Shown: in pieces, positions 1 through 64,000 of the stretch
Layout: each line of letters opens with the position of its first letter
Numbering within the stretch: position 1 is the stretch's first letter
Assembly: GCF_017311415.1 (NCBI RefSeq)
Contig: NZ_JAEKIS010000001.1
Coordinates: 1-64,000 of the forward strand
DNA length: 64,000 bases
Direction: 5' to 3'
From: Salipiger abyssi
GTDB taxonomy: Bacteria; Pseudomonadota; Alphaproteobacteria; Rhodobacterales; Rhodobacteraceae
Program-made: the position numbers and the translations under genes
Notes under the pieces: generated by a model
Seen by the model: only the letters and a program-made list of their open reading frames with translations
Told to the model about the DNA's origin: nothing
Databases searched by the model: none

Positions 1-61
1 GCAGCAGGCGGCCGACTGGATGCATGCGCAGCAGCCCCATGCAGAGGAGGTAGCGGCATGA
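1..61 (+). CDS. 3' end of an ArdC-like antirestriction/zincin protein (partial)
   Basis: Open frame entering from the left edge and ending in TGA at 59-61. The readable tail (QAADWMHAQQPHAEEVAA) resembles the extreme C-terminus of ArdC/DUF1738 proteins, where an alpha-helical segment of the type AASKAADWLLAH is usual. The stop overlaps the next start as ATGA. Only about 18 residues are visible, so the family call rests mainly on similarity to the C-terminal part of the following gene. Confidence 0.4.
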   Translation, partial: QQAADWMHAQQPHAEEVAA

Positions 62-348
62 CCAAAACCGTTCTCATTGCCGGAAAATTTCAGAATGGGG
101 CTGGACTGTCAGGATATGTTGCCGAGATTTCGAGCGCGTTCTGTTGCGCCTCGCTCGGGATCGTCCCGACGGTGCGCCACGCCGATTACCTGGGCGCGTG
201 GCTGGAGGTGATGCGCGAGGATTCCCGCGCCATCGTCCGCGCCGCCTCGCAGGCCAGCAAGGCGGCCGACTGGCTGCTGGCCCATCTGCCCGACGACAGC
301 ACCGATGTTGATCGGCAAACCTCGACGGAAGGGAGGGCCACGGCATGA
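58..348 (+). CDS. Orphan C-terminal segment of an ArdC/zincin-like metallopeptidase
   Basis: 96 aa. Residues about 22-75 (EISSAFCCASLGI, then HADYLGAWLEVM and AASQASKAADWLLAH) match the C-terminal part of ArdC-type proteins, which carry an N-terminal ssDNA-binding domain and a C-terminal zincin-like peptidase domain and protect incoming plasmid DNA. The HExxH zinc motif expected upstream in a full protein is absent, so this copy should lack peptidase activity. It overlaps genes on both sides by ATGA, indicating translational coupling. It may be a duplicated tail of the preceding gene, or a small regulator kept after truncation. Confidence 0.55.
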   Translation: MTKTVLIAGKFQNGAGLSGYVAEISSAFCCASLGIVPTVRHADYLGAWLEVMREDSRAIVRAASQASKAADWLLAHLPDDSTDVDRQTSTEGRATA

Positions 349-740
349 TCCTCCTGACCGATACACAGCGCAATCGGCTGCTGGCGAATGGCCGCGATCG
401 CGATCAGGATCACATTCCGGTCGTGAAATTCGTCAATCCCTTCGGCGCCGGTGTCTGGCTTGCGACCGAGCTCGACGAGGACGGCGACATCATGTTTGGC
501 CTGGCCGACATTGGCTACCCCGAACTTGGCTCATGGAGCCTCAACGAACTGCGCTCCATTCGGCTGCCCTTCGGCATGGGTATCGAGCGGGATCTGCTGT
601 TCACGGGGGATTTCCCGATCTCGGTCTGGGCCGAGGCCGCCCGCGAGGCCAGCAGCATTCGCGATGCTGAGCGGCTGCTTTATCGCTCGGGCCGTCTGCC
701 AGGCGGGACACGTGTCGACACGGAGTCCCCGCGTTCCTGA
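345..740 (+). CDS. DUF2958 domain protein
   Basis: 131 aa; start overlaps the previous stop as ATGA. The central region (VKFVNPFGAGVWLATELDED, then FGLADIGYPELGSWSLNEL and a following ERDLLF block) is characteristic of DUF2958, a small soluble family found almost only on plasmids and ICEs next to ArdC and RadC genes. No catalytic function is established for the family. Position in the coupled 1-740 cluster suggests a role in early establishment of the element, which is inference. Confidence 0.85.
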   Translation: MILLTDTQRNRLLANGRDRDQDHIPVVKFVNPFGAGVWLATELDEDGDIMFGLADIGYPELGSWSLNELRSIRLPFGMGIERDLLFTGDFPISVWAEAAREASSIRDAERLLYRSGRLPGGTRVDTESPRS

Positions 741-797
741 GGGGTTCTGCAGGTTCCGCGCCGCGCTCTTCGCTGGAAGAGGGCGGCGCTTCTCCTC

Positions 798-850
798 GTG
801 ACGCGGTGAAAGTTCGGCGCCCGGCCGGCTGCCCGTCGGAGAACAGCGCC
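798..850 (+). promoter_or_regulatory. Putative structured leader of radC (GTGACG family, copy D)
   Basis: The 53 bases before the radC start open with GTGACGCGGTGA and close with CCCGTCGGAGAAC, so GACG and CGTC can pair around a GC-rich centre. The same ends (GTGACGGG...CCGTCATGGAG) occur before parB and before the gene at 4763, and a looser version before 8220. This is the most divergent of the four copies. It recalls the described radC RNA motif, but I could not compare it with that model. Confidence 0.35.
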
Positions 851-1339
851 ATGACACGAAACACGAGAACATCCGCCATCGAAGCACAGCCGCTCCGGTT
901 CTCCGCCCAGGAGCAGGCCGTGGTCTACGAGGCCCGGCAGATCCTGCTGCGCCACCTCAACCAGAACCCTGTCCTGTCGTCATGGCAGGCGGTGCTCGAC
1001 TACTGCGCCCTCACCATCAGGGGCGATGTGGAGCGCTTCCATGTCCTCTATCTCGACCGGAGGAACCGGCTGATCTCAGACGAATGCCTGGCCATCGGCA
1101 CGGTCGATCATGTCCCGGTCTATCCCCGGGAGGTGCTGCGGCGATGCCTGGCGCTCAATGCCTCGGCGCTGATCATCGTCCATAATCATCCGGCCGGCGA
1201 TCCCGAGCCCTCGTCCGCCGACCTCGCAATGACAAAAGAAATCCGGAACGCCTGTGCGTCCCTGGGGGTGATACTGCACGACCACATCATCACCGGGGCT
1301 GGCCGGGAGACCAGCCTGCGCGCCCGCGGCGAGCTCTGA
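851..1339 (+). CDS. radC: RadC-family JAB-domain protein
   Basis: 162 aa from ATG 851; an upstream GTG at 806 would add residues lying inside the leader. The JAMM/MPN-like metal site is complete: HNHPAGDPEPSSAD with an upstream Glu in the DECLAIGTVDH region and a downstream HDHIITG. The C-terminal Ser-Leu-Arg and Gly-Glu-Leu ending is typical. Mobile-element RadC proteins are shorter than the chromosomal form and lack its helix-hairpin-helix part; their molecular role is unsettled, with DNA processing after transfer proposed. It lies between DUF2958 and the ParB-like gene. Confidence 0.9.
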   Translation: MTRNTRTSAIEAQPLRFSAQEQAVVYEARQILLRHLNQNPVLSSWQAVLDYCALTIRGDVERFHVLYLDRRNRLISDECLAIGTVDHVPVYPREVLRRCLALNASALIIVHNHPAGDPEPSSADLAMTKEIRNACASLGVILHDHIITGAGRETSLRARGEL

Positions 1340-1397
1340 TGGGTCTGCGCGTTCATCTGCGGCTCGGCCATGAGAGGGAAAGGAGGGTGGGGGGTTC

Positions 1398-1455
1398 GTG
1401 ACGGGCTGGTTGCCGGAGAGAGAGGCTCCCCGGCGTCCGTCATGGAGACCCTGAC
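1398..1455 (+). promoter_or_regulatory. Putative structured leader of parB-like gene (GTGACGGG family, copy A)
   Basis: Sequence directly before ATG 1456. GACGG (1400-1404) can pair with CCGTC, and inside it GCCGG pairs with CCGGC around a purine-rich loop GAGAGAGAGGCT; the segment ends CATGGAGACC. Copy B at 4705-4762 agrees at most positions, with differences in the stem kept as wobble pairs. No open reading frame explains this conservation, so an RNA-level function such as translational control is likely. Confidence 0.5.
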
Positions 1456-3582
1456 ATGGCCACTGCCACGCAGAAGATCACCCTGTCGTCCTCGCGCGAC
1501 ATCCCCTTCAACAAGCTGGTGCTCAGCCAGTCCAACGTCCGGCGCGTGAAAGCCGGTATCTCGGTCGAGGAACTGGCCGAGTCCATCGCCCGCCGGGGGT
1601 TGATCCAGTCCCTGCATGTCCGGCCCGAGCTCGACGCGGAGGGCAAGGAGACCGGCCTCTTCGAGGTGCCGGCTGGTGGCCGCCGTTACCGGGCGCTGGA
1701 GCTGCTGGTGAAGCAGAAGCGCCTTAACAAGACCGCGCCGGTGCCCTGTGTCGTCTCGGACGCCGGAGACGACATCCTGATCGACGAGGTGTCTCTGGCG
1801 GAGAACATCGAGCGCGCGCCGCTGCATCCGCTCGACCAGTTCCGCGCCTTCCAGGTCCTTCGCGAGAAGGGAATGAGCGAGGAGGAAATCGCCGCCGCCT
1901 TTTTCGTCGACGCCAGGGTGGTGAAGCAACGTCTGCGCCTGGTTTCGGTCTCGCCGGCACTGCTCGAGACCTATGCGGAGGACGGCATGACGCTGGAACA
2001 GCTCATGGCCTTCACAATCTCCGACGACCATGCCCGGCAGGAACAGGTCTGGGCGGCGATCAAGGACAGCTGGCAGAAGGAGCCTTACACGATCCGGCGT
2101 ATGCTGACCGAGACCACGGTGCGGGCCTCCGACAAGCGGGCTATCTTCGTCGGCATTGAGGCCTATGAGGCGGCGGGCGGCTATGTGCTGCGCGATCTCT
2201 TCCAGCAGGACGATGGCGGCTGGCTCCAGGACCCGGTGCTGCTCGACCGGCTGGCCGGCGAGAAGCTGAAGGCCGAGGCAGAAACCATCGCCGCCGAGGG
2301 CTGGAAGTGGATCGAGGTCGCCGTGGACTTCCCCTATGGCCATACCAGCGGCATGCGCCGTCTGGTCGGCACCACCATCGACCTGACCGACCAGGAGCGT
2401 GCCGAGCGCGAAAAGCTCCGCGACGAGTTCGACGCGTTGGAGGCGCAATATGCCGAGGCCGACGAACTGCCCGACGAGGTGGACTCGCGGCTCCGCGAGA
2501 TCGAAGAGGCGCTGGAGGCCTTCGAGGCCCGGCCGATGCGCTATGACGCCGACCAGATGGCCCGTGCAGGTGTCTTCGTCAGCATCCGCCACGACGGCCA
2601 GCTCTCCGTCGAGCGCGGCTATGTCCGTGCCGACGACGAGGCGATGGAAGGTCAGGAAGGGCAGGGTGCTGATGGGTGTTCTCCCGAGGGAGGCGAGTCC
2701 GGTGGTGTGCAGCGCGCGGTCATCATGGTGGGTGGCACGGCGACCGAACCCGAGGAGGACGATGAGGTCGAATCGATCCGGCCGCTGCCCGACCGCCTGG
2801 TCAGCGAGCTGACCGCGCATCGCACGCTGGCGCTCCGCGATGCCGTGGCGGCGAACCCGCATGTCGCCATGACGGCGCTGCTGCATCGGCTGGTCACCGA
2901 TTTCTTCCTGCCGCATTCCACCAAGGGGTGTCTGGAGGCCCATGTCCGGGAGGTTCATTTCCCGGCGCAAGCCGACGACATCGGCGAAAGCGTCTCGGCG
3001 CGCGCCATCGCCGAGCGGCACGAACACTGGGGCGATCACATCCCTGCCGACGATGCTGCGCTTTGGGACTGGCTCTCCGGTCAGGACGACGACACCCGGA
3101 TGGAGTTGCTCGCCCATTGCGTCAGTTTCGGCGTCAACGCCTTGCACGAGAAGCCCAACCCCTATGGCGGCATGGGCGTCAGCCAGCACGGGCTCGATGT
3201 GCGCCTGTCCCAGGCCGACCGGCTGGCGCGGGCAACGGGCCTCGACATGGTGGCGGTGGGCTGGCGGCCGACCGTCGGCAACTATCTCGGCCGCGTGACC
3301 AAGCCGCGGATCATCGAGGCGGTGCGCGAAGGCGCCGGCGAACGGGCGGCGCAGCTCATCGACCATCTGAAGAAGGGCGATATGGCCAAGGAGGCCGAGC
3401 GCCTGCTGGCTGAAACCGGCTGGCTTCCGGAGCCGCTGCGCATGGTCGATCGCGATGCCGATATCGCGATGGATGCCGGGGGCGACACGGAGGCGGATGA
3501 TCTGCCTGAATTCCTTGCCGGCGATGGCGAGGGTGAATGCGCCACGGAGGACGAGGAGCAGTCGATGGTCGCTGCCGAATGA
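1456..3582 (+). CDS. ParB/RepB/Spo0J-type nuclease-domain protein
   Basis: 708 aa. The N-terminus (residues about 10-130) is a ParB/Srx-like domain with SNVRRVKAGISVEELAESIA, the GRRYRALELL box and ENIERAPLHPLDQFRAF, followed by a helix-turn-helix-like segment (MSEEEIAAAFFVDARVVKQRL). The remaining 450 residues are the long acidic extension seen in ICE and plasmid ParB-like proteins, ending in an Asp/Glu-rich tail. Such proteins bind DNA, but this one has no parA partner beside it, so partition is uncertain. Its start follows the structured leader by one base. Confidence 0.88.
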   Translation: MATATQKITLSSSRDIPFNKLVLSQSNVRRVKAGISVEELAESIARRGLIQSLHVRPELDAEGKETGLFEVPAGGRRYRALELLVKQKRLNKTAPVPCVVSDAGDDILIDEVSLAENIERAPLHPLDQFRAFQVLREKGMSEEEIAAAFFVDARVVKQRLRLVSVSPALLETYAEDGMTLEQLMAFTISDDHARQEQVWAAIKDSWQKEPYTIRRMLTETTVRASDKRAIFVGIEAYEAAGGYVLRDLFQQDDGGWLQDPVLLDRLAGEKLKAEAETIAAEGWKWIEVAVDFPYGHTSGMRRLVGTTIDLTDQERAEREKLRDEFDALEAQYAEADELPDEVDSRLREIEEALEAFEARPMRYDADQMARAGVFVSIRHDGQLSVERGYVRADDEAMEGQEGQGADGCSPEGGESGGVQRAVIMVGGTATEPEEDDEVESIRPLPDRLVSELTAHRTLALRDAVAANPHVAMTALLHRLVTDFFLPHSTKGCLEAHVREVHFPAQADDIGESVSARAIAERHEHWGDHIPADDAALWDWLSGQDDDTRMELLAHCVSFGVNALHEKPNPYGGMGVSQHGLDVRLSQADRLARATGLDMVAVGWRPTVGNYLGRVTKPRIIEAVREGAGERAAQLIDHLKKGDMAKEAERLLAETGWLPEPLRMVDRDADIAMDAGGDTEADDLPEFLAGDGEGECATEDEEQSMVAAE

Positions 3583-3637
3583 TCCTCAGGTGGGGGGGGC
3601 GTTGGCTGCCCCGCCTCATCTTCCGTTACCGCAACTC

Positions 3638-3667
3638 GCCCGGTCCTCGTGACCGGGCTTTTTCTTT
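3638..3667 (+). terminator. Rho-independent terminator after the parB-like gene
   Basis: Perfect 8-bp stem GCCCGGTC/GACCGGGC (3638-3645 and 3651-3658) with loop CTCGT followed by TTTTTTCTTT. It lies 56 bases after the parB-like stop and only about 12 bases before ATG 3679, so it could also act as an attenuator for the next gene. Confidence 0.8.
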
Positions 3668-3678
3668 GGAGAACCCTG

Positions 3679-4002
3679 ATGCCTGCAACGATCGATATCG
3701 ACCGAATATTCCATGAAAACCGCGCCAGTCCGCCATCCGAGCGCATGCTGCCCTGGGAGGAAACATGCGACGGCGTCACCGTAGTGGTGGAGCCGAAGCC
3801 CCATTGGGCGGACGACATGCGCGCCTTCCGTCTCGAAAGGCGAGAATACTGCCGCTACGCCGATTGGACCGCGAACGGCGGCCTTGCCCGGTTCTACGAT
3901 CATATCGACACCAGCGGTGACGACGTGATGATGAGAGCGCGCGCCATGATCGCCCGCGAGATCGCCGATGGGCTCTGGGACTTCAGGCCCGTCCACGTCT
4001 GA
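3679..4002 (+). CDS. Hypothetical protein, 107 aa
   Basis: Soluble, charged protein starting MPATIDIDRIF with GGAG about 8 bases upstream; an in-frame GTG at 3649 lies inside the terminator hairpin and is unlikely. It has a Trp/Tyr/Arg-rich middle (PHWADDMRAFRLERREYCRY) and ends WDFRPVHV. No domain is recognised. Codon use matches the neighbours, supporting a real gene. It stands alone between a terminator and a hairpin-rich gap. Confidence 0.6.
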   Translation: MPATIDIDRIFHENRASPPSERMLPWEETCDGVTVVVEPKPHWADDMRAFRLERREYCRYADWTANGGLARFYDHIDTSGDDVMMRARAMIAREIADGLWDFRPVHV

Positions 4003-4281
4003 AGATAGCCACCGCGGTCGTCGTGTCGTCGGCCTGTATGGCACCAATTCCAGCTTCACCACGGTGCCGCTCATCATGTTCGGCATCGGTTTCCGCCCCG
4101 TCCTCGAACACACTCCTGATGCCAGCGTGGCGGCAAGGGCTGGCAGGGCGAAACATCTGCAGTGGGGGGCTCCGGCACCTGTCGGATGCAAGACACCACC
4201 CCCGCTTCCATTCGCTAACCTTGGTCTGATCCGTCTCTTTGACATTCAACCCCGGAGGGGTCGGCTTACGCAGACGTGCCG

Positions 4282-4376
4282 CCCTCGGGGATTCGGAAAA
4301 AGTCCGAACGCCCGAGGGTGAGTGCAGATCCGGTCAGACACGTCGGGCGCCTGTCGCGCGGGGGATGGTCCCCCGC
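4282..4376 (+). promoter_or_regulatory. Two strong hairpins in the 4003-4400 gene-free stretch
   Basis: No convincing gene is seen in 4003-4400. Near its end are a two-tier hairpin, CCCTCGGG (4282-4289) with CCCGAGGG (4311-4318) enclosing TTCGGA/TCCGAA around loop AAAAG, and a second 8-bp hairpin GCGGGGGA/TCCCCCGC (4358-4376) with loop TGG, itself inside CTGTC...GACAG. Both precede ATG 4401 and look like leader or attenuator structures; neither is followed by a T-run. Confidence 0.5.
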
Positions 4377-4400
4377 CTCCAGAGACAGGAGCCAATCCCG

Positions 4401-4565
4401 ATGTCCTATGCAGATGCCACCGCTTTCGCCGCCAGCCTCGCCACCACTCTGATGGTCGTGATCGTCGTGTTCCAGGCCGGGGATGGAACCCACGGCGCCA
4501 TGCCGGCCGACGAATTCGATGGCGATGAGGACATGGTGAAGCTGGAACTGGATCCATGGGAGTAA
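4401..4565 (+). CDS. Small hypothetical protein, 54 aa, with hydrophobic N-terminus
   Basis: ATG 4401 preceded by a GGAG-like site (CAGGAGCC). Residues about 7-26 (TAFAASLATTLMVVIVVFQ) could form one membrane helix or a signal anchor; the rest is acidic and ends MVKLELDPWE. No family recognised. Its position behind two leader hairpins, like other genes of this backbone, supports it as real. A DNA stretch closely matching the end of the gene (GTGGTGAAGCTGGAATTGG) occurs on the minus strand near 4030-4060, possibly a relic of a related copy. Confidence 0.45.
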   Translation: MSYADATAFAASLATTLMVVIVVFQAGDGTHGAMPADEFDGDEDMVKLELDPWE

Positions 4566-4590
4566 GGCGCGAAAGCGCCTCATCCCCGAC

Positions 4591-4621
4591 GGCCCGAGCG
4601 CGGTAGCCCGCGCTTCGGGCC
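4591..4621 (+). terminator. Long GC hairpin after the 54-aa gene
   Basis: GGCCCGAGCGCGG (4591-4603) pairs with CCGCGCTTCGGGCC-type sequence (4608-4621) with a 3-4 base loop and an A/TT bulge. It lies 26 bases after the stop at 4565. No T-run follows, so termination would be Rho-dependent or the structure may serve RNA stability. Confidence 0.45.
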
Positions 4622-4704
4622 TTCAGGCTTGCGATGATCCCCATCGTCGGTAGCGGAACCGGGAACAAGCCCGGTCAGAGAGGAAGAGTGCGGGCTTTTC
4701 GGCC

Positions 4705-4762
4705 GTGACGGGTTGAGGGCTGGAGAGGGAGGCTCACCGGCGCCCGTCATGGAGTGATCCCG
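4705..4762 (+). promoter_or_regulatory. Putative structured leader (GTGACGGG family, copy B)
   Basis: 58 bases directly before ATG 4763. It starts GTGACGGGTTGAGG, has the loop GGAGAGGGAGGCTC and ends CCCGTCATGGAG; GACGG pairs with CCGTC and GCTGG with CCGGC. It is nearly the same as copy A at 1398-1455 although the genes that follow are unrelated. Confidence 0.5.
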
Positions 4763-5310
4763 ATGACCTATGCTCGTTCCGAAACCTTCCGCTCCATCGG
4801 CCAGATTCTGACGGCTGATGTTCTGCCCGCGCTGTATCGGTCGCAAAAGCTGCCGCTGCGCATCTCTTGCCTCGGCGTCGCCAGCTATGACGCCAGTGAC
4901 GCGGCGAATAGCTTTGACCGCGTGATCCCGCTTGGGGAATGCCCGTCGCCGGAGGAGGCCATCCAGGCCGCAGCCATGCGCCTGTCGCGCGGTGATAATT
5001 GCAGGGGCCGAATAGCTTCCCGTATTTCCAGCCGCGCATCCTGCTCATTCAGGACCGAGATCAGCGCCTGGTCCTCGCCGGCGAAATCCGCGCCGGCATT
5101 ATCCTCTGGCAGCGGCCGGCCGCATCCGATGCCGAGGCACGCAGTATTGTGACCGAGGCCAGCCGACTGCGCGGTATGGCATTCCTAGCCTCGGAGCCCG
5201 GTGATGCGCGACGGCTGCGTTACCGCGCCGCTGCGCTGGAGGCACGGTTGGTTGATCCCTTCTGGCGCGAGACCGCGGCCGATCTGCTCCGCCTGCCACA
5301 GGCCGCCTGA
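4763..5310 (+). pseudogene. Hypothetical backbone gene broken by a single-base deletion
   Basis: The frame starting MTYARSETFRSIGQIL reads sensibly up to AAMRLSRGDN near 4999, then turns into Arg/Ser-rich shadow sequence. From 5002 another frame continues naturally (QGPNSFPYFQPRILLIQD to DLLRLPQAA, stop at 5310). Adding one base after AAT-TG near 5001 joins both halves into about 182 residues. Either the gene is broken or the assembly lost a base. The start ATG is chosen because it directly follows leader copy B; a GTG lies 9 bases upstream. No function is known. Confidence 0.65.
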
Positions 5311-5375
5311 GCTTCACCCTTTCCTTCCCATTCGGCCCGGTGTCACGCCGGGCCATGTCATGCCCGGAGACCATC

Positions 5376-5793
5376 ATGGCCGACTATTTCACCCATTTCT
5401 CCTGCCTGCTCGATGTGGGCACCCCCGAGCAGGCCGCCCGTGCGCTCGATCTCTACAATGCGCTCTCGGATGAGAATGCCGCTGGGGATCCGCCTTCGGA
5501 CGGGTTTCTGCTTTCCATTCAACCCGAGCATGGCGGAACCCAGCTCTGGATGCGCGATGATGGCACCGGCGATCCCGAGCATGTCATCCAATTCGTCAAA
5601 CGCTGCGCGAAGGAGTTCGGGCTGACCGGCCTTTGGGGGAATGCAATACGCCAACACCTGCTCGAAGCCGCGTGTGGACGGGTTCGGCGGTGGAGCGCAC
5701 GTCCTCGATCTCGCCGCCGGCGAGACGGTGGACTGGATCTACACGGACGGCTGGCTTTCCACCGTGCTGGGTGGAGGCGATCCCTATGAGTGA
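5376..5793 (+). pseudogene. Hypothetical backbone gene broken by a single-base insertion in a G run
   Basis: ATG 5376 opens MADYFTHFSCLLDVGTPEQ and reads well to EFGLTGLWG. At the run of five G (5635-5639) the frame is lost; with four G it continues QYANTCSKPRVDGFGGGAHV and ends GGGDPYE with TGA at 5791, overlapping the next start at 5786. The repaired product is about 138 aa. A hairpin formed by GGCCCGG...GCCGGGCC (about 5334-5352) precedes it. Function unknown; a homopolymer error in assembly is an alternative to true decay. Confidence 0.65.
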
Positions 5794-6430
5794 GGTCATC
5801 GAGATCACTGTCTATCGCCTCGACGAGCTTTCCGATGCAGCCAGGGACAAAGCCCGCGTCTGGTATCGTGAGGGTGGCTTCGACGATGACTGGTACGATG
5901 CCGTCTATGAGGATTTCCAGCGCGTCGCCGAAATCCTCGGGCTCGACCTGAAGACCCGGCCCGTCCGGTTGATGGGCGGCGGCACACGGCAAGCCCCCTG
6001 CATCTGGTTCCGCGGCTTCTGGAGCCAGGGCGATGGCGCCTGCTTCGAAACCTTCTATGCCTACCGCAAGGGCGCGCCGCGCCGGATCAGGGAATACGCG
6101 CCGCAGGACTCCGAGCTGCACCGCATCGCCGATGCCCTGCAGGCGGTCCAGCGGCGCAATTTCTACCAGATTCGCGCCGAGGCCACCCATCGCGGCCATT
6201 ATTACCATGAGTATTGCATGGGGATCTCGGTCGCGCACGACAGCCCGTCGTATCAGGGCATGACCGCCGATGCTGAAGACACCATAATTGAGGCACTGCG
6301 CGATCTCGCCCGCTGGCTCTATCGCCAGCTCGAGCGCGAGTTTGACTATCTGTCGTCGGATGACGTTGTCGATGAGGCCATCATCGCCAACGGCTACACG
6401 TTCACCGAGGCGGGGCAGCGGTTCGGGTAA
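5786..6430 (+). CDS. Conserved ICE/plasmid protein, possibly antitoxin-like
   Basis: 214 aa starting MSEVIEITVYRLDELSDAAR and overlapping the previous gene by 8 bases. Contains AARDKARVWYREGGFDDDWY, the WFRGFWSQGDGACFE block, and RGHYYHEYCMGISV. Proteins with this layout occur in phages and mobile elements and are sometimes annotated as antitoxins of stability systems; no partner toxin lies beside it. The conserved Gly-Asp-Gly-Ala-Cys-Phe and His/Tyr clusters suggest a real conserved fold. No function is assigned here. Confidence 0.6.
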   Translation: MSEVIEITVYRLDELSDAARDKARVWYREGGFDDDWYDAVYEDFQRVAEILGLDLKTRPVRLMGGGTRQAPCIWFRGFWSQGDGACFETFYAYRKGAPRRIREYAPQDSELHRIADALQAVQRRNFYQIRAEATHRGHYYHEYCMGISVAHDSPSYQGMTADAEDTIIEALRDLARWLYRQLEREFDYLSSDDVVDEAIIANGYTFTEAGQRFG

Positions 6431-6441
6431 GGTGCAACGCC

Positions 6442-7986
6442 TCAGAACTCGTCCTGCAACTCCGCATAGATGGCTTCGATCCGGTCAGCCTCCTCATCGG
6501 TCAGAGCGGCGAACTCTTTCGCTCGGGCTCGTCCGGAGAGTCTGCCACCGTTCTGGTGCAGGAAGCGAAACAGCAGGTCGAGCACGCGGTCCGGCATGTC
6601 GATCAGGCCCGAGACGCGGAACTTGAACCCGTCATAGGCACGCAGGAAACGGGTCTCTGCCGGCAGGTCACGGTCGATTGTCTGGGCCACGCAGGCGAAG
6701 AGGAATTCGGCATGGGGCGTGGCATCGAAGAAGCGATAGAAATCGCAGGTGTCGTTCAGCACCTCGACGTTTCCGCGATCGGTTGGGCGCCAGCTGACAT
6801 GGGGCAGCAGCCGACGCGAATAGCTCTCGAGGACCTGCCGATAGGCCTCGATCCGTTCGAGGATCACCGCCGACACCGGGAAGACCAGCCCGGGCGGATT
6901 GAAGCCGCGTGCCGCAAGCACGTGGTGGATCAGGTAGCGATGAAGGCGCCCGTTGCCGTCCTCAAACGGGTGGATATAGACGAAGCCAAAGGCGAGGCCG
7001 GCAGCCGCCAGAACAGGGTCGAGCCCCGGGGCGATATCGCGGTCGAACGCTTCGAGCCCGGCGATCAGCGCAGGCAGGTCTTCGTGCCGGGCGCTGACGT
7101 GATCGGGCAGGGGGGCGCCGGTCGTGCGGTCGTGCTCGCCAATGAAGCCGCCCTCTTGCCGCAGGCCCAGATGGACGAAGCGGGCATCGCCGATGACGAT
7201 ACGTTGCAGGCGTTCCAGCTCTGCCTGGTCGATCGGATGTCGCCCGGCTTCACCGATGATCTGGCCCCAGCGCCGGATGCGATCCTGGGGCGGGTTCTCG
7301 CCTTCGATCTGGAAACTCGACCGTGAATCCTTGAGCAGCAGGAAGGCTGCCGTGCGCGCGAGCAGATCGGCGGGCACCTCGGCCAGCACCGCGCGGGCCT
7401 CGGCTGCCAGATCGCGGGCGATGAAGGCTTCGATTGCCGCTGTGCGGAAGATCATCGGGCAGAAATCCGGGGTGCCGGGCAGGTTGTTGCGGACCCGGTG
7501 GCGCGGCGAGGGGGCGCCCTCTGCGTCCCATTGGAGCTTGGCATCGACCACGGGCGCGTAATTGCCACGCGTGGCGTCGGGCAGATCCAATTCCGCGCCG
7601 AGGAGCCATTCATAGAGGAACCAGATCCTGCGCGCGTAGCTGCCCGTCGGGGCAGCCTCGACAATGGCCTGGATCGGCTCTGGGCCGGTTGTCTTGAACA
7701 GCCGCTTGAGAACTGCCAGATCCAGCCCCTCGTAACGCAGCGCGAAGGTCAGATGACCGATGAGGCTCGCCTCGGGTTCATGGCGGGGCGTGTAGAGGCG
7801 CCAGCCGTCGGCCGCGTAGACCTTGTGACGTGGGCCGATAGCGGAAAGTGTCCGGGGCAGGGGCGTTGCGAGCGCATAGGCATCGATCAGCGCAGCATAG
7901 CCCGCAGGTGTTGCCTCCTCGGGGAGCCAGCGCTCGTGAAAAACGGTTACGGTACCTGAAAACGGATTCCTTTGCGCCTGCTTCAT
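6442..7986 (-). CDS. Fic-domain AMPylase-type protein (class II, self-inhibited)
   Basis: 514 aa from ATG 7986; a longer in-frame extension to 8055 is less likely. The Fic core HPFEDGNGRLHRYL (residues about 337-350) is intact: His for catalysis, then the phosphate-binding Gly-Asn-Gly-Arg. Upstream near residue 220 is SSFQIEGE, matching the (S/T)xxxE(G/N) inhibitory helix that blocks ATP binding, so activity is probably restrained in cis. The N-terminus (LSAIGPRHKVYAADGWRLYTPRH) is the region typical of this subfamily. It is antisense to the flanking backbone genes and ends 11 bases after the neighbour, which suggests an insertion. Targets are unknown. Confidence 0.9.
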   Translation of the reverse strand: MKQAQRNPFSGTVTVFHERWLPEEATPAGYAALIDAYALATPLPRTLSAIGPRHKVYAADGWRLYTPRHEPEASLIGHLTFALRYEGLDLAVLKRLFKTTGPEPIQAIVEAAPTGSYARRIWFLYEWLLGAELDLPDATRGNYAPVVDAKLQWDAEGAPSPRHRVRNNLPGTPDFCPMIFRTAAIEAFIARDLAAEARAVLAEVPADLLARTAAFLLLKDSRSSFQIEGENPPQDRIRRWGQIIGEAGRHPIDQAELERLQRIVIGDARFVHLGLRQEGGFIGEHDRTTGAPLPDHVSARHEDLPALIAGLEAFDRDIAPGLDPVLAAAGLAFGFVYIHPFEDGNGRLHRYLIHHVLAARGFNPPGLVFPVSAVILERIEAYRQVLESYSRRLLPHVSWRPTDRGNVEVLNDTCDFYRFFDATPHAEFLFACVAQTIDRDLPAETRFLRAYDGFKFRVSGLIDMPDRVLDLLFRFLHQNGGRLSGRARAKEFAALTDEEADRIEAIYAELQDEF

Positions 7987-8143
7987 GAAATTCAGTTCTT
8001 TGTCCCGATGATTGATCTCAAGTCGGTATATCTCATGAATATCGCTTACAATCAATGAGGTCTTGCGAAAGTTGATGGTGGAGCGCTGTCGCCCTCGGGT
8101 CTGCGAGGTGATGGGGCATGAGGGGCCGAGTCAGAGAGGGGCC

Positions 8144-8219
8144 GGGACGGGGTGAGTCCGGGTGGTCGAGAGAGAGCGCCGTCCGGGCTTGTCCCTCCCG
8201 CTCTCCGAGGATCCCCGAC
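8144..8219 (+). promoter_or_regulatory. Putative leader of the methylase/helicase gene (GTGACGGG family, copy C)
   Basis: GGGACGGGGTGAG at 8144 and GAGAGAGAGCGCCGTCC share order and spacing with copies A and B; GACGG can pair with CCGTC. A further pyrimidine-rich stretch and CTCCGAGGATCC precede ATG 8220. Similarity is weaker than between A and B. Confidence 0.35.
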
Positions 8220-11200
8220 ATGAACATCTCGTCTCCCGTGACCGATCCGGTCACGCCGCTGGCGCCCGCGCCTGCGATCCTGGCTGCCGCCAATCTCATC
8301 CTTCCCCATCTCGAACGCGGTCAGCGCGTCGATGCCGCGATCCTGCGCAGTGCGATGGAGATCGCTTTCGGTGCGTCCGACGCCACCGGCGTCTGGGACT
8401 GGAAGCTGGCCTACGAGGCCTGCGAAGTCGCCACGGTTCTGTTCCTGCGCAAATACGGAAAGGCGCTTTTCCGCAAAGCCGGTTCTCCGGTTTCCCGGCT
8501 CGATCCTCTGGCGAAGATCGCGGGGTTGTTGGCGACGCAGACCCGGCGCTCCGAGGAAAGCCAGAGCTTCCAGCAGTTTTCGACGCCTCTGCCTCTCGGC
8601 TTTGCCGCCCTGACCGCGGCCGCGATCACTCCCGATGACGTGGTGCTGGAGCCTTCGGCAGGCACCGGCCTCATGGCGATTCTCGCCCAGACCGTCGGCG
8701 GCTCGCTGATCCTCAACGAACTCGCCGACACCCGCGCCGATCTTCTCGCTTCCCTCTTTCCGGCCTGTCCCGTCACCCGGTTCGACGCCGCCCAGATCGA
8801 CGATCATCTGGCCCAGGACGCCATTCCTTCCGTGGTGCTGATGAACCCGCCATTTTCGGTCATGGCCAATGTCGAGGGACGGATGGCGGATGCTACATAT
8901 CGTCATGTCGCCTCGGCGCTGGCCCGGCTCACCCCCGGCGGTCGGCTGGTCACGATCACCGGCGCCAACTTCGGACCGGAAGCTCCAGCCTGGCGCGAGG
9001 CCTTCATGCGCCTGCAGGAACGCGGCCGCGTGGTCTTCACCGCGGCCATCGATGGCGCAGTCTATGCCAAGCACGGCACCAGCATCGACACGCGGCTGAC
9101 CGTCATCGACAAGCTGCCAGCGGACGATCCGTCCGTCTTCCCGGCCTCGGCAGGGATCGCGCCTGATATCGCCACGCTGATCGGCTGGATCGAAAGCCAG
9201 CTTCCGCCGCGCTTGCCGGCGTCGCTGCCGAAGGTCTCTTCTCCCGCTCCGGCGACTGCCCCGAAGACCGTACGCGGCTATCTCGCTCGCGCCGCAGCGT
9301 CCCGACCTGTCGCCGCACCGGCGTCCGATCCCAAGGGCGTGGACCTCGCCTATGAGACCGTGGATTGGACACCGCCCGAGGGCGCGCGGCTGTCCGATGC
9401 GATCTATGAGGAATATGCGCTGCAATCGCTGCGCATCCCCGGCGCCGAGCCGCACCCGACCAGGCTGGTGCAATCCGCTGCCATGGCCTCGGTCGCGCCG
9501 CCAAAGCCGTCCTACCGGCCCATGCTGCCGTCCGACATCCGTACCCGTCTGTCGGACGCCCAGCTTGAAACGGTGATCTATGCCGGTGAAGCCCATGCCG
9601 ATCACCTCGCCGGGGCCTGGGCCATGGATGAGCAATTCGACAACGTGCGCGCCGCCGCCGAGGATGCTGCCGGCGCCGTCCGTTTCCGCCGGGGCTTCAT
9701 GCTCGGTGACGGCACCGGCGCTGGCAAGGGGCGCCAGTCGGCCGGAATCATCCTCGACAACTGGCTGCGCGGTCGCCGCAAGGCGGTCTGGATCAGCAAG
9801 TCCGACAAGCTGATCGAGGATGCGCAACGTGACTGGTCGGCGCTCGGCATGGAGCGTCTGCTGGTTACGCCGCTCGCGCGCTTCCCTCAAGGCGCGAAGA
9901 TCACGCTGACGGAAGGCATCCTGTTTACCACCTATGCCACGCTGCGCTCCGTCGACCGCGGAGAGAAGGTTTCGCGCGTGAAGCAGATCGTCGAATGGTT
10001 GGGCAGGGACTTCGATGGGGTCATCATTTTCGACGAAAGCCATGCGATGCAGAATGCCGGTGGCGGCAAGGGAGACCGCGGCGATATCGCCGCTTCGCAG
10101 CAGGGACGCGCAGGCCTGCGGCTCCAGCATGCCCTGCCGGATGCCCGCGTGGTCTATGTCTCGGCAACCGGGGCCACGACCGTCCACAACCTCGCCTATG
10201 CACAACGGCTCGGTCTCTGGGGTGGCGAGGATTTCCCGTTTCAGACCCGCGCCGAGTTCGTCGAGGCGATCGAGGCCGGCGGCGTGGCGGCCATGGAAGT
10301 GCTGGCTCGCGATTTGCGTTCTCTCGGCCTCTATACCGCGCGCTCGCTCTCCTATGACGGCGTGGAATACGAGCTGGTCGAGCACAAGCTCACGGATGAG
10401 CAGCGCCGCATCTATGACGCTTACGCTGCGGCGTTCGCCGTGATCCATGGAAACCTGGACGCGGCGATGGAGGCGGCCAACATCACCGGCAGTGAAGGCA
10501 CGTTGAACCGCCAGGCCAAGTCGGCGGCACGTTCGGCCTTTGAAAGCACCAAGCAGCGCTTCTTCGGCCACCTGCTGACCTCGATGAAAACCCCGACGCT
10601 GATCCGTTCGATCGAAGCCGATCTGGAGGCGGGCCATGCCGCCGTCATCCAGATCGTCTCCACCGGCGAGGCACTGATGGAACGGCGGCTGGCGGAAATC
10701 CCCACCGAGGAGTGGAACGACATCTCCGTCGATGTCACGCCGAGAGAATATGTCGGCTCGTACTTGCAGCATTCCTTCCCGGTGCAGCTCTACGAACCCT
10801 TCACCGACAGCGAAGGCAACCTCTCTTCGCGACCGGTGTTCCGGGACGGTCAGCCGGTCGAGAGCCGCGAGGCCGTGGCCCGGCGCGACGAGATGCTCGA
10901 ACGGCTCGGCTCGCTGCCGCCGGTTCCGAGCGCGCTCGACCAGATCGTGCAGCGCTTCGGCACGGATGTGGTGGCGGAGGTCACGGGGCGGTCCCGGCGC
11001 ATCGTGCGCAAGGGCGATGGCGCATCGGCACGCCTGGCCGTCGAGAACCGTGCGCCCTCCGCGAACCTTGCCGAGACCTCGGCCTTCATGGATGATCAGA
11101 AGCGCATTCTGGTCTTCTCGGATGCCGGGGGCACCGGGCGCAGCTATCACGCGGACCTTTTGGCGCGGAACCAACGGCTGCGGGTGCATTACCTGCTGGA

Positions 11201-12542
11201 ACCGGGCTGGAAGGCCGATACCGCCATTCAGGGGCTGGGGCGCACCAACCGCACCAATCAGGCGCAGCCACCGCTCTTCCGGCCGATCGCCACGGATGTG
11301 AAGGCCGAGAAGCGCTTTCTCAGCACGATCGCCCGCCGTCTCGACACGCTGGGCGCAATCACCCGCGGCCAGCGCCAGACCGGTGGTCAGGGCCTGTTCC
11401 GGCCCGAGGACAATCTGGAATCCGCCTATGCCCGCGATGCGCTGCGCCAGCTCTATCTGCTGCTCGTGCGGGGCAAGGTCGAGGGATGCTCACTCGAACG
11501 GTTTGAGTCCGCCACCGGCCTGAATCTGATGGGCGCGAACGGCATCAAGGACGACCTGCCGCCGATCACCACCTTCCTGAACCGTCTTCTGGCGCTGACC
11601 ATCGAGTTGCAGGGCGTCCTGTTCTCGGCCTTCGAGCAGCTTCTGCAGGCCCGGATCAACGGGGCGATTGCATCCGGCACCTATGACATGGGGCTGGAGA
11701 CGCTGCGTGCCGAAAGCTTCATCGTCACGGACCGGCAGGTGATCCACACCCATCTCAGCACCGGCGCGGAAACCCGGCTCCTGACGCTCACCGAGCGCAA
11801 ACGCAATCAGCCGGTCACGCTCGATGCAGCCCTCGCGGAACTGAGTGATCCGCGTGCCAAATTGCTCATCAATGAGCGATCCGGTCGTGCCGCCGTGCAG
11901 ATCCCGACCACCAGCGTCATGCTGGATGATGGTGAGATCGAATGGCGTGTGCGGCTGATCCGGCCGATGGAGGCGATGAACATTCCGGTGCGCGCGATGG
12001 GCGAGACCCATTGGCTTGAGGCCGACCGTGCCGCCTTCAGCGCGGCCTGGAAGGCGGAACTGGCCGAGGTGCCGGAGTTCACCGACACCATCCTGCATAT
12101 GGTGACGGGGCTGCTGCTGCCGATCTGGAAACGCCTGCCGCAGGACTCCTCCCGCGTCTATCGGCTCCAGACCGACGAGGGCGAACGCATCATCGGTCGC
12201 CGGGTATCGCCGGCATGGGCTGCCAATGCCTCGACAAGTGGTGTAACCAGCAGCCTGACACCGGATGCCGCCTTTTCCGCGCTGATCGAAGGTCGCACGA
12301 TTCTTGATCTGGCTGAGGGGCTGCAACTGCGCCGTGTCCGGGTCATGGGCGCCAACCGGATCGAACTGACCGGCTTTACTGACGCGATGCGTGACCGGAT
12401 GCGGGCCTATGGCCTCTTCAGTGAGATCATCTCCTGGAAGCTGCGCTTCTTCGTGCCGGTGGACGCATCGGGGCCGGCGATCATCGGCAAACTGCTCGAC
12501 CGTTTCCCGATCGAGCGCATTTCCGAGCGGGGGGCTGCGTGA
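8220..12542 (+). CDS. Strawberry-notch-like methylase/helicase fusion protein
   Basis: 1440 aa. The N-terminal part is an adenine-N6-methyltransferase-like domain with SAM loop EPSAGTG (about residue 144) and catalytic NPPFS (about 208). The middle and C-terminal parts form an SF2 helicase of the strawberry-notch type: Walker A-like GDGTGAGKGRQ (about 495), DESHAM box (about 605), and a C-terminal motif region with GLGRTNRTNQAQ. These giant proteins are conserved in ICEs and plasmids and probably modify and remodel incoming DNA. The start is ATG 8220 just after the leader; the stop overlaps the Toprim gene, so the two are translationally coupled. Confidence 0.88.
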   Translation: MNISSPVTDPVTPLAPAPAILAAANLILPHLERGQRVDAAILRSAMEIAFGASDATGVWDWKLAYEACEVATVLFLRKYGKALFRKAGSPVSRLDPLAKIAGLLATQTRRSEESQSFQQFSTPLPLGFAALTAAAITPDDVVLEPSAGTGLMAILAQTVGGSLILNELADTRADLLASLFPACPVTRFDAAQIDDHLAQDAIPSVVLMNPPFSVMANVEGRMADATYRHVASALARLTPGGRLVTITGANFGPEAPAWREAFMRLQERGRVVFTAAIDGAVYAKHGTSIDTRLTVIDKLPADDPSVFPASAGIAPDIATLIGWIESQLPPRLPASLPKVSSPAPATAPKTVRGYLARAAASRPVAAPASDPKGVDLAYETVDWTPPEGARLSDAIYEEYALQSLRIPGAEPHPTRLVQSAAMASVAPPKPSYRPMLPSDIRTRLSDAQLETVIYAGEAHADHLAGAWAMDEQFDNVRAAAEDAAGAVRFRRGFMLGDGTGAGKGRQSAGIILDNWLRGRRKAVWISKSDKLIEDAQRDWSALGMERLLVTPLARFPQGAKITLTEGILFTTYATLRSVDRGEKVSRVKQIVEWLGRDFDGVIIFDESHAMQNAGGGKGDRGDIAASQQGRAGLRLQHALPDARVVYVSATGATTVHNLAYAQRLGLWGGEDFPFQTRAEFVEAIEAGGVAAMEVLARDLRSLGLYTARSLSYDGVEYELVEHKLTDEQRRIYDAYAAAFAVIHGNLDAAMEAANITGSEGTLNRQAKSAARSAFESTKQRFFGHLLTSMKTPTLIRSIEADLEAGHAAVIQIVSTGEALMERRLAEIPTEEWNDISVDVTPREYVGSYLQHSFPVQLYEPFTDSEGNLSSRPVFRDGQPVESREAVARRDEMLERLGSLPPVPSALDQIVQRFGTDVVAEVTGRSRRIVRKGDGASARLAVENRAPSANLAETSAFMDDQKRILVFSDAGGTGRSYHADLLARNQRLRVHYLLEPGWKADTAIQGLGRTNRTNQAQPPLFRPIATDVKAEKRFLSTIARRLDTLGAITRGQRQTGGQGLFRPEDNLESAYARDALRQLYLLLVRGKVEGCSLERFESATGLNLMGANGIKDDLPPITTFLNRLLALTIELQGVLFSAFEQLLQARINGAIASGTYDMGLETLRAESFIVTDRQVIHTHLSTGAETRLLTLTERKRNQPVTLDAALAELSDPRAKLLINERSGRAAVQIPTTSVMLDDGEIEWRVRLIRPMEAMNIPVRAMGETHWLEADRAAFSAAWKAELAEVPEFTDTILHMVTGLLLPIWKRLPQDSSRVYRLQTDEGERIIGRRVSPAWAANASTSGVTSSLTPDAAFSALIEGRTILDLAEGLQLRRVRVMGANRIELTGFTDAMRDRMRAYGLFSEIISWKLRFFVPVDASGPAIIGKLLDRFPIERISERGAA

Positions 12543-13588
12543 TGGCACGTCTCAACGCTTCCGAGCTGGCGCAGCGTCTCGGCCGACAAGCGGAGGCGGT
12601 GTGTCGGCACTACCTGTCGAACGGTCGCAGGCAGGGCAATTACTGGCAGGTTGGAGATGTCCAGAACAGTCCCGGCCGCTCCATGTTCGTCCGTCTGACC
12701 GGGCCGGAGTCTGGCAAGGGCGCAGCCGGCAAATGGACCGATGCGCAGAGCGGGGAACATGGCGATCTGCTCGACGTGATCGGCGAAAGCCTCGGCCTCA
12801 TCGATTTTGCCGACGTTGCCGAGGAAGCCCGCCGCTTCCTCAGCCTGCCGCATCCCGAACCGGAGCCAAAGTCCCGCCGATCGCGAACACCGCCAGCACC
12901 ATCTGGATCGTCCGAAGCCGCCCGTCGCCTCTGGCGCATGACGCAGCCGCTCACCGGCAGTCTCGCAGAGGCGTACTTACGGCAACGCGGCATTGCGGAT
13001 TTACGCGAAACCGAAAATCTGCGTTTCCATCCGACCTGCTACTGGCGGCCGGAGGGCGGCGACCCAACCGAAACCTGGCCCGCCATGATTGCCGCCGTCA
13101 CCGACCCCGATGGCAGGATCACCGGCGCGCATCGCACCTGGCTCCAACGGGACGGCTCTGGGAAAGCGCTGGTCGATCCGCCGAGAAAGGCGATGGGAGA
13201 GCTGCACGGAAACGCTGTCCGGTTTGGCGAGGCGCAGGATGTCATGGCGGCAGGCGAGGGGATTGAAACCATCCTCTCGCTGCGGCAGGCATTGCCGTTT
13301 CTGCCGATGGCCTCCGCACTTTCAGCCGGGCATCTCTCCGCCATCCAGTTCTCCCCGCATCTGCGCAGGCTCTATATCGTCCGCGACAACGATCCGGCAG
13401 GTAACGCCGCGCGGGACAGCCTGGTGGACCGGGCCATTGGGGCCGGGATCGAGGCGATCACGCTTTCGCCCATGCTGGGAGATTTCAACGACGATCTCGT
13501 CAGCTTCGGACTGGAGGCGCTTCGGGCGCAGATCCGGGTGCAAATCGCTCCCGAAGACGTCAGCCGCTTCATGGCGCTTGCGTCATAG
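12542..13588 (+). CDS. Toprim-domain primase-like protein (DUF7146 type)
   Basis: 348 aa; ATG 12542 overlaps the upstream stop (TGATG), with a GTG at 12539 as the other option. The N-terminal half has a zinc-ribbon-less primase-like region (HYLSNGRRQGNYWQVGD, GKWTDAQSGEHGDLLDV). The C-terminal half is a Toprim domain with AAGEGIETILSL and IVRDNDPAGNAA, the acidic metal-binding motifs of DnaG-like and topoisomerase enzymes. It is likely to work with the preceding helicase in replication or establishment of the element. Confidence 0.85.
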   Translation: MARLNASELAQRLGRQAEAVCRHYLSNGRRQGNYWQVGDVQNSPGRSMFVRLTGPESGKGAAGKWTDAQSGEHGDLLDVIGESLGLIDFADVAEEARRFLSLPHPEPEPKSRRSRTPPAPSGSSEAARRLWRMTQPLTGSLAEAYLRQRGIADLRETENLRFHPTCYWRPEGGDPTETWPAMIAAVTDPDGRITGAHRTWLQRDGSGKALVDPPRKAMGELHGNAVRFGEAQDVMAAGEGIETILSLRQALPFLPMASALSAGHLSAIQFSPHLRRLYIVRDNDPAGNAARDSLVDRAIGAGIEAITLSPMLGDFNDDLVSFGLEALRAQIRVQIAPEDVSRFMALAS

Positions 13589-13604
13589 CCAGAGAGGGCC
13601 GTGA

Positions 13605-13624
13605 GCGGGGATGACTGATCCCGC
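13605..13624 (+). terminator. Hairpin after the Toprim gene
   Basis: GCGGGGAT (13605-13612) and ATCCCGC (13618-13624) form a 7-bp stem 17 bases after the stop at 13588. No T-run follows. Probably an RNA end or processing structure. Confidence 0.4.
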
Positions 13625-13708
13625 CATGGGCAAGGGGGTGTTGCACCTCGGCAAGGTGACCGCGCCTTGGCCTTCTTGAGAGGGCGAGCGGCCCACAAAC
13701 GCTCCGGC

Positions 13709-13877
13709 CCGGCAATGGCAGCGCCCAACTGATTTCCGTCGGCGGGCAAGCCCGCCTTTACAGCGCGAAGCAAATCAGCCGGGCTTTGCCATCAAGGCCC
13801 TCGCAAAGGGCTCGGGCTGCCAGGCCGGAGCGCCCGTGGGCTTGTCGTCGCCATCAAGGCCGCGACGGTCGCGGTCC
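13709..13877 (+). ncRNA. Candidate structured leader RNA, copy 1 (before the DUF2493 gene)
   Basis: The 13589-13895 stretch has no gene. Inside it an outer stem CTGATTT/AAATCAG (13729-13735 and 13772-13778) encloses hairpin GGCGGG-CAAG-CCCGCC (13741-13756) and the strand CAGCGCGAAGC. About 80 bases later a hairpin GG-CCGC/GCGG-bulge-CC (13858-13877) ends 18 bases before ATG 13896. All these elements recur in the same order before the DUF736 gene (20640-20807), where the outer stem differs on both sides yet still pairs. This supports an RNA element, most likely a cis-regulatory leader. Confidence 0.55.
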
Positions 13878-13895
13878 AGCCGAAGGACACATCCC

Positions 13896-14822
13896 ATGTA
13901 TGCCCATGACGAATTCGAACCCGATCACAGCACGTCTCCCACCGCCCATGTCATCGACGCGCTCGAACTCTACGGTTACCGTCCTGCCGAGGGCGAGGCC
14001 GACCCTCGGATCACGCCCGAGGATACCGCCATCCAGGGCGCGGTTGCCGACATCTTCGATGCCCTGATCTCCACCATGGCCGACACCAGCCTCGATTTCG
14101 ACCTCGACGAGATCATGTGGTCCACCGTCAATACCTTCCACCGCGCCGTCGAGCGGATCGAACGCAAACTCGACGATAACGAGCAGGCCCAGAAGCGCCT
14201 TCAGCGCGAACAGGACGGAAGCGAGGTGAAATCTGTCCAGTTGGAGACCCTGATCGGCATCGGACAAAACCTGATCGAGCGCCGCGACAGCATGGAGACC
14301 TTCCGCGACACTGCCGCCGACCTCTTCCTGCGCACCACAGGCACGCCCTGGTCGCCGCGCTCCGGATCACGGGTCAACCATCGCCAGATGACCTCGGCCA
14401 TGATCGACAGTCGCGACTTCATCGCCGCCAAACGCAAGGCCGACAACGAGCTGATTTTGCCCGCCGGGCCGAAGATTGCCTTCTCGGGCGGAGATACCAC
14501 CGATCACCGGCTGATCTGGGACAGGCTCGATCAGGTTCATGCCAAGCACCCCGACATGGTGCTCCTGCACGGCGGCAGCCCGAAAGGCGCCGAACGCATC
14601 GCCGCGACCTGGGCCCACAATCGCAAGGTGCCGCAGGTCGCCTTCAAGCCCGACTGGGTGAAACACGCCAAGGCTGCGCCGTTCAAGCGCAACGACCGGA
14701 TGCTCGACACGATGCCGATCGGGGTCATCGTCTTCCCCGGCACGGGTATCCAGGAAAATCTCGCCGACAAGGCTCGCAAGATTGGCGTTCCAGTCTACCG
14801 CCTCGCAAAGGGCAGCGCGTGA
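13896..14822 (+). CDS. DUF2493 (SLOG/YspA-like) protein
   Basis: 308 aa from ATG 13896. The C-terminal third is a Rossmann-like DUF2493 domain of the SLOG superfamily: IAFSGGDTTDHRLIWDRL, VLLHGGSPKGAERIAATW and VIVFPGTGIQENLADKA. SLOG domains bind nucleotide-type ligands and act as sensors or processors in conflict and stress systems. The N-terminal two thirds are helical with coiled-coil potential (about residues 85-140). It closes the left backbone segment; the accessory island begins just after its stop. Confidence 0.85.
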   Translation: MYAHDEFEPDHSTSPTAHVIDALELYGYRPAEGEADPRITPEDTAIQGAVADIFDALISTMADTSLDFDLDEIMWSTVNTFHRAVERIERKLDDNEQAQKRLQREQDGSEVKSVQLETLIGIGQNLIERRDSMETFRDTAADLFLRTTGTPWSPRSGSRVNHRQMTSAMIDSRDFIAAKRKADNELILPAGPKIAFSGGDTTDHRLIWDRLDQVHAKHPDMVLLHGGSPKGAERIAATWAHNRKVPQVAFKPDWVKHAKAAPFKRNDRMLDTMPIGVIVFPGTGIQENLADKARKIGVPVYRLAKGSA

Positions 14823-14956
14823 GCGCTGCACTTCCACGAAATGACCGCGCAGCTTCCTGCTTCCGTTACGGTGGGCGGAGAGCCGATATTCGCTGCAGAT
14901 CGAATGAACGACTGGAATAGAGGTGAAACGGCGAATAGGTTGGTCTTACCACCTTC

Positions 14957-16249
14957 TCATAGCTTCTTGAGCATCTCAATTTCGCGAAGTGCTGCCCGTT
15001 CAAAGCGTTTAACTTGCTGAGAGATCTTCTCATCGCCCGCGAATGCGGCGGCGCTTCGGCGGCCATAGGAAGAAAAATTTCTGACGATACGAAGCCCCTC
15101 TTCATCGCGCACCTTCAGATGGGTGAAGCGGCGATACAGGCGCTTGGTGTGTGCCTTTGTAGACTTTCCAGAAGCGATGTTCCGCTCTGCGATCTTGCGG
15201 GTCCGACGCACCGCTCTTCGCATCTTCCGCCACTGGCGAGCGAGTGAGCTTTCTCTGATGGTTGGCCCGGATTCGTGCAGCGCGAAGCCAAGGTATTGAG
15301 CTGCTTTCCCTACGACTGCGCCCGTGCCTGTGAATTCGGTCCTTTCGGTTTTATGTGGTGATATCTCGAGCTTCTCTGCCTTGATTAGATCCATGATCTT
15401 TGCTTCGGCAGCTTTGGCGTGAGTAGGGTCACAGATTACCAAAATGTCGTCTGAATACCGGCGATAGAGTGCGCCAATGCTGTCGCAGTAGGCGCGTGCC
15501 GCCGTGTCGAAATCGATCATGTATAGGTTCGACACGGCTGCACTGATCGGCGTGCCCTGAGGAACACCTCTCCGATAGCCTTTTGCCAGTTCCGGGTTCG
15601 GGTGGAACTTGATGCCATTGGCTTTGAGTTCTTCGACACTGGCGATCCTGACCCGGCTGTTTTCCTTGAGCCGAGTGGAGAATGTTGGGTTCGCCTTAAG
15701 CTCTTCCATATCGACGTAGTGGAAGGCGGTAATTGATCGAAATACTCGCATCCAGTGTTCGGGGAGCGACGCTACGCCCAGCAAGGCCTTCAGGCGGCGC
15801 TTCAGGAGTGCGTGGTCAAGGTTGTCGAAGAAGCTACTGACGTCGAAAGCCAGTATCGTGACAGGGGCATGGGTCTTGGCATACGCAAACACCTCTGCTG
15901 AGAAATCGTAGTTTCCGCGTCCGAGGGCACGATAGGCCAGAACGCTGTCGGACAGACCTGCGGCGTCATAATGGGCGTCCAGCAACTTATTCATCTCTCT
16001 GGCATAGAAGGAAAGTATGCAGGCGTCCCGATGCGATGCATACTTGATAGGGCGATCTTTCGAGGTGATCGTCCGGGTACCGGTCTTTGGGCACTTCTTG
16101 TAGCGTTTTTCTGACTTGGTGTAGTGCAGGAGAGGGAGGAACGAGTGCTTGAGCACGAAGCCGGGGTCCATCACCTTACCGGCGAACTTCTCGCCTACGG
16201 GCAGATCGAAATGGCGGTAGCCTCTGGACTTAAACCAATCGAGCGACAT
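14957..16249 (-). CDS. Reverse transcriptase of the DRT/Abi-like (unknown group) or retron type
   Basis: 430 aa from ATG 16249, with a strong AAGGAGG four bases upstream. RT motifs are in order: A FDVSSFFDNLDH (135-146), B RGVPQGTPISAAVSNLY (227-243), C YRRYSDDI (262-269), D around KLEISPHKTERTEF (293-306), E QYLGF (318-322). Both catalytic Asp of SDD and the motif A Asp are present, so it should polymerise DNA. There is no maturase, endonuclease or integrase domain, which excludes a group II intron ORF. The single-gene layout with a structured non-coding region upstream resembles defence-associated RTs such as DRT2, but I cannot place the clade. It sits in the accessory island next to the graspetide operon. 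Confidence 0.85.
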   Translation of the reverse strand: MSLDWFKSRGYRHFDLPVGEKFAGKVMDPGFVLKHSFLPLLHYTKSEKRYKKCPKTGTRTITSKDRPIKYASHRDACILSFYAREMNKLLDAHYDAAGLSDSVLAYRALGRGNYDFSAEVFAYAKTHAPVTILAFDVSSFFDNLDHALLKRRLKALLGVASLPEHWMRVFRSITAFHYVDMEELKANPTFSTRLKENSRVRIASVEELKANGIKFHPNPELAKGYRRGVPQGTPISAAVSNLYMIDFDTAARAYCDSIGALYRRYSDDILVICDPTHAKAAEAKIMDLIKAEKLEISPHKTERTEFTGTGAVVGKAAQYLGFALHESGPTIRESSLARQWRKMRRAVRRTRKIAERNIASGKSTKAHTKRLYRRFTHLKVRDEEGLRIVRNFSSYGRRSAAAFAGDEKISQQVKRFERAALREIEMLKKL

Positions 16250-16435
16250 TGAACCTCCTTGTCGCAGAGTTCGGAGGACTGGCCCTGACCCTGGGCTCCG
16301 GTTTTCAGGCCGGGCGTCCCCCGAACGCACGCCACCTTCTGTCAGCGTATACGTTCAGCGTGTCTTCTCCGAACGCCTCGCAGACACGGGTCTCGAAACG
16401 CGAGGTGGTATAATGTAACCGTGGAGGTCCGAGCG
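16250..16435 (-). ncRNA. Candidate non-coding RNA region upstream of the reverse transcriptase
   Basis: No reading frame spans this stretch, but it is rich in pairing: GTTCGGAG (16269-16276) and CTCCGAAC (16366-16373) are perfect inverted partners about 90 bases apart; between them lie CCGG-TTTTCAGG-CCGG and the palindrome CGTATACG flanked by CAGCG and TTCAGCG. Retrons and DRT2-like systems encode their template RNA exactly here, upstream of the RT. Whether this RNA is made, and its ends, cannot be told from sequence alone. Confidence 0.4.
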
Positions 16436-16714
16436 ATGCTCAGTGTCTCATTCAGTCTGGCTCTGGTCGCGGCGATGCTGTTCGGCATCGTGCTGCCAGG
16501 TCACCATAAAGAGGTTGACAAGTTCAACGGCCAAACCCGCAAGCCAATTCCCGCAGGCAAATGCGATGTAGTGAGCGGATTCCCGCCATGCAAGACTGCA
16601 AGGAGCATTTTCTGGAAATTTGGACAGCATTCACTCGAAGACGACGTCGTAGGGCTTTCAGTGGGCAAAGTATTAATGACGGCTTTGCGCTGGAAATTGA
16701 AACTCGTTCTTTGA
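16436..16714 (+). CDS. Possible small secreted or membrane protein, 92 aa, divergent from the RT
   Basis: ATG 16436 has GGAGG 8 bases upstream (16423-16427) and a perfect TATAAT at 16409-16414, but no clear -35 box. The first 20 residues (LSVSFSLALVAAMLFGIVL) look like a signal peptide or anchor; the rest has two Cys (KCDVVSGFPPCK) and no known domain. Base composition is more AT-rich than the backbone. It could be a chance frame overlapping the candidate RNA region, or a small effector linked to the RT. Confidence 0.3.
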   Translation: MLSVSFSLALVAAMLFGIVLPGHHKEVDKFNGQTRKPIPAGKCDVVSGFPPCKTARSIFWKFGQHSLEDDVVGLSVGKVLMTALRWKLKLVL

Positions 16715-16789
16715 CTAGGGTGAGGCTCTGGCCTGCGAAAATGTGGCTTCAGCCGGATCGGCCCTAAGCCTTTATAGCGTGGCAATCGA

Positions 16790-17557
16790 TCATTCAGCTA
16801 AGCTCGCACCCATCGATAAGGGCAAGCAGGACGGGGCATCGCCAAGTGTTGGAATGCGATAGCTCAGGACACCATCGACAGGTACATGCGGTAGGTCAAT
16901 CAGGGAGCAAACACCTTCTTCTAGTACTTCGCTCGCTCCCTGCCTTTCCTCGAAGATCACAGTCGCCACACTGGTCCCCCAATCGACGGCAACGATTAGC
17001 ATGATGGAAAGGAATGCGCGAAAGATATGTGCCTGCGTCAATCGAACATAGGTAATCTTCTTATTGTTTAGTGGGTAGTTCAGCCTTGTAGCATCAATCA
17101 ACTTAATGGCTGTCGCTGCTCGGGTATCTTTATCACTAAAGACCTCTGATAAATCGGCCTCCCCTATCGAATGAAGCACGCTCGGCATGGTCGCGCGTGC
17201 GGCATACCATCCGGCCATCAGAACGTAGATTAGGACCAAGGCGAAGAGCGCTATCTCGATGGCCAGCACAGGGTTGCGGAAGCGGTCAGAAAAGGTTGGA
17301 CTCAAAGTGCCAATCACGGGAATAACTGCCGCGAGGAAAGCCAGATAGAGCGCGGCCTTTGTATCCGCGCTCTGCCGCCGCCGAACCTCTGCGTCGTGCA
17401 GGTTGATTGCCATCTCCATCGCAAACTCGGCATTCGTAGCGAGCAATTCAGTTGTGACGACTCTTTCCGGTGGCTCTGCGACGGCTCCTGACGCATGAGG
17501 GAAGATTACGTTGAGGATGGCTCTGGCTGCCCTTCTAACGTTATGAGGTTCGCTCAT
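16790..17557 (-). CDS. Three-helix membrane protein of the graspetide operon
   Basis: 255 aa. Hydrophobic segments at about 69-86, 97-120 and 178-202, with a charged N-terminal region (AMEMAINLHDAEVRRRQSAD) preceding the first pair. The arrangement of a helical region plus a close pair of membrane helices recalls SLATT/2TM proteins known from conflict systems, but I see no decisive motif. Its ATG overlaps the ATP-grasp stop (ATGA), so the two are made together. Possible roles are export, anchoring or self-protection linked to the modified peptide. Confidence 0.6.
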   Translation of the reverse strand: MSEPHNVRRAARAILNVIFPHASGAVAEPPERVVTTELLATNAEFAMEMAINLHDAEVRRRQSADTKAALYLAFLAAVIPVIGTLSPTFSDRFRNPVLAIEIALFALVLIYVLMAGWYAARATMPSVLHSIGEADLSEVFSDKDTRAATAIKLIDATRLNYPLNNKKITYVRLTQAHIFRAFLSIMLIVAVDWGTSVATVIFEERQGASEVLEEGVCSLIDLPHVPVDGVLSYRIPTLGDAPSCLPLSMGASLAE

Positions 17558-18534
17558 TTGACTAAAGCGTCCACGAGCGCCGACGCGATCGACACGCCTT
17601 CAACTTGCTCCAGCCATGCCCATTGACCGTTCGGGTTGGCCTCAAGAAACCAGAACTTCCCGTTGCAATCTTCGACTAGGTCCACGGCCGCGAAGCGTAA
17701 ATCGAGCCTCTGAACCACCGCCACACAAGCCTTCGCAACTTCGGTTGGGAGAGTGACGCGTTCGTGGACAAGATCCGTCCGTCCACCGCGCCGCCAATCG
17801 ACGCGAGTTTCTTCGTGCACTTGAGAATGGATCGCGACTGCAATTGCGACTTGATCCACAATGGTGACGCGGAGATCGCGACGTTTGGGGATCAGCGATT
17901 GGACGATTACTGGGACGGCCTCAAATGCCTCACGCTCCCCCTCGCACAGACTAGCCAACTCTGACGTGAAAATAACCTGCCCAGGTCCATTGGGTGCGTC
18001 GACCAAAGCGCGCCGCAGTGGCTTGATCACGCATCGGTGCCTTTCCGAAAGGCCGCGTGCGGCGTCGAAGTCGTTTCCGATGACGGTGGGCGGAACTGGC
18101 AGGCCGCACGCACGGGCTACGGATAGCTGGCGAGGCTTGTCCTCGGCACGTAGGATAGCGAAGGGCGAGTTTAGCCAGCGTCCCTCCAGTGCGTTCCAAA
18201 GGCTGCGTGTCGTGGCGCTCCATTCCTGTACTGCGTAGGTGTAAGCCTCGCCATCTTGGACGTTTTTGGGCTCAGGCGGCTCCGGGCGCCGGTAGTAAGC
18301 CGATACGAACCCACCGAGTGGGTGAACGACACCGCGGATCGAGATCGTTCCAGTTAGCGTCGCGTCCTCCGCGAAGGTAACGATCGCTTGAGGCAAGTCC
18401 TCAGTGTTTATCCGAACGAATGGCACACCACGATTGCGCATCTCGCGCACAAGAAAGTCGGTCGTAATGTCCTGCTTGTTCGTCGCGAGCAGAACCCCGC
18501 CAGAATTCTTAGACAAGCATTTCAGCCGTATCAT
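17554..18534 (-). CDS. ATP-grasp graspetide ligase (MvdD/MvdC-like)
   Basis: 326 aa from ATG 18534; the start overlaps the end of the precursor gene by 26 bases. An N-terminal pre-ATP-grasp region (VSAYYRRPEPPEPK at 78-90) is followed by the ATP-grasp fold: CVIKPL (168-173), the DLR motif (220-222) in RRDLRVTIV, HSQVHEETRVDWRR (236-249), and the metal-binding FLEANPNGQW (296-305). These are hallmarks of ligases that join Thr/Ser/Lys side chains to Glu/Asp in precursor peptides, giving macrolactones or macrolactams. A precursor with matching residues lies immediately upstream. Confidence 0.88.
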   Translation of the reverse strand: MIRLKCLSKNSGGVLLATNKQDITTDFLVREMRNRGVPFVRINTEDLPQAIVTFAEDATLTGTISIRGVVHPLGGFVSAYYRRPEPPEPKNVQDGEAYTYAVQEWSATTRSLWNALEGRWLNSPFAILRAEDKPRQLSVARACGLPVPPTVIGNDFDAARGLSERHRCVIKPLRRALVDAPNGPGQVIFTSELASLCEGEREAFEAVPVIVQSLIPKRRDLRVTIVDQVAIAVAIHSQVHEETRVDWRRGGRTDLVHERVTLPTEVAKACVAVVQRLDLRFAAVDLVEDCNGKFWFLEANPNGQWAWLEQVEGVSIASALVDALVK

Positions 18535-18877
18535 CGGCTTCCCGTCCCGCATCCGTTTTTGTTTGAAGTGACGCAGCCAAAGCGCCTAAAGCTTGATCTT
18601 CCCGCTCCAGATTGGCCTCTGTCTTGGTCTGCAGCATGTTGGTCATTGAGAGCGACTCATCGTCCTGCTCGGTATGCGTTAACGTCTTAGTCACCAATGA
18701 AAGCTGAGAATTGTGCATATCTATCGCGTTGCGTTCACCCGCCTGCGTCGGAACCATCCACATTTCACACTCGTCGCAGTAGCGGCCTGGCATGGATGGT
18801 TCATTGCGACGCGGGGTGCCGTATCGAAGCAATATCGGCAGGGTCTTCTCGCTGTTACGGTTCTTCATAGAAATCAT
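18509..18877 (-). CDS. Graspetide-type precursor peptide with three core repeats
   Basis: 122 aa from ATG 18877 (ATG 18868 also possible). The leader half holds ILLRYGTPRRNEP and RYCDECEMWMVP. The C-terminal half has three repeats of about 20 residues with consensus L-x-T-K-T-x4-E-x-[DE]-D: TKTLTHTEQDDE, TKTEANLEREDQ and TKTDAGREADDT. Thr/Lys donors followed at fixed distance by Glu/Asp acceptors is what a graspetide ligase uses, and the ligase gene overlaps the 3' end. The core differs from the microviridin TxKYPSDW pattern. The expected product is a multi-core, side-chain-linked peptide; no peptidase gene is beside it. Confidence 0.75.
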   Translation of the reverse strand: MISMKNRNSEKTLPILLRYGTPRRNEPSMPGRYCDECEMWMVPTQAGERNAIDMHNSQLSLVTKTLTHTEQDDESLSMTNMLQTKTEANLEREDQALGALAASLQTKTDAGREADDTAEMLV

Positions 18878-19142
18878 CTTCACACTCGTCTCGCGATGGA
18901 AATCAGACTATCACCCCTGGTGCATGCCAATTGCCCTAGGTAAGTAACTGTCACCATTAATGCCGTGAAAGTCCAATCCTCTCTGCGAACTGCCTTTCTT
19001 CCTACCCAAATGCCGCAGCTTTGAGCCGGAACCGTTCATTCCTCTCGCCAGAATCAGGTGTCCCCGATGGGCCGGAGGTGAAAGAGCGCAGCGCGGATCA
19101 CGCATGACCGCCTGTCGCGCTTCCGCAAGCCGCCTTCGGACC

Positions 19143-19673
19143 CTAGCCCGACCTTCTGAACGGGATGGTGCGGAGGTGGTGTAGCCCACCGTTTTCAAGC
19201 TTAACCACCTCCAGGGCGCGGATGGTTCCCAAGAGCGGGAAGCCTCCAAGGGAAGACGTCCCTAAACGCTCGATATTCGTTCGATCAGGGTTCGTCGCGA
19301 CCGTCATGTGTGGACGGTAGGGAATATCGTCTTTTCGCTCCGCCCTCTGAGCGCCTTCGTAGAGCTGCTCATGCAGTGCCGCCAACTGGGAACTTCCGGT
19401 CGAGCTGACGAGTAGCAGTTTATAGGTCTTTTCAAAGGGATCGTGTGTAATCGCCTCTGAGACGAAAGACACCTCAAACTGCGATGACCTGTTGGCCACC
19501 GCCTCGCAGCGTTCCAGGAACTCATGAGGGCGAATGTTCGTCAGCCCGAACACGAGAGTTACATGTGGTGGAACGAGCTCGGCTCTGGCCGGCTCGTTCT
19601 CGGTCCGAAACCGACGAATGCGCTCGGCGACACTCGGCTCAAACTGTGGATATGCCAGGACGTAAATCATCAC
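19143..19673 (-). CDS. 2H phosphoesterase (2'-5' RNA ligase family)
   Basis: 176 aa starting MMIYVLAYP. Two His-x-Thr-type motifs define the family: HVTL at 37-40 (PPHVTLVFG) and HMTV at 122-125 (YRPHMTVATN). Members open or close 2',5' and cyclic phosphodiester bonds in RNA or nucleotides, and viral members destroy immune second messengers. It is on the same strand as the peptide operon but 265 bases upstream of it, in a stretch without other genes, so linkage to either the RT or the peptide genes is possible but unproven. Confidence 0.8.
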   Translation of the reverse strand: MMIYVLAYPQFEPSVAERIRRFRTENEPARAELVPPHVTLVFGLTNIRPHEFLERCEAVANRSSQFEVSFVSEAITHDPFEKTYKLLLVSSTGSSQLAALHEQLYEGAQRAERKDDIPYRPHMTVATNPDRTNIERLGTSSLGGFPLLGTIRALEVVKLENGGLHHLRTIPFRRSG

Positions 19674-19838
19674 GACACAGTCGGGAAATCTGCAACATGG
19701 GTCAACGATCGGCTGGTTCCCTCAGGGGGGCGGGTCACCTTGTGTCTCGCCCAAAGACAAGAATTCTGCTAACTTTCAGGTTGCGCCATGGTGGTGGTGG
19801 CAGGCGCGACCGTTCCACGTCAAACGGGAGACACCACC

Positions 19839-20276
19839 ATGTTCGTTCTTGGAATCCTTGCATCTATTGCCGCCATCGCAGCCATGTGCTGGTTGCTGTT
19901 CAACCTTGCCGTCTTCGCCCTGCCGCTCTTCGTCGGACTTCACACCGGCATCTGCGCCTATGACACCGGCGCGGGCTGGCCCGGTGCAATCCTCGTCGGC
20001 GGCTTCGCCGCCGGCTTGACGCTCGCCATCGGCCAGGCGCTGATCATACTCGTCCGGCCGCTCTGGGCGCGCTTTGCCATCACCCTGATCTTCGTGGTGC
20101 CGGCGATGGTTGCCGGTTTTCACGCCACCCTAGGGATCGCCAGGACCATGATGCCCTCGGAGACATGGCAGATGATCTTCGCCGTCATCGGCGCTGGCGC
20201 CGTTGGCGTTTCCGCCTTCCTCCGCATTGCCGGCATGGCCGCCGACTCTTCGGACGGATCGGCCGTCGGCGCCTGA
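19839..20276 (+). CDS. Conserved membrane protein of the ICE backbone
   Basis: 145 aa from ATG 19839 (preceded by CGGGAG). About four membrane helices: FVLGILASIAAIAAMCWLL, the FALPLFVGLHTG region, AILVGGFAAGLTLAIGQALI, and FAITLIFVVPAMVAGF, then a further hydrophobic stretch. No known domain. The backbone style resumes here after the accessory island. A role at the cell envelope during transfer is plausible but not shown. Confidence 0.6.
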   Translation: MFVLGILASIAAIAAMCWLLFNLAVFALPLFVGLHTGICAYDTGAGWPGAILVGGFAAGLTLAIGQALIILVRPLWARFAITLIFVVPAMVAGFHATLGIARTMMPSETWQMIFAVIGAGAVGVSAFLRIAGMAADSSDGSAVGA

Positions 20277-20639
20277 CACTGCCAACGATCCGATGAGGCG
20301 GGACCGGATCAGCGCTGGAATGCCATCCCGATCGTCAGGAGGCCTGTATGGAGCGGTGTGCGGATCGGCATGAGACCCGCGTCGCGGCCCGTGGCCGTGC
20401 GGTGGAGGGGGCGGACCGTTCAAGCGGCAGACTGCACCTGCGATCGCGGGCGGCACATCGGGCGGGGCGCTTGGAGAACGACGCGCAATGCCTGTCGCGG
20501 GCGAGCCAATCCGCCGGTGAAAGGCCGGTCAGGCTGATGAGCATCCGCGGTTGCCATCGTCTCCGTTCCTTGCCCGTCCCATGTCCGCTCCATACGGCCC
20601 TTTCAATGGCCTGATCTGGCCGAAGACCGGCTGTGCCTC

Positions 20640-20807
20640 GACCGGCTTGGCGCAACAGCGCCGCCATAACTTTCTTCCCCTGGGCTGCGCCCATTCCGCG
20701 CGAAACAAGAAAGTTCTGCCTGTGCTGTCCGGCTCCCGGCAGGCCGGGGGTGCGCCGCCGGTCGTCTCCGGCCTGTCGATCGCCATCGGGCCGCAATGGT
20801 GCGGACC
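20640..20807 (+). ncRNA. Candidate structured leader RNA, copy 2 (before the DUF736 gene)
   Basis: The 20277-20832 stretch has no convincing gene. It contains outer stem AACTTTCTT/AAGAAAGTT (about 20668-20713) enclosing hairpin TGGGC-TGC-GCCCA and the strand CCGCGCGAAAC, then, after about 75 bases, hairpin GG-CCGC/GCGG-bulge-CC (20789-20807), 25 bases before ATG 20833. The block TCGATCGCCATCGGGCCGC matches TCGTCGCCATCAAGGCCGC of copy 1. Compensatory change in the outer stem between copies argues for conserved RNA structure. Confidence 0.55.
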
Positions 20808-20832
20808 TGGAAACGGAAAACGGAGACTTAAA

Positions 20833-21156
20833 ATGGCTACCATCGGCACCTTCAAGAAGACCGGCAACGAATTCACCGGCGAAATCGTCACCCTCAGCGT
20901 TCAGGCCAAGGGCGTGCGCATCGTCCCCGACACCCGCGCCACCGGCGAGAACGCCCCCAGCCACCGGGTCCTGGTCGGTCGCGCCGAGATCGGCGCCGCC
21001 TGGTCCAAGCGCTCGGCCGAGGGCCGCGGCTATCTGGGCCTCAAGCTCGACGATCCAAGCTTCACCGCCCCGATCTACGCCAATCTCTTCGACGACGAAG
21101 ACGGCGAGAGCTACGCGCTGATCTGGTCCCGCCCCAACGGTCGCCGCAGCGAGTAG
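20833..21156 (+). CDS. DUF736 protein
   Basis: 107 aa: MATIGTFKKTGNEFTGEIVT, later VLVGRAEIGAAWSKRS and SFTAPIYANLFDDEDGESYA, ending LIWSRPNGRR. This is the standard DUF736 layout, a small beta-rich family found on alphaproteobacterial plasmids and ICEs, whose function is unknown. A second member lies at 25587. The gene stands alone behind a long structured leader and before a strong hairpin. Confidence 0.9.
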   Translation: MATIGTFKKTGNEFTGEIVTLSVQAKGVRIVPDTRATGENAPSHRVLVGRAEIGAAWSKRSAEGRGYLGLKLDDPSFTAPIYANLFDDEDGESYALIWSRPNGRRSE

Positions 21157-21167
21157 CGGCGCCGTGA

Positions 21168-21191
21168 GGCCCCGGCCGAAAGGCCGGGGCC
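21168..21191 (+). terminator. Perfect 10-bp hairpin with GAAA loop after DUF736
   Basis: GGCCCCGGCC (21168-21177), loop GAAA, GGCCGGGGCC (21182-21191), 12 bases after the stop at 21156. Very stable with a GNRA loop but without a T-run, so it may stabilise the mRNA end as well as stop transcription. Confidence 0.6.
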
Positions 21192-21295
21192 CGCCCGCCG
21201 AACCGGGCAACCGAATCAGTTCCCCGGTTCGGCGGTGCCAAGACGAAAACACGATATAAACGCAGAAGAATCCCGGTAGAGATTCTCCTGAGGGC

Positions 21296-21308
21296 GACTA
21301 TAATAGTC
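21296..21308 (+). promoter_or_regulatory. Palindromic operator overlapping a -10 box
   Basis: GACTATAATAGTC is a 13-base palindrome whose centre contains TATAAT (21299-21304), 44 bases before ATG 21352. A second inverted repeat, AGAATC...GATTCT, lies about 15 bases upstream. This is the expected place for an autoregulated XRE promoter. Confidence 0.5.
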
Positions 21309-21351
21309 GTAGTTCTGGCATGCGCGCCGGGCCGGATGGGAGGTGATCTGC

Positions 21352-21600
21352 ATGATCACCGCCCGACAATCGCGGGCCGCGCGTGCGCTTCTTGGTTGGA
21401 CACAGGAGCAGCTTGCGGATGAGGCCCGGGTATCTTTGACCGCGCTCAAGCGCCTTGAGTCCGAAAGCGGGCTCGAGGTCTACGAGACCACGCGCGATCA
21501 GGTTCGACGGGCTTTTGAAGCGAATGGCATTCTGCTCCTGAACTCCGACCAAGGGATTGGAGTGATGCATGTGCAGGCGAAGGCTGTCGCTAAGAGCTGA
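21352..21600 (+). CDS. XRE-family small transcriptional regulator
   Basis: 82 aa from ATG 21352. Helix-turn-helix SRAARALLGWTQEQLADEA and VSLTALKRLESE, followed by a short C-terminal segment (VRRAFEANGILLL) typical of this small XRE type. A palindrome overlapping the -10 box lies just upstream, suggesting that it represses itself and perhaps the genes that follow. Confidence 0.85.
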   Translation: MITARQSRAARALLGWTQEQLADEARVSLTALKRLESESGLEVYETTRDQVRRAFEANGILLLNSDQGIGVMHVQAKAVAKS

Positions 21601-21699
21601 CTATTCCGGCAGGTTTTGTGGTGAACGGAATTGCGCTATTGCCGTGCTCACGAAAACGTCAACCTTCTGTGCTAGGATTGTACAGAAGCCGCAGTGGGG

Positions 21700-21969
21700 A
21701 TGCGCGTGACGATCAGCAGCTTGCAGGATGTGCCGCCGCAGGGGGACGTGGTGACGGAGTATGACCGTCGTCACATGACGCAGTATATGCGTTTGCTCGA
21801 TGCTGCAGGCGAAGGCGCGAGCTGGCAGGAGGCCGCGCAGATCATCCTGGGGCTCGATACGCAGAAAGAGCCGGAGCGGGCGCGCCTGGTCCACGACGCC
21901 CATCTTAGACGCGCGCGCTGGCTGAGTTCGGTGGGGTATCGGCAATTGGCGGCGGGGCAAAACAACTGA
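21700..21969 (+). CDS. DUF2285-like protein
   Basis: 89 aa from ATG 21700 (GTG 21694 possible). The segment EYDRRHMTQYMRLLDAAGEG with SWQEAAQIILGLD and the end HDAHLRRARWLSSVGYRQL is the signature of DUF2285, a small helical, probably DNA-binding family located near repA in such elements. It forms a regulatory group with the XRE gene and the following DUF6499/DUF2285 gene. Confidence 0.75.
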   Translation: MRVTISSLQDVPPQGDVVTEYDRRHMTQYMRLLDAAGEGASWQEAAQIILGLDTQKEPERARLVHDAHLRRARWLSSVGYRQLAAGQNN

Positions 21970-22075
21970 GAAGGTGATGCGTCCCGCGCATCACCTGATG
22001 CCTTGGGGCGGACTTCCCAAGTGATTGATCTCCCGGAATCCTTTCCTGAGATCAACCCAGGGGAGAGGCGATGCC

Positions 22076-22850
22076 ATGCAACCTGATCGCTCGAATTGGC
22101 GTGACCAGGCCGCCTACGACTATCTCAATGATCTGGCCGCGCCGGAACTCGGCTGGGAATGCCTGCGCCGTAATCCTGAGTATCAACATGACTATGCAGA
22201 ACTTGCAGGGGGACCACCTGAGAGGGCTGACCTGAGGGATCAGGTCGGCCGTCGATGGGGTCTGTGCTTTCCCGATCCGGCCCGGCCTGCCCGCGACTGT
22301 CGCAGAGATATTCTGGCGCCCCGAGATCGATACCAGCGCCGTGGTCTTGACGGTCGCCCCCGAGGCACTCGCTGGAGAGACTGGCGCCCCCGGCGTTGAG
22401 ATAGCTGCCCCGACGGGCAGAGCGTCCCCCATTGGCAAGCACCTGCGCCATAGGCTGCCGGACGGGACATACCTGCATCTCGTCGCTCCCCTGAAAGACC
22501 GTGGTCGGCTTGTGGCCACCGTTCCTCTCGGCCTCGAGGGGCTCGACCGCATCGAAGCAATCCAGCGGTTCCTGGCGGACCAGCATCGACGTCGTTCAAT
22601 CCCCCGCGACACCCGCCTGACCGCGCAGCAGAAAGCGCGCCTGCGGCGTGTCCTCCAGGCCTCCGACGCCGCCTTCGACGGCGCGACCCAGAAGCAGATC
22701 GCCGAGGTCTTGTTCCGTACCGGTCACCTGGATCGCGATGAATGGCAGGTCTCCTCGGCCCGCTTTGCCGTCTCCAGCCTCCTTCGCGAGGGGCGTGACC
22801 TGATCGCTGGCGGCTATCGCAAGCTCCTTCGTCACCAGCGCCGCCTCTAG
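22076..22850 (+). pseudogene. DUF6499-DUF2285 regulator gene with a one-base frameshift
   Basis: ATG 22076 starts MQPDRSNWRDQAAYDYLNDL and continues to LAAPELGWECLRRNPEYQ, the DUF6499 domain. Around 22280, in GGCCCGGCC, the frame fails; skipping one base gives GLPATVAEIFWRPEIDTSAV and runs on through the DUF2285 half (HLRHRLPDGTYLHLVAPLKD) to the stop at 22850. The repaired protein would be about 258 aa, usual for the family. It is therefore a frameshifted gene or an assembly indel. Its likely role is regulation of replication or excision genes. Confidence 0.7.
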
Positions 22851-22929
22851 GTCGGCGATCCCGCGCCGCGGTGTGCGGATTTACCCCTGCCAACTCCCCA
22901 CTGCATCTGACCGGACGCGCTTCGCCATC

Positions 22930-22967
22930 GTGACCGTCATCAGCCGCTGTTTCGCGGCACTGGTCAC
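22930..22967 (+). promoter_or_regulatory. Leader hairpin of the HTH gene
   Basis: GTGACC (22930-22935) pairs with GGTCAC (22962-22967) around an inner CCGC/GCGG stem, 20 bases before ATG 22988. Another example of a GC hairpin leader before a backbone gene. Confidence 0.4.
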
Positions 22968-22987
22968 ACACAGCAGGGAGACGCCCG

Positions 22988-23269
22988 ATGTCCGCTATCT
23001 CAACCGAACTTCCCCCGCGCTATCTGCGCACCAAGGAAGCCGCCCAGTTCCTGAGCCTGTCGGCTCGGACGCTGGAGAAGCACCGGACCTATGGCACCGG
23101 TCCCGCCTACCATAAGCTGGGCGGACGCGTGGTCTATGCGATCGAGGACCTGCAGGCCTGGGTCGGACGCGGCGCTGTCACCTCGACTTCCGACCCGCGC
23201 GGGCAGGTGCTGCCAGCGAAGCGCCACACGCTCCCGAACCTCCCGCAGCCCGGCCGCTTCGTGCGCTGA
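22988..23269 (+). CDS. Helix-turn-helix (excisionase/AlpA-like) protein
   Basis: 93 aa, GGGAG upstream of ATG 22988. The core LRTKEAAQFLSLSARTLEKH, followed by GTGPAYHKLGGRVVYAIEDL and a Trp two residues after, is the MerR-like winged HTH of the helix_turn_helix_17/AlpA family. It lies 18 bases before repA, a usual position for a repA regulator or excision factor in Tn4371-like ICEs. Confidence 0.88.
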   Translation: MSAISTELPPRYLRTKEAAQFLSLSARTLEKHRTYGTGPAYHKLGGRVVYAIEDLQAWVGRGAVTSTSDPRGQVLPAKRHTLPNLPQPGRFVR

Positions 23270-23287
23270 CCTGGGGGCGACACCTTC

Positions 23288-24460
23288 ATGACCGATGGAC
23301 GCAGACCCCGTTCCGAGCGTGGACAGCTCGATCTGTTCCGCGCGCTGCCCGGGGATTTCGCCCCAAGAGATGCGCAAGACCTCATGGCCTATCCCTTTTT
23401 CTCCCTCGCCAAGTCGAAGCGCGTTGCGCCGATCGACTTTGCCGCTGGCAGCGTCAGCATACGGGTCGAAGCGGTTCCCGATCACGGTATGGCCACGATC
23501 TGGGATGCCGACATCCTGATCTGGGCGGCGAGCCAGATCGTCGAGGCGCGTGACGCGGGGCTGCGCACCTCCCGGCTGATGGGGGCCACCCCATATGAGA
23601 TCCTCACCTATGTTGGTCGCGGAACCAGTGCGCGGGACTATCAGCGCCTGAAGGCGGCGCTGGATCGTCTGCAGTCGACGACGATCTCCACCTCGATCCG
23701 GCAGCCGGCGGAAGGGCATCGCCATCGCTTCTCCTGGATCAACGAATGGCAGGAGCGCAGCGACAGGGAGGGGCGCCCGGACGGCATCGAGCTGATCGTG
23801 CCCGACTGGTTCTACCGGGCCGTGCTCGACAATGCACTCGTCCTCACCATTGATCGGGCGTATTTCGACCTGACTGGCGGGCTCGACCGTTGGCTCTATC
23901 GCCTGGTGCGCAAGCATGGTGGCAGGCAACGGGACGGTTGGCGTTTCGATTTTCATCATCTTCACCAGAAATCCGGGGCGCTGTCCCCCTTCAAGCGCTT
24001 CGCCTTCGAGCTTCGCGACATCATCCGGCGGCAGCCGCTGCCGGGCTACACGCTCTATCTCGAGACTGAAGTTGGTGGCCGCAAGCTGCTGGCCTTCGAG
24101 CCCGCGCCGGGTTGTGGAAAACCTGTGAATGCGCTCGTGCTATCGGGAACCCGGACTATCGTGCCATCAGGAACCGGGGTCTCGTGCTATCAGGAACCCA
24201 AACAGCGTGTAACGTACGGAAGAAAAAGCGGAAATCGCTCCCTTAACTTAGAATCTAACGAAGACTCTAACTTTGAAGAGCGCGCAGATGATGTGGAGAA
24301 CATCGTCCGCAGCGCAGCCGGGGGCCTTCGAAAGGCTGAGAAACCGGACGCACCGAGCATGCCTGGCGCTGCCGGATCGCTCCCGGACAGCCCCGCATCC
24401 GACTCTGTCAGTCACCCCGTCTTGGCACGCCTTCCACTCGATCCTCCGGGAGGTCGGTGA
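23288..24460 (+). CDS. repA: Replication initiator protein A
   Basis: 390 aa. The RPA-type initiator core spans about residues 15-285: FAPRDAQDLMAYPFFSLAKS, VEARDAGLRTSRLMGATPYE, YQRLKAALDRLQSTTISTS and LTGGLDRWLYRLVRKHGG. The tail after about residue 285 is low in complexity and is encoded by DNA that carries three iteron-like repeats and an AT-richer segment, so it seems to serve as the origin. The stop overlaps the next start (TGATG). The usual parA gene after repA is missing here. Confidence 0.9.
   Translation: MTDGRRPRSERGQLDLFRALPGDFAPRDAQDLMAYPFFSLAKSKRVAPIDFAAGSVSIRVEAVPDHGMATIWDADILIWAASQIVEARDAGLRTSRLMGATPYEILTYVGRGTSARDYQRLKAALDRLQSTTISTSIRQPAEGHRHRFSWINEWQERSDREGRPDGIELIVPDWFYRAVLDNALVLTIDRAYFDLTGGLDRWLYRLVRKHGGRQRDGWRFDFHHLHQKSGALSPFKRFAFELRDIIRRQPLPGYTLYLETEVGGRKLLAFEPAPGCGKPVNALVLSGTRTIVPSGTGVSCYQEPKQRVTYGRKSGNRSLNLESNEDSNFEERADDVENIVRSAAGGLRKAEKPDAPSMPGAAGSLPDSPASDSVSHPVLARLPLDPPGGR
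24135..24199 (+). repeat. Three iteron-like direct repeats (candidate oriV)
   Basis: 18-base repeats with consensus TCGTGCYATCRGGAACCS start at 24135, 24159 and 24182, spaced 24 and 23 bases. They lie inside the 3' part of repA and are followed by an AT-richer stretch (about 24200-24285) with tandem GAATCTAAC and GACTCTAAC. Spacing close to two helical turns plus an AT-rich flank fits initiator binding sites and an unwinding element. Confidence 0.65.
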
Positions 24461-24981
24461 TGAGTGTCATTCTGAGACCCGGCAAATCATCCGCGATTGA
24501 GGCTTCGTCGCTCAGCTTCGACGGTATGACCCGCGTCGAATTGATCTGGCTGGAGAAGCAGACCGAGTTCTGGATCCGGTTCGGCAACGGGGCAGGGGAG
24601 CAGGTCCTGGACCGCAGCCGACGTGTGGTCTTTTTCATGCCGGGTTCTGTCTTCGCCTTCGTCCGCTGGGCCGCGAATGACTATGGCACCGTTGTCTCGC
24701 GCATCGACATTGTTCGCGCGATCGCGCCTGGGAGCGCCTGTCAGACGCTGCCCTTCGTACGCCCCGGTGGCGAGATTTTGTTGAAGATCGAAGGCTGGCC
24801 CAAGGTCGAGAAGGTCCTCCGCCATGTCGATGCCATCGAGGGTCTCGGCATCGATCCTGCCGACGTCGATCCCGATCACTGGCGTCATGTCGGGCACTGG
24901 ATGAAGGCGGGCGAAGCGCCGCGACCCTATACGGCGGAACGCCATGCCGCATGGCTCCGGCGTCGGGAGATCGGAAAATGA
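24460..24981 (+). CDS. DUF2840 protein
   Basis: 173 aa, start overlapping the repA stop. The order TRVELIWLEKQTEFWIRFGN, RVVFFMPGSVFAFVRWAAND, GTVVSRIDIVRA and the Trp-rich end (HWRHVGHWMKAG) is typical of DUF2840, which nearly always lies just before traF in this ICE family. Function unknown; soluble. Its stop overlaps the traF start by ATGA. Confidence 0.9.
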   Translation: MSVILRPGKSSAIEASSLSFDGMTRVELIWLEKQTEFWIRFGNGAGEQVLDRSRRVVFFMPGSVFAFVRWAANDYGTVVSRIDIVRAIAPGSACQTLPFVRPGGEILLKIEGWPKVEKVLRHVDAIEGLGIDPADVDPDHWRHVGHWMKAGEAPRPYTAERHAAWLRRREIGK

Positions 24982-25520
24982 CCCGTGCCCGCTACATCAT
25001 GGTGACGGTTTCGGCGCTCGCCGCCGTCATCGCCGGCAGCATTCCGACTGCGCCACGGCTGGTCTGGAACGCCTCGGCCAGCGTGCCGATTGGTCTCTAC
25101 ACCATTGCGCCGGTGGACCGGCTCGCGGTGCCAGATCTGGTCGTGGTCATGCCGCCCGAACCCTTTGCAGGTTTCATGGTCGCGCGCGGCTATGTCGGTC
25201 GCGATGTGCCGATCCTGAAGCACGTCATCGGGCTGCCGGGACAACGGGTCTGTCGTGAGGGCGCCGCGATCACCGTCGATGGCAGACACCTGGGGGAGGC
25301 GCGAGAGCGCGACAGCCAGGGCCGCGATCTTCCCGTCTGGCAGGGCTGTCGTTCCATCGCGGAGGGCGAGGTCTTTCTGATGAACCCGGCGGTCGCTGAC
25401 AGCTTCGATGGCCGCTACTTCGGTCCGTTCCCCACCTCGGCAGTGATCGGCCGGGCCAGTCCACTGTTCACCGACGAGGGTGGCGATGGCCGCCTCGTCT
25501 GGCACGCGCCGGAGCGGTGA
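24978..25520 (+). CDS. traF: Conjugative signal peptidase TraF (S26)
   Basis: 180 aa with an N-terminal membrane helix (YIMVTVSALAAVIAGSI). S26 catalytic pair: Ser in ASASVPIGLY and Lys in ILKHVIGLPGQ; the DSFDGRYFGPFP block near the end is also typical. TraF matures the TrbC pilin by cleavage and cyclisation in IncP-like systems. The trbC gene is 9.5 kb downstream. Confidence 0.92.
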   Translation: MTRARYIMVTVSALAAVIAGSIPTAPRLVWNASASVPIGLYTIAPVDRLAVPDLVVVMPPEPFAGFMVARGYVGRDVPILKHVIGLPGQRVCREGAAITVDGRHLGEARERDSQGRDLPVWQGCRSIAEGEVFLMNPAVADSFDGRYFGPFPTSAVIGRASPLFTDEGGDGRLVWHAPER

Positions 25521-25586
25521 CGCGCGTCCATGGCGGGACGTGCGAGCGGCCTGCCTCCCATTTACCGCATGAGGAAGGAGCCTCCA

Positions 25587-25928
25587 ATGCCACAGATCGG
25601 CCAATTCACCCGCACCTCGTCTGGCTATGCCGGACAACTGCGTACGCTCTCTCTCGACCTGGAACTGACCTTCGTTCCCACAGACAATGTCGATTCAGAG
25701 AAAGCTCCCGCCTATCGCATCCATCTCGGTGACGAGGAGGGCCCGGAGGTTGGCGCGGGCTGGAAACACACTGGCGAAACCGCAGGGGCTTTCGTTTCGG
25801 TCCTGCTCGATGATCCGGTTTTCCGGCATCCGATCCGCGCCCGCCTGTTCCAGTCGGATGAGGAGGGCAGGGCGTGGGGCCTGCACTGGACCCGCCCGAA
25901 GACGCGCGACGAGCGGGACGGACAATGA
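25587..25928 (+). CDS. DUF736 protein (second copy)
   Basis: 113 aa with GAAGGAG upstream of ATG 25587. It keeps the DUF736 order: IGQFTRTSSGYAGQLRTLSL, the YRIHLGDEEGPEVGAGW region, FVSVLLDDPVFRHPIRARLF and a Trp-rich end. It is more divergent than the copy at 20833 and lies in its usual place between traF and the lytic transglycosylase, coupled to the latter by ATGA. Confidence 0.88.
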   Translation: MPQIGQFTRTSSGYAGQLRTLSLDLELTFVPTDNVDSEKAPAYRIHLGDEEGPEVGAGWKHTGETAGAFVSVLLDDPVFRHPIRARLFQSDEEGRAWGLHWTRPKTRDERDGQ

Positions 25929-26689
25929 CAATGTCCTGCACCCGTGCCGCTGTTGGGAGATGCGGCGCCCGCCGCCGCATTCTCCTACTTCTTCTTTCCG
26001 GCCTCTTCCTCCCGGTCACCGCCACCCAGCCGCTTCTGGCGCAAACCGATGTCCCCGAACACGCAAGCGCCGCGCATCCCTACGCCGCCCAGGTCACCGA
26101 GGCATCGCAGCGCTTCGGCATTCCGACGACATGGATCATGGCCGTGATGCGGGTAGAGAGCGCGGGCGATCTTCGCGCGGTTTCTTCTGCTGGCGCGATG
26201 GGGCTGATGCAGGTCATGCCCGACACCTGGGCCGGGCTGCGCATCCGTCATGGTCTTGGCCAAGACCCTTTCGAGCCGCATGACAACATCCTCGCGGGGA
26301 CGGCCTATCTGCGCGAGATGTGGGATCGCTATGGCGATGTCGCGGCGATGCTGGCGGCCTATAACGCCGGTCCCGCCCGCTACGACGAATACCGACTGGC
26401 GGATCGTCCGCTGCCTCCCGAGACACGTGCCTATGTCGCTGCGCTTGCGCCCATTTTGCTTGGCGAGCGGCCGCCGGGCGGCACTGTTGCTGCAGCCCGG
26501 CCGCTCGATTGGCGAGAAGCGGCGATCTTCATCAGCCGCGACGACGGCGCGTCTGCGATCGGTTTTGTGTCGCCTCACCGGACGGTCGGCGGCGCTCCTT
26601 TACCCGTCCCGGCGGTGCCGCAGGCGGGCATCACCCCGCAGCCTGAGAGCCTCTTTGTCCAGCGGGAGACTGGTGAGGTCCAGCCATGA
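25925..26689 (+). CDS. VirB1-like lytic transglycosylase
   Basis: 254 aa. Signal peptide RILLLLLSGLFLPVTATQP ending near AQA-like LLAQ. Goose-lysozyme-like SLT fold: MRVESAGD with catalytic Glu, GAMGLMQVMPDTW, and AAYNAGPARYDEY. It opens local holes in peptidoglycan for the mating channel. It is coupled to the DUF736 gene and followed by the candidate oriT region. Confidence 0.92.
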   Translation: MTMSCTRAAVGRCGARRRILLLLLSGLFLPVTATQPLLAQTDVPEHASAAHPYAAQVTEASQRFGIPTTWIMAVMRVESAGDLRAVSSAGAMGLMQVMPDTWAGLRIRHGLGQDPFEPHDNILAGTAYLREMWDRYGDVAAMLAAYNAGPARYDEYRLADRPLPPETRAYVAALAPILLGERPPGGTVAAARPLDWREAAIFISRDDGASAIGFVSPHRTVGGAPLPVPAVPQAGITPQPESLFVQRETGEVQP

Positions 26690-26790
26690 CCCGCGCGACG
26701 ACACTTCGCATTCTATCGTGCTCTGGCGTGTCTTGGAGGGCGCGAGGGGTGGCGAGAGGCACCACGACCGAAGGATGGCAGGATAAAAGG

Positions 26791-26890
26791 GCGCACGGTG
26801 CGCGGCGGTTGGGCGGTTGTTTTTGTTCTTGTTTTTGCCGCGTTTCGCACCGTGTGATGCGTGTTCGCACCGTGCGCTATCCGCCTAACG
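26791..26890 (+). other. oriT: Candidate origin of transfer (oriT)
   Basis: In the gap before the relaxase: inverted repeat GCGCACGGTGCG (26791-26802) and CGCACCGTGCGC (26866-26877) flank a T-rich stretch; TTCGCAC occurs three times (26844, 26864, 26910). Immediately after the right arm comes CTATCCGCC, close to the IncP nick region CTATCCTGC. Position next to a MOBP-type relaxase supports oriT. The rest of 26690-26932 shows no convincing gene. Confidence 0.6.
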
Positions 26891-26932
26891 CTCTGATATT
26901 TATAGATGTTTCGCACTGCGCGGGGATTTCTC

Positions 26933-28687
26933 ATGCCCGATGATCGTGAGTTCCGCATCCGTCCGGGACGTATCCGTTCGACACGGGCGCAGCAGGCCCG
27001 TCCCTTTGTCGCACAGGCCCTGGCCGCGGCGAAAAGGGCCGGTGGTGGCGTCTCGCGGGCAGGGCGCGTCACCCCGGGCAATCGGTCCCGCTTCGGGCGC
27101 GGTCAGCGTGCCAGCATTCAGGCCAATCGCCTCATCACCGCCCGCACGCGCGGCGCGGTGATTAAGGCGCGTGTGGTGCGGCACAGCGGGACGCACGCGC
27201 CTCTCGGAGCCCACCTCGATTACCTGCGCCGGGATGGCGTGACCCGGGACGGGGAGAAGGCCAGGCTCTTCGGGCCGGGAACGGAGGATGGCGATGGCCG
27301 GGCCTTTGCCGAACGGTGTCGCGATGACCGTCATCATTTCCGATTCATCGTCTCGCCCGACGACGCGCCGGACATGTCCGACCTGCAATCCTTCACCCGC
27401 GATCTCGTCGGACGGATGGAGCAGGATCTCGGCACACCTCTTGACTGGGTCGGCGTCGATCACTGGAACACCGCGCATCCGCACGTTCACCTGATCGTTC
27501 GGGGTGTGCGCGACGACGGCCAGGATCTCGTGATCTCGCGGGACTACATCAAGGAGGGGATGCGGGACAGGGCACGGGATCTCGTCACCCAGGAACTGGG
27601 CCCGCGCAGTGATCTCGACATCCGCCGGACGCTTGAACGTCAGATCGGGGCCGAGCGCTGGACGCAGCTCGATCGTCAGTTGCTGCGGGATGCGGGGCGT
27701 TCGCGCATCCTCGACATGGCGCCGGATGCGGATCGCCAGCCGGACGCGCTTCACACACTGAAGGTCGGGCGTCTGCGCCGGCTGGAAATGCTCGGTGTCG
27801 CCGACCAGATCGGACAGTCGCAATGGCACATCAGGGATGATGCAGAGGCAGTCCTGCGGGAGATGGGGGAGCGTGGCGACACAATCAAGCGGATGCATCG
27901 CGCTCTGATGGATCGGGGGATCGAGCGCGGGTCCTCGAGTTACGTCCTTGCCGCGGAGAGCCTCGATGTTCCCGTCATCGGTCGTCTGGTCCAGCGCGGT
28001 CTGGACGACGAACTGAAGGGGACAGCCTATGCCGTCGTCGATGGCGTCGATGGCCGGAGCCACCACATCCGTCTGCCCCATCTCGACGCCGCCGGCGACA
28101 GCGCCGCCGGCTCGATCGTGGAGCTCCGCTCCTACGACGATGCACGCGGCCAGCGACGCGTCGCACTGGCGGTGCGGTCCGACCTGGACCTTGCCGCGCA
28201 GGTCTCCGCGTCGGGGGCCACCTGGCTCGACCGGCAGGCCATCGCGCGCGACCCGCTCGCTTTGTCGGACCGGGGCTTCGGTGCCGAGGTCCGGGAGGCC
28301 CTGGAAGCCCGGGCCGATCATCTGATCTCGGAGGGGCTCGCCGAGCGGCAGGGCGGCAGGGTGGTCTTGGCCCGGCGCCTGCTCGGAACCTTGCGCGACC
28401 GGGAGTTGCGGGCGGTTGGCACGCAGCTCTCGGCGGAAACCGGGTTGCCATTCAACAAGGCGGATCTGGGTGACTACGTCAGCGGCCTCTATCGCCAGCG
28501 TCTCGCGCTGGCCTCGGGGCGATTTGCGATGATTGAAGGCTACGGTGCCGACGGCGCTCTCGGCTTCCAACTCGTGCCCTGGTCCCCCTCCCTCGAGAAG
28601 CATCTCGGCCGGGATGTCACCGGCGTCGCGCGCGGGGACGGCGGGGTCGATTGGGACTTCGGTCGCAAGCGCGGCCTCGGCCTCTGA
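26933..28687 (+). CDS. rlxS: MOBP-type relaxase (VirD2-like, DUF3363)
   Basis: 584 aa from ATG 26933; an ATG at 26906 lies in the repeat region. Relaxase motifs: Tyr in GAHLDYLRRDG, the RHHFRFIVSPDD block, and the metal-binding HPHVHLIVRG with the preceding WNTAH. The C-terminal half is the DUF3363 extension usual in this family. It nicks at oriT and stays bound to the transferred strand; TraG couples it to the channel. The N-terminal Arg-rich region (REFRIRPGRIRS) may bind DNA. Confidence 0.92.
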   Translation: MPDDREFRIRPGRIRSTRAQQARPFVAQALAAAKRAGGGVSRAGRVTPGNRSRFGRGQRASIQANRLITARTRGAVIKARVVRHSGTHAPLGAHLDYLRRDGVTRDGEKARLFGPGTEDGDGRAFAERCRDDRHHFRFIVSPDDAPDMSDLQSFTRDLVGRMEQDLGTPLDWVGVDHWNTAHPHVHLIVRGVRDDGQDLVISRDYIKEGMRDRARDLVTQELGPRSDLDIRRTLERQIGAERWTQLDRQLLRDAGRSRILDMAPDADRQPDALHTLKVGRLRRLEMLGVADQIGQSQWHIRDDAEAVLREMGERGDTIKRMHRALMDRGIERGSSSYVLAAESLDVPVIGRLVQRGLDDELKGTAYAVVDGVDGRSHHIRLPHLDAAGDSAAGSIVELRSYDDARGQRRVALAVRSDLDLAAQVSASGATWLDRQAIARDPLALSDRGFGAEVREALEARADHLISEGLAERQGGRVVLARRLLGTLRDRELRAVGTQLSAETGLPFNKADLGDYVSGLYRQRLALASGRFAMIEGYGADGALGFQLVPWSPSLEKHLGRDVTGVARGDGGVDWDFGRKRGLGL

Positions 28688-28713
28688 TCAAACACAGGAA
28701 AGGAGCGACAGTC

Positions 28714-30699
28714 ATGTCCGCGACCAAGATTCTTTGGGGGCAGATCTCCATCGTCTTCCTCATCATTCTGGCCACCACCTGGGGAGCGACGCAATACGTG
28801 GCTGCAAGCCTTGGCTATCAGGCACAGCTGGGCCCGCCCTGGTTCGTGCTGTTCGGGACGCCCGTCTACTATCCTCCCGCTATCTTCTGGTGGTGGTACT
28901 TCTACGAGGCTTACGCGCCGCCGGTCTTCGCAACAGGCGGGATCATCGCTGCCTCTGGGGGCTTCATCGCGATCGGTGTGGCCATCGCCATGTCGGTCTG
29001 GCGTGCCCGCGAGGCCCGCAACGTTGCGACCTATGGATCAGCCCGATGGGCTGAGAGGGGCGAGGTGAAGGCGGCCGGTTTGTTTGACCCGGATGGCGTG
29101 GTCCTCGGTCGCTATGAGCGGGAATATCTGCGCCACGATGGGCCGGAGCATGTGCTCTGCTTCGCGCCGACGCGATCCGGCAAAGGGGTAGGGCTCGTCG
29201 TACCCTCTCTTCTCACCTGGCCCGGCTCGGCCATCGTTCATGACATCAAGGGCGAGAACTGGCAGTTGACCGCCGGGTTCCGCGCCCGGCACGGTCGGGT
29301 CTTGCTCTTCGATCCGACCAATCCGAACTCTTCGGCCTACAACCCCCTGCTGGAAGTGCGCCGGGGGGAGTGGGAGGTTCGCGATGTCCAGAACATCGCC
29401 GACGTCCTCGTCGACCCCGAGGGGAGCCTGGAGCGGCGGAATCACTGGGAGAAGACCAGCCACAGCCTGCTCGTCGGGGCGATCCTGCACGTCCTCTATG
29501 CCGAGAAGGACAAGACGCTGGCCGGTGTCGCTAACTTCCTGTCCGACCCGCGGCGTCCCGTGGAGGCCACACTCCGCGCGATGATGCGGACGTCACATCT
29601 GGGCGGGGCGGGGCCGCATCCCGTGGTCGCCAGTGCCGCCCGCGAATTGCTCAACAAATCCGAGAATGAACGCTCGGGTGTGCTGTCGACGGCGATGTCT
29701 TTCCTTGGCCTCTATCGCGACCCTGTCGTCGGCCAGGTCACGCGCCGCTGCGACTGGCGGATCGGCGACATTGTCGGGGGAGCGCGACCTGTCACGCTGT
29801 ATCTCGTGGTGCCGCCATCTGACATCAATCGCACCAAGCCGCTCATCCGCCTGATCCTCAACCAGGTCGGCCGACGCCTGACCGAAGACCTGCAGGGCAA
29901 GGATGACCGGCATCGGCTGCTTCTGATGCTCGATGAGTTCCCAGCTCTTGGCCGGCTCGACTTCTTCGAGAGCGCGCTGGCCTTCATGGCGGGCTACGGG
30001 CTGAAGAGCTTCCTTATCGCCCAGTCGCTGAACCAGATCGAGAAGGCTTACGGCCCGAATAATTCGATCCTCGACAATTGCCACGTCCGGGTGAGCTTCG
30101 CGACCAATGATGAGCGCACGGCCAAGCGGGTGTCCGACGCTCTCGGCACCGCTACCGAGATGAAGGCGATGAAGAACTATGCCGGTCACCGTCTGGCGCC
30201 CTGGCTCAGCCATCTCATGGTGTCCCGATCGGAAACTGCGCGGGCCTTGCTCACGCCCGGAGAAATAATGCAGCTTCCGCCATCCGATGAGATCGTGATG
30301 GTGGCCGGCACACCGCCGATCCGGGCGACGAAAGCACGGTATTACGAAGATGCGCGGTTCACCGAGCGGGTCTTGCCGCCACCCGACCTGGTGGATGTCG
30401 GCGCGTCCGGGAAGGATGACTGGAGCTGTCTGGCAGTCCCAAAGCAGAACGACGAGCTCGAGCCAGTCTCCGAGACGGGACCTGAGAGTGAGGATCCGAC
30501 AGTGTCGGAGCGCCGTCTTCAGCCGGAGTTGGCGCAGCCTCAGCCGGTCGACAGGCAGACGCCTCTCGAGAACGAGTTTGAATTCGACCCACCCGAGGAT
30601 GAAGAGGATGGCGCCATTCGCAATCGACGCATCATGCAGCAGATGCGCGGTGTCGCGCGGCAGGTCTCCCTCAATCCCGATGACGGCATGGAGCTTTGA
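28714..30699 (+). CDS. traG: Type IV coupling protein TraG/VirD4
   Basis: 661 aa from ATG 28714 (AGGAAAGGAG upstream). Two to three N-terminal membrane helices, then the NTPase: Walker A region FAPTRSGKGVGLVVPSLLTW, IVHDIKGENW, Walker B LLLMLDEFPALGRLD and the Q-rich motif IAQSLNQIEKAYG. The C-terminal tail is acidic and Pro-rich. It delivers the relaxosome to the Trb channel. Its stop lies two bases before the RHH gene start. Confidence 0.95.
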   Translation: MSATKILWGQISIVFLIILATTWGATQYVAASLGYQAQLGPPWFVLFGTPVYYPPAIFWWWYFYEAYAPPVFATGGIIAASGGFIAIGVAIAMSVWRAREARNVATYGSARWAERGEVKAAGLFDPDGVVLGRYEREYLRHDGPEHVLCFAPTRSGKGVGLVVPSLLTWPGSAIVHDIKGENWQLTAGFRARHGRVLLFDPTNPNSSAYNPLLEVRRGEWEVRDVQNIADVLVDPEGSLERRNHWEKTSHSLLVGAILHVLYAEKDKTLAGVANFLSDPRRPVEATLRAMMRTSHLGGAGPHPVVASAARELLNKSENERSGVLSTAMSFLGLYRDPVVGQVTRRCDWRIGDIVGGARPVTLYLVVPPSDINRTKPLIRLILNQVGRRLTEDLQGKDDRHRLLLMLDEFPALGRLDFFESALAFMAGYGLKSFLIAQSLNQIEKAYGPNNSILDNCHVRVSFATNDERTAKRVSDALGTATEMKAMKNYAGHRLAPWLSHLMVSRSETARALLTPGEIMQLPPSDEIVMVAGTPPIRATKARYYEDARFTERVLPPPDLVDVGASGKDDWSCLAVPKQNDELEPVSETGPESEDPTVSERRLQPELAQPQPVDRQTPLENEFEFDPPEDEEDGAIRNRRIMQQMRGVARQVSLNPDDGMEL

Positions 30700-30701
30700 T
30701 C

Positions 30702-31130
30702 ATGACTACCAGTCGCAAGAAGACGAAGATCTCGGTCTACCTCGATCCCGAGGTCATGCAGATGCTGGCGGAGTTTGCCGCCCGGCGCGACCGATCCCAA
30801 TCGATGGTGGCCGAGGCCGCGATCGCATCCTTCCTCTCCCCGGATGACGCGGAGCGCCGCGAGGCGGTTCTGGCCAGGCGCCTGGATCAGATCGACAGGC
30901 GCATTACCCGGCTGGAACGCGATGTCGGGATCTCCGTCGAAAGCCTGGCGGTGTTCATCCGTTTCTGGCTTGCGACAACACCCGCTCTGCCGGAACCGGC
31001 AGCCAAGGCGGCACGGGCAAAAGCAGGGGAGCGATACGAGGCGTTTGTCTCGGCTCTCGGTCGTCGCTTGGCGCAGGGGCCGAAGCTGCGGCAGGAGGTG
31101 TCGGAAGATGTGGATGGGGGCAGATCGTGA
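30702..31130 (+). CDS. Ribbon-helix-helix (CopG-like) relaxosome accessory protein
   Basis: 142 aa from ATG 30702. Residues about 8-47 form an RHH motif (TKISVYLDPEVMQMLAEFAA, then RRDRSQSMVAEAAI). The rest is helical, with a hydrophobic patch (SLAVFIRFWLATTPAL). In this ICE family it sits between traG and trbB and probably helps to bind oriT or regulate transfer genes. Here the link to trbB is interrupted by inserted DNA. Confidence 0.85.
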   Translation: MTTSRKKTKISVYLDPEVMQMLAEFAARRDRSQSMVAEAAIASFLSPDDAERREAVLARRLDQIDRRITRLERDVGISVESLAVFIRFWLATTPALPEPAAKAARAKAGERYEAFVSALGRRLAQGPKLRQEVSEDVDGGRS

Positions 31131-31347
31131 AAAGGGTGCGATGACGGGGCGTAGAGTGCTGGCGCCGCAATCGGGGGTAGGCGCACTCACTCTCATTGGT
31201 TCGAACGGCCCTTTCCTACGTCCGCCCTATCGTAACCCGCCGTGGCGCAGCTTCCCATGACCGGCCAAGGGTCACTGCCTCAGCCACCTCGCTGCTCAGA
31301 TCGAGCTTGGTGTCGTGAGGGTCAGGCGTTACTTCGGCCAAAAGAGG

Positions 31348-31530
31348 TGCCAAGGTCGGCAACCCGTCCGCGTTGCAAAACAGGACTTCGACCGAGAGGT
31401 CGCAGAAGCTCAGATTCGCATCACGGTTATGAACGGCTACACCGCGCTCGGCATACCCATTACTGAAGCCGTGGGATAAGTCTGTCCGGGGAAAGGGGGG
31501 CTCTGACCATCAGCCGATTTGTGCAACAGA
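31348..31530 (+). mobile_element. 3' remnant of an IS5-family element
   Basis: From 31348 one frame reads CQGRQPVRVAKQDF, then DFDREVAEAQIRITVMNGYT and ALGIPITEAVG with stop TAA at 31477-31479: this is a transposase C-terminus of the IS5-like type as I recall it. A terminal sequence GATTTGTGCAACAGA follows at 31516-31530, close to the GATTTGTGCAACAAAG-type ends of that family. The 5' part of the element is missing. Confidence 0.55.
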
Positions 31531-31698
31531 TTCTTTGTGTAGCCCGCATCGAAGACCTCCTTTCTTCTAGTGAGACGAAGACTCCCTTCCCAAAGAGAAT
31601 TCGAAAAGCAGTAGAGCGAATTCAAGGGATTGCACGCTGAAAACGGGATGCCATATCAACGCTGAGTTCGAGAACGGCTATAGGGTTTCGGAAGTTTT

Positions 31699-32970
31699 AT
31701 GCGCCATCAGCCTACTGCAGCGGCGGGTCCCGTCGCCTTCAGAACGACGATCTATCAGGTTGCGCCACTGCTGGTCGCGGTGACCGTGCTTTTCCTTGGC
31801 CACGGGCTGCAGGGTACACTTCTTGGGGTGCGCGGAGGTCTCGAAGGGATGAGCGCGGGCAGCATTGGCCTCGTTATGTCCGCATATTTTCTGGGCTTTA
31901 TAGTTGGGTCGTTCTGGTCGGTACACTTGATCGAGACCGTTGGTCACATCCGCACCTTCGCGGCGCTTGCCTCTGTGACCTCGGCGGTTGCACTGGCCTA
32001 TGCGCTCGAAATCAGCGTCATCTGGTGGCTCATTCTACGGATCATCAACGGTTTTTGTTTCGCGGGCATGATCCTCGTTGTCGAAAGCTGGCTGAACGCC
32101 GGCACGGAGTCGCGCTGGCGCGGTCGGGTCCTGGCGATCTACGGCACGATCACACTCGCGGCTTGGGCTGCCAGCCAACCGATGCTGTCGCTCGCCGATC
32201 CAGGCGGGTTCGTTCTGTTTTGCGTCATTTCCATTCTTGTTTCGCTATCGCTGGTTCCAGTGACTCTATCACGCACCGGCGTGTCCAACGGCATCGGCGC
32301 TGACCGATTATCAGCACGCGAATTGTTCGCCATCTCACCCATCGGTCTGATTGGTACATTCCTGATCGGCATTTGGGGCAGCGCCTTCTGGGGCATGGGG
32401 CCGACATTCGGACAGATGATCGACATGTCCACTGAGGAAATTGCCGCGTTCATGGCCGCCGTGATGATCGGAGCGGCAATCGGTCAGTGGCCTATCGGTT
32501 GGTTATCTGACCTAATGGACAGACGGATCGTCTTGGCAGGTGGAACGTCAGTCGCAGCAACTAGCGCCATCGGAGTTTTCGTGGCCGAGGCGCACAACAT
32601 CCTTTTTCTTTGTGCGGTGCTCTATGGCGCGACCAGCATTACCATGTACTCGATCTGCATCGCCCATGTGAATGACCGGGTGTCTCAGACGAAACTACTT
32701 GCGGCTGCGAGCGGGCTGCTGATCAGCTACGGCGCGGGATCGACTTTCGGTCCTATCCTTGCCGGTAGTTTGATGGATCTCTTCGGTGCCGACGCGTTGT
32801 TCATTGGCTCCGCGACGGTGCAAGCGATCTTTGCCATATTCGTCTGTTGGCGCATCCGAGTCGAGGCGGCGGTGCCGAAAGCCGAGAAAGAAGGCTTCGT
32901 GGCCATGCCGTCCGCTGCAACCAGTCACGTTGGGGTCGAGTTGAATCGACACACATCTTCGCGAGAGTAG
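31699..32970 (+). CDS. MFS transporter (YcaD-like)
   Basis: 423 aa with about 12 membrane helices. Motif-A-like loop sequences appear after the second helix of each half (GSFWSVHLIETVGHIRTFA; WLSDLMDRRIVLAGG), and helix FCFAGMILVVESWLNAG has the MFS motif-C-like region of YcaD relatives. Substrate cannot be told. Codon use is less GC-rich than the tra genes. It lies with IS5 and IS66 remnants inside the transfer operon, so it is a late passenger. Confidence 0.85.
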   Translation: MRHQPTAAAGPVAFRTTIYQVAPLLVAVTVLFLGHGLQGTLLGVRGGLEGMSAGSIGLVMSAYFLGFIVGSFWSVHLIETVGHIRTFAALASVTSAVALAYALEISVIWWLILRIINGFCFAGMILVVESWLNAGTESRWRGRVLAIYGTITLAAWAASQPMLSLADPGGFVLFCVISILVSLSLVPVTLSRTGVSNGIGADRLSARELFAISPIGLIGTFLIGIWGSAFWGMGPTFGQMIDMSTEEIAAFMAAVMIGAAIGQWPIGWLSDLMDRRIVLAGGTSVAATSAIGVFVAEAHNILFLCAVLYGATSITMYSICIAHVNDRVSQTKLLAAASGLLISYGAGSTFGPILAGSLMDLFGADALFIGSATVQAIFAIFVCWRIRVEAAVPKAEKEGFVAMPSAATSHVGVELNRHTSSRE

Positions 32971-33094
32971 TAACATCTGGTGCAACCGATCGATTTAGCT
33001 TGCAGCTGCCCGCAAGTGTCCGGCGGGGACGTTGCGATGCGAGTATCCTCGCCGACCTGCTTGAAGGAGCGCACATCACAAAAACCACGGAAAC

Positions 33095-33253
33095 TTACGG
33101 GTAATTGCAAGCCGGCGTGGACTGCGGTTTAGACCGCCCGCCGAAGTTCAGACGCCTTCCAATCCAAGGCAGCAGATCCGGCACCCGAGAAGCTGTCGTG
33201 CCTGGCAGCCGGGCAAGGGCATCGCCGAGCCAGGCCTGTGGATCGGCATCGTT
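33095..33253 (-). mobile_element. IS66-family transposase C-terminal remnant
   Basis: Minus-strand frame NDADPQAWLGDALARLPGTT, then SRVPDLLPWIGRRLNFGG and stop matches the C-terminal tail of IS66 TnpC proteins (x-VDPQAWLADVLARI-x-ELLPW). The following DNA (GCGTGGACTGCGGTTTAGACC region, about 33115-33138) resembles the subterminal sequence of these elements. The rest of the element is gone. 33254-33540 shows no gene. Confidence 0.6.
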
Positions 33254-33540
33254 CATCTTCGCGGTTGTAGAACGTCATCCATTTCCGGATCCGCCGCATC
33301 AGGCTGAGGTGCTGTTCGGTCTCTCCCTTGCCCGCATGCAACTCTCCCGAAACGCCTTGCGTCGTCTCGGCACCTTCCTCCTGGAGTGGATCTGTGGATC
33401 AGTCCGCCGTTTTCCTGTCTTTACACGCCACGCTACTTCGCCCCTCAGAAACCTGTTGAGCCATAGGCATCTACGGCTTTCTTAATCGACCCCGATCCAG
33501 GGCGGCCTGTTGGAGGCGCCCGTGAGGGAACGGGGCCGGC

Positions 33541-34536
33541 ATGGCGAAGACCGATCAGAGACCAGAAGTGATCCGGAGAGGCGCGCGGATGCTGCGCACC
33601 GCGCTCGGGCCGGCGATCGCCGGGTTTCTGGACGATCCCATGACCGTCGAGGTGATGCTCAACCCCGATGGGCGGCTCTGGATCGACCGACTTTCCGAGG
33701 GGCTGGCCGACAGCGGCAAGACGCTCAGCGCAGCCGACGGTGAGCGCATCGTACGACTGGTCGCGCACCATGTCGGCGTCGAAGTTCATAACCTGTCCCC
33801 TCGCGTTTCCGCAGAACTGCCGGAAACCGGTGAGCGTTTCGAGGGGCTGCTTCCGCCCGTGGTCGCCGCTCCGGCTTTCGCCATCCGCAAGCCTGCTGTC
33901 GCCGTGTTCAGCCTCGAGGATTACGTCGCCGCCGGGATCATGACCTTGATGCAGGCCGAGGCGTTGCGGCAAGCGGTCGCGACCCGTGCCAATATCCTGG
34001 TGGCGGGGGGTACATCGACAGGCAAGACCACGCTGACCAATGCGCTGCTCGCCGAGGTGGCCAAGACCTCCGATCGGGTCGTGATCATCGAAGACACCCG
34101 AGAGCTGCAATGCGCCGCGCCGAACCTCGTGGCGATGCGCACCAAGGACGGAGTGGCAAACCTGTCCGATCTGGTGCGCTCCTCGCTGCGTCTGCGCCCC
34201 GATCGTATTCCGATCGGTGAGGTGCGTGGCGCCGAAGCGCTGGACCTGCTCAAAGCCTGGGGCACCGGACATCCGGGTGGGATCGGTACCATCCATGCCG
34301 GTTCCGGGATCGGCGCGCTGCGCCGTCTCGAGCAGCTCATCCAGGAAGCTGTCGTTACCGTGCCCCGCGCCATGATCGCGGAGACCATCGATCTCGTAGC
34401 CGTCCTGGCCGGCCGGGGTTCCGCACGGCGTCTGGCCGAACTCGCCTGTGTCGAGGGCCTGGGGCCGGACGGCGACTACCGGATTTCACCTGTCATTTCA
34501 GAACCCACCACTCACGAACAAGGAGATCCCGAATGA
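33541..34536 (+). CDS. trbB: TrbB, VirB11-type ATPase
   Basis: 331 aa. N-terminal domain followed by the ATPase: Walker [16 protein letters not shown], Asp box [10 protein letters not shown], Walker B-like [16 protein letters not shown] and His box [10 protein letters not shown]. It is a hexameric motor for the Trb system. Its stop overlaps trbC (ATGA). It is separated from the RHH gene by a 2.4-kb insertion, so it may now rely on a new or read-through promoter. Confidence 0.95.
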
Positions 34537-34865
34537 TCCGTCACGCCCTGCGCATCCGCCAGCACATCGCCACCGCGGCCACCGCCACCTATGTCAGCCT
34601 GTTCATCGCCCCGGTCGCTCATGCCTCCGGGTCCTCCATGCCCTGGGAAGCGCCGCTGCAATCCATCCTCGACTCCGTCGAGGGGCCGGTGGCCAAGATC
34701 GTGGCGGTGATCATCATCATCGTCACCGGTCTGACACTGGCCTTCGGCGATACCGGCGGCGGGTTCCGGCGGCTGATCCAGATCGTCTTCGGCATCTCCA
34801 TCGCCTTCGCGGCCTCATCCTTCTTCCTGTCGTTCTTCAGCTTCGGCGGCGGGGCGCTGATTTGA
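34533..34865 (+). CDS. trbC: TrbC, VirB2-type pilin precursor
   Basis: 110 aa. Signal region ending near VAHASGSSMPWEAPL, then two membrane helices (IVAVIIIIVTGLTLAFG and IQIVFGISIAFAASSFFLSFF). Likely substrate of the TraF peptidase. Coupled to trbB by ATGA. Confidence 0.92.
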   Translation: MIRHALRIRQHIATAATATYVSLFIAPVAHASGSSMPWEAPLQSILDSVEGPVAKIVAVIIIIVTGLTLAFGDTGGGFRRLIQIVFGISIAFAASSFFLSFFSFGGGALI

Positions 34866-34931
34866 TGGTGACGACCGTTGGCCCGCAGGGACACGAAAGG
34901 CTCCGGGGGAGCGTTTCGAGGGAGGAACGCC

Positions 34932-35225
34932 ATGAGCGGTAGCGAATGGCAAAGTTTCGAGGCCCTCGACGCGGTGCCGGGGTTCAGCGTGCCGGTTCAC
35001 CGCGCGCTGACCGAGCCGATCCTGCTCGGCGGCGCACCACGCTCGGTCGCCATTCTGAATGGCACGCTGGCCGGCGCGGTCGGCCTCGGACTTCAGCTCT
35101 GGCTGGTCGGGATCCTGATCTGGGCAGTTGGCCACATCGCCGCCGGCTGGGCGGCCAGGCGCGATCCGTTCTTCGTCGAGGTCGCGCGCCGCCATTTGCG
35201 CATCCCGGCATTTCTCTCGGTGTGA
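34932..35225 (+). CDS. trbD: TrbD, VirB3-like membrane protein
   Basis: 97 aa from ATG 34932 with GGAGG upstream. Motif GFSVPVHRALTEPILLGGAP and one long hydrophobic region (GAVGLGLQLWLVGILIWAVG), then ARRDPFFVEVARRHLR, the standard VirB3/TrbD layout. It ends six bases before trbE. Confidence 0.92.
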   Translation: MSGSEWQSFEALDAVPGFSVPVHRALTEPILLGGAPRSVAILNGTLAGAVGLGLQLWLVGILIWAVGHIAAGWAARRDPFFVEVARRHLRIPAFLSV

Positions 35226-35231
35226 ACTCCC

Positions 35232-37742
35232 ATGATGAATCTCGCAGAATACTGTCGCATCGCCTCGCGCCTCGCCGACTACCTGCCCTGGGTGGCGCTG
35301 GTCGAGGAGGGCGTGGTCCTCAACAAGGACGGCTCGTTCCAGAGAACGGCGAAGTTTCGGGGGCCCGATCTGGACAGCGCCGTCGCGGCCGAACTGGTCG
35401 CGGTCGCCGGACGGCTGAACAACGCCTTCCGCCGCCTCGGTTCCGGGTGGGCGATCTTCGTGGAAGCACAGCGCTCTGAGGCCGCGACCTATCCGGTGAG
35501 CATCTTTCCGGATGCGGCATCGGCGCTGGTCGATGCCGAGCGCAAGGCCGAATTTGAGGAGGAGGGGAGCCATTTCGTATCCGGCTATTTCCTGACGCTC
35601 CTCTGGCTTCCGCCTGCCGAGGACGCGGCGCGTTCGGAGTCCTGGCTCTACGAGGGCCGCGAGACCTCAGGTGTGAACCCCTGGGAACAGGTGCGCGGTT
35701 TCATCGACCGCACCGATCGCGTGCTGGCGCTGCTCGACGGCTTCATGCCGGACTGCCACTGGCTCGATGACGCGGCTACGCTGACCTACCTGCATTCGAC
35801 GATTTCGACCAACCGGCACCGCGTGCGCGTGCCCGAGGTGCCGGTCTATCTCGACGCGCTCTTGCCCGACCAGCCGCTGGCCGGCGGCCTGGAGCCGCGC
35901 CTGGGCAATCAGCATCTCCGCGTCCTGACGATCACCGGCTTTCCCGGCGCCACGACCCCGGGCCTGCTCGACGAGCTGAACCGGCTGGCCTTTCCCTATC
36001 GCTGGTCGACCCGGGCCATCCTCATGGACAAGCTGGATGCGACAAAGCTGCTGACCCGGATACGCCGTCAGTGGTTTGCCAAACGCAAGAGCATCGCCGC
36101 GATCCTCAAGGAGGTGATGACCAACGAGCAATCCGCGCTGGTCGACACCGATGCCGCGAACAAGGCGGTCGATGCGGACATGGCCTTGCAGGAACTGGGT
36201 GCGGATGTGGCCGGCATGGCCTATGTCACTGCGACGATCACGGTCTGGGACGAGGACGTTCGCCGCGCCGACGAGAAGCTGCGGCTGGTCGAGAAGATCG
36301 TCCAGTCCCGCGATTTCAGCGTCATGGTCGAGACGGTCAACGCCGTCGATGCCTGGCTCGGCAGCTTGCCCGGACACGCCTATGCCAATGTCCGGCAGCC
36401 ACCGATCAGCACATTGAATCTCGCCCATATGATCCCGCTCTCGGCGGTCTGGGCGGGCGAGGCGCAGGACGAGTATTTCGGCGACGCTCCGTTGCTCTAC
36501 GCCAGGACCGAAGGCTCCACCCCGTTCCGGTTTTCTCTCCATGTCGGCGATGTCGGACACACGCTCGTTGTCGGTCCGACCGGCGCGGGCAAATCCGTGT
36601 TGCTGGCGCTGATGGCGCTTCAGTTCCGGCGGTACTCGCGCAGCCAGGTCTTCGCCTTCGACTTCGGTGGCTCGATCCGTGCCGCCTCGCTCGCCATGGG
36701 CGGCGACTGGCATGACCTCGGCGGAGAGCTGACCGAGGCGGACGAGAGCTCCGTCTCGCTGCAACCGCTGGCCCGTATTCACGAGACGTCGGAACGTGCC
36801 TGGGCGGCCGACTGGATCGCTGCCATCCTGACGCGCGAGAACATCCAGATCACCCCGGATGTGAAGGAACATATCTGGACGGCACTGACCTCGCTGGCCT
36901 CGGCCCCTGTGGGCGAGCGGACCATAACCGGCCTCGCGGTCCTGCTGCAGTCCAACGACCTGAAGCAGGCGCTCCGCGCATACTGCGTGGGTGGACCCTA
37001 TGGCCGGCTGCTCGATGCCGAGACCGAACAGCTGGGTTCGGCGGATGTGCAGGCCTTCGAGATCGAGGGGCTGGTGGGAACCGGCGCGGCGCCCGCCGTC
37101 CTCTCTTACCTGTTCCACCGGATCGGTGACCGGCTCGACGGACGACCCACGCTGCTCATCATCGACGAGGGCTGGCTTGCGCTCGATGACGATGCCTTCG
37201 CGGAGCAGCTCCGCGAGTGGCTGAAGACGCTGAGGAAGAAGAACGCCTCGGTGATCTTCGCGACGCAGAGCCTCAGCGACATCGATGGCAGTACCATCGC
37301 GCCGTCGATCATCGAAAGCTGCCCGACGCGGCTCCTGCTGCCGAACGAGCGGGCCATCGAGCCTCAAATCACCGCGATCTATCGCCGCTTCGGCCTTAAT
37401 GACCGGCAGATCGAGATCCTCGCGCGAGCCACGCCCAAGCGCGACTACTACTGTCAGTCGCGGCGCGGCAACCGGCTGTTCGAGCTGGGTCTCAGCGATG
37501 TCGGACTGGCCCTTTGCGCGGCGTCGTCCAAATCGGATCAGGCGCTGATTGCCGAAATCTGCGCCGGGCACGGTCAAGACGGCTTCCTCACCGCCTGGCT
37601 GAAGGCGCATGGCCTCGATTGGGCCGCCGACTTGATCCCCGAGCTCACCAATATCGCCCTCGACGCGGACGGGGCCTCTCCGGCCAGCATCGCTGTTGAG
37701 GACGCCGAACCTGTCCTGAAAGAAGAGGAGATCACATCATGA
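35232..37742 (+). CDS. trbE: TrbE, VirB4-type ATPase
   Basis: 836 aa (MMN start, either Met). The N-terminal CagE-like region is followed by Walker A VVGPTGAGKSVLLALM (about residue 446) and Walker B TLLIIDEGWLALDD (about 640), then FATQSLSDIDGS. It powers substrate transfer and pilus building. The stop overlaps trbJ by ATGA. Confidence 0.95.
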   Translation: MMNLAEYCRIASRLADYLPWVALVEEGVVLNKDGSFQRTAKFRGPDLDSAVAAELVAVAGRLNNAFRRLGSGWAIFVEAQRSEAATYPVSIFPDAASALVDAERKAEFEEEGSHFVSGYFLTLLWLPPAEDAARSESWLYEGRETSGVNPWEQVRGFIDRTDRVLALLDGFMPDCHWLDDAATLTYLHSTISTNRHRVRVPEVPVYLDALLPDQPLAGGLEPRLGNQHLRVLTITGFPGATTPGLLDELNRLAFPYRWSTRAILMDKLDATKLLTRIRRQWFAKRKSIAAILKEVMTNEQSALVDTDAANKAVDADMALQELGADVAGMAYVTATITVWDEDVRRADEKLRLVEKIVQSRDFSVMVETVNAVDAWLGSLPGHAYANVRQPPISTLNLAHMIPLSAVWAGEAQDEYFGDAPLLYARTEGSTPFRFSLHVGDVGHTLVVGPTGAGKSVLLALMALQFRRYSRSQVFAFDFGGSIRAASLAMGGDWHDLGGELTEADESSVSLQPLARIHETSERAWAADWIAAILTRENIQITPDVKEHIWTALTSLASAPVGERTITGLAVLLQSNDLKQALRAYCVGGPYGRLLDAETEQLGSADVQAFEIEGLVGTGAAPAVLSYLFHRIGDRLDGRPTLLIIDEGWLALDDDAFAEQLREWLKTLRKKNASVIFATQSLSDIDGSTIAPSIIESCPTRLLLPNERAIEPQITAIYRRFGLNDRQIEILARATPKRDYYCQSRRGNRLFELGLSDVGLALCAASSKSDQALIAEICAGHGQDGFLTAWLKAHGLDWAADLIPELTNIALDADGASPASIAVEDAEPVLKEEEITS

Positions 37743-38521
37743 CTCGCAAGATTACGCCCCGGTTCGCCGGCCCGTCGCTGCTCGCCCTCGCGCTCGCCAT
37801 GCCCATGGCCATGTCGCCCATCGTAGCGCCGCCGGCGCACGCGCTCTTCGGCATCGGCGGCGGTCCGTTCATCGTCTACGACCCGACCAACCACGCGGAA
37901 AATCTCCTGACGGCAGCGCGCGCTCTGGAGCAGATCAACAACCAGATCGCACAGCTCCAGAACGAAGCGCAGATGCTGATCAACCAGGCGCGCAATCTCG
38001 CCAACCTGCCGTATTCCGCGCTCCAGCAGATCCAGCAGAATGTCCGCCGCACGCAGCAACTCCTGGCCCAGGCGCAGAACATCGCCTTCGACGTGCAGAG
38101 CATCGACCAGATGTTCCAGCAGGACTATGGCAACCTTTCCCTGACGGCGACCGACCAGCAGCTGATCGCCGAGGCCCGGTCCCGTTGGGAGAACACCGTC
38201 GGTGGCCTGCAGGATGCTATGCGCGTGCAGGCCGGTGTCGTCGGCAATATCGACGCCAACCGCGCCGAGATGTCCGCGCTTGTGGGGCAGAGCCAGAACG
38301 CGGTCGGTGCTCTGCAGGCCACACAGGCGGGCAACCAGCTCCTCGCACTGCAATCGCAGCAGCTCTCGGATCTGATCGCAGTGATCTCGGCAAACGGGCG
38401 CGCCAACGCGCTGACCGAGGCCGAGCGCGCCACCGCTGCAGAACAGGGCCGCATCCAGCGCGAGCGCTTCTTGACGCCGGGCGCGGGCTACCAGCCCGGC
38501 AACGCGCAAATGTTTAACTGA
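37739..38521 (+). CDS. trbJ: TrbJ, VirB5-like pilus-tip protein
   Basis: 260 aa with signal peptide (SLLALALAMPMAMSPIVAPP, ending near AHALF). The mature part starts FGIGGGPFIVYDPTNHAEN, typical of TrbJ, followed by long Gln/Asn-rich coiled-coil helices. Exported and periplasmic or pilus-associated. Confidence 0.93.
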   Translation: MTRKITPRFAGPSLLALALAMPMAMSPIVAPPAHALFGIGGGPFIVYDPTNHAENLLTAARALEQINNQIAQLQNEAQMLINQARNLANLPYSALQQIQQNVRRTQQLLAQAQNIAFDVQSIDQMFQQDYGNLSLTATDQQLIAEARSRWENTVGGLQDAMRVQAGVVGNIDANRAEMSALVGQSQNAVGALQATQAGNQLLALQSQQLSDLIAVISANGRANALTEAERATAAEQGRIQRERFLTPGAGYQPGNAQMFN

Positions 38522-38538
38522 GGCCGGGAGGGGAGACG

Positions 38539-38826
38539 ATGGAGGGGAAGGTGCTGGCCCGGATCGTGGCCATCGTGTTTGTGGCGATCGCTATCACCGC
38601 CACAGTGATCGAGGTCACGCGGGAGGAGGGGGCCGCGCCGGCCAGCACCGCGCCCGCGCTCCAGCCGCCAGCCGATCCTCTCCGCGCGACACTACGCAGG
38701 TGCCAACAGTTCGGCGAGGCTGCCGCCAGCAATGAGGTTTGCCTCGCCGCATGGGCAGAGAACCGCGACCGGTTCCTCGGTCGGACGCCTGCACCCGAAG
38801 CGCCGCAGCGTCCGGGAGATCAGTGA
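38539..38826 (+). CDS. Putative entry-exclusion protein (TrbK-alt type)
   Basis: 95 aa: one N-terminal membrane helix (VLARIVAIVFVAIAITATVI), a Pro/Ala spacer and a conserved Cys-containing end (RRCQQFGEAAASNEVCLAAW followed by AENRDRFLG). This is the TrbK-alt form found between trbJ and trbL in these elements; it should stop redundant transfer between donor cells. Confidence 0.82.
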   Translation: MEGKVLARIVAIVFVAIAITATVIEVTREEGAAPASTAPALQPPADPLRATLRRCQQFGEAAASNEVCLAAWAENRDRFLGRTPAPEAPQRPGDQ

Positions 38827-38829
38827 GCC

Positions 38830-40179
38830 ATGGGTGGAACCGGCGTCATCGACAATTTCTTGGGCATCTTCTCCAGCTATATCGACAGCGGGTTTGGGCT
38901 GCTCGGGGGTGAGGTGGCCTTCATCGCCACCACGCTGATCGTGATCGACGTGACGCTGGCGGCGCTGTTCTGGGCCTGGGGCGCCGATGACGACATCATC
39001 GCCCGGCTGGTGAAGAAGACGCTCTTTGTCGGAGTCTTCGCCTATATCATCTCCAACTGGAACAACCTCGCCCGGATCGTCTTCGAGAGCTTCGCGGGCC
39101 TCGGTCTGATGGCCTCGGGCACCGGGTTTTCCGCTGCCGACCTTCTGCGCCCTGGCCGCGTGGCCCAGACCGGGCTAGAGGCCGGACGACCGCTGCTCGA
39201 AAGCATCTCCGATCTGATGGGCTGGGTCGCGGTCTTCGAGAACCTCGTCCAGATTCTCTGCCTGTTCTTCGCCTGGGCGCTGGTGATCCTCGCCTTCTTC
39301 ATCCTCGCGGTTCAGCTCTTCGTCACCCTGATCGAGTTCAAACTCACGACCCTCGCGGGCTTCGTGCTGATCCCCTTCGGCCTCTTCGGCAAGACCGCTT
39401 TCATGGCCGAGCGTGTGCTGGGCAACGTCATCTCGTCCGGCATCAAGGTTCTCGTCCTCGCCGTGATCATCGGCATCGGATCGACGCTCTTCGGCCAGTT
39501 CACCGCTGGCTTCGGCGGCGTGACCCCGACCATCGATGATGCCATGGCGATTGTTCTGGCTGCCCTGTCTCTGCTGGGCCTCGGAATATTCGGCCCCGGT
39601 ATCGCCTCGGGTCTGGTGTCCGGCGGGCCGCAACTCAGCGCGGGGGCGGCCATTGGTACCGGCCTTGCCGTTGGTGGCGCGGCGATCGGGGCCGGAGGGG
39701 CGACCATGCTGGCGGCACGCGGGGCGGGATCTGCGCTCTCCGGAGGTGCCGCCATCGCACGCGGCGGCGCCACCGCGGCGGGCGCTGCCTCGAGCGCCTA
39801 CACGCTCGGCTCGATGGGCGGAGGAGGTCTCGCCGGCGGGATGGCTGGTGTAGCGCGCGCCGGGGCCGCTGCCGCGGCATCACCGCTCAAGAAGGCGTCC
39901 TCTCGCGCGGCTGGCGGGATCCAGTCCAGCTACGCCGAGGGCGTCAAGGGCGGTGTTGCGGCGACGGGCGGAACCACCTCGATGGGCACGGTCGGCGGAG
40001 CGGTGCCCGAGCCTTCTTCCAGCCCGTCCGCCTCCGATGGCCCGCCAGCCTGGGCGAAGCGCATGCGCCATAGCCAGGCCGTGGGCCATGGCGTCCGTGC
40101 TGCCGCCCATGCCGTCCGGTCGGGCGACAGCCACGGCTCGGGCTCCTCCGTCAATCTCTCCGAAAGGGATCGCTCATGA
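38830..40179 (+). CDS. trbL: TrbL, VirB6-type polytopic channel protein
   Basis: 449 aa. Starts GGTGVIDNFLGIFSSYIDSG, has six or so membrane helices in the first 270 residues, then a long Gly/Ala-rich soluble tail (AGGATMLAARGAGSALSGGA and on) and a basic Ser-rich end. Standard TrbL/VirB6 architecture of the inner-membrane channel. Overlaps trbF. Confidence 0.93.
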   Translation: MGGTGVIDNFLGIFSSYIDSGFGLLGGEVAFIATTLIVIDVTLAALFWAWGADDDIIARLVKKTLFVGVFAYIISNWNNLARIVFESFAGLGLMASGTGFSAADLLRPGRVAQTGLEAGRPLLESISDLMGWVAVFENLVQILCLFFAWALVILAFFILAVQLFVTLIEFKLTTLAGFVLIPFGLFGKTAFMAERVLGNVISSGIKVLVLAVIIGIGSTLFGQFTAGFGGVTPTIDDAMAIVLAALSLLGLGIFGPGIASGLVSGGPQLSAGAAIGTGLAVGGAAIGAGGATMLAARGAGSALSGGAAIARGGATAAGAASSAYTLGSMGGGGLAGGMAGVARAGAAAAASPLKKASSRAAGGIQSSYAEGVKGGVAATGGTTSMGTVGGAVPEPSSSPSASDGPPAWAKRMRHSQAVGHGVRAAAHAVRSGDSHGSGSSVNLSERDRS

Positions 40180-40865
40180 ACCTCTTCAAGCGTTCCGCCA
40201 CGCATTATGGCAAGTCACCTCAACCAGAGACGCCCTACCAGAAGGCCGCGCAGGTCTGGGACGAGCGTATCGGCTCCGCCCGCGTCCAGGCCCGCAACTG
40301 GCGCTACATGGCCTTCGCCAGCCTGATCCTGACGGCGGGTTTTGCTGGCGCCCTGGTCTGGCAATCTGCGCGTGGTACCGTCGTGCCCTGGGTCGTTCAG
40401 GTCGACGCGCTCGGCGAGGCCCAGGCTGTCGCGCCAGCCTCCGCCGACTACGAACCGACCGATCCGCAGATCGCCTTCCATCTCGGCCGTTTCATCGAGC
40501 AGGTCCGCTCCATTCCGGCCGATCCGATCATCGTTCGGCAGAACTGGCTGCGCGCCTATGAGTTCACCACGGATCGTGGCGCGGCTGCGCTCAACGACTT
40601 CGCCCGCGCCAACGACCCGTTCACCCGCGTCGGTCGCCAACAGATCGCAGTCGAGGTGTCCTCGGTCATCCGGGCCTCGCCGGGATCGTTCCGCGTCGCC
40701 TGGACCGAGCGCCACTACGAAAACGGCCAGCTTTCCACGACCGAGCGCTGGACCGCGATCCTGACCGTCGTGATCCAGACCCCGCGCAGCGCCGAGCGCC
40801 TGCGCGCCAACCCCCTCGGAATCTATGTCAATGCGATCTCCTGGTCGCGGGAGATGAGCCAATGA
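40176..40865 (+). CDS. trbF: TrbF, VirB8-like inner-membrane protein
   Basis: 229 aa. Short cytoplasmic N-terminus (NPYxAA-type TPYQKAAQVWDERIG), one membrane helix (MAFASLILTAGFAGALVW), then the NTF2-like VirB8 periplasmic domain with VRSIPADPIIVRQNWLRAYE and WTERHYENGQLS. Overlaps trbG by ATGA. Confidence 0.94.
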   Translation: MNLFKRSATHYGKSPQPETPYQKAAQVWDERIGSARVQARNWRYMAFASLILTAGFAGALVWQSARGTVVPWVVQVDALGEAQAVAPASADYEPTDPQIAFHLGRFIEQVRSIPADPIIVRQNWLRAYEFTTDRGAAALNDFARANDPFTRVGRQQIAVEVSSVIRASPGSFRVAWTERHYENGQLSTTERWTAILTVVIQTPRSAERLRANPLGIYVNAISWSREMSQ

Positions 40866-41890
40866 CTGAAACGCATGTTCGTGCAATCAGGTCTTCGAGC
40901 GTCAGGACGCCGACGTTGGTGGCCCTCCTGCTATCCGCATCCGTGCTGGCGGGATGTGCCAGCAACCGGGTGCCGGAATTCAGCTACGACGAGTCCGTGC
41001 GGCCGCTACCCACTCCGCCCGCCTCGGCTGCCGAGGAACGTCCTCGACCCCTGCACACGCCGCCGGTCTGGACAGTGGCGCATGGCGGAGCGGTGGCAGG
41101 CACACCGACCGGACGTATCGAAAACGCCAATGCTGCCGCCCGGGTCGAGCCGCGCCGCGAGGGCTACTACAATGCCATCCAGATCTATCCCTGGTCGGAA
41201 GGCGCGCTCTATCAGGTCTATGCCGCACCGGGTCAGATCACCAACATCGCACTCGAGCCGGGCGAACGTCTGACCGGCGCGGGTCCGATCGCCGCAGGGG
41301 ATACCACGCGCTGGATCATCGGCGACACAGAGAGCGGGTCCGGATCCACTGCCCGTGTCCACATCCTCGTCAAACCGACGCGGGACGACATCTCGACCAA
41401 TCTGGTGATCAGCACTGACAGGCGGGTGTACACGATCGAGCTGCGTGCACACGAGGCGCTCTACATGCCCTCGGTCGCCTGGGCTTATCCGGCTGCGCCC
41501 CGTGGTGGGCGACAGGCTGTGGCGACCGCGCCGACCATCCCGGCGCCGTCGGCCCGCAATCATCGTTACGGCTTGCAGATCCGGGGTGAGAGTCCGCCCT
41601 GGCGCCCGGTTTCCGTCTTCGACGATGGCCGCCGCGTCTATGTCGTTTTCCCGGCTGGCATCGCCCAGGGCGAGATGCCACCGCTCTTCGTGCTCGGCGC
41701 CGACGGAGAACCGCAGATCGTGAACAGCCGTATTCACCGGAACGTTCTGATCGTGGATCGCCTCTTCGGTGCCGCCGAGCTCCGGCTGGGAGCAGGAGAC
41801 CGCCAGCAGGTGGTCCGGATCGTGCGCATGGAGGAACGCGAGGCGGATGCGCGGACGGATGGGGATGCGCGAAGGGGAGGGGCGTCATGA
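40862..41890 (+). CDS. trbG: TrbG, VirB9-like outer-membrane channel lipoprotein
   Basis: 342 aa. Signal with lipobox LAGC about residue 31 (LLLSASVLAGCASNR). The VirB9 domain includes GALYQVYAAPGQITNIALEP, ISTDRRVYTIELRAH and VFDDGRRVYVVFPAG. It forms the outer-membrane core with TrbI. Overlaps trbI by ATGA. Confidence 0.94.
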   Translation: MTETHVRAIRSSSVRTPTLVALLLSASVLAGCASNRVPEFSYDESVRPLPTPPASAAEERPRPLHTPPVWTVAHGGAVAGTPTGRIENANAAARVEPRREGYYNAIQIYPWSEGALYQVYAAPGQITNIALEPGERLTGAGPIAAGDTTRWIIGDTESGSGSTARVHILVKPTRDDISTNLVISTDRRVYTIELRAHEALYMPSVAWAYPAAPRGGRQAVATAPTIPAPSARNHRYGLQIRGESPPWRPVSVFDDGRRVYVVFPAGIAQGEMPPLFVLGADGEPQIVNSRIHRNVLIVDRLFGAAELRLGAGDRQQVVRIVRMEEREADARTDGDARRGGAS

Positions 41891-43008
41891 GTGACACCGA
41901 TCCTGCAGCTCCGATGCGTCTGCGTCCCGATCCGCCCCGCGTGACCAGGCTGTCGCGCAAGGTTCTGGCCGGTGTCGGAGCGGTCGCGCTGTTGGGTATC
42001 GGGGGTGCGCTGATCTATGCGCTCCAGACCCGTGAGGTAGGGTCGGGAGGTGGAGAACTCTACTCCATCGACAATCGACCCGCAGCGGACGGCCTGGAAG
42101 GGCTGCCGTCCGACTATACCGGACCGGTTCTGGGACCCGCACTGCCAGGTGACCTCGGGCGACCGATCCTCGATGCGCAGGAGCGGGGAGTGCCCGTCAA
42201 CCCTCCACCGATAGCGGGGCCGACCGTCGATCCGGACGCGGAGCGCCGCAGGGCAGAGGAGGAAACCGCACGTGTGAGCGGTGTCTTCTTCCAGACGGCA
42301 TCTGGCAGGGCAACGACGACCGGGGCCGGCGTGAACCTTCCGGGCCTGGGTAGCTCCGAGCAACCTGAGGGGAGTCGGCATACGGCTTTCCTCAACAGTC
42401 CGGTGGAGCGGCAGACCGTCGCATCCGATCGCATTCAGCCGCCAGCCTCGCCGTACATCCTTCAGGCGGGAGCGGTGATTCCGGCCGCGCTCATCACAGG
42501 CATTCGTTCCGATCTCCCGGGGCAGATCACCGCGCAGGTCACCGAGAATGTCTATGACAGTCCCACCGGATCGCTGCTCCTGATCCCGCAGGGAACCCGC
42601 ATCATCGGCCAATACGATGACGGTGTGACGTTCGGCCAACGCCGCGTGCTGCTGGTCTGGAACCGCCTGATCCTTCCCGGCGGTCAATCCATTGTTCTCG
42701 AACGTCTGCCGGGGGCGGATGCGAGCGGCTATGCCGGCCTCGAGGATGGCGTGGACTACCACTGGTGGGATCTCATGCGCGCGGCGGGTCTGTCCACCCT
42801 GCTCGCGATCGGCGCGGACCTCGCCTCCAATGACGAAGACCGCCTGGTCCAGGCGATCCGCGATGGCGCTGTGGACACGATCAACCAGGCCGGTCAGCAG
42901 ATCGTCCAGCGTCAGTTGCAGGTCGCGCCAACGCTGACCATCCGTCCGGGGTTCCCGGTCAGGATCATCGTCACCCGCGATCTGGTATTCGAAACGGCAG
43001 GAGGTTGA
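41887..43008 (+). CDS. trbI: TrbI, VirB10-like channel protein
   Basis: 373 aa. One N-terminal membrane helix (KVLAGVGAVALLGIGGALIY), a Pro-rich spacer, and the C-terminal TrbI/VirB10 beta-barrel domain: LQAGAVIPAALITGIRSDLP, SLLLIPQGTRIIGQYDDGV, and the end PTLTIRPGFPVRIIVTRDL. Bridges both membranes. Confidence 0.95.
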   Translation: MSDTDPAAPMRLRPDPPRVTRLSRKVLAGVGAVALLGIGGALIYALQTREVGSGGGELYSIDNRPAADGLEGLPSDYTGPVLGPALPGDLGRPILDAQERGVPVNPPPIAGPTVDPDAERRRAEEETARVSGVFFQTASGRATTTGAGVNLPGLGSSEQPEGSRHTAFLNSPVERQTVASDRIQPPASPYILQAGAVIPAALITGIRSDLPGQITAQVTENVYDSPTGSLLLIPQGTRIIGQYDDGVTFGQRRVLLVWNRLILPGGQSIVLERLPGADASGYAGLEDGVDYHWWDLMRAAGLSTLLAIGADLASNDEDRLVQAIRDGAVDTINQAGQQIVQRQLQVAPTLTIRPGFPVRIIVTRDLVFETAGG

Positions 43009-43010
43009 TC

Positions 43011-43250
43011 ATGTCGAAACTTAAGCTTGGGCCGTTGCCCGATGACAAGCCGGTGAAGGTGACAGTGGAATTGCCCGCGTCCGTTCATCGCGATCTTGTC
43101 GCCTATGCCGAAATCCTCGCCCGTGATAGCGGCCAGGCCGCCGCCGATCCTGTCCGGCTGATCGTGCCGATGCTGGAGCGATTCATGGCCACGGATCGCG
43201 GGTTCGCGAAGGCGAGACGGGCTGCTCAATCCCACAGGGATGCCCATTGA
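43011..43250 (+). CDS. DUF2274 protein
   Basis: 79 aa from ATG 43011, two bases after trbI. Sequence KLKLGPLPDDKPVKVTVELP, then ASVHRDLVAYAEILARDSG and LIVPMLERFMATDRGFAKAR is the DUF2274 signature, an RHH-like small protein that ends trb operons of this ICE family. Its last 68 bases overlap the end of the convergent LysR gene. Confidence 0.9.
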   Translation: MSKLKLGPLPDDKPVKVTVELPASVHRDLVAYAEILARDSGQAAADPVRLIVPMLERFMATDRGFAKARRAAQSHRDAH

Positions 43251-44163
43251 TCACCCCGCGATTTTCCAGCTCTGCCTTAGCCCTTGCCATGCTCAGAAGA
43301 CGCCTGAACGCTGGGTTGTCGTTATTCGGCGACCAGATTGCAGAAAATGGAAGGCGCTCGCCCTTGATCGGTCGAAAGACCACTCCCGGATGGGTCGTCA
43401 CTGTCATTGCCTCGCTGACCACGGTCAAACCTCGCCCAATGGCAACCAATGACAGCAGGTTATCTCGACTTACGGACTGCACATGTATGTCAGGGTGCCA
43501 ACTGAGCTCTGCCAGCTTCCTCACCAGATAGTCATAGATCTCTTGGCCCGGCGCTGTTTCGCTGACCATGAAAGCCTCGCCGCTAAGCTCGCGCCAGTCG
43601 ACTGCTGTCCGGATGGCTAACTCATGGCGTTCAGGCAGGACAACGAAAACACCTTCCGACCACATCAATGCGCTGTCGCAATCTTGCCAGGTTCGGGTTC
43701 CGGTTAGGAAAGCGACGTCGAGTTTGAGCCCGCGAATTGCAGCGACGTGTTCTTCCGGGTTTCCATCGATCAATTCGATCTGAACATGGTTGTGCTGCTC
43801 CCCGAAGGAGCGCAGCAATTCGGCCAGAAAGCCCGAGGCAATCGATGAATAAATGCCGACTCTTATACGGCCGTTTTCCGATCTGCCAAGTGCCGCCATC
43901 GCGTGCAAGCTCTCATCTAGCCCGCGAATTATCTGACGTGCGCGAGGTAGAAATTGTTGCCCGGCGCGGTTTAGGGTCACACCGCTTCGATGACGGTGGA
44001 ACAAGGATGTCCCGAGGCGATCTTCGAGATCGCAGATGCATCGACTGATTGATGACTGCTGGACACCCATCGTGCTTCCAGCCTTTCGGAAACTGCCATG
44101 ATCGGCTGCATTAACGAAGCACCGCAGGTGCCGAAACTCAATGTCACGTGCTCTCCTTTTCAT
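43183..44163 (-). CDS. LysR-family regulator at the end of the trb cluster (TraR-like position)
   Basis: 326 aa. N-terminal winged HTH (EFRHLRCFVNAADHGSFRKA, QQSSISRCICDLEDRLGTSL) and a C-terminal substrate-binding domain. LysR-type TraR proteins are usual in Tn4371-like ICEs and control transfer genes. The last 22 residues run antisense through the DUF2274 gene, an unusual extension that may result from loss of an earlier stop. 44164-44429, upstream of this gene and downstream of the Hsp20 gene, holds no gene and should include its promoter. Confidence 0.88.
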   Translation of the reverse strand: MKRRARDIEFRHLRCFVNAADHGSFRKAGSTMGVQQSSISRCICDLEDRLGTSLFHRHRSGVTLNRAGQQFLPRARQIIRGLDESLHAMAALGRSENGRIRVGIYSSIASGFLAELLRSFGEQHNHVQIELIDGNPEEHVAAIRGLKLDVAFLTGTRTWQDCDSALMWSEGVFVVLPERHELAIRTAVDWRELSGEAFMVSETAPGQEIYDYLVRKLAELSWHPDIHVQSVSRDNLLSLVAIGRGLTVVSEAMTVTTHPGVVFRPIKGERLPFSAIWSPNNDNPAFRRLLSMARAKAELENRGVINGHPCGIEQPVSPSRTRDPWP

Positions 44164-44429
44164 CGTGTGTCATCCGCTCGATGCCCCCATAGGTGGGTCT
44201 CGCACTCGATCGTGCAGGGTTCTGGTGCCGTGCTTTTTACGAGATCGTTCGTCCATTTTAGCTATGTGAACTGCTAGGAAGTACTTTTGCGGAAGACCAG
44301 TCCCGGGCAACTGCCTGAAGTTCCAACCGGACCTGCATCGCTCTCTCCCGATTGGATTTAGCCGTCCAAGACTGGAGAAGTGTAGGTCGTCGTGCCGACA
44401 GCACGGTGCCGCCGGCACGCCACTTGGCA

Positions 44430-44921
44430 TCAGGCGTTTTTCACCTCGATGCGCTTGACCTTGGCCTGCGCCTCCGGGGTCTGCGGCAGCTTGATCGTCA
44501 GCACGCCGTTCTTGAAGCTGGCATCGGCCTTCTCACCGTCGACTCCCGGCGGTAGCGGGATCGTGCGATAGATCGCGCCATAGCTGCGTTCGGAGAGATA
44601 ATAGCCCTTCTTCTCCTCCTGCCGCTCGATCTTCTTCTCGCCCTTGATGGTCAGCATGTCGTCGGTCACGGTGACCTCGATGTCCTTCATTTCCATCCCG
44701 GGCAGTTCGATCGATACCTCCACGTGATCTTCGGTCTCGACCACGTCGGATTTCGCCTCGCCGCCTCCCCAGGGCCAGTCGAAATCGCCGACGCGGTTCC
44801 AGAAGCCTTCAAACACACGGTTCATGTCGCGTTGAAGGGTGGCGATGGGGTTCTGGTCATCACTTTTCGGGTCGGGCGCATGATCCTTCCGCGCCCAAGG
44901 GATCAGGTCCTTGATCTGCAT
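44430..44921 (-). CDS. Hsp20 small heat-shock protein (sHSP 1)
   Basis: 163 aa from ATG 44921 with AAAGGAG upstream. N-terminal arm MQIKDLIPWARKDH; alpha-crystallin domain with DVVETEDHVEVSIELPGMEM and the conserved FKNGVLTIKLPQ, C-terminal IxV-like (IEV) tail. Holdase that binds unfolding proteins for ClpK/DnaK. It begins the heat-resistance cargo and is the last of three sHSP genes on the minus strand (45804 to 44430). Confidence 0.93.
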   Translation of the reverse strand: MQIKDLIPWARKDHAPDPKSDDQNPIATLQRDMNRVFEGFWNRVGDFDWPWGGGEAKSDVVETEDHVEVSIELPGMEMKDIEVTVTDDMLTIKGEKKIERQEEKKGYYLSERSYGAIYRTIPLPPGVDGEKADASFKNGVLTIKLPQTPEAQAKVKRIEVKNA

Positions 44922-44961
44922 GTGAGTTCTCCTTTCTTCTTTTGGGTGCGACATGTCGGGT

Positions 44962-45360
44962 TTACGAAGCCGTTACCGTGATCTTTTTGGGTTGGGCTTC
45001 CGCTGCGCGCGGCAGCGTCAGGGTCAACACACCGTTCGAGACCTGCGCGCCGATCTTGTCGGGGTCGAAGTCGTCGGACATGGTGAAGGCTCGCTCGAAA
45101 TCGCCCTCGCCGTATTCGGCATAGGCCAATTGCAGCTTCTCGGGCTGCGTGGCATGGACCTTACCTCGGATCGTCAACACGCGCTTTTCGAGCGTGATAT
45201 CCACGTCTTCGGCGGCGACGCCCGGCATCTCGAGCATCAGCGTCACCCCGTCAGTCGTTTCGACGATGTCGGTCAGCGGCCTGTAGATACGACGGCCGGT
45301 GGTGGTTTCCGGTGTCTCGGCCGCGGTCTTGTCGGCAGTATGTGTCACATCGTTGGTCAT
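44962..45360 (-). CDS. Hsp20 small heat-shock protein (sHSP 2)
   Basis: 132 aa from ATG 45360 with GAGGAGG upstream. Shorter type: Thr-rich N-terminal arm, then IYRPLTDIVETTDGVTLMLE, the region KRVLTIRGKVHATQPEKLQL, and the core VSNGVLTLTLPRAAEAQPKK. The missing long arm and the IxV-poor end are typical of the second sHSP of stress-tolerance loci. It is 15 bases after sHSP 3. Confidence 0.92.
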   Translation of the reverse strand: MTNDVTHTADKTAAETPETTTGRRIYRPLTDIVETTDGVTLMLEMPGVAAEDVDITLEKRVLTIRGKVHATQPEKLQLAYAEYGEGDFERAFTMSDDFDPDKIGAQVSNGVLTLTLPRAAEAQPKKITVTAS

Positions 45361-45375
45361 GGATCGGTCCTCCTC

Positions 45376-45804
45376 TTACGCAGCCTTGATCTCGATTTTC
45401 CGCGGCTTGTCCTCTTCGGGACGGCCGATCACGATGCGCAGCACACCGTTGGTCATCCGCGCCTCGACCTTGTCCTCTGCGGCCACGAACGGCAGCCGAA
45501 CCGAACGAGCGAACTTGCCAAAGCCGCGTTCGTTGCGGTGCCAGCGGCCGCCTTCCGGAATTTCGGGCGCCTTGCGCTCGCCAGAGAGCGTCAGGACATT
45601 TTCCTTCACGGAAATGTCGATGTCGGCCGGGTCAACGCCAGGGAGTTCTGCCGTGATCGCGACTGCCTCGTCGCCCTGCCAGACGTTCACGGCGGGGAAA
45701 ACGGGCTGGGTCACGCGGCCAGGAGAGGTCCTGTCAAAATCGCGCAGCATCGAGCGCATCAGCGCAAACGGATCGCTGCGACGTGTGTAGGTGGGATAGA
45801 GCAT
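45376..45804 (-). CDS. Hsp20 small heat-shock protein (sHSP 3)
   Basis: 142 aa from ATG 45804 (CGGAGG upstream). MLYPTYTRRSDPFALMRSML, the crystallin domain AVAITAELPGVDPADIDISV, RWHRNERGFGKFARSVRLPF and MTNGVLRIVIGRP, ending KIEIKAA. First gene of the minus-strand sHSP operon. A CTTGAA heat-shock-like -35 box lies upstream (complement of 45891-45896), and the leader has the hairpin GGCGTGG/CCACGCC (about 45829-45851). A truncated relative is at 63397. Confidence 0.93.
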   Translation of the reverse strand: MLYPTYTRRSDPFALMRSMLRDFDRTSPGRVTQPVFPAVNVWQGDEAVAITAELPGVDPADIDISVKENVLTLSGERKAPEIPEGGRWHRNERGFGKFARSVRLPFVAAEDKVEARMTNGVLRIVIGRPEEDKPRKIEIKAA

Positions 45805-46068
45805 GTTTCGCCTCCGTCGTTTCAGTTGACGGCGTGGATTTGTCACCACGCCACTGAACGCCCGCGGAGAATGGACATGCTTCAAGGTTCGCCATTTCGG
45901 CGGCGGTCTGGTGCGTTTGCGTCTGCCATGCGTTCCTCTCAGGCGAACGTCAGGCGGTCCGCTGAATCAGCCGAACCTGTCGCGTATCCGTGAAACCCCA
46001 ACTGGGCGTTCCGCTGCGGATAAAGTGTTGCTTGTTTGCAACTTCAAGGCCTCAGCGCAAAAAAGTAC

Positions 46069-47004
46069 TCATCGATAGACGCCCCAGGGCCCGTAACGCG
46101 GCGTGGAGACGCGCACAGCCCGCGGTGCGTTCAGGGGAACGGACGGTGGGACCGGTCGGCGGGGTCCGGAAAGTGCACGCAGTCGCCGGACTCGATCGGC
46201 GGTGGGCGGGTGCGTGCGCAGGATCGAGGGTTCGGGGATGCGGCGGCCGGGCAGGAACATCTCTTCCCAGACCCGCCCGATGCGGCGTTCCAGCTTGAGG
46301 AGGGCCGAAGCGAGGCCATCGGGATCGCCGGTCAGCTCGGCGCCGCCCCTGTCGGCATCGTATTCCCGGGCCCGCGACAGCGCGAGCTGAAGAAGGGCCA
46401 TGATCGTGGGTGAAAAGATCAGGACAAGTGGTACCTGCCAGGGCACATAAGCCGCGCCGGCCAGGATTAGCGGCAGGTTCAGCAGCAGGATGAGTTGCCC
46501 AACCCAGGACGCGAGCGACACCGCGCGCGACATCGCGTCGGCCAGACCCATGATCCAGAGATCGCGGTTGGCGATGTGAGCGACCTCGTGCGCCAGGACC
46601 CCGGCCAGTTCGCGCTGGTTCATCAATCGCAGAAGACCATCGCTGACGCAGACGGCGCTTTCATCCGGAGAGCCCATAGCGAAGGCGTTCGGTATCTGGC
46701 TCGGTACATAGTAGAGTTCCGGTACACGCGGCAGCCCGGCGCGGCGTGCGAGTTCGGCCAGTATCGCCATGCCCTCTGGAAATTCCCGCCCGCTGAGCCT
46801 GCGTGCGCCGTAGGCGTTCAGCAACAGGCGTTTCGGGATGCCGGGTGACAGCAGCAATCCCAGCAAGGATCCGATGACGATCGGAATCGCCAAGCCCTGT
46901 CCCGCAATCGCCGAAACGATGAACCAGGCGATAACCGCCATACCCGCCAAAAGCAGGATGGATTGAAGCAGGTTCAGGAATTGGTGGCGCGGCGTTGCAG
47001 TCAT
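46069..47004 (-). CDS. M48 metalloprotease (HtpX-like)
   Basis: 311 aa from ATG 47004; a GTG at 47022 is weaker. Two N-terminal membrane helices, zinc motif HEVAH (139-143), a second pair of hydrophobic stretches (about 165-205), and the third ligand region SRAREYDADRGGAEL. It degrades damaged inner-membrane proteins, partnering FtsH. It is divergent from ftsH, sharing the intergenic heat-shock promoter palindrome. M48 proteases of this type belong to known heat-resistance loci. Confidence 0.9.
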   Translation of the reverse strand: MTATPRHQFLNLLQSILLLAGMAVIAWFIVSAIAGQGLAIPIVIGSLLGLLLSPGIPKRLLLNAYGARRLSGREFPEGMAILAELARRAGLPRVPELYYVPSQIPNAFAMGSPDESAVCVSDGLLRLMNQRELAGVLAHEVAHIANRDLWIMGLADAMSRAVSLASWVGQLILLLNLPLILAGAAYVPWQVPLVLIFSPTIMALLQLALSRAREYDADRGGAELTGDPDGLASALLKLERRIGRVWEEMFLPGRRIPEPSILRTHPPTADRVRRLRALSGPRRPVPPSVPLNAPRAVRVSTPRYGPWGVYR

Positions 47005-47105
47005 GATCGCAATAAACTTCACTTGCAGCTAACGGGAAGTGGCACACCACGGGATGTAAGAATTTTGGGCATCGTTGCCAGCTTCGATCTTCATGTCGGA
47101 TCCCT

Positions 47106-47122
47106 CTTGAACTCGGCTCAAG
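47106..47122. promoter_or_regulatory. Palindromic, two-way heat-shock -35 element
   Basis: CTTGAACTCGGCTCAAG gives CTTGAA on the plus strand toward ftsH and CTTGAG on the minus strand toward the M48 gene. CTTGAA is the RpoH (sigma-32) -35 box in proteobacteria. The plus-strand -10 would fall near 47125-47132; it is only a weak match. Confidence 0.45.
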
Positions 47123-47191
47123 CAATACCAATCTGGCCGGGTGTGATAAACCAGCAACATCTCTACGGGTTGGCGCCGAGGAGATAAGGGG

Positions 47192-49024
47192 ATGGAAAAG
47201 AGAACCGAATTTAATATCTGGTACTGGATCGTCGCATTTTTTGCGGTGATCTTTATTCAGGATCTGATCGCCAGCTACCGCAGCACCGCGCCGATCAGCT
47301 ATAGCCAATTCGAACAGTATCTAGCCGACGGCGACATCGCTTCGGTTGCGGTCGGGTCCGATACGATCACCGGTACTTTCGGAGCTCCCATCGACGGGCG
47401 CTCGGGCTTCGTCACCACGATCGTCGATCCCGCCATTCTTGAACGGCTGGACGACGCGGATGTCGAGATCACCGGCATTCCGCAAAACACCTGGATCGGG
47501 GCGCTTCTCTCCTGGGTGGTGCCGGCAGTGGTCTTCTTCGGTCTCTGGATGTTCGTCTTTCGCAAGTTCGCCGAGCGTCAGGGTTTTGGCGGCTTCCTGC
47601 AGGTCGGCAAGAGCAAGGCCAAGGTCTACATGGAGAAGGAAACCGGCGTCAGTTTTGCCGATGTGGCCGGGGTCGACGAGGCCAAGGCCGAGCTGGAGGA
47701 AGTGGTCGATTTCCTGAAGACGCCCGAGGAATACGGCAAGCTCGGCGCGCGGATCCCGAAAGGTATCCTGCTGGTCGGCCCGCCGGGTACCGGCAAGACG
47801 CTTCTGGCGCGGGCCGTGGCGGGCGAGGCGGGCGTGACCTTCTTCTCGATCTCCGGCTCTGAATTCGTCGAGATGTTCGTGGGCGTCGGCGCCGCAAGGG
47901 TGCGCGATCTGTTCGAGCAGGCCCGCAAGAACGCACCCGCGATCATCTTCATTGACGAGCTCGACGCGCTTGGTCGCGCCCGCGCCTCCGGTCAGATGGC
48001 CGGCGGGCATGACGAGCGTGAGCAGACGCTGAACCAGCTTCTCACTGAGCTGGACGGGTTCGACCCGTCGTCGGGGATCGTGCTGCTGGCGGCCACCAAC
48101 CGGCCGGAAATCCTGGACCCGGCGCTGCTCAGGGCCGGGCGCTTCGACCGGCAGGTGCTGGTGGACAAGCCCGACAAGAAGGGCCGCATCCAGATCCTCG
48201 GGGTACACATGAAGAAGGTGACGCTCGCACCGGATGTGGATGCCGAGAAGGTCGCCGCGCTGACCCCGGGCTTTTCCGGAGCGGACCTGGCAAATCTGGT
48301 CAATGAGGCGGCGCTATTGGCAACCCGCCGAAAGGCCGATGCGGTGACCATGGAAGACTTCAACAACGCGGTAGAGCGTATCGTCGCCGGGCTGGAAAAG
48401 CGCAATCGTGTTCTGAACGCGCGCGAGCGGGAAATCGTGGCGCATCACGAAATGGGGCACGCGCTGGTCGCGATGGCGCTGCCGGCGGTCGATCCGGTGC
48501 ACAAGGTCTCGATCATCCCGCGCGGGATCGGTGCGCTCGGCTATACGATCCAGCGCCCGACCGAAGACCGCTTCCTGATGACCCGCGAGGAACTGGAGAA
48601 CAAGATCGCCGTTCTTCTGGGCGGGCGTGCGGCCGAGAAGGTCATATACGATCACCTTTCGACCGGTGCCGCCGACGACCTGGTGAAGGCAACCGACATC
48701 GCCAGGGGCATGGTCGCGCGCTACGGCATGGACCCCGATCTGGGCCATGTCAGCTATGACACCGAGCGGCCCGGCTTCCTTGGCACGGGGGATCAATCCG
48801 CCTGGCTCAACCGCCGCCACAGCGAGGCAACGGCCGAGCGGATGGATACCGCTGTCAAGGCGATCATCGACGACATCTTCGCACGTACGGTCGCGCTTCT
48901 CGACGCGAACCGGGCGCTGCTGGAGGAAACGTCCCGCGATCTGCTCGACCGCGAGACGCTGGACGAGCCCGACCTTCGGGCCATCGCAGAAAAGGTCCGC
49001 ACTCAGGAGGTCGAGGCGGCCTGA
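47192..49024 (+). CDS. ftsH: FtsH membrane AAA+ protease
   Basis: 610 aa. Two membrane helices (about 10-27 and 105-123) around a small periplasmic domain; AAA+ with Walker A GPPGTGKT (about 196-203), Walker [15 protein letters not shown] region [20 protein letters not shown]; zinc protease motif HEMGH (419-423). It removes damaged membrane proteins. It is a second, cargo-borne FtsH, as in described stress-tolerance loci, and is followed 52 bases later by the disaggregase gene. Confidence 0.95.
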
Positions 49025-49076
49025 ATATAGAGACCCAGTCCGGACGTTCCGGCTGGGAGCATGACGGAGGTGAAAA

Positions 49077-51857
49077 ATGGCAAACGGCATCTGTGATATC
49101 TGCAAATCCCGACCTGCCAGCTTTCGTGCGCAGGTCTCTGTCAACGGTGAACGCAAGGTGATGGAGCTTTGCGACGAGGACTACCGCAGGATCGCCCGAC
49201 GGCAGGGGCGTAGCGCATCGCCACTGGAATCGCTTTTCGGAGGGCGCTCGCTCTTCGATGAATTCTTTGGCGATGCCGGTGGCCTTTTCGATCGGTTTGG
49301 CGAAGATCAGGGGCAACCCGTCCCGATCCGACAGGCGGGGCGCACCGCGCGGCGCGGCGGCATCAATATCGCTGACCGCCTGAGCGAACAGGCCAACCGG
49401 CTTTTGCAGGAGGCGGGCCAGAAGGCGCATGAATTCGGCCGGACCGAGGTTGATACGGAACACCTTCTGCTGGCGCTGACCGGCTCGGATGTTGTCCGCA
49501 CGGTGCTGGGGCAGGTCAAGATCGACGCCGACGATCTGCGCCGCCAGATCGAGAGCGAAGCGAAGAAGGGCGACGCAACGGGGGAGGACCGTGAGATCGG
49601 CGTCAGCCCGCGGGTGAAGGATGCGCTGAACCGCGCCTTCATCGCCTCGAACGAGCTGGGCCATTCCTATGTCGGCCCCGAACACCTTCTGATCGGTCTC
49701 GCCGAAGAGGGGGAGGGCGTGGCGTCGAGCATCTTGAACCGGCTGGGCCTGACGCCGCAGGCGCTACGCCAGCAGGTGACGAAGGTCGTCGGTCAGGGGG
49801 CCGAGGAAGGCCGTGTCGAAACCCCGTCGAGCACGCCTGATCTGGATGAATATAGCCGCGATTTGACCAAGCTGGCGCGCGAGGGCAGGCTCGACCCGGT
49901 GATCGGCCGGGCGCGTGAAATCGAAACGACGATCGAGGTTCTGGCGCGGCGCAAGAAGAACAACCCGGTGCTGATCGGCGAACCGGGTGTCGGCAAGACC
50001 GCGATCATCGAGGGGCTGGCGCAGCGCATCGTCGCGGGCGAGGTGCCCGAGGCGCTGCGCGACAAACGGCTGGTCGAACTCAACATCAACTCGATGGTGG
50101 CCGGATCGAAATATCGCGGTGAGTTCGAGGAGCGGGTCCAGAAGATCCTCAAGGAGATCGAGGCCAACAAGGCCGACATGATCCTGTTCATCGACGAGAT
50201 CCACACCATCGTCGGAGCCGGACAGGGCGGCGGCGAAGGCGGGCTCGACATCGCCAATACGTTCAAGCCGGCGCTGGCCCGCGGCGAGCTGAACCTGATC
50301 GGCGCGACCACCCTGAACGAGTACCAGAAATACATCGAGAAGGACGCCGCGCTGGAGCGCCGCTTCCAGCCGGTCTATGTCGATGAGCCGACGGTGGCGC
50401 AGACGATCATGATCCTGCGGGGCCTGCGCGACACGCTGGAAAGCCACCACAAGGTGACGATCACCGACGAGGCCATCGTCGCGGCGGCCGAGCTTTCCGA
50501 CCGCTACGTCACCGGCCGCTTCATGCCCGATAAGGCCATCGACCTGATCGACCAGGCTGCCGCGCGCGTGAAGATCAGCGCTACCGCGCGTCCCGTCGAT
50601 GTCCAGGAGCTCGAGGCTGAGGTCGCCCAGATCCGGCGCGAGCAGGACTACGCCGCGGGGAGGAAGCAGTTCGACCGTGCTGCTGAACTCAAGAAAGAGC
50701 TTGAAACGAAACAGGTCGAGCTTGACGAGTTGATGGAAACCTGGAAGCGCGACCGGGCCTCTGCGACGGCTGAAGTGCGCGCCGATCACGTGGCGCAGAT
50801 CGTCTCGAAACTGACCGGCGTGCCGGTGAGCGAACTGACGACAGAAGAGCGCGAAAAGCTGCTGAAACTCGAGGACAAGTTGCATGAGCGGGTAATCGGC
50901 CAGGAAGAGGCCATCCATGCCGTTGCCGACGCCGTGCGACTGGCGCGCGCCGGGCTGCGCGAGGGCTCCGGCCCGACCGCGACCTTCCTGTTCCTCGGCC
51001 CGACCGGCGTTGGCAAGACCGAGCTGGCCAAGACTCTGGCGGAGACGATCTTCGGTGATCAGGATGCGATGATCCGCATCGACATGTCCGAATATGGCGA
51101 ACGTCACGCGGTCGCGCGGCTGGTTGGCGCCCCGCCGGGCTATGTCGGTTACGACGAGGGCGGCCAGTTGACGGAACGGGTCCGGCGCCGGCCCTATTCT
51201 GTCGTGCTGCTCGACGAGATCGAGAAGGCGCATGCGGATGTCTATAACATCCTGCTGCAGGTCTTCGACGATGGCCGCCTGACCGATGGCAAGGGCCGCG
51301 TGGTGGATTTCACCAACACTATCATCATCGCCACGTCGAACCTCGGTTCCGACATCATCCAGCGCAACCTTCGCAAGCGCGGAACCAAGGAGTTCGACGA
51401 GGCCGGGCAGAAGGCCGAACTGATGGACGTTCTGCGCGTTCATTTCCGGCCCGAGTTCATCAACCGGATCGACGAAATCATCGTCTTCCATTCTCTGAAC
51501 CAGTCGGAAATCCGGCAGATCGTCGAGCTGCAGCTGGCCCGCGTCGCCCGCACGGCGATGACCCAGGGCGTCGAGCTCGACTATGACGGAAGCGTTGCGG
51601 AGCATTTCGGAGCGGTGGGTTTCCGGCCAGAGTTCGGCGCCCGCGAGTTGCGACGGCTAATCCGGTCGGAGCTGGAGACCGAGCTCGCCCGCGAGATGCT
51701 TTCGGGCCGGATCGAGGACGGGGACAAGGTGCGCGTCGCCTGGACCGCGGATGATCAGAAGATCACGTTCCAAAAGCTGGAGAGCGCAGGAGAAACCGAG
51801 GCCCTCGGCGAGCCGGGCAATAGCGATAGCGAAGAGACCGAGCCTGCCGCCGAATGA
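49077..51857 (+). CDS. clpK: ClpK/ClpG-type stand-alone disaggregase
   Basis: 926 aa. N-terminal Cys-pair domain [20 protein letters not shown] characteristic of ClpG/ClpK and absent from ClpB, then a Clp-N domain (about 105-245), AAA1 with Walker A GEPGVGKT (about 300), a short middle domain (about 505-560), and AAA2 with Walker A GPTGVGKT (about 641). No IGF/L-type ClpP loop was recognised. ClpK/ClpG is the main determinant of heat survival in transmissible stress-tolerance loci. The acidic C-terminal tail (EETEPAAE) is of the expected type. Confidence 0.93.
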
Positions 51858-51916
51858 CGGCCCGTGCACCGGCGACGGTAGCGCCGCCGGTGCCGCAATC
51901 CGAAGAGAGGTAAATC

Positions 51917-52501
51917 ATGATGAAAGGACATAACCGCCCCCCATTTCGGCCGAAGATCCCCGGAACTGACCTGACATCTCCAGACGTGCCGACAGCGTTG
52001 ATCTACAGGCCAGCTCGCTCGTCCCACACCTCCGCTCCAATCAGGCGGCAGCATTGGATACTCGAGTTTGAGCCGGCCCGGGCGCCGGTCATCGAGCCTC
52101 TTATGGGCTGGACTGCAACCGAAGATCCCTATCGTCCGATCCGCCTGACATTCCCTGATCTCGACAGCGCCATCGCCTTCGCGGAACGAAACGACTGGCA
52201 GTATATCGTGCGCCACGAGCCGGACAAACGTCGATCCGTGCCACCGCGCCGCTTCTGGTGGGAAACCGTGCCAACCAGCAAGGGAGCCGATGCTCCTGGC
52301 GCCCATCGCATCGAGACAGGCCACCGACCGAGTTCCGGGCACCGGCTTCACCGAGGCATCGACGCGGCCAGCGTTCGTGATCTCTCAGCGGAACTCGCGA
52401 CGGCTGCAGACCCGGTCAGTGAAGCGAGTGCTGAGTCCTTCCCCGCGTCCGACCCACCGGCGTGGATCGGGGCGACTGTCTATGGAAGCGGGCGACGTTG
52501 A
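51917..52501 (+). CDS. NDUFS4-like (ETC complex I accessory) domain protein 1
   Basis: 194 aa (start MMKG, either Met). Central domain WILEFEPARAPVIEPLMGWT, then EDPYRPIRLTFPDLDSAIAF and a Trp-Tyr region matches the NDUFS4/ETC_C1 accessory subunit fold. The C-terminal end DPVSEASAESFPASDPPAWI is a motif found in stress-related alphaproteobacterial proteins. A role in protecting respiration is inferred. A hairpin (GCACCGGCG...CGCCGGTGC, about 51866-51893) lies between clpK and this gene. The next gene starts at its stop. Confidence 0.75.
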   Translation: MMKGHNRPPFRPKIPGTDLTSPDVPTALIYRPARSSHTSAPIRRQHWILEFEPARAPVIEPLMGWTATEDPYRPIRLTFPDLDSAIAFAERNDWQYIVRHEPDKRRSVPPRRFWWETVPTSKGADAPGAHRIETGHRPSSGHRLHRGIDAASVRDLSAELATAADPVSEASAESFPASDPPAWIGATVYGSGRR

Positions 52502-53646
52502 TGCACGCCGACCAGGGGCTGTTGGAGGCCGCCGCGTTGCTCGCCATGATGGCTTTTTGCCATGTCGCAATCTGCGCACGGCTTGGCATCCCCGCACTGG
52601 TCGGTTTCCTGCTGTCCGGCATTGTGATCGGGCCGTCGGGTCTGGGGCTCATCGCGGAGGGTGCAACACTGACGCTTATCGGTGAGGTCGGGGTGATCCT
52701 GCTTCTCTTTGCGCTTGGTCTGGAATTCTCCCTCGACAAGCTCGTGTCGCTCCGGCGACTGATCTTCGGGCTCGGTCTGGCACAGGTGCTCGTAGTCGGA
52801 GGGTTAGTCACCGTAGGGCTCCTCGTCTTTACCGAGATCGCGCCGGCGGCGGCGGTTCTGATCGCTGGCGCGGTCGCGATGTCGTCGACCGCGCTTTGCC
52901 TCAAGGTCCTGGCGGGCGGCGATGCGCTCGGAACGCCTCAGGGACGGGTCGCGATCGCTGTTCTGCTGTTTCAGGATCTGGCGGCCGTCGGCTTTCTGGC
53001 GTTTCACGATGTCATCGCCGCAGCCGGAGCCGTGGGAAGCGCGCACGACGTCCTGAAGATGGTTGGGGGCATGGGCGTGCTCGTCGGGGCGCTCTTCATC
53101 GCCCGGTCAATGCTTCAGCGGCTTGCCGGATGGGTCGCAACCCAGGGCGAGGCTGAACTCGCACAGCTTCTAGCCCTGACCGTAGCCTTGCTCGCGGCCA
53201 TTATTGCGCAGGGTGCGGGTCTTTCGCCGGCGCTCGGTGCATTCACTGCCGGCATGATGATCGCCGAGTGCGACGCTCGCCAATTTGTCGAACGGGAAAT
53301 CAGGCCGTTCCGGGATTTGTTCGTCGGGGTGTTCTTCATCGGTATCGGAACTCAACTCCATATAGGTGCGGTTTGGTCGACATGGCCAACGGTGTTGGCA
53401 TGGCTTTTTGTGCTCATGGTGGTGAAACTCGCGCTTGTTGTTGCCCTGACCCGCATGTTCGGAGAACAGCTCGAGACTGCGCTTCGCGCGGGCGCCATCC
53501 TGGCCCATGGCGGCGAATTCAGCTTGATGCTCATCTCTGTCACGACTGCCTCCGGCCTGTTGCAAGCCAAGGTCGCCGAGCCTCTGTTCCTCGCGTTGGG
53601 GCTGAGTATGCTGATTGGAGCGGTTGTGGTTCGTCGCGCAGCGTAA
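52501..53646 (+). CDS. Kef-type cation:proton antiporter, membrane domain only
   Basis: 381 aa from ATG 52501, about 11-12 membrane helices. Conserved LGIPALVGFLLSGIVIGPSG, FALGLEFSLDKL, LFQDLAAVGFLAFHD and LAHGGEFSLMLI. Full KefB-like proteins have a further RCK/TrkA-N domain after about residue 390; here the frame stops at 53646, about 37 bases before an IS30 copy, so the tail may have been lost. KefB-type antiporters are part of known heat-resistance loci. Confidence 0.85.
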   Translation: MHADQGLLEAAALLAMMAFCHVAICARLGIPALVGFLLSGIVIGPSGLGLIAEGATLTLIGEVGVILLLFALGLEFSLDKLVSLRRLIFGLGLAQVLVVGGLVTVGLLVFTEIAPAAAVLIAGAVAMSSTALCLKVLAGGDALGTPQGRVAIAVLLFQDLAAVGFLAFHDVIAAAGAVGSAHDVLKMVGGMGVLVGALFIARSMLQRLAGWVATQGEAELAQLLALTVALLAAIIAQGAGLSPALGAFTAGMMIAECDARQFVEREIRPFRDLFVGVFFIGIGTQLHIGAVWSTWPTVLAWLFVLMVVKLALVVALTRMFGEQLETALRAGAILAHGGEFSLMLISVTTASGLLQAKVAEPLFLALGLSMLIGAVVVRRAA

Positions 53647-53682
53647 ATGCGACCGACGCACACTCATGGTGACTCAAGGGAC

Positions 53683-54738
53683 GTTGCGACTTTGGCCCCT
53701 ATCTCAGTTTCATGATCTCGTCCCTGAATGCTTCCTTTGGTGTTCGCCAGCCGAGACATTTTCTTGGTGTGCCGTTCAGGCGGTCGCAAATCGCCTTCAT
53801 ATCGAGATTTGAGAGCGCCGCGAGCTGGGTGTCGCGTGGCAGGTAACGCCTGGCGCGTTTGTTCAGGTTCTCTACTGATCCTTTCTGCCAGGGCGCCTGC
53901 GGATCGCAGAACCAACTCTCAGTTCCGATGCCGGATTGCAGTTTCCGCCAGTCCCTGAACTCAAAACCCCGGTCGAATGTGATGGACGTCCTGGCAGGCT
54001 GGGGCAGGGGTTCCAGCACGTTCATCAGTGCATCCATGAAGTGGGTGGAGCTGCGATCATTGTTGCGGAATAGAACGGCGAACCGGGTCTTCCGCTCAAC
54101 GAGCGAGGCGACGTTCATCGTGCCGGTGCTGCGCTCGAAGATCATCAGATCGCCTTCCCAATCCCCGAATGCGTCTCGTGTCTTGACGTGTTCGGGGCGT
54201 TGATGGATCGATCGGTCCGGCGGGAAGACCTGTCCTCTTGGGCGCCTTGAGTGACGTGGTCTGCGCTTCTTGCGTCGGCCAGGAAGGTAGCGTGCCAGCC
54301 GATCAGACTGGCCTTCCTTGCTGTAGACATAGGCGTAGATCGTCTCGTGACTGACACGTGAGGGCTGGCCGTCATACCCGAGCCGCCCGGCGATTTGTTC
54401 CGGCGTCCAGCCGTCCTTCAGCCGTTCGATCACATGCTTGCGCAGTGCATCAAGTCGGATGAGTTTCCGGCGTCGCGCGCGCCGCTGTGTCGCTGTTCTC
54501 TGGGCGACCATCCCGTAGTAGCCATTCAGATAACTCAGCTCATCGTCTTTGAAGGCGTTGCGCCTGATCTCGCGGTAGACGGTTGAGCGATGCCTCCCGA
54601 TCTCAGTCGCGATCTCACTGACCGGCACCTTCGCGTTCAGCATATCCTCGATCGTACGTCTTTCTCGCAGATTCAACTCCATGTGCGCCATGTCCGTTCT
54701 CCTCGAATTTCCAAAAGGATAGAGGATTTGTCGCAACC
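53683..54738 (-). mobile_element. IS30-family insertion sequence
   Basis: Ends carry imperfect inverted repeats: GTTGCGACTTTGGCCCCTATC at the left (from 53683) and, read from the right end, GTTGCGACAAATCCTCTATCC (to about 54738). The transposase fills the space between. Insertion lies just after the antiporter gene and may have removed its 3' end. Exact ends and target duplication are uncertain. Confidence 0.8.
53699..54691 (-). CDS. IS30 transposase
   Basis: 330 aa from ATG 54691 (MAHMELNLRERRTIEDML). N-terminal HTH (VSEIATEIGRHRSTVYREIR) and DDE domain: GDWEGDLMIFER, ITFDRGFEFRDW and the Glu in KGSVENLNKRARRYLP. All catalytic residues look intact, so the element may be active. Confidence 0.93.
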   Translation of the reverse strand: MAHMELNLRERRTIEDMLNAKVPVSEIATEIGRHRSTVYREIRRNAFKDDELSYLNGYYGMVAQRTATQRRARRRKLIRLDALRKHVIERLKDGWTPEQIAGRLGYDGQPSRVSHETIYAYVYSKEGQSDRLARYLPGRRKKRRPRHSRRPRGQVFPPDRSIHQRPEHVKTRDAFGDWEGDLMIFERSTGTMNVASLVERKTRFAVLFRNNDRSSTHFMDALMNVLEPLPQPARTSITFDRGFEFRDWRKLQSGIGTESWFCDPQAPWQKGSVENLNKRARRYLPRDTQLAALSNLDMKAICDRLNGTPRKCLGWRTPKEAFRDEIMKLR

Positions 54739-55059
54739 CAGTTTAGAATGTGCCTCAGCAGTTGCCTGCTTCGCATAATATTTTCGGGCATCGTAGGGGT
54801 TGAAACTCCAAAGCCGATTTCTAACTGAACTTTTTGCAGGGGTTCCCTGCTATCTGACATCGCTGTTTTGCGCAGGAGGTTTTGCCGGGCAAGGCCATCT
54901 CGCGTTCCGGCACGATGGTCCGGCGGATGGCAGTGATCTTGTATCACGACTGTCCGAATTCGAGATGCCACATCCGGCGGTCATGCCCAGGCGGGGTGAT
55001 CGTAGACGACCTTCTCGCGTCCATTGTTGAGGCTTCGCTCAGAAGAGGAGGTTTTGCCG
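54739..55059. other. Gene-free stretch with a 14-base direct repeat
   Basis: No supported gene. AGGAGGTTTTGCCG occurs at 54874-54887 and again at 55046-55059, the latter directly before the glycosyltransferase ATG, where it includes the ribosome binding site. The 158 bases between the copies may be an inserted or duplicated leader. Confidence 0.4.
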
Positions 55060-56160
55060 ATGAAGATCGCACAGATCGCACCGCTGGAAGAAAGTTGCCC
55101 GCCGCGTCTCTATGGGGGAACAGAAAGGATCGTCTCCTATCTCACCGAGGAACTGGTCAGGCAGGGCCATGAAGTCACGCTGTTCGCCAGCGGCGACAGC
55201 CGGACCAAGGCCCACCTGGTCCCGTGCAGCAAGGAAGCGCTCCGGCTCGATCCGAACGTGAAGAACTCGCTGCCGTGGCATGTCGCCATGCTGGAGGAAG
55301 TCCGCTTGCGGGCCGATGAATTCGACGTGCTGCATTTTCACATCGACTTCCTGCATTATCCCATGGCGCGCGCATTCGCCGATCGCATGGTGACGACCAT
55401 GCACGGCCGGCTCGACGGGCCTGATCTTCGTCCCTTCTATGCGACCTTCCCGAACTATCCGCTCGTTTCGATCTCGGACGACCAGCGCCGTCCGCTGCCC
55501 TTCGTGAACTGGGCAGGGACCGTCTATCACGGACTTCCCAAGACTCTGCTGCCCTTCACCGAACGCCCGAACGGCGACTATCTTGCTTTTCTCGGACGGA
55601 TTTCGCCGGAGAAACGGCCGGACCGCGCCATCGAGATAGCGGTGCGAGCGGGGATGCCATTGAAAATTGCTGCTAAGATCGGCGAGGCGGATCGCAAGTA
55701 TTGGGACGAGATCATAGCACCGATGGTCGATGCCCATGACAATGTCGAGTTCATTGGGGAAATTAACGAAGAACAAAAAGCCGAGTTTCTCGGGAACGCG
55801 CGGGCGCTGTTGTTCCCTGTCGACTGGCCTGAACCTTTCGGTCTCGTGATGATCGAAGCTATGGCTTGCGGCACGCCGGTGATCGCATGGGCGAATGGCT
55901 CCGTGCCGGAGATCGTAGAGCCTGGGCTGACTGGCTATGTAGTGAGTTCTCTGGAAGATGCCGTCGCAGCTGTGGGGAAACTGAACCGAATCAGCAGACG
56001 AATCGTGCGCGAGACGTTCGAAGAACGCTTCACTGCGGACCGCATGGCGCGCGACTATGTCGAAATCTATCGTGGGTTGCCGGGCGTCGACGCTGTTACG
56101 ATGCCGCTCCCGCATATGCTCGGGGGCCAAGGGGCTCAGGTCCTGCATGCAGCGGAATGA
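55060..56160 (+). CDS. Glycosyltransferase family 4 protein
   Basis: 366 aa from ATG 55060 with AGAGGAGG upstream. GT-B fold: N-terminal IAQIAPLEESCPPRLYGGTE, the C-terminal donor site LAFLGRISPEKRPDRAIEIA and PVDWPEPFGLVMIEAMACGT with the EX7E-type Glu pair. These enzymes transfer sugars from nucleotide donors; glycogen or osmolyte synthesis is possible given the following gene. 17 bases separate the two, forming an operon. Confidence 0.88.
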   Translation: MKIAQIAPLEESCPPRLYGGTERIVSYLTEELVRQGHEVTLFASGDSRTKAHLVPCSKEALRLDPNVKNSLPWHVAMLEEVRLRADEFDVLHFHIDFLHYPMARAFADRMVTTMHGRLDGPDLRPFYATFPNYPLVSISDDQRRPLPFVNWAGTVYHGLPKTLLPFTERPNGDYLAFLGRISPEKRPDRAIEIAVRAGMPLKIAAKIGEADRKYWDEIIAPMVDAHDNVEFIGEINEEQKAEFLGNARALLFPVDWPEPFGLVMIEAMACGTPVIAWANGSVPEIVEPGLTGYVVSSLEDAVAAVGKLNRISRRIVRETFEERFTADRMARDYVEIYRGLPGVDAVTMPLPHMLGGQGAQVLHAAE

Positions 56161-56177
56161 GAGCGAAGGAGAATAAG

Positions 56178-58382
56178 ATGACCGAGGCGCTGCAACAAAC
56201 GGGCTTACGTGCGTCGCAACTGGTCGCGCCGCCGGCGCAATTCTTCATCCCGGCGGCAGCCTCCTTGCAGGAACGGCGGCCACGAACCCTGAAGCACGGC
56301 GATACCTTCGCCGTGTTCGATCACAATGGCGATGTGCTCTCGGGGCCGGGCAGCCCCGAGGGCCTGTTCCATCGCGACACCAGGTATCTCTCGCATTACT
56401 ATCTGACCATCGGGGGAGAGCGGCCCATGCTGCTCTCGTCCACATTGCGCGACGATAACGCCACGCTGACCTGCGATCTGACGAATCCCGATCTTAATGA
56501 CGAAACCGGTCGCTGTCTGATTGCGCATGATCGCATCCACATGCGCCGGACGCGGTTTCTCTGGCAAGGCACCTGTTATGAGCGGCTGGCGGTACGCAAT
56601 TTTGACGAGGTCGCACATGAAGTTACCTTGGAAATCGCCTTTGAGGCCGATTTTGCGGATATTTTTGAGGTCCGTGGCCGGGTACGGGCCCGCCGGGGAA
56701 CGTCGCTCTTGCCGGAGGTGGATGGCTCGCACGTACTCTTGTCGTACCGGGGGCTCGACCACAATCCACGTAGCACCGCTCTGCGTTTCGATCCTGCGCC
56801 TGCGCAGCTTGAGCCGGGGAAAGCCGTCTATCGTCTGAGCCTCGCCCCCGGCGAAACGCGTTCGCTCTTTATCGAGATCGGCTGCGACGCGAATGGGGCC
56901 GAGGATCCTCCGTCGCGCCTGTTTTTCCGCTCCTTGCGGGACGCGCGCCGCGCACTCAGACGTTCCTCTTCCCGCGCAGCCACGGTGCAAAGCTCCAACG
57001 AGATTTTCAATGAGACCATGCGCCGTTCGGTCTCGGACCTCTACATGCTCATGACCGATACGGAGGAGGGGCCCTATCCCTATGCGGGCGTGCCCTGGTT
57101 CAGCACCGTGTTCGGTCGCGATGCTCTGATCACCGCCCGGGAAATGCTCTGGCTCGACCCGGCGGTCGCGCGGGGCGTTTTGCTGCATCTTGCTGCCAAC
57201 CAGGCGACGGAATTCGATCCGCATACTGATGCCGAGCCAGGCAAGATCCTTCATGAAGTGCGTTATGGCGAAATGGCGGAAACCGGCGAAGTTCCGTTCC
57301 GGCGCTATTACGGCAGCGTGGATTCGACACCGCTGTTCGTGATGCTCGCCGGGGCGTATTTCGAGCGCACCGGCAATCGGGAGGTGCTGGAAACACTCTG
57401 GCCGCATGTCCGTGCGGCGCTCGATTGGATCGAGACCTATGGCGATCGGGACGGCGACGGTTTCGTGGAATACGGGAGGCGCAGCGACAAGGGGCTCGCC
57501 AACCAGGGGTGGAAGGACAGTCATGACGCGGTGTTTCACGCCGATGGGACGCTGGCCAAGGGGCCGATCGCGCTTTGCGAAGTGCAGGGCTACGTCTATG
57601 CCGCCCGGCTGGCCGCGGCCGAGATCGCACGGGAACTCGGTCATGACGGGATCGCGCAAGAGCAGGCGCGTAAGGCCTCGGAACTCAAGTCCCGTTTCGA
57701 CGCGGCGTTCTGGGACGATGAGCTTGGGACCTATGTGCTCGCCCTCGATGGTGACAAACGGCCCTGCCGAGTACGCAGTTCGAACGCGGGCCATCTGCTC
57801 TGGACGGGAATCGTCCCGGAAGAGCGCGCCGTAACGGTCATTCATACCCTGATGGGGCCGACGTCTTTCTGCGGATGGGGAGTGCGGACCATTGCCGCGG
57901 GTCAGGCACGGTACAATCCGATGAGCTATCACAACGGCTCGGTCTGGCCCCATGACAATGCGCTGATCGGGGCGGGGCTGGCGCGCTACGGGTTCCGTGA
58001 ACAGGCCGCGCGTATATTCGAGGGCATCTTCTCCGCCGCCACCTATATCGATCTGAGACGGTTGCCGGAGCTGTTCTGCGGTTTTCCGCGCCGCGAGACG
58101 CAAGGGCCGACCTTCTACCCGGTGGCCTGTACGCCGCAGGCCTGGGCGGCGGGAGCGCCGTTGTTGCTGCTTCAAGCCTGTCTCGGGCTACGCTTCGATG
58201 CTGAGGCGCGTCAGGTGATCTTCGAGCAACCGATCCTTCCGGAGTTTCTGGGAGAGGTCGTCCTGCGCAATCTGCGCCTTGATGGTGGATCCGTCGATGT
58301 GGCTCTACGCAGGTCGGGCACCCACGTGGTTGCCGATGTTCTGCGTCGCGACGGACCGGTTCGGGTGATCGTGACCACCTGA
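56178..58382 (+). CDS. Glycogen-debranching-type amylo-alpha-1,6-glucosidase
   Basis: 734 aa from ATG 56178 (GAAGGAG). N-terminal beta-domain (LKHGDTFAVFDHNGDVLSGP, GLFHRDTRYLSHYYL) then the (alpha/alpha)6 catalytic domain: GVPWFSTVFGRDALITA, GLANQGWKDSHDAVFHADGT, and MSYHNGSVWPHDNALI with likely acid residues Asp/Glu. Similar pairs of GT4 and this hydrolase occur in stress loci of alphaproteobacteria; a trehalose- or glycogen-related stress role is inferred. Confidence 0.88.
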   Translation: MTEALQQTGLRASQLVAPPAQFFIPAAASLQERRPRTLKHGDTFAVFDHNGDVLSGPGSPEGLFHRDTRYLSHYYLTIGGERPMLLSSTLRDDNATLTCDLTNPDLNDETGRCLIAHDRIHMRRTRFLWQGTCYERLAVRNFDEVAHEVTLEIAFEADFADIFEVRGRVRARRGTSLLPEVDGSHVLLSYRGLDHNPRSTALRFDPAPAQLEPGKAVYRLSLAPGETRSLFIEIGCDANGAEDPPSRLFFRSLRDARRALRRSSSRAATVQSSNEIFNETMRRSVSDLYMLMTDTEEGPYPYAGVPWFSTVFGRDALITAREMLWLDPAVARGVLLHLAANQATEFDPHTDAEPGKILHEVRYGEMAETGEVPFRRYYGSVDSTPLFVMLAGAYFERTGNREVLETLWPHVRAALDWIETYGDRDGDGFVEYGRRSDKGLANQGWKDSHDAVFHADGTLAKGPIALCEVQGYVYAARLAAAEIARELGHDGIAQEQARKASELKSRFDAAFWDDELGTYVLALDGDKRPCRVRSSNAGHLLWTGIVPEERAVTVIHTLMGPTSFCGWGVRTIAAGQARYNPMSYHNGSVWPHDNALIGAGLARYGFREQAARIFEGIFSAATYIDLRRLPELFCGFPRRETQGPTFYPVACTPQAWAAGAPLLLLQACLGLRFDAEARQVIFEQPILPEFLGEVVLRNLRLDGGSVDVALRRSGTHVVADVLRRDGPVRVIVTT

Positions 58383-58388
58383 AGGGAC

Positions 58389-58416
58389 GGGCTGGCGCCA
58401 TCTTCTGCGCCAGCCC
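58389..58416. terminator. Bidirectional terminator hairpin
   Basis: GGGCTGGCGC (58389-58398) and GCGCCAGCCC (58407-58416), loop of 8 bases, followed by AATTTCTGTT. It lies between the convergent hydrolase gene and the 74-aa gene and can serve both. Confidence 0.75.
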
Positions 58417-58424
58417 AATTTCTG

Positions 58425-58649
58425 TTACAGCAGATCGTCTTCTTCCTGATCGGCTTCGAGCAATTCTACCAACCGGGCGACCCGGCCCGATGGGAAGGGG
58501 CTATGGGCATCGACCTGCGCTTCATCCGCCTCGACCCAGGCCTTGGCACGGGCAAGCTCGGAGGCGTCAGCGCCGGTGCGCAGAATATCAGACAGAAGTG
58601 TAGGATCCGTGCCGGGACCCAAGATGCTCTTCACGTCGTTCTCGGTCAT
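58425..58649 (-). CDS. Hypothetical acidic protein, 74 aa
   Basis: ATG 58649 with AAAGGAGGA upstream. Helical, acidic protein: MTENDVKSILGPGTDPTLLS, then RTGADASELARAKAWVEADE and an end EADQEEDDLL. No family recognised. It is read divergently from the Hsp20 gene at 58855 and ends near a shared terminator. The excellent ribosome binding site supports it. Confidence 0.65.
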   Translation of the reverse strand: MTENDVKSILGPGTDPTLLSDILRTGADASELARAKAWVEADEAQVDAHSPFPSGRVARLVELLEADQEEDDLL

Positions 58650-58728
58650 GATCTCCTCCTTTCGAATGCTACAAGGAAGTGCGTGAAATATAGGATTTCT
58701 GTTCGCAGAAAAAAGTTTTGAGCACCCT

Positions 58729-58756
58729 CTTGAAACCGTAAGGTGCTGTTCCAAAT
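58729..58756 (+). promoter_or_regulatory. Heat-shock promoter of sHSP 4
   Basis: CTTGAAA at 58729-58735 matches the RpoH -35 box; about 16 bases on is CCAAATCAATTTAT as a weak -10. The -35 box lies inside inverted repeat AGCACC/GGTGCT (58721-58746). Transcription from here would produce a leader of about 90 bases containing the ROSE-like element. Confidence 0.45.
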
Positions 58757-58764
58757 CAATTTAT

Positions 58765-58859
58765 GCTGATCGCCCAGATGGGGATCGGTGACAAGGCGGG
58801 ACGCCGTTCCTGCGGTGCTTCCGACGTCTGTACCCATGTTGCTCAAAGGAGGATATGGC
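58765..58859 (+). promoter_or_regulatory. ROSE-like RNA thermometer of sHSP 4
   Basis: The last hairpin pairs CCATGTTGCTC (58834-58844) with GGAGGATATGG (58848-58858), loop AAA, burying GGAGG and the ATG at 58855. The TTGCT opposite GGAGGA with an internal G-G mismatch is the core of ROSE elements that control alphaproteobacterial Hsp20 genes. A preceding hairpin (GATCGCC...GGGGATC, about 58768-58787) completes a short leader. Confidence 0.7.
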
Positions 58860-59358
58860 TATGGCAACGAGACTTGATTTTGCACCTCTGTTCCGTTCGA
58901 GTATCGGTTTCGACCGTATGCTCGACGCACTTGAGGCTGCCCGTCGGGTGGAAACGCTCGACAACTGGCCGCCCTACGACATCGTCAAGACCGGCGAGGA
59001 CGACTATCGCATCGACATGGCGGTGGCGGGCTTTGCCGAAGACGATCTGACCCTGACCCAGGACAAGAACATGCTGATCGTGTCGGGCCACAAGGAGACT
59101 CCCGATGGTGACGACGGTGCCAGCTATCTCTATCGCGGCATCGCCGGTCGGTCGTTTGAACGTCGGTTCGAACTGGCTGATCACGTCCGGGTCGAAGAGG
59201 CCACCTTGTCGAACGGCCTGCTGACTGTCCAGCTGAAGCGCGAGGTCCCCGAGGAACTCAAGCCGCGTCGGATCGAGATCGCGTCTCCTGAGGCGACCGA
59301 AGGTCTCGAGACCAGGCAGCTCGAGACGGCTCGTGAGCCGGAACCTGTCGCGGCCTGA
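58855..59358 (+). CDS. Hsp20 small heat-shock protein (IbpA-like, sHSP 4)
   Basis: 167 aa. IbpA-like start DFAPLFRSSIGFDRMLDALE, then NWPPYDIVKTGEDDYRIDMA, GIAGRSFERRFELADHVRVE and LSNGLLTVQLKREVPEELKP, with an IEI tail. This class differs from sHSP 1-3 and is the class normally under ROSE control, fitting its leader. ATG 58855 is part of the thermometer stem; ATG 58861 is a weaker option. Confidence 0.94.
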   Translation: MAMATRLDFAPLFRSSIGFDRMLDALEAARRVETLDNWPPYDIVKTGEDDYRIDMAVAGFAEDDLTLTQDKNMLIVSGHKETPDGDDGASYLYRGIAGRSFERRFELADHVRVEEATLSNGLLTVQLKREVPEELKPRRIEIASPEATEGLETRQLETAREPEPVAA

Positions 59359-59438
59359 AGCACCTCGGGCCCAGGATGGAATGCTCCGGCCGCTTTCTTG
59401 GCGGTCGGACGCCGTTCCCGAAATCTGGAGGGTAAGTA

Positions 59439-60170
59439 GTGAACTTGATCAGTGGAGATTTCACAGCACAATCACATGCCTCACCCATTCCGAGCCTGGC
59501 CGGTTCGCGACCCGACTGGGACTCTTCTCTGCCAGACGATGCGGTCGCCCGGATCTGGAAGCCGTCGAAATCGGCGATGACCTCGGGGCGCGCGGGCACG
59601 CAGGGCTGGAAGATGAGCTTTCCGCGCCGGACCGGTCCTTGGCTCGAGCCTTTGATGGGCTGGACGGGTGGGGACGACACGATCCAGCAGATAGACCTGA
59701 GCTTTCCGACGCTGGAAGCTGCTATTCGCCATGCAAAGCGTCTGGGGGTGGCTTACGAGGTGCATCTGCCGGCAGGCGAAGCCGCGCGCGGTGCCGCCCG
59801 GGCACGGGACAGGCAGTCCGGGCTGTGGTCCGATGCCACGCTTTCTCGGCTCGGCCTGTCGGAGATGCGGCAAACCTATCGCGACGCGATGGCCGGCGCC
59901 AAACGGCGGGGCGATCCGAAAGGCGGCGATGATGGGCGTCCTCCCATTGAGGTTGCTTCGGACGCCAGCCTGTCGTTGGAGGCTCGCCGTTCTATCCTGA
60001 TGAACTGGGCCTACACAGAGTATCTTCAGGATGTCGCCAGCACCGAAGGCATGCCGGAAAACCAACGTGAATCGCAGCTTGCCGAGGTTGAACGAGCGCT
60101 GTTGGCGCTTGAAGCGGCGGTGGCCGCCGACGGCATGTATACGTCCGTTGAGAAAGGGAGGGCGGCATGA
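59439..60170 (+). CDS. NDUFS4-like domain protein 2
   Basis: 243 aa starting MNLISGDFTAQ (GTG or ATG near 59439). The domain ARIWKPSKSAMTSGRAGTQG, then PWLEPLMGWTGGDDTIQQID and LSFPTLEAAIRHAKRLGVAY shares the EPLMGWT block with the protein at 51917 and is closer to true NDUFS4. The C-terminal half is helical and charged, with no known domain. It overlaps the omega-like gene by 4 bases (ATGA). Confidence 0.75.
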   Translation: MNLISGDFTAQSHASPIPSLAGSRPDWDSSLPDDAVARIWKPSKSAMTSGRAGTQGWKMSFPRRTGPWLEPLMGWTGGDDTIQQIDLSFPTLEAAIRHAKRLGVAYEVHLPAGEAARGAARARDRQSGLWSDATLSRLGLSEMRQTYRDAMAGAKRRGDPKGGDDGRPPIEVASDASLSLEARRSILMNWAYTEYLQDVASTEGMPENQRESQLAEVERALLALEAAVAADGMYTSVEKGRAA

Positions 60171-60406
60171 ATCCCTTCGTTGCAATTGATGCCCAGCAGG
60201 CGGTGCCCGATCGTTTCGCTCTGGTCCTCGCCGCGAGCGCCCGCAGCCGGGCGCTGAAGGCCGGGGCGGAACCGCGGGTCGAACCTCAACGGCAAGCTAC
60301 CGAAGAGGTTGCCTTGGAAGAAATCGCGACCGGCGCGATTTCGCAGGAGGAATTACGTCCTTTCTTGCCTGCGCCGGCGTGCAGGCGACTGGCTCGGCCG
60401 CATTGA
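60167..60406 (+). CDS. RNA polymerase omega (RpoZ)-like protein
   Basis: 79 aa. RFALVLAASARSRALKAGAE lines up with the omega core NRFxLVLLAAxRARxLxxG, and ALEEIATGAISQEEL with the second conserved block ALREIxxGxIxxxxL. The usual N-terminal MARVT part is replaced by MNPFVAIDAQQAVPD. Omega helps RNA polymerase assembly and ppGpp binding. A cargo copy could alter stress transcription, or bind elsewhere. Coupled to the NDUFS4-like gene by ATGA. Confidence 0.6.
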   Translation: MNPFVAIDAQQAVPDRFALVLAASARSRALKAGAEPRVEPQRQATEEVALEEIATGAISQEELRPFLPAPACRRLARPH

Positions 60407-60436
60407 AACCTTGGTTGACAGAAAGGAGGTCACACC

Positions 60437-60799
60437 ATGAACAAGACTTGGACCACGAACTATGACAAGCTTGGCGACGGCATCAGCCTTCTCGCGGGCC
60501 TCGCCCTCGCTGGGTTGCCCTTCGTCGTCACGTTGACCGATATTGCCTTCTGGAGCGCCCTACTGACGGGCGGACTGATCGTAGTGCTTTCCGCGATTGC
60601 ACTTTGGCGACCGCATGAAGGGCTTGACTGGGCGCGAGTGGTAACAGGTATTTGGGCGGCCATTAGTCCATGGGTGCTTATTGACGGTTTCACCTTAGCA
60701 GTCTCGCTCGCCCACCTGGCGCTCGGCCTGATCGCACTTGCATTCCCAGCTTGGCGCCGATGGAAGGACGACGGTGGAAGTTCAGCGCTGACCGCCTAG
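60437..60799 (+). CDS. SPW-repeat membrane protein
   Basis: 120 aa with AAAGGAGG upstream. Four membrane helices; ARVVTGIWAAISPWVLIDGF is the SPW repeat signature. Small SPW/HdeD-like membrane proteins of unknown function are part of several stress-resistance loci. It ends the operon that began at 58855 and is followed by a terminator. Confidence 0.75.
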   Translation: MNKTWTTNYDKLGDGISLLAGLALAGLPFVVTLTDIAFWSALLTGGLIVVLSAIALWRPHEGLDWARVVTGIWAAISPWVLIDGFTLAVSLAHLALGLIALAFPAWRRWKDDGGSSALTA

Positions 60800-60803
60800 T
60801 AAG

Positions 60804-60832
60804 ATTGCCGGCCCCGAGACTGGGCCGGCAAT
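60804..60832 (+). terminator. Strong hairpin terminator after the sHSP 4 operon
   Basis: ATTGCCGGCCC (60804-60814) and GGGCCGGCAAT (60822-60832), a perfect 11-bp stem with 7-base loop, beginning 5 bases after the SPW stop and followed by ATCTTG. Confidence 0.75.
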
Positions 60833-60988
60833 ATCTTGAATCTGCCACAGACAAAGTCTCAGGAACTTTCTGAAAAGGTGATGAAATTCGCTGCCATTAG
60901 CGTTTATTCAAGTTTCTGATAATCTACAAATAACCCGCGATAGTGTGCAGCGATACCGCTGGTGAAACAGCGCGACATTGCAGGTGGT

Positions 60989-61043
60989 GATTTTGGGGGA
61001 AGCGGAAGCCGGGCGTAGCTCGGGTGTATTTTCCCCCAAAATC
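60989..61043. repeat. Facing insertion-sequence ends (13-base inverted repeat)
   Basis: GATTTTGGGGGAA (60989-61001) and TTCCCCCAAAATC (61031-61043) are exact inverted repeats 29 bases apart. They look like terminal sequences of two IS copies left facing each other. 60833-60988 holds nothing recognised. Confidence 0.4.
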
Positions 61044-61122
61044 TCGCGCGGGTTTACCCCGTGCGGTTGGCGGCGACGGCGGTCAGGGTGGTCCGGTCTT
61101 CGACGACCAAGAAGAGGATCGG

Positions 61123-61210
61123 ATGCCCGGCCGTTTCATCACCGACCGACAACGCGAGGAGTATATGACCCTTCGTCAGCATCACACGCAAAAGATTGCG
61201 GCTGCCAAAG
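61123..61210 (+). mobile_element. IS21-family IstA N-terminal remnant
   Basis: ATG 61123 reads MPGRFITDRQREEYMTLRQ and HHTQKIAAAKA, the N-terminus of IS21 IstA proteins. The frame is cut after about 28 codons where IS3 sequence begins, so only a fragment remains. Confidence 0.55.
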
Positions 61211-61267
61211 CCGCAGCAGCACGCCTACATCGAGCGCTACAACCGCACGGTCCGGCATGAATGGCTG
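61211..61267 (+). mobile_element. IS3-family transposase OrfB remnant, left part
   Basis: KPQQHAYIERYNRTVRHEWL is the conserved region near the third catalytic residue of IS3 OrfB. It is interrupted at 61268 by an IS1595-type element and continues at 62812. The 5' part of the transposase is gone. Confidence 0.65.
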
Positions 61268-61355
61268 CGGTCTTAGGTAGCAGATGCACCAAAACGCTTG
61301 CCGCAGTCGGCGCATGAGAACATAATGTGAACAAGCGCTATGTGGCGAGGCGATC

Positions 61356-62249
61356 ATGGCTCAGCATTTCCTGCTCTCGGCGGCTGCACGGACTCTCTCG
61401 CTGAAGGCGATCTAATCCGAAGGTGAAGAGGCTGCATATCGACGGTTCTGCCGCCTGCGTTGGCCGGAGACGAAGGGCGCACCCGTGTGCCCGGTCTGCG
61501 GATGCCTCGACATCTATGACCTGAAGACCCGCCGACGCTTCAAATGCGCGGCATGCCACCGCCAGTTCAGCGTGACGTCCGGCACCATCTTCGCCTCGCG
61601 CAAACTGGCGTTCGTCGACCTGCTCGGCGCGATATGCCTGTTCGTGAACGCCTCGAAGGGCCTGTCAGCGGTGCAGCTCTCGCGGGATCTGGATGTGCAG
61701 CACAAGACAGCGTTTGTGCTCATGCACAAGCTTCGCGAGGCCATGACAGCGGAGACGCGGGAGACCTGTCTCGAAGGCGAGGTCGAAGTCGATGGGGCAG
61801 TGTTCGGAGGCCACGTCCGACCAGCCAACCTGCGCGAGCAGCGGATCGACCGGCGGCGTCTGGCCAATCGCTGCGGCAAGCGCCGCGTGGTGGTCGTCTT
61901 GCGCCAACGCGGCGGCCGGACACTGAGGCGGACCTTCCTTCGGGAGCCCGAGGGCGTGGACTTCGCCCGAGAGAGGATCGCGCCCGGAAGCGTCGTCTCC
62001 GCCGACGAGGTTGCCCACTGGGACCTGCTCGATCCCGACTTTGACATGCGCCGGATCAACCATTCCGAGGCCTACAGCCGCGATGGCGCGCACACCAATC
62101 TGGCCTAGAGCTTCTTCTCGCGGCTCAGGCGCATGATTGGCGGCCAACATCTCCAGGTCGAGGGACGTTATCTCGATGCCTATGCCGCCCACGCCGCCTG
62201 GCTTGAGGACCACCGGTCGAAAGCAACGGAACCCTGGCGGATCGCCTGA
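61356..62249 (+). pseudogene. IS1595 transposase with two internal stops
   Basis: ATG 61356 reads MAQHFLLSAAARTLSLKAI, then TAA at 61413-61415, and continues GEEAAYRRFCRLRWPETKGA with zinc ribbon CPVC...CAAC and an ISXO2-like domain (GEVEVDGAVFGGHVRP, INHSEAYSRDGAHTNLA). A second stop TAG (62106-62108) interrupts before SFFSRLRRMIGG; the natural end is TGA at 62247. The transposase is therefore inactive. Confidence 0.8.
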
Positions 62250-62273
62250 TCAGAGGAGCACTGGCCGCGCCGG

Positions 62274-62741
62274 TCAGTCGAGCCTGAAAGGGCTACTGGC
62301 AACGACGCGCAGCGTGACAGCGTCGCCAGCTGCCCAGACGCACAAGCCTTGTCGCTTCTCCACCATGCGCACAAGCTTGCGGCGCTTGGCATGGCGCAGC
62401 GCCTGGACAACCTTGAACACCACGGAGTTCCGCAGCGCCGTGTCCGTGATCTCGAGATCGCGCTCGATCATCACCCGTTCGGCCAGCTCCCGCGTCGTCA
62501 TTTCCACGCCATCGCCGAGGTGATGCACGCAGATCTCGGCGATCTCGCCCTTCTTGAAGAACCCGTGGCTCACGATGTAGCGCGCTCGCTGGCGCTCTGG
62601 GGCCGCGAACAGCTCAATGGTCGCGTTCACATGGGCGAGGTCGTGCTTGGCATGCGCTATCTGCGCCTCATACGCCTTGATTTGCCCAAGGATCTCCGCG
62701 CGCTTCTACTTCAGTGTCTGGACGATCAGGGGGTCACTCAT
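62274..62741 (-). pseudogene. Passenger gene of the IS1595 element, with an early stop
   Basis: ATG 62741 reads MSDPLIVQTLK, stop TAG (complement of 62706-62708), then KRAEILGQIKAYEAQIAHAK, a coiled coil, and HHLGDGVEMTTRELAERVMI with a winged-helix-like end (KLVRMVEKRQGLCVWAAGD). Restart from an internal Met (62630) could give 118 residues. The role of this passenger is unknown. Confidence 0.6.
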
Positions 62742-62811
62742 GTCCCCGATTGCACTCTACGCCGCCGTTCCGGTCCATCCGGCAACTTGGTGCATCTGCT
62801 ACCTAAGACCG

Positions 62812-62989
62812 AATTGCTGGACCTCCATATCTTCGAAACCATCGACGAGGTGCAGCAGATTGCCACCGAATGGCTCTGGTCCTACAACAATGATCGCCCG
62901 AACATTGGCAACGGCGGGATGACACCTGCCCAGAAACTGAGAATGGCCGCGCAAATTCTACGACCCAGCCCCCGTGAAAATGGGGGATT
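62812..62989 (+). mobile_element. IS3-family transposase OrfB remnant, right part
   Basis: Reads LLDLHIFETIDEVQQIATEW then LWSYNNDRPNIGNGGMTPAQ and KLRMAAQIL, the C-terminus of IS3 OrfB, continuing the fragment at 61211-61267 across the inserted element. GAAAATGGGGGATTAC near 62977 resembles an IS3 end. Confidence 0.65.
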
Positions 62990-63396
62990 ACCCATCGATT
63001 TCAGCAGCAGGTCGTTATTCGCCGCGCGCTACGACCGGTGCCCCAAGGTCTTCCTATCGGCCATCGCTCTAGCAGCTACGGTCATCTACTGGCTATGAGT
63101 CCTGCTAGATGGGTTTCACGTCGATAAAAAAATGTACAAATGCATTCTTGAAAAACAGGGTTGACCTCTCATCATCAGCAGTGAGACGCCCAGATGGGGT
63201 TTCAAGGATACGCATAAAGGTTCGGCTCTGACAGCAGGCCACCGTCCACTCCGCATTTTGGGAGCGGAACGGAAACCCGAATGACATCGAACGCCGCTTG
63301 ATCGGCGAACCTTTAGACATGTCCGACCTCCTCGGGCGCCTCAAATACATGCTAAGTTTGTCGCACGTTTGAATTGGCGAAATGTGGAGGCGAGAA
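62990..63396. other. Gene-free stretch before sHSP 5
   Basis: No supported gene. It contains a CTTGAA box near 63148-63153 on the plus strand, about 245 bases before the truncated Hsp20 gene, and an AT-rich segment around 63120-63150. The minus-strand frame at 63105-63350 has no recognisable domain. Confidence 0.4.
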
Positions 63397-63738
63397 ATGT
63401 ACTACCCCACCTACACACGTCGCAGCGATCCCTTTGGGATGATGCGTTCTATGCTGCGCGACGTGAACCGGTTTATCCCGACGAACTCTGATCAATCCGT
63501 CTTTCCAGGGGTGAATGTCTGTCAAGGCGACGATGCCGTTGCTGTAACGGCGGCACTCCCAGGTATCGACCCGTCCGACATCGATATTTCGGTCAAGGAC
63601 AACGTTCTAACGATCTCGGGCGAGCGCGAGGGGCCGGAGGTGCCGGACACCGCGCGCTGGCATCGCAATGAACGCCGTTTTGGGAAATTCACCTGCGGGA
63701 TCCGGCTGCCCTGTTGCAAAGGAGATGAACCATGCTGA
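63397..63738 (+). pseudogene. Truncated Hsp20 gene (sHSP 5)
   Basis: 113 aa, GGAGG upstream. MYYPTYTRRSDPFGMMRSML to WHRNERRFGKFTCGIRLP is a close relative of sHSP 3 (45376). After FGKF the other protein goes on for about 40 residues with the NGVLxI core and IEI tail; here the frame ends CCKGDEPC at the degP start. The second half of the crystallin domain is lost, so oligomer formation should fail. The stop overlaps the degP ATG by 7 bases. Confidence 0.75.
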
Positions 63739-64000
63739 GCCGTCTGACTTTTCTTTTCGTCCTTTCGATTTGTGTTGTCGCGCGGCCGGCGGTTGCGCAA
63801 ATCGCAGCGGTTGAGCCTGATGAACGCGGCATCCCGACCATCGCGCCGCTGATAGACGCCGTGGACGACGCCGTCGTCAACATCGCGGTTGTCTCTGAGC
63901 GACCCGCCCAGATGACGCCGCTTTTTCGCGATCCGTACTTCCAGCCCTTCCTGCCGCCGCTCGAGCAACTGCCACCGCAGCGGCAAATGAGCGCCGGCTC
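63732..64000 (+). CDS. degP: DegP/DegQ-like periplasmic serine protease (partial)
   Basis: 89 residues before the window ends. AAAGGAG before ATG 63732; signal peptide MLSRLTFLFVLSICVVARPA ending AVAQ; then IAPLIDAVDDAVVNIAVVSE and DPYFQPFLPP, matching the N-terminus of Do-like proteases with the flexible LA loop. The catalytic triad lies outside the window. DegP closes known heat-resistance loci, which supports the call. Confidence 0.85.
   Translation, partial: MLSRLTFLFVLSICVVARPAVAQIAAVEPDERGIPTIAPLIDAVDDAVVNIAVVSERPAQMTPLFRDPYFQPFLPPLEQLPPQRQMSAG

Follow-up and report, generated by a model that had tools for sequence, protein, structure and literature searches.

Graspetide synthetases phosphorylate the carboxylate of an Asp or Glu residue, which the side chain of a Ser, Thr or Lys then attacks, as described in PMC13097080, and two ester links per repeat are described for thuringinin in PMC12291112. 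Makarova et al. 2022 (PMC8939145) place the repeat precursors from Lee et al.'s groups 3, 5 and 6 in cluster 13, and their cluster 18 consists of uncharacterised membrane proteins that are specific for thuringinin loci, with 198 occurrences in Table 1 of that work. Because known peptide transporters are missing from most loci of cluster 18, peptide transport is suggested there as its role; every graspetide characterised up to that time is given as a protease inhibitor, and a word search found both 'phage' and 'defense' absent from the main text. PycTM, the membrane effector of the anti-phage system Pycsar, forms a pore and disrupts membranes once cyclic pyrimidines bind, as reported in PMC11224242.

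The window analysed here, a stretch of 64,000 nucleotides from Salipiger abyssi, carries a triad of genes that resembles the thuringinin-type loci described in PMC8939145, which likewise have one synthetase, several core copies with Thr, Glu and Asp, a shared leader and an uncharacterised membrane protein. The repeated core, the single synthetase and the membrane protein are all present in the triad, with the comparison made by description only. On the same descriptive comparison with thuringinin, cluster 18 is likely to be the membrane partner of the triad, and the triad layout as such is probably already known, since PMC8939145 describes both repeat precursors and the membrane proteins of thuringinin loci. 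The reading of the membrane protein differs, as transport was guessed for that of the thuringinin loci (PMC8939145), whereas for the partner in the triad the connections are with PycTM and with neighbouring defence genes. New here is the connection of this layout with PycTM, with defence neighbours and with a phage, none of which we found in the open-licence papers searched. In those papers, with most subscription journals lying outside the search, we saw no graspetide linked with a defence island or with a membrane effector, and the graspetide passages of PMC11118758 describe no such system.

A graspetide-type operon in the cargo of a conjugative element

The original prediction had read three overlapping minus-strand genes at 16790-18877, in the order precursor, ATP-grasp ligase and membrane protein, and all three open reading frames are present (Table 1). 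The precursor has 124 codons, and its stop (18509) overlaps the ligase ATG (18534; a second possible ATG lies at 18552) by 26 bases, while the ligase stop (17554) overlaps the ATG of the membrane-protein gene (17557) by 4 bases. The triad genes are translationally coupled.

Table 1. Features of the cargo segment, in positions of the window
Feature	Position	Strand	Evidence and remarks
Cargo segment absent from sister element	14830..19780	.	Sister-site comparison, GC
DRT2-type reverse transcriptase	14957..16330	-	PADLOC Drt2 1.6e-130; NCBIfam Drt2 386.5 bits, cut-off 390
RT-13 RNA, start of RT gene	16264..16332	-	Rfam RF03017, 80.7 bits, gathering 69.1
Three-TM protein, PycTM-like membrane partner	16790..17557	-	255 aa; profiles, AlphaFold2 model
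ATP-grasp ribosomal peptide maturase	17554..18534	-	TIGR04187 6e-72; closest solved chain 9bou
Graspetide-type precursor	18509..18877	-	Leader alignment, core repeats; start GTG 18883 or ATG 18877
2'-5' RNA ligase/LigT-superfamily gene, other cargo end, upstream of triad	19143..19673	-	

The precursor in the window contains the predicted core repeats, three in number and of the type TKTxxxxExDD (TKTLTHTEQDD, TKTEANLERED and TKTDAGREADD). When its residues were shuffled, at least one such motif arose in 0.285% of 20000 shuffles, compared with three in the real precursor. An alignment of seven sequences indicated a conserved leader, LLxRxxTPR...MPGRYxxExxMW. The locus therefore has what marks a graspetide cluster, namely an adjacent precursor with a conserved leader, Thr/Ser/Lys donors and Asp/Glu acceptors.

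The ligase matched the maturase profiles TIGR04187 (6e-72), TIGR04185 (MvdC, 8.5e-46) and TIGR04184 (MvdD, 1.9e-41), all below the curated cut-offs, with 242.5 bits against a cut-off of 350 for TIGR04187. Its closest solved chain was 9bou, an MvdD-like enzyme (6.3e-34), and its relatives in the PDB were 9bou, 5ig8, 7m4s, 7mgv, 5ig9 and 7drm, the first four of which we take to be microviridin-type enzymes. The predicted motifs DLR, VDWR and FLEANPNGQW are present, and the D and R of DLR, the DWR, and FLEANPNGQW except its A were invariant in seven aligned relatives. The enzyme is an ATP-grasp maturase from the MvdC/MvdD/SAV_5884 branch. Neither the ligase nor the precursor matched any family of PADLOC-DB 2.0.0 up to E 1.

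Alignment of the window with a sister element from a relative (L177) extends to position 14829 and resumes at 19781, and in the sister element 68 bp separate the two matching parts, which gives a cargo of about 4.95 kb; the GC content in 1-kb windows is 53-59% within about 14.5-20 kb and 61-69% in the surrounding backbone. The backbone genes encode an RlxS-like relaxase, an IncP-type TraG, TrbB, TrbE, TrbL and TrbI, and the element thus combines a relaxase, a coupling protein and T4SS genes with a cargo-free sister site. The family match, the conserved precursor, the relaxase/TraG/Trb genes and the near-empty sister site support the earlier reading of an ICE-like conjugative element that carries a graspetide-type operon, and the reverse transcriptase neighbour and the conjugation genes are both real. 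From 19068 on, the DNA is 93% identical to another cargo of the same slot. In one other copy, the slot is occupied by a helicase system that resembles DpdE (8.7e-194) and DruE (3.7e-78); in further copies, apparent oxidoreductases, MFS-type transporters and transposon genes were noticed by eye from the sequence starts. The DRT2-type reverse transcriptase lies directly downstream of the triad, on the same strand and in the same cargo, and is probably a separate system. It was rejected as a fourth part of the triad because a search that recovered it in the window, the positive control, found it in no flank of 125 other loci.

Recurrence of the triad on mobile elements

The precursor, the maturase and the three-TM partner are a recurrent unit on conjugative elements, plasmids and a phage. 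Among 195 related genomes, the triad was found in the window's own genome and in a second genome from its genus, where the ligase is at 87% and the partner at 74%. On plasmids, the ligase matched 84 records, of which the five at 45-53% identity are exactly the five matched by the partner, and the precursor matched the same five plus three weak Mesorhizobium records. The partner occurred in two of 337 alphaproteobacterial genomes, each time beside the ligase, and two further, more distant ligases in that set had no detectable partner.

A search of a one-genome-per-species collection of 84,980 species returned 444 ligase relatives, and the best 80, near-identical copies included, were kept. Among these best 80 of 444 genome loci, the partner lay within 0.5 kb of the ligase in 78 and directly downstream of it in 76, all 76 matching the partner profile at 1e-10 or better, among them all 23 downstream partners outside the profile-building set. 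The partner in L087 was about 0.5 kb upstream of the ligase and that in L094 was found by profile, and the contigs of the two partner-less loci, L019 and L085, stop 23 and 82 bases past the ligase match. For the precursor, a strict repeat was defined as T-x-T-x4-E-x-[DE]-[DE] in an ORF whose end lies just inside the ligase match or no more than 300 bases before it on the upstream side. Ligase homologues lacking a conserved precursor had been named beforehand as evidence against a graspetide operon; instead, a strict-repeat precursor was found upstream of the ligase in 76 of the same 80 loci, in addition to the window, and was missing from L082, L085, L088 and L092. Over the 87 motif-bearing loci among 106 examined, 256 repeats gave the core consensus T K T x V x x E x D D, with the K in 222 of them.

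Together with those of viruses and plasmids, 84 partners were reduced to 67 at an 80% identity cut, and the ligase and partner distances over 67 loci were correlated with r 0.835, a value reached in 0 of 2000 permutations. Hosts with both the precursor motif and the partner include, by record titles, Pseudomonadota, Bacteroidota and Nitrospirae MAGs. The full triad was also found in Leptospira phage LE1 and in the virus-collection contigs L097-L099. Nineteen of 33 viral loci were put through the triad search, and strict repeats among those 19 were confined to L097-L100, the partner of L100 being the LE1 partner. The record MT835913 ('Bacteriophage sp.', UNVERIFIED) was discarded as phage evidence, since over 9.76 kb it shares 99.98% identity with contig L035 of Sphingomonas parapaucimobilis.

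The membrane partner, PycTM and defence neighbours

The partners are about 200-400 aa long, mostly 205-300, and have three TM segments. The three-helix membrane protein proposed for the window agrees with its three hydrophobic segments and with an AlphaFold2 model that predicts three long helices at 43-90, 97-123 and 145-214 (pLDDT 83.7, pTM 0.72). Conserved among 58 sequences were P20 (58), R60 (58), E57 (55), K67 (55), N165 (57) and K167 (56), and most of the conserved polar residues, namely E57, R60, K67, N165 and K167, lie outside the predicted TM segments. Since all of the conserved residues except P20 are located in the helix parts that enter TM1 and TM3, they probably lie on one side of the membrane. 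The window partner had no Pfam match above cut-off, and searches with it yielded no ATPase, no peptidase and no known transporter family. Fold searches with the partner model are uninformative, as there was no match at E ≤0.001 in the PDB or BFVD, and the VIA-align Z values, which reached 9.8, were for unrelated proteins with long helices, IKK-beta and BAR domains among them, as is common for helical models. A PDB sequence search with a partner profile from an alignment of six returned a single chance-level match (E 0.44), and Pfam searches of 60 partners gave scattered weak matches to 57 families, the PycTM model being absent among the 25 listed.

Of the 60 partners, 29, 19 and 13 were matched at E ≤0.01 by the PADLOC models of PycTM, as against none of 61 other membrane ORFs, which were taken as controls from the own genome and from the flanks of other loci. 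The best single E was 4e-7 and that of the window partner 8e-6, and the best PycTM model missed 31 of the 60 partners at 0.01. Two of the 61 controls had matches to other PADLOC models, one of them to RTasSLATT (1.4e-25), the other to 2TM (0.0081). For profile comparison, the PycTM set comprised all 19 matches at 1e-6 from 299 genomes, cut by coordinates alone. In hhalign, the partner profile matched this 19-sequence PycTM profile at a probability of 93.7%, with an E of 2e-7 in a single comparison, and the alignment spanned 132 columns across all three TM segments with an identity of only 12%. The same comparison with the 61 pooled control ORFs gave 0%, a weak control because the 61 proteins are not one family. 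When single sequences were aligned by hhalign at E 0.01, 5 of 19 PycTM and 0 of 61 control sequences matched, none at 50% probability. A first PycTM alignment (A8), which had given 82.7%, was replaced by the coordinate-cut set (A11), since A8 was biased to match, nine of its ten members having been chosen with a D-x-K-A-like pattern; HMMER searches with the A6 and A8 profiles separated the groups in part only.

Judged from these sequence comparisons, the partner is probably a remote homologue of PycTM. Both show three hydrophobic segments, with an (A)D-x-K-A stretch immediately preceding TM1 and, ahead of TM3, a conserved K. Pycsar has the pyrimidine cyclase PycC, whereas in the triad a peptide and a peptide ligase stand in its place; no cyclase or other sensor was found in the triad, and no cyclase model of PADLOC was matched by four of the five cargo proteins scanned, with none among the best 25 of the 78 families matched by the fifth, the reverse transcriptase. 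The triad is neither a Pycsar system nor a listed PADLOC system. The 2TM effectors of CBASS are, like the partner, small membrane proteins, in their case of defence operons; however, each of their models matched at most 3 of the 60 partners, far fewer than those of PycTM, and the partner has three TM segments.

As genes beside the triads, two ORFs of 150-900 aa were taken on each side, with twelve loci excluded, mostly as near-identical copies; of the 227 candidates so obtained, a shuffled sample of 124 was scanned. These 124 neighbours matched 188 PADLOC models at 1e-20, which is not a gene count because several models match the same proteins, and GajA and GajB led among the 25 listed of the 188, with up to 4 ORFs each. 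As a control, 124 ORFs from 400 kb of the own genome matched 2 models, mad3 (5 ORFs) and AriA (1 ORF). Seven of ten large neighbours matched PADLOC at 1e-40 and three matched nothing, a proportion that is not a rate because the ten were chosen for their size. Neighbours matched at this threshold were GajA together with GajB (L053), GajA (L030), IetS (L067), a PDC-S73/TIR-Argonaute class protein (L084), a type III restriction enzyme (L020) and PifA (L045). Pfam searches of the 124 neighbours identified two Shedu proteins, two type I specificity subunits, one Eco29kI, three phage integrases and two recombinases. Genes in mobile elements often adjoin defence genes without being defence genes themselves.

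A candidate graspetide-controlled effector and the alternatives

The chances seem to us evenly balanced that the triad is a self-contained intracellular module with a graspetide-controlled membrane effector in phage defence, acting by abortive infection or as a toxin-antitoxin-like switch. In such a module, the maturase would staple each TKTxxxxExDD repeat by linking Thr, and perhaps Lys, to Glu or Asp; given that a phosphorylated carboxylate is attacked by a side chain, each repeat should form a small ring system, and the stapled repeats would yield a multivalent 'beads on a string' peptide. Since the triad has no protease or exporter, the product would stay in the cytoplasm, and its multivalency suggests that it would act on an oligomeric membrane partner. 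As a ligand, the peptide would determine which state the partner adopts, as cyclic pyrimidine nucleotides do for PycTM, and the partner would be toxic once freed or activated. Infection would shift the balance between modified and unmodified peptide, and the partner would then oligomerise, breach the inner membrane and stop the phage. The stapled peptide could be an activator or a brake, and the gene order, with the peptide first and the membrane protein last, slightly favours a brake. The more specific idea that a stapled ribosomal peptide replaces cyclic nucleotides as an intracellular immune signal, opening or holding shut a PycTM-like pore, is put forward tentatively and is rather doubtful.

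The original prediction had the membrane protein exporting, anchoring or guarding the product, which is not what its homology suggests; an effector-like role would fit better. An exporter would release the graspetide to act outside the cell as a protease inhibitor, a signal or an antimicrobial, in agreement with the transport suggested for cluster 18 and with the protease inhibition of all graspetides characterised at the time (PMC8939145). The partner, however, is a small three-TM protein whose window member gave no match to an ATPase, a peptidase or a known transporter family, most of its conserved polar residues lie outside the predicted TM segments, and its relation to PycTM and the defence-gene and phage settings of the triads also argue against export, which we consider unlikely. 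Self-protection genes are frequently the last in bacteriocin-type operons, and this order, along with carriage on a conjugative element and on plasmids, speaks for a secreted bacteriocin-like peptide with the membrane protein as its immunity protein. But the triad contains no leader peptidase or exporter gene, it is present in a phage, and its partner is probably a remote PycTM relative, all of which leave an immunity protein highly improbable.

Alternatively, the membrane protein might serve the synthetase, as a scaffold or partner by which the enzyme is anchored at the membrane or activated there. Partner-dependent synthetases exist, as with rosaritide MirC (PMC13097080), work cited in PMC8939145 names by title a membrane protein scaffold for microviridin, and the strict co-occurrence of ligase and partner, with its r of 0.835, points the same way. 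Yet MirC is SurA-like with an unknown N-terminal domain, with no TM bundle described for it in PMC13097080, and a scaffold, very unlikely in our judgement, would leave the PycTM relation and the defence neighbours unexplained. A further alternative is a module that maintains mobile elements, in which a membrane toxin is held by the peptide or the modified peptide as antitoxin and phage defence plays no part. Translational coupling, carriage on plasmids, phage and ICE, and the sporadic distribution (2 of 337 alphaproteobacterial genomes) are consistent with it, but some triads are on chromosome-size contigs (L047, 6.0 Mb; L066, 6.25 Mb) and some are beside defence systems, and pure maintenance appears distinctly unlikely. 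As to the competition or defence role that had been offered for the operon, the defence part is favoured by the DRT2 neighbour, the defence genes near other triads and the PycTM-like partner, and competition has become the less favoured part.

If a stapled peptide does act as such an intracellular immune signal, this branch of graspetides would serve as immune messengers or antitoxins and not as secreted natural products, and stapled peptides would join the signals known to control bacterial immune effectors. Graspetides have been mined as natural products, yet such loci are mostly without a known exporter, as described in PMC8939145. The tie to PycTM, together with the defence and mobile settings, makes the biological role of such loci directly testable.

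Cargo hot spot and companion genes on the element

The interval between genes 13836-14822, which we take to be DUF2493-like, and 20719-21153, presumably DUF736-like, is a cargo hot spot (window 13836-21153; loci L176-L195). The length of this interval was ~1 kb in L177, a sister conjugative element without the triad cargo, vs ~16 kb in L180, and in L178 the hot spot was occupied by a DpdE/DruE-like defence system. In the own genome, the window gene 13884-14819 had four matches, on contigs C1, C17, C28, and C31, and therefore this genome probably carries several related mobile elements. The same element as the graspetide triad also harbors four further genes (window 44430-53646), a group resembling a transmissible heat-resistance locus as judged by eye.

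Further genes on the conjugative element, recognised by eye from their sequence starts
Feature	Window coordinates
Hsp20-like gene	44430-44954
FtsH-like protease	47192-49024
ClpB/ClpK-like ATPase	49077-51857
KefB-like transporter	52462-53646

The triad in phage and phage-titled records

A full graspetide triad was found in the genome of Leptospira phage LE1 (L014 4685-6586), with genes of ParB-like and helix-turn-helix type close by. The LE1 precursor is a single 106-codon frame, of which the record annotation covers the last 114 bases only. The same triad was present in both MT835913.1 (L013), an UNVERIFIED record titled 'Bacteriophage sp.', and a Sphingomonas parapaucimobilis contig (L035). 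The 99.98% identity of these two over 9.76 kb, together with the shared triad, indicates that MT835913.1 is probably bacterial or prophage DNA.

Relatives beyond the TKT branch

A more distant set on Rhizobium ruizarguesonis psymb (L015 4693-6712), composed of a short ORF, a ligase (31%), and a third protein with several hydrophobic segments, points to a possible wider family. In the short ORF, a YDxxLGxW stretch resembling the leader is retained, but TKT repeats are absent. Furthermore, the profile built from relatives of the three-TM membrane partner weakly matched proteins after more distant ligases in three virus-collection contigs (L101, 1.7e-7; L107, 4.5e-4; L116, 1.5e-4), suggesting that the partner family may extend past the TKT branch.
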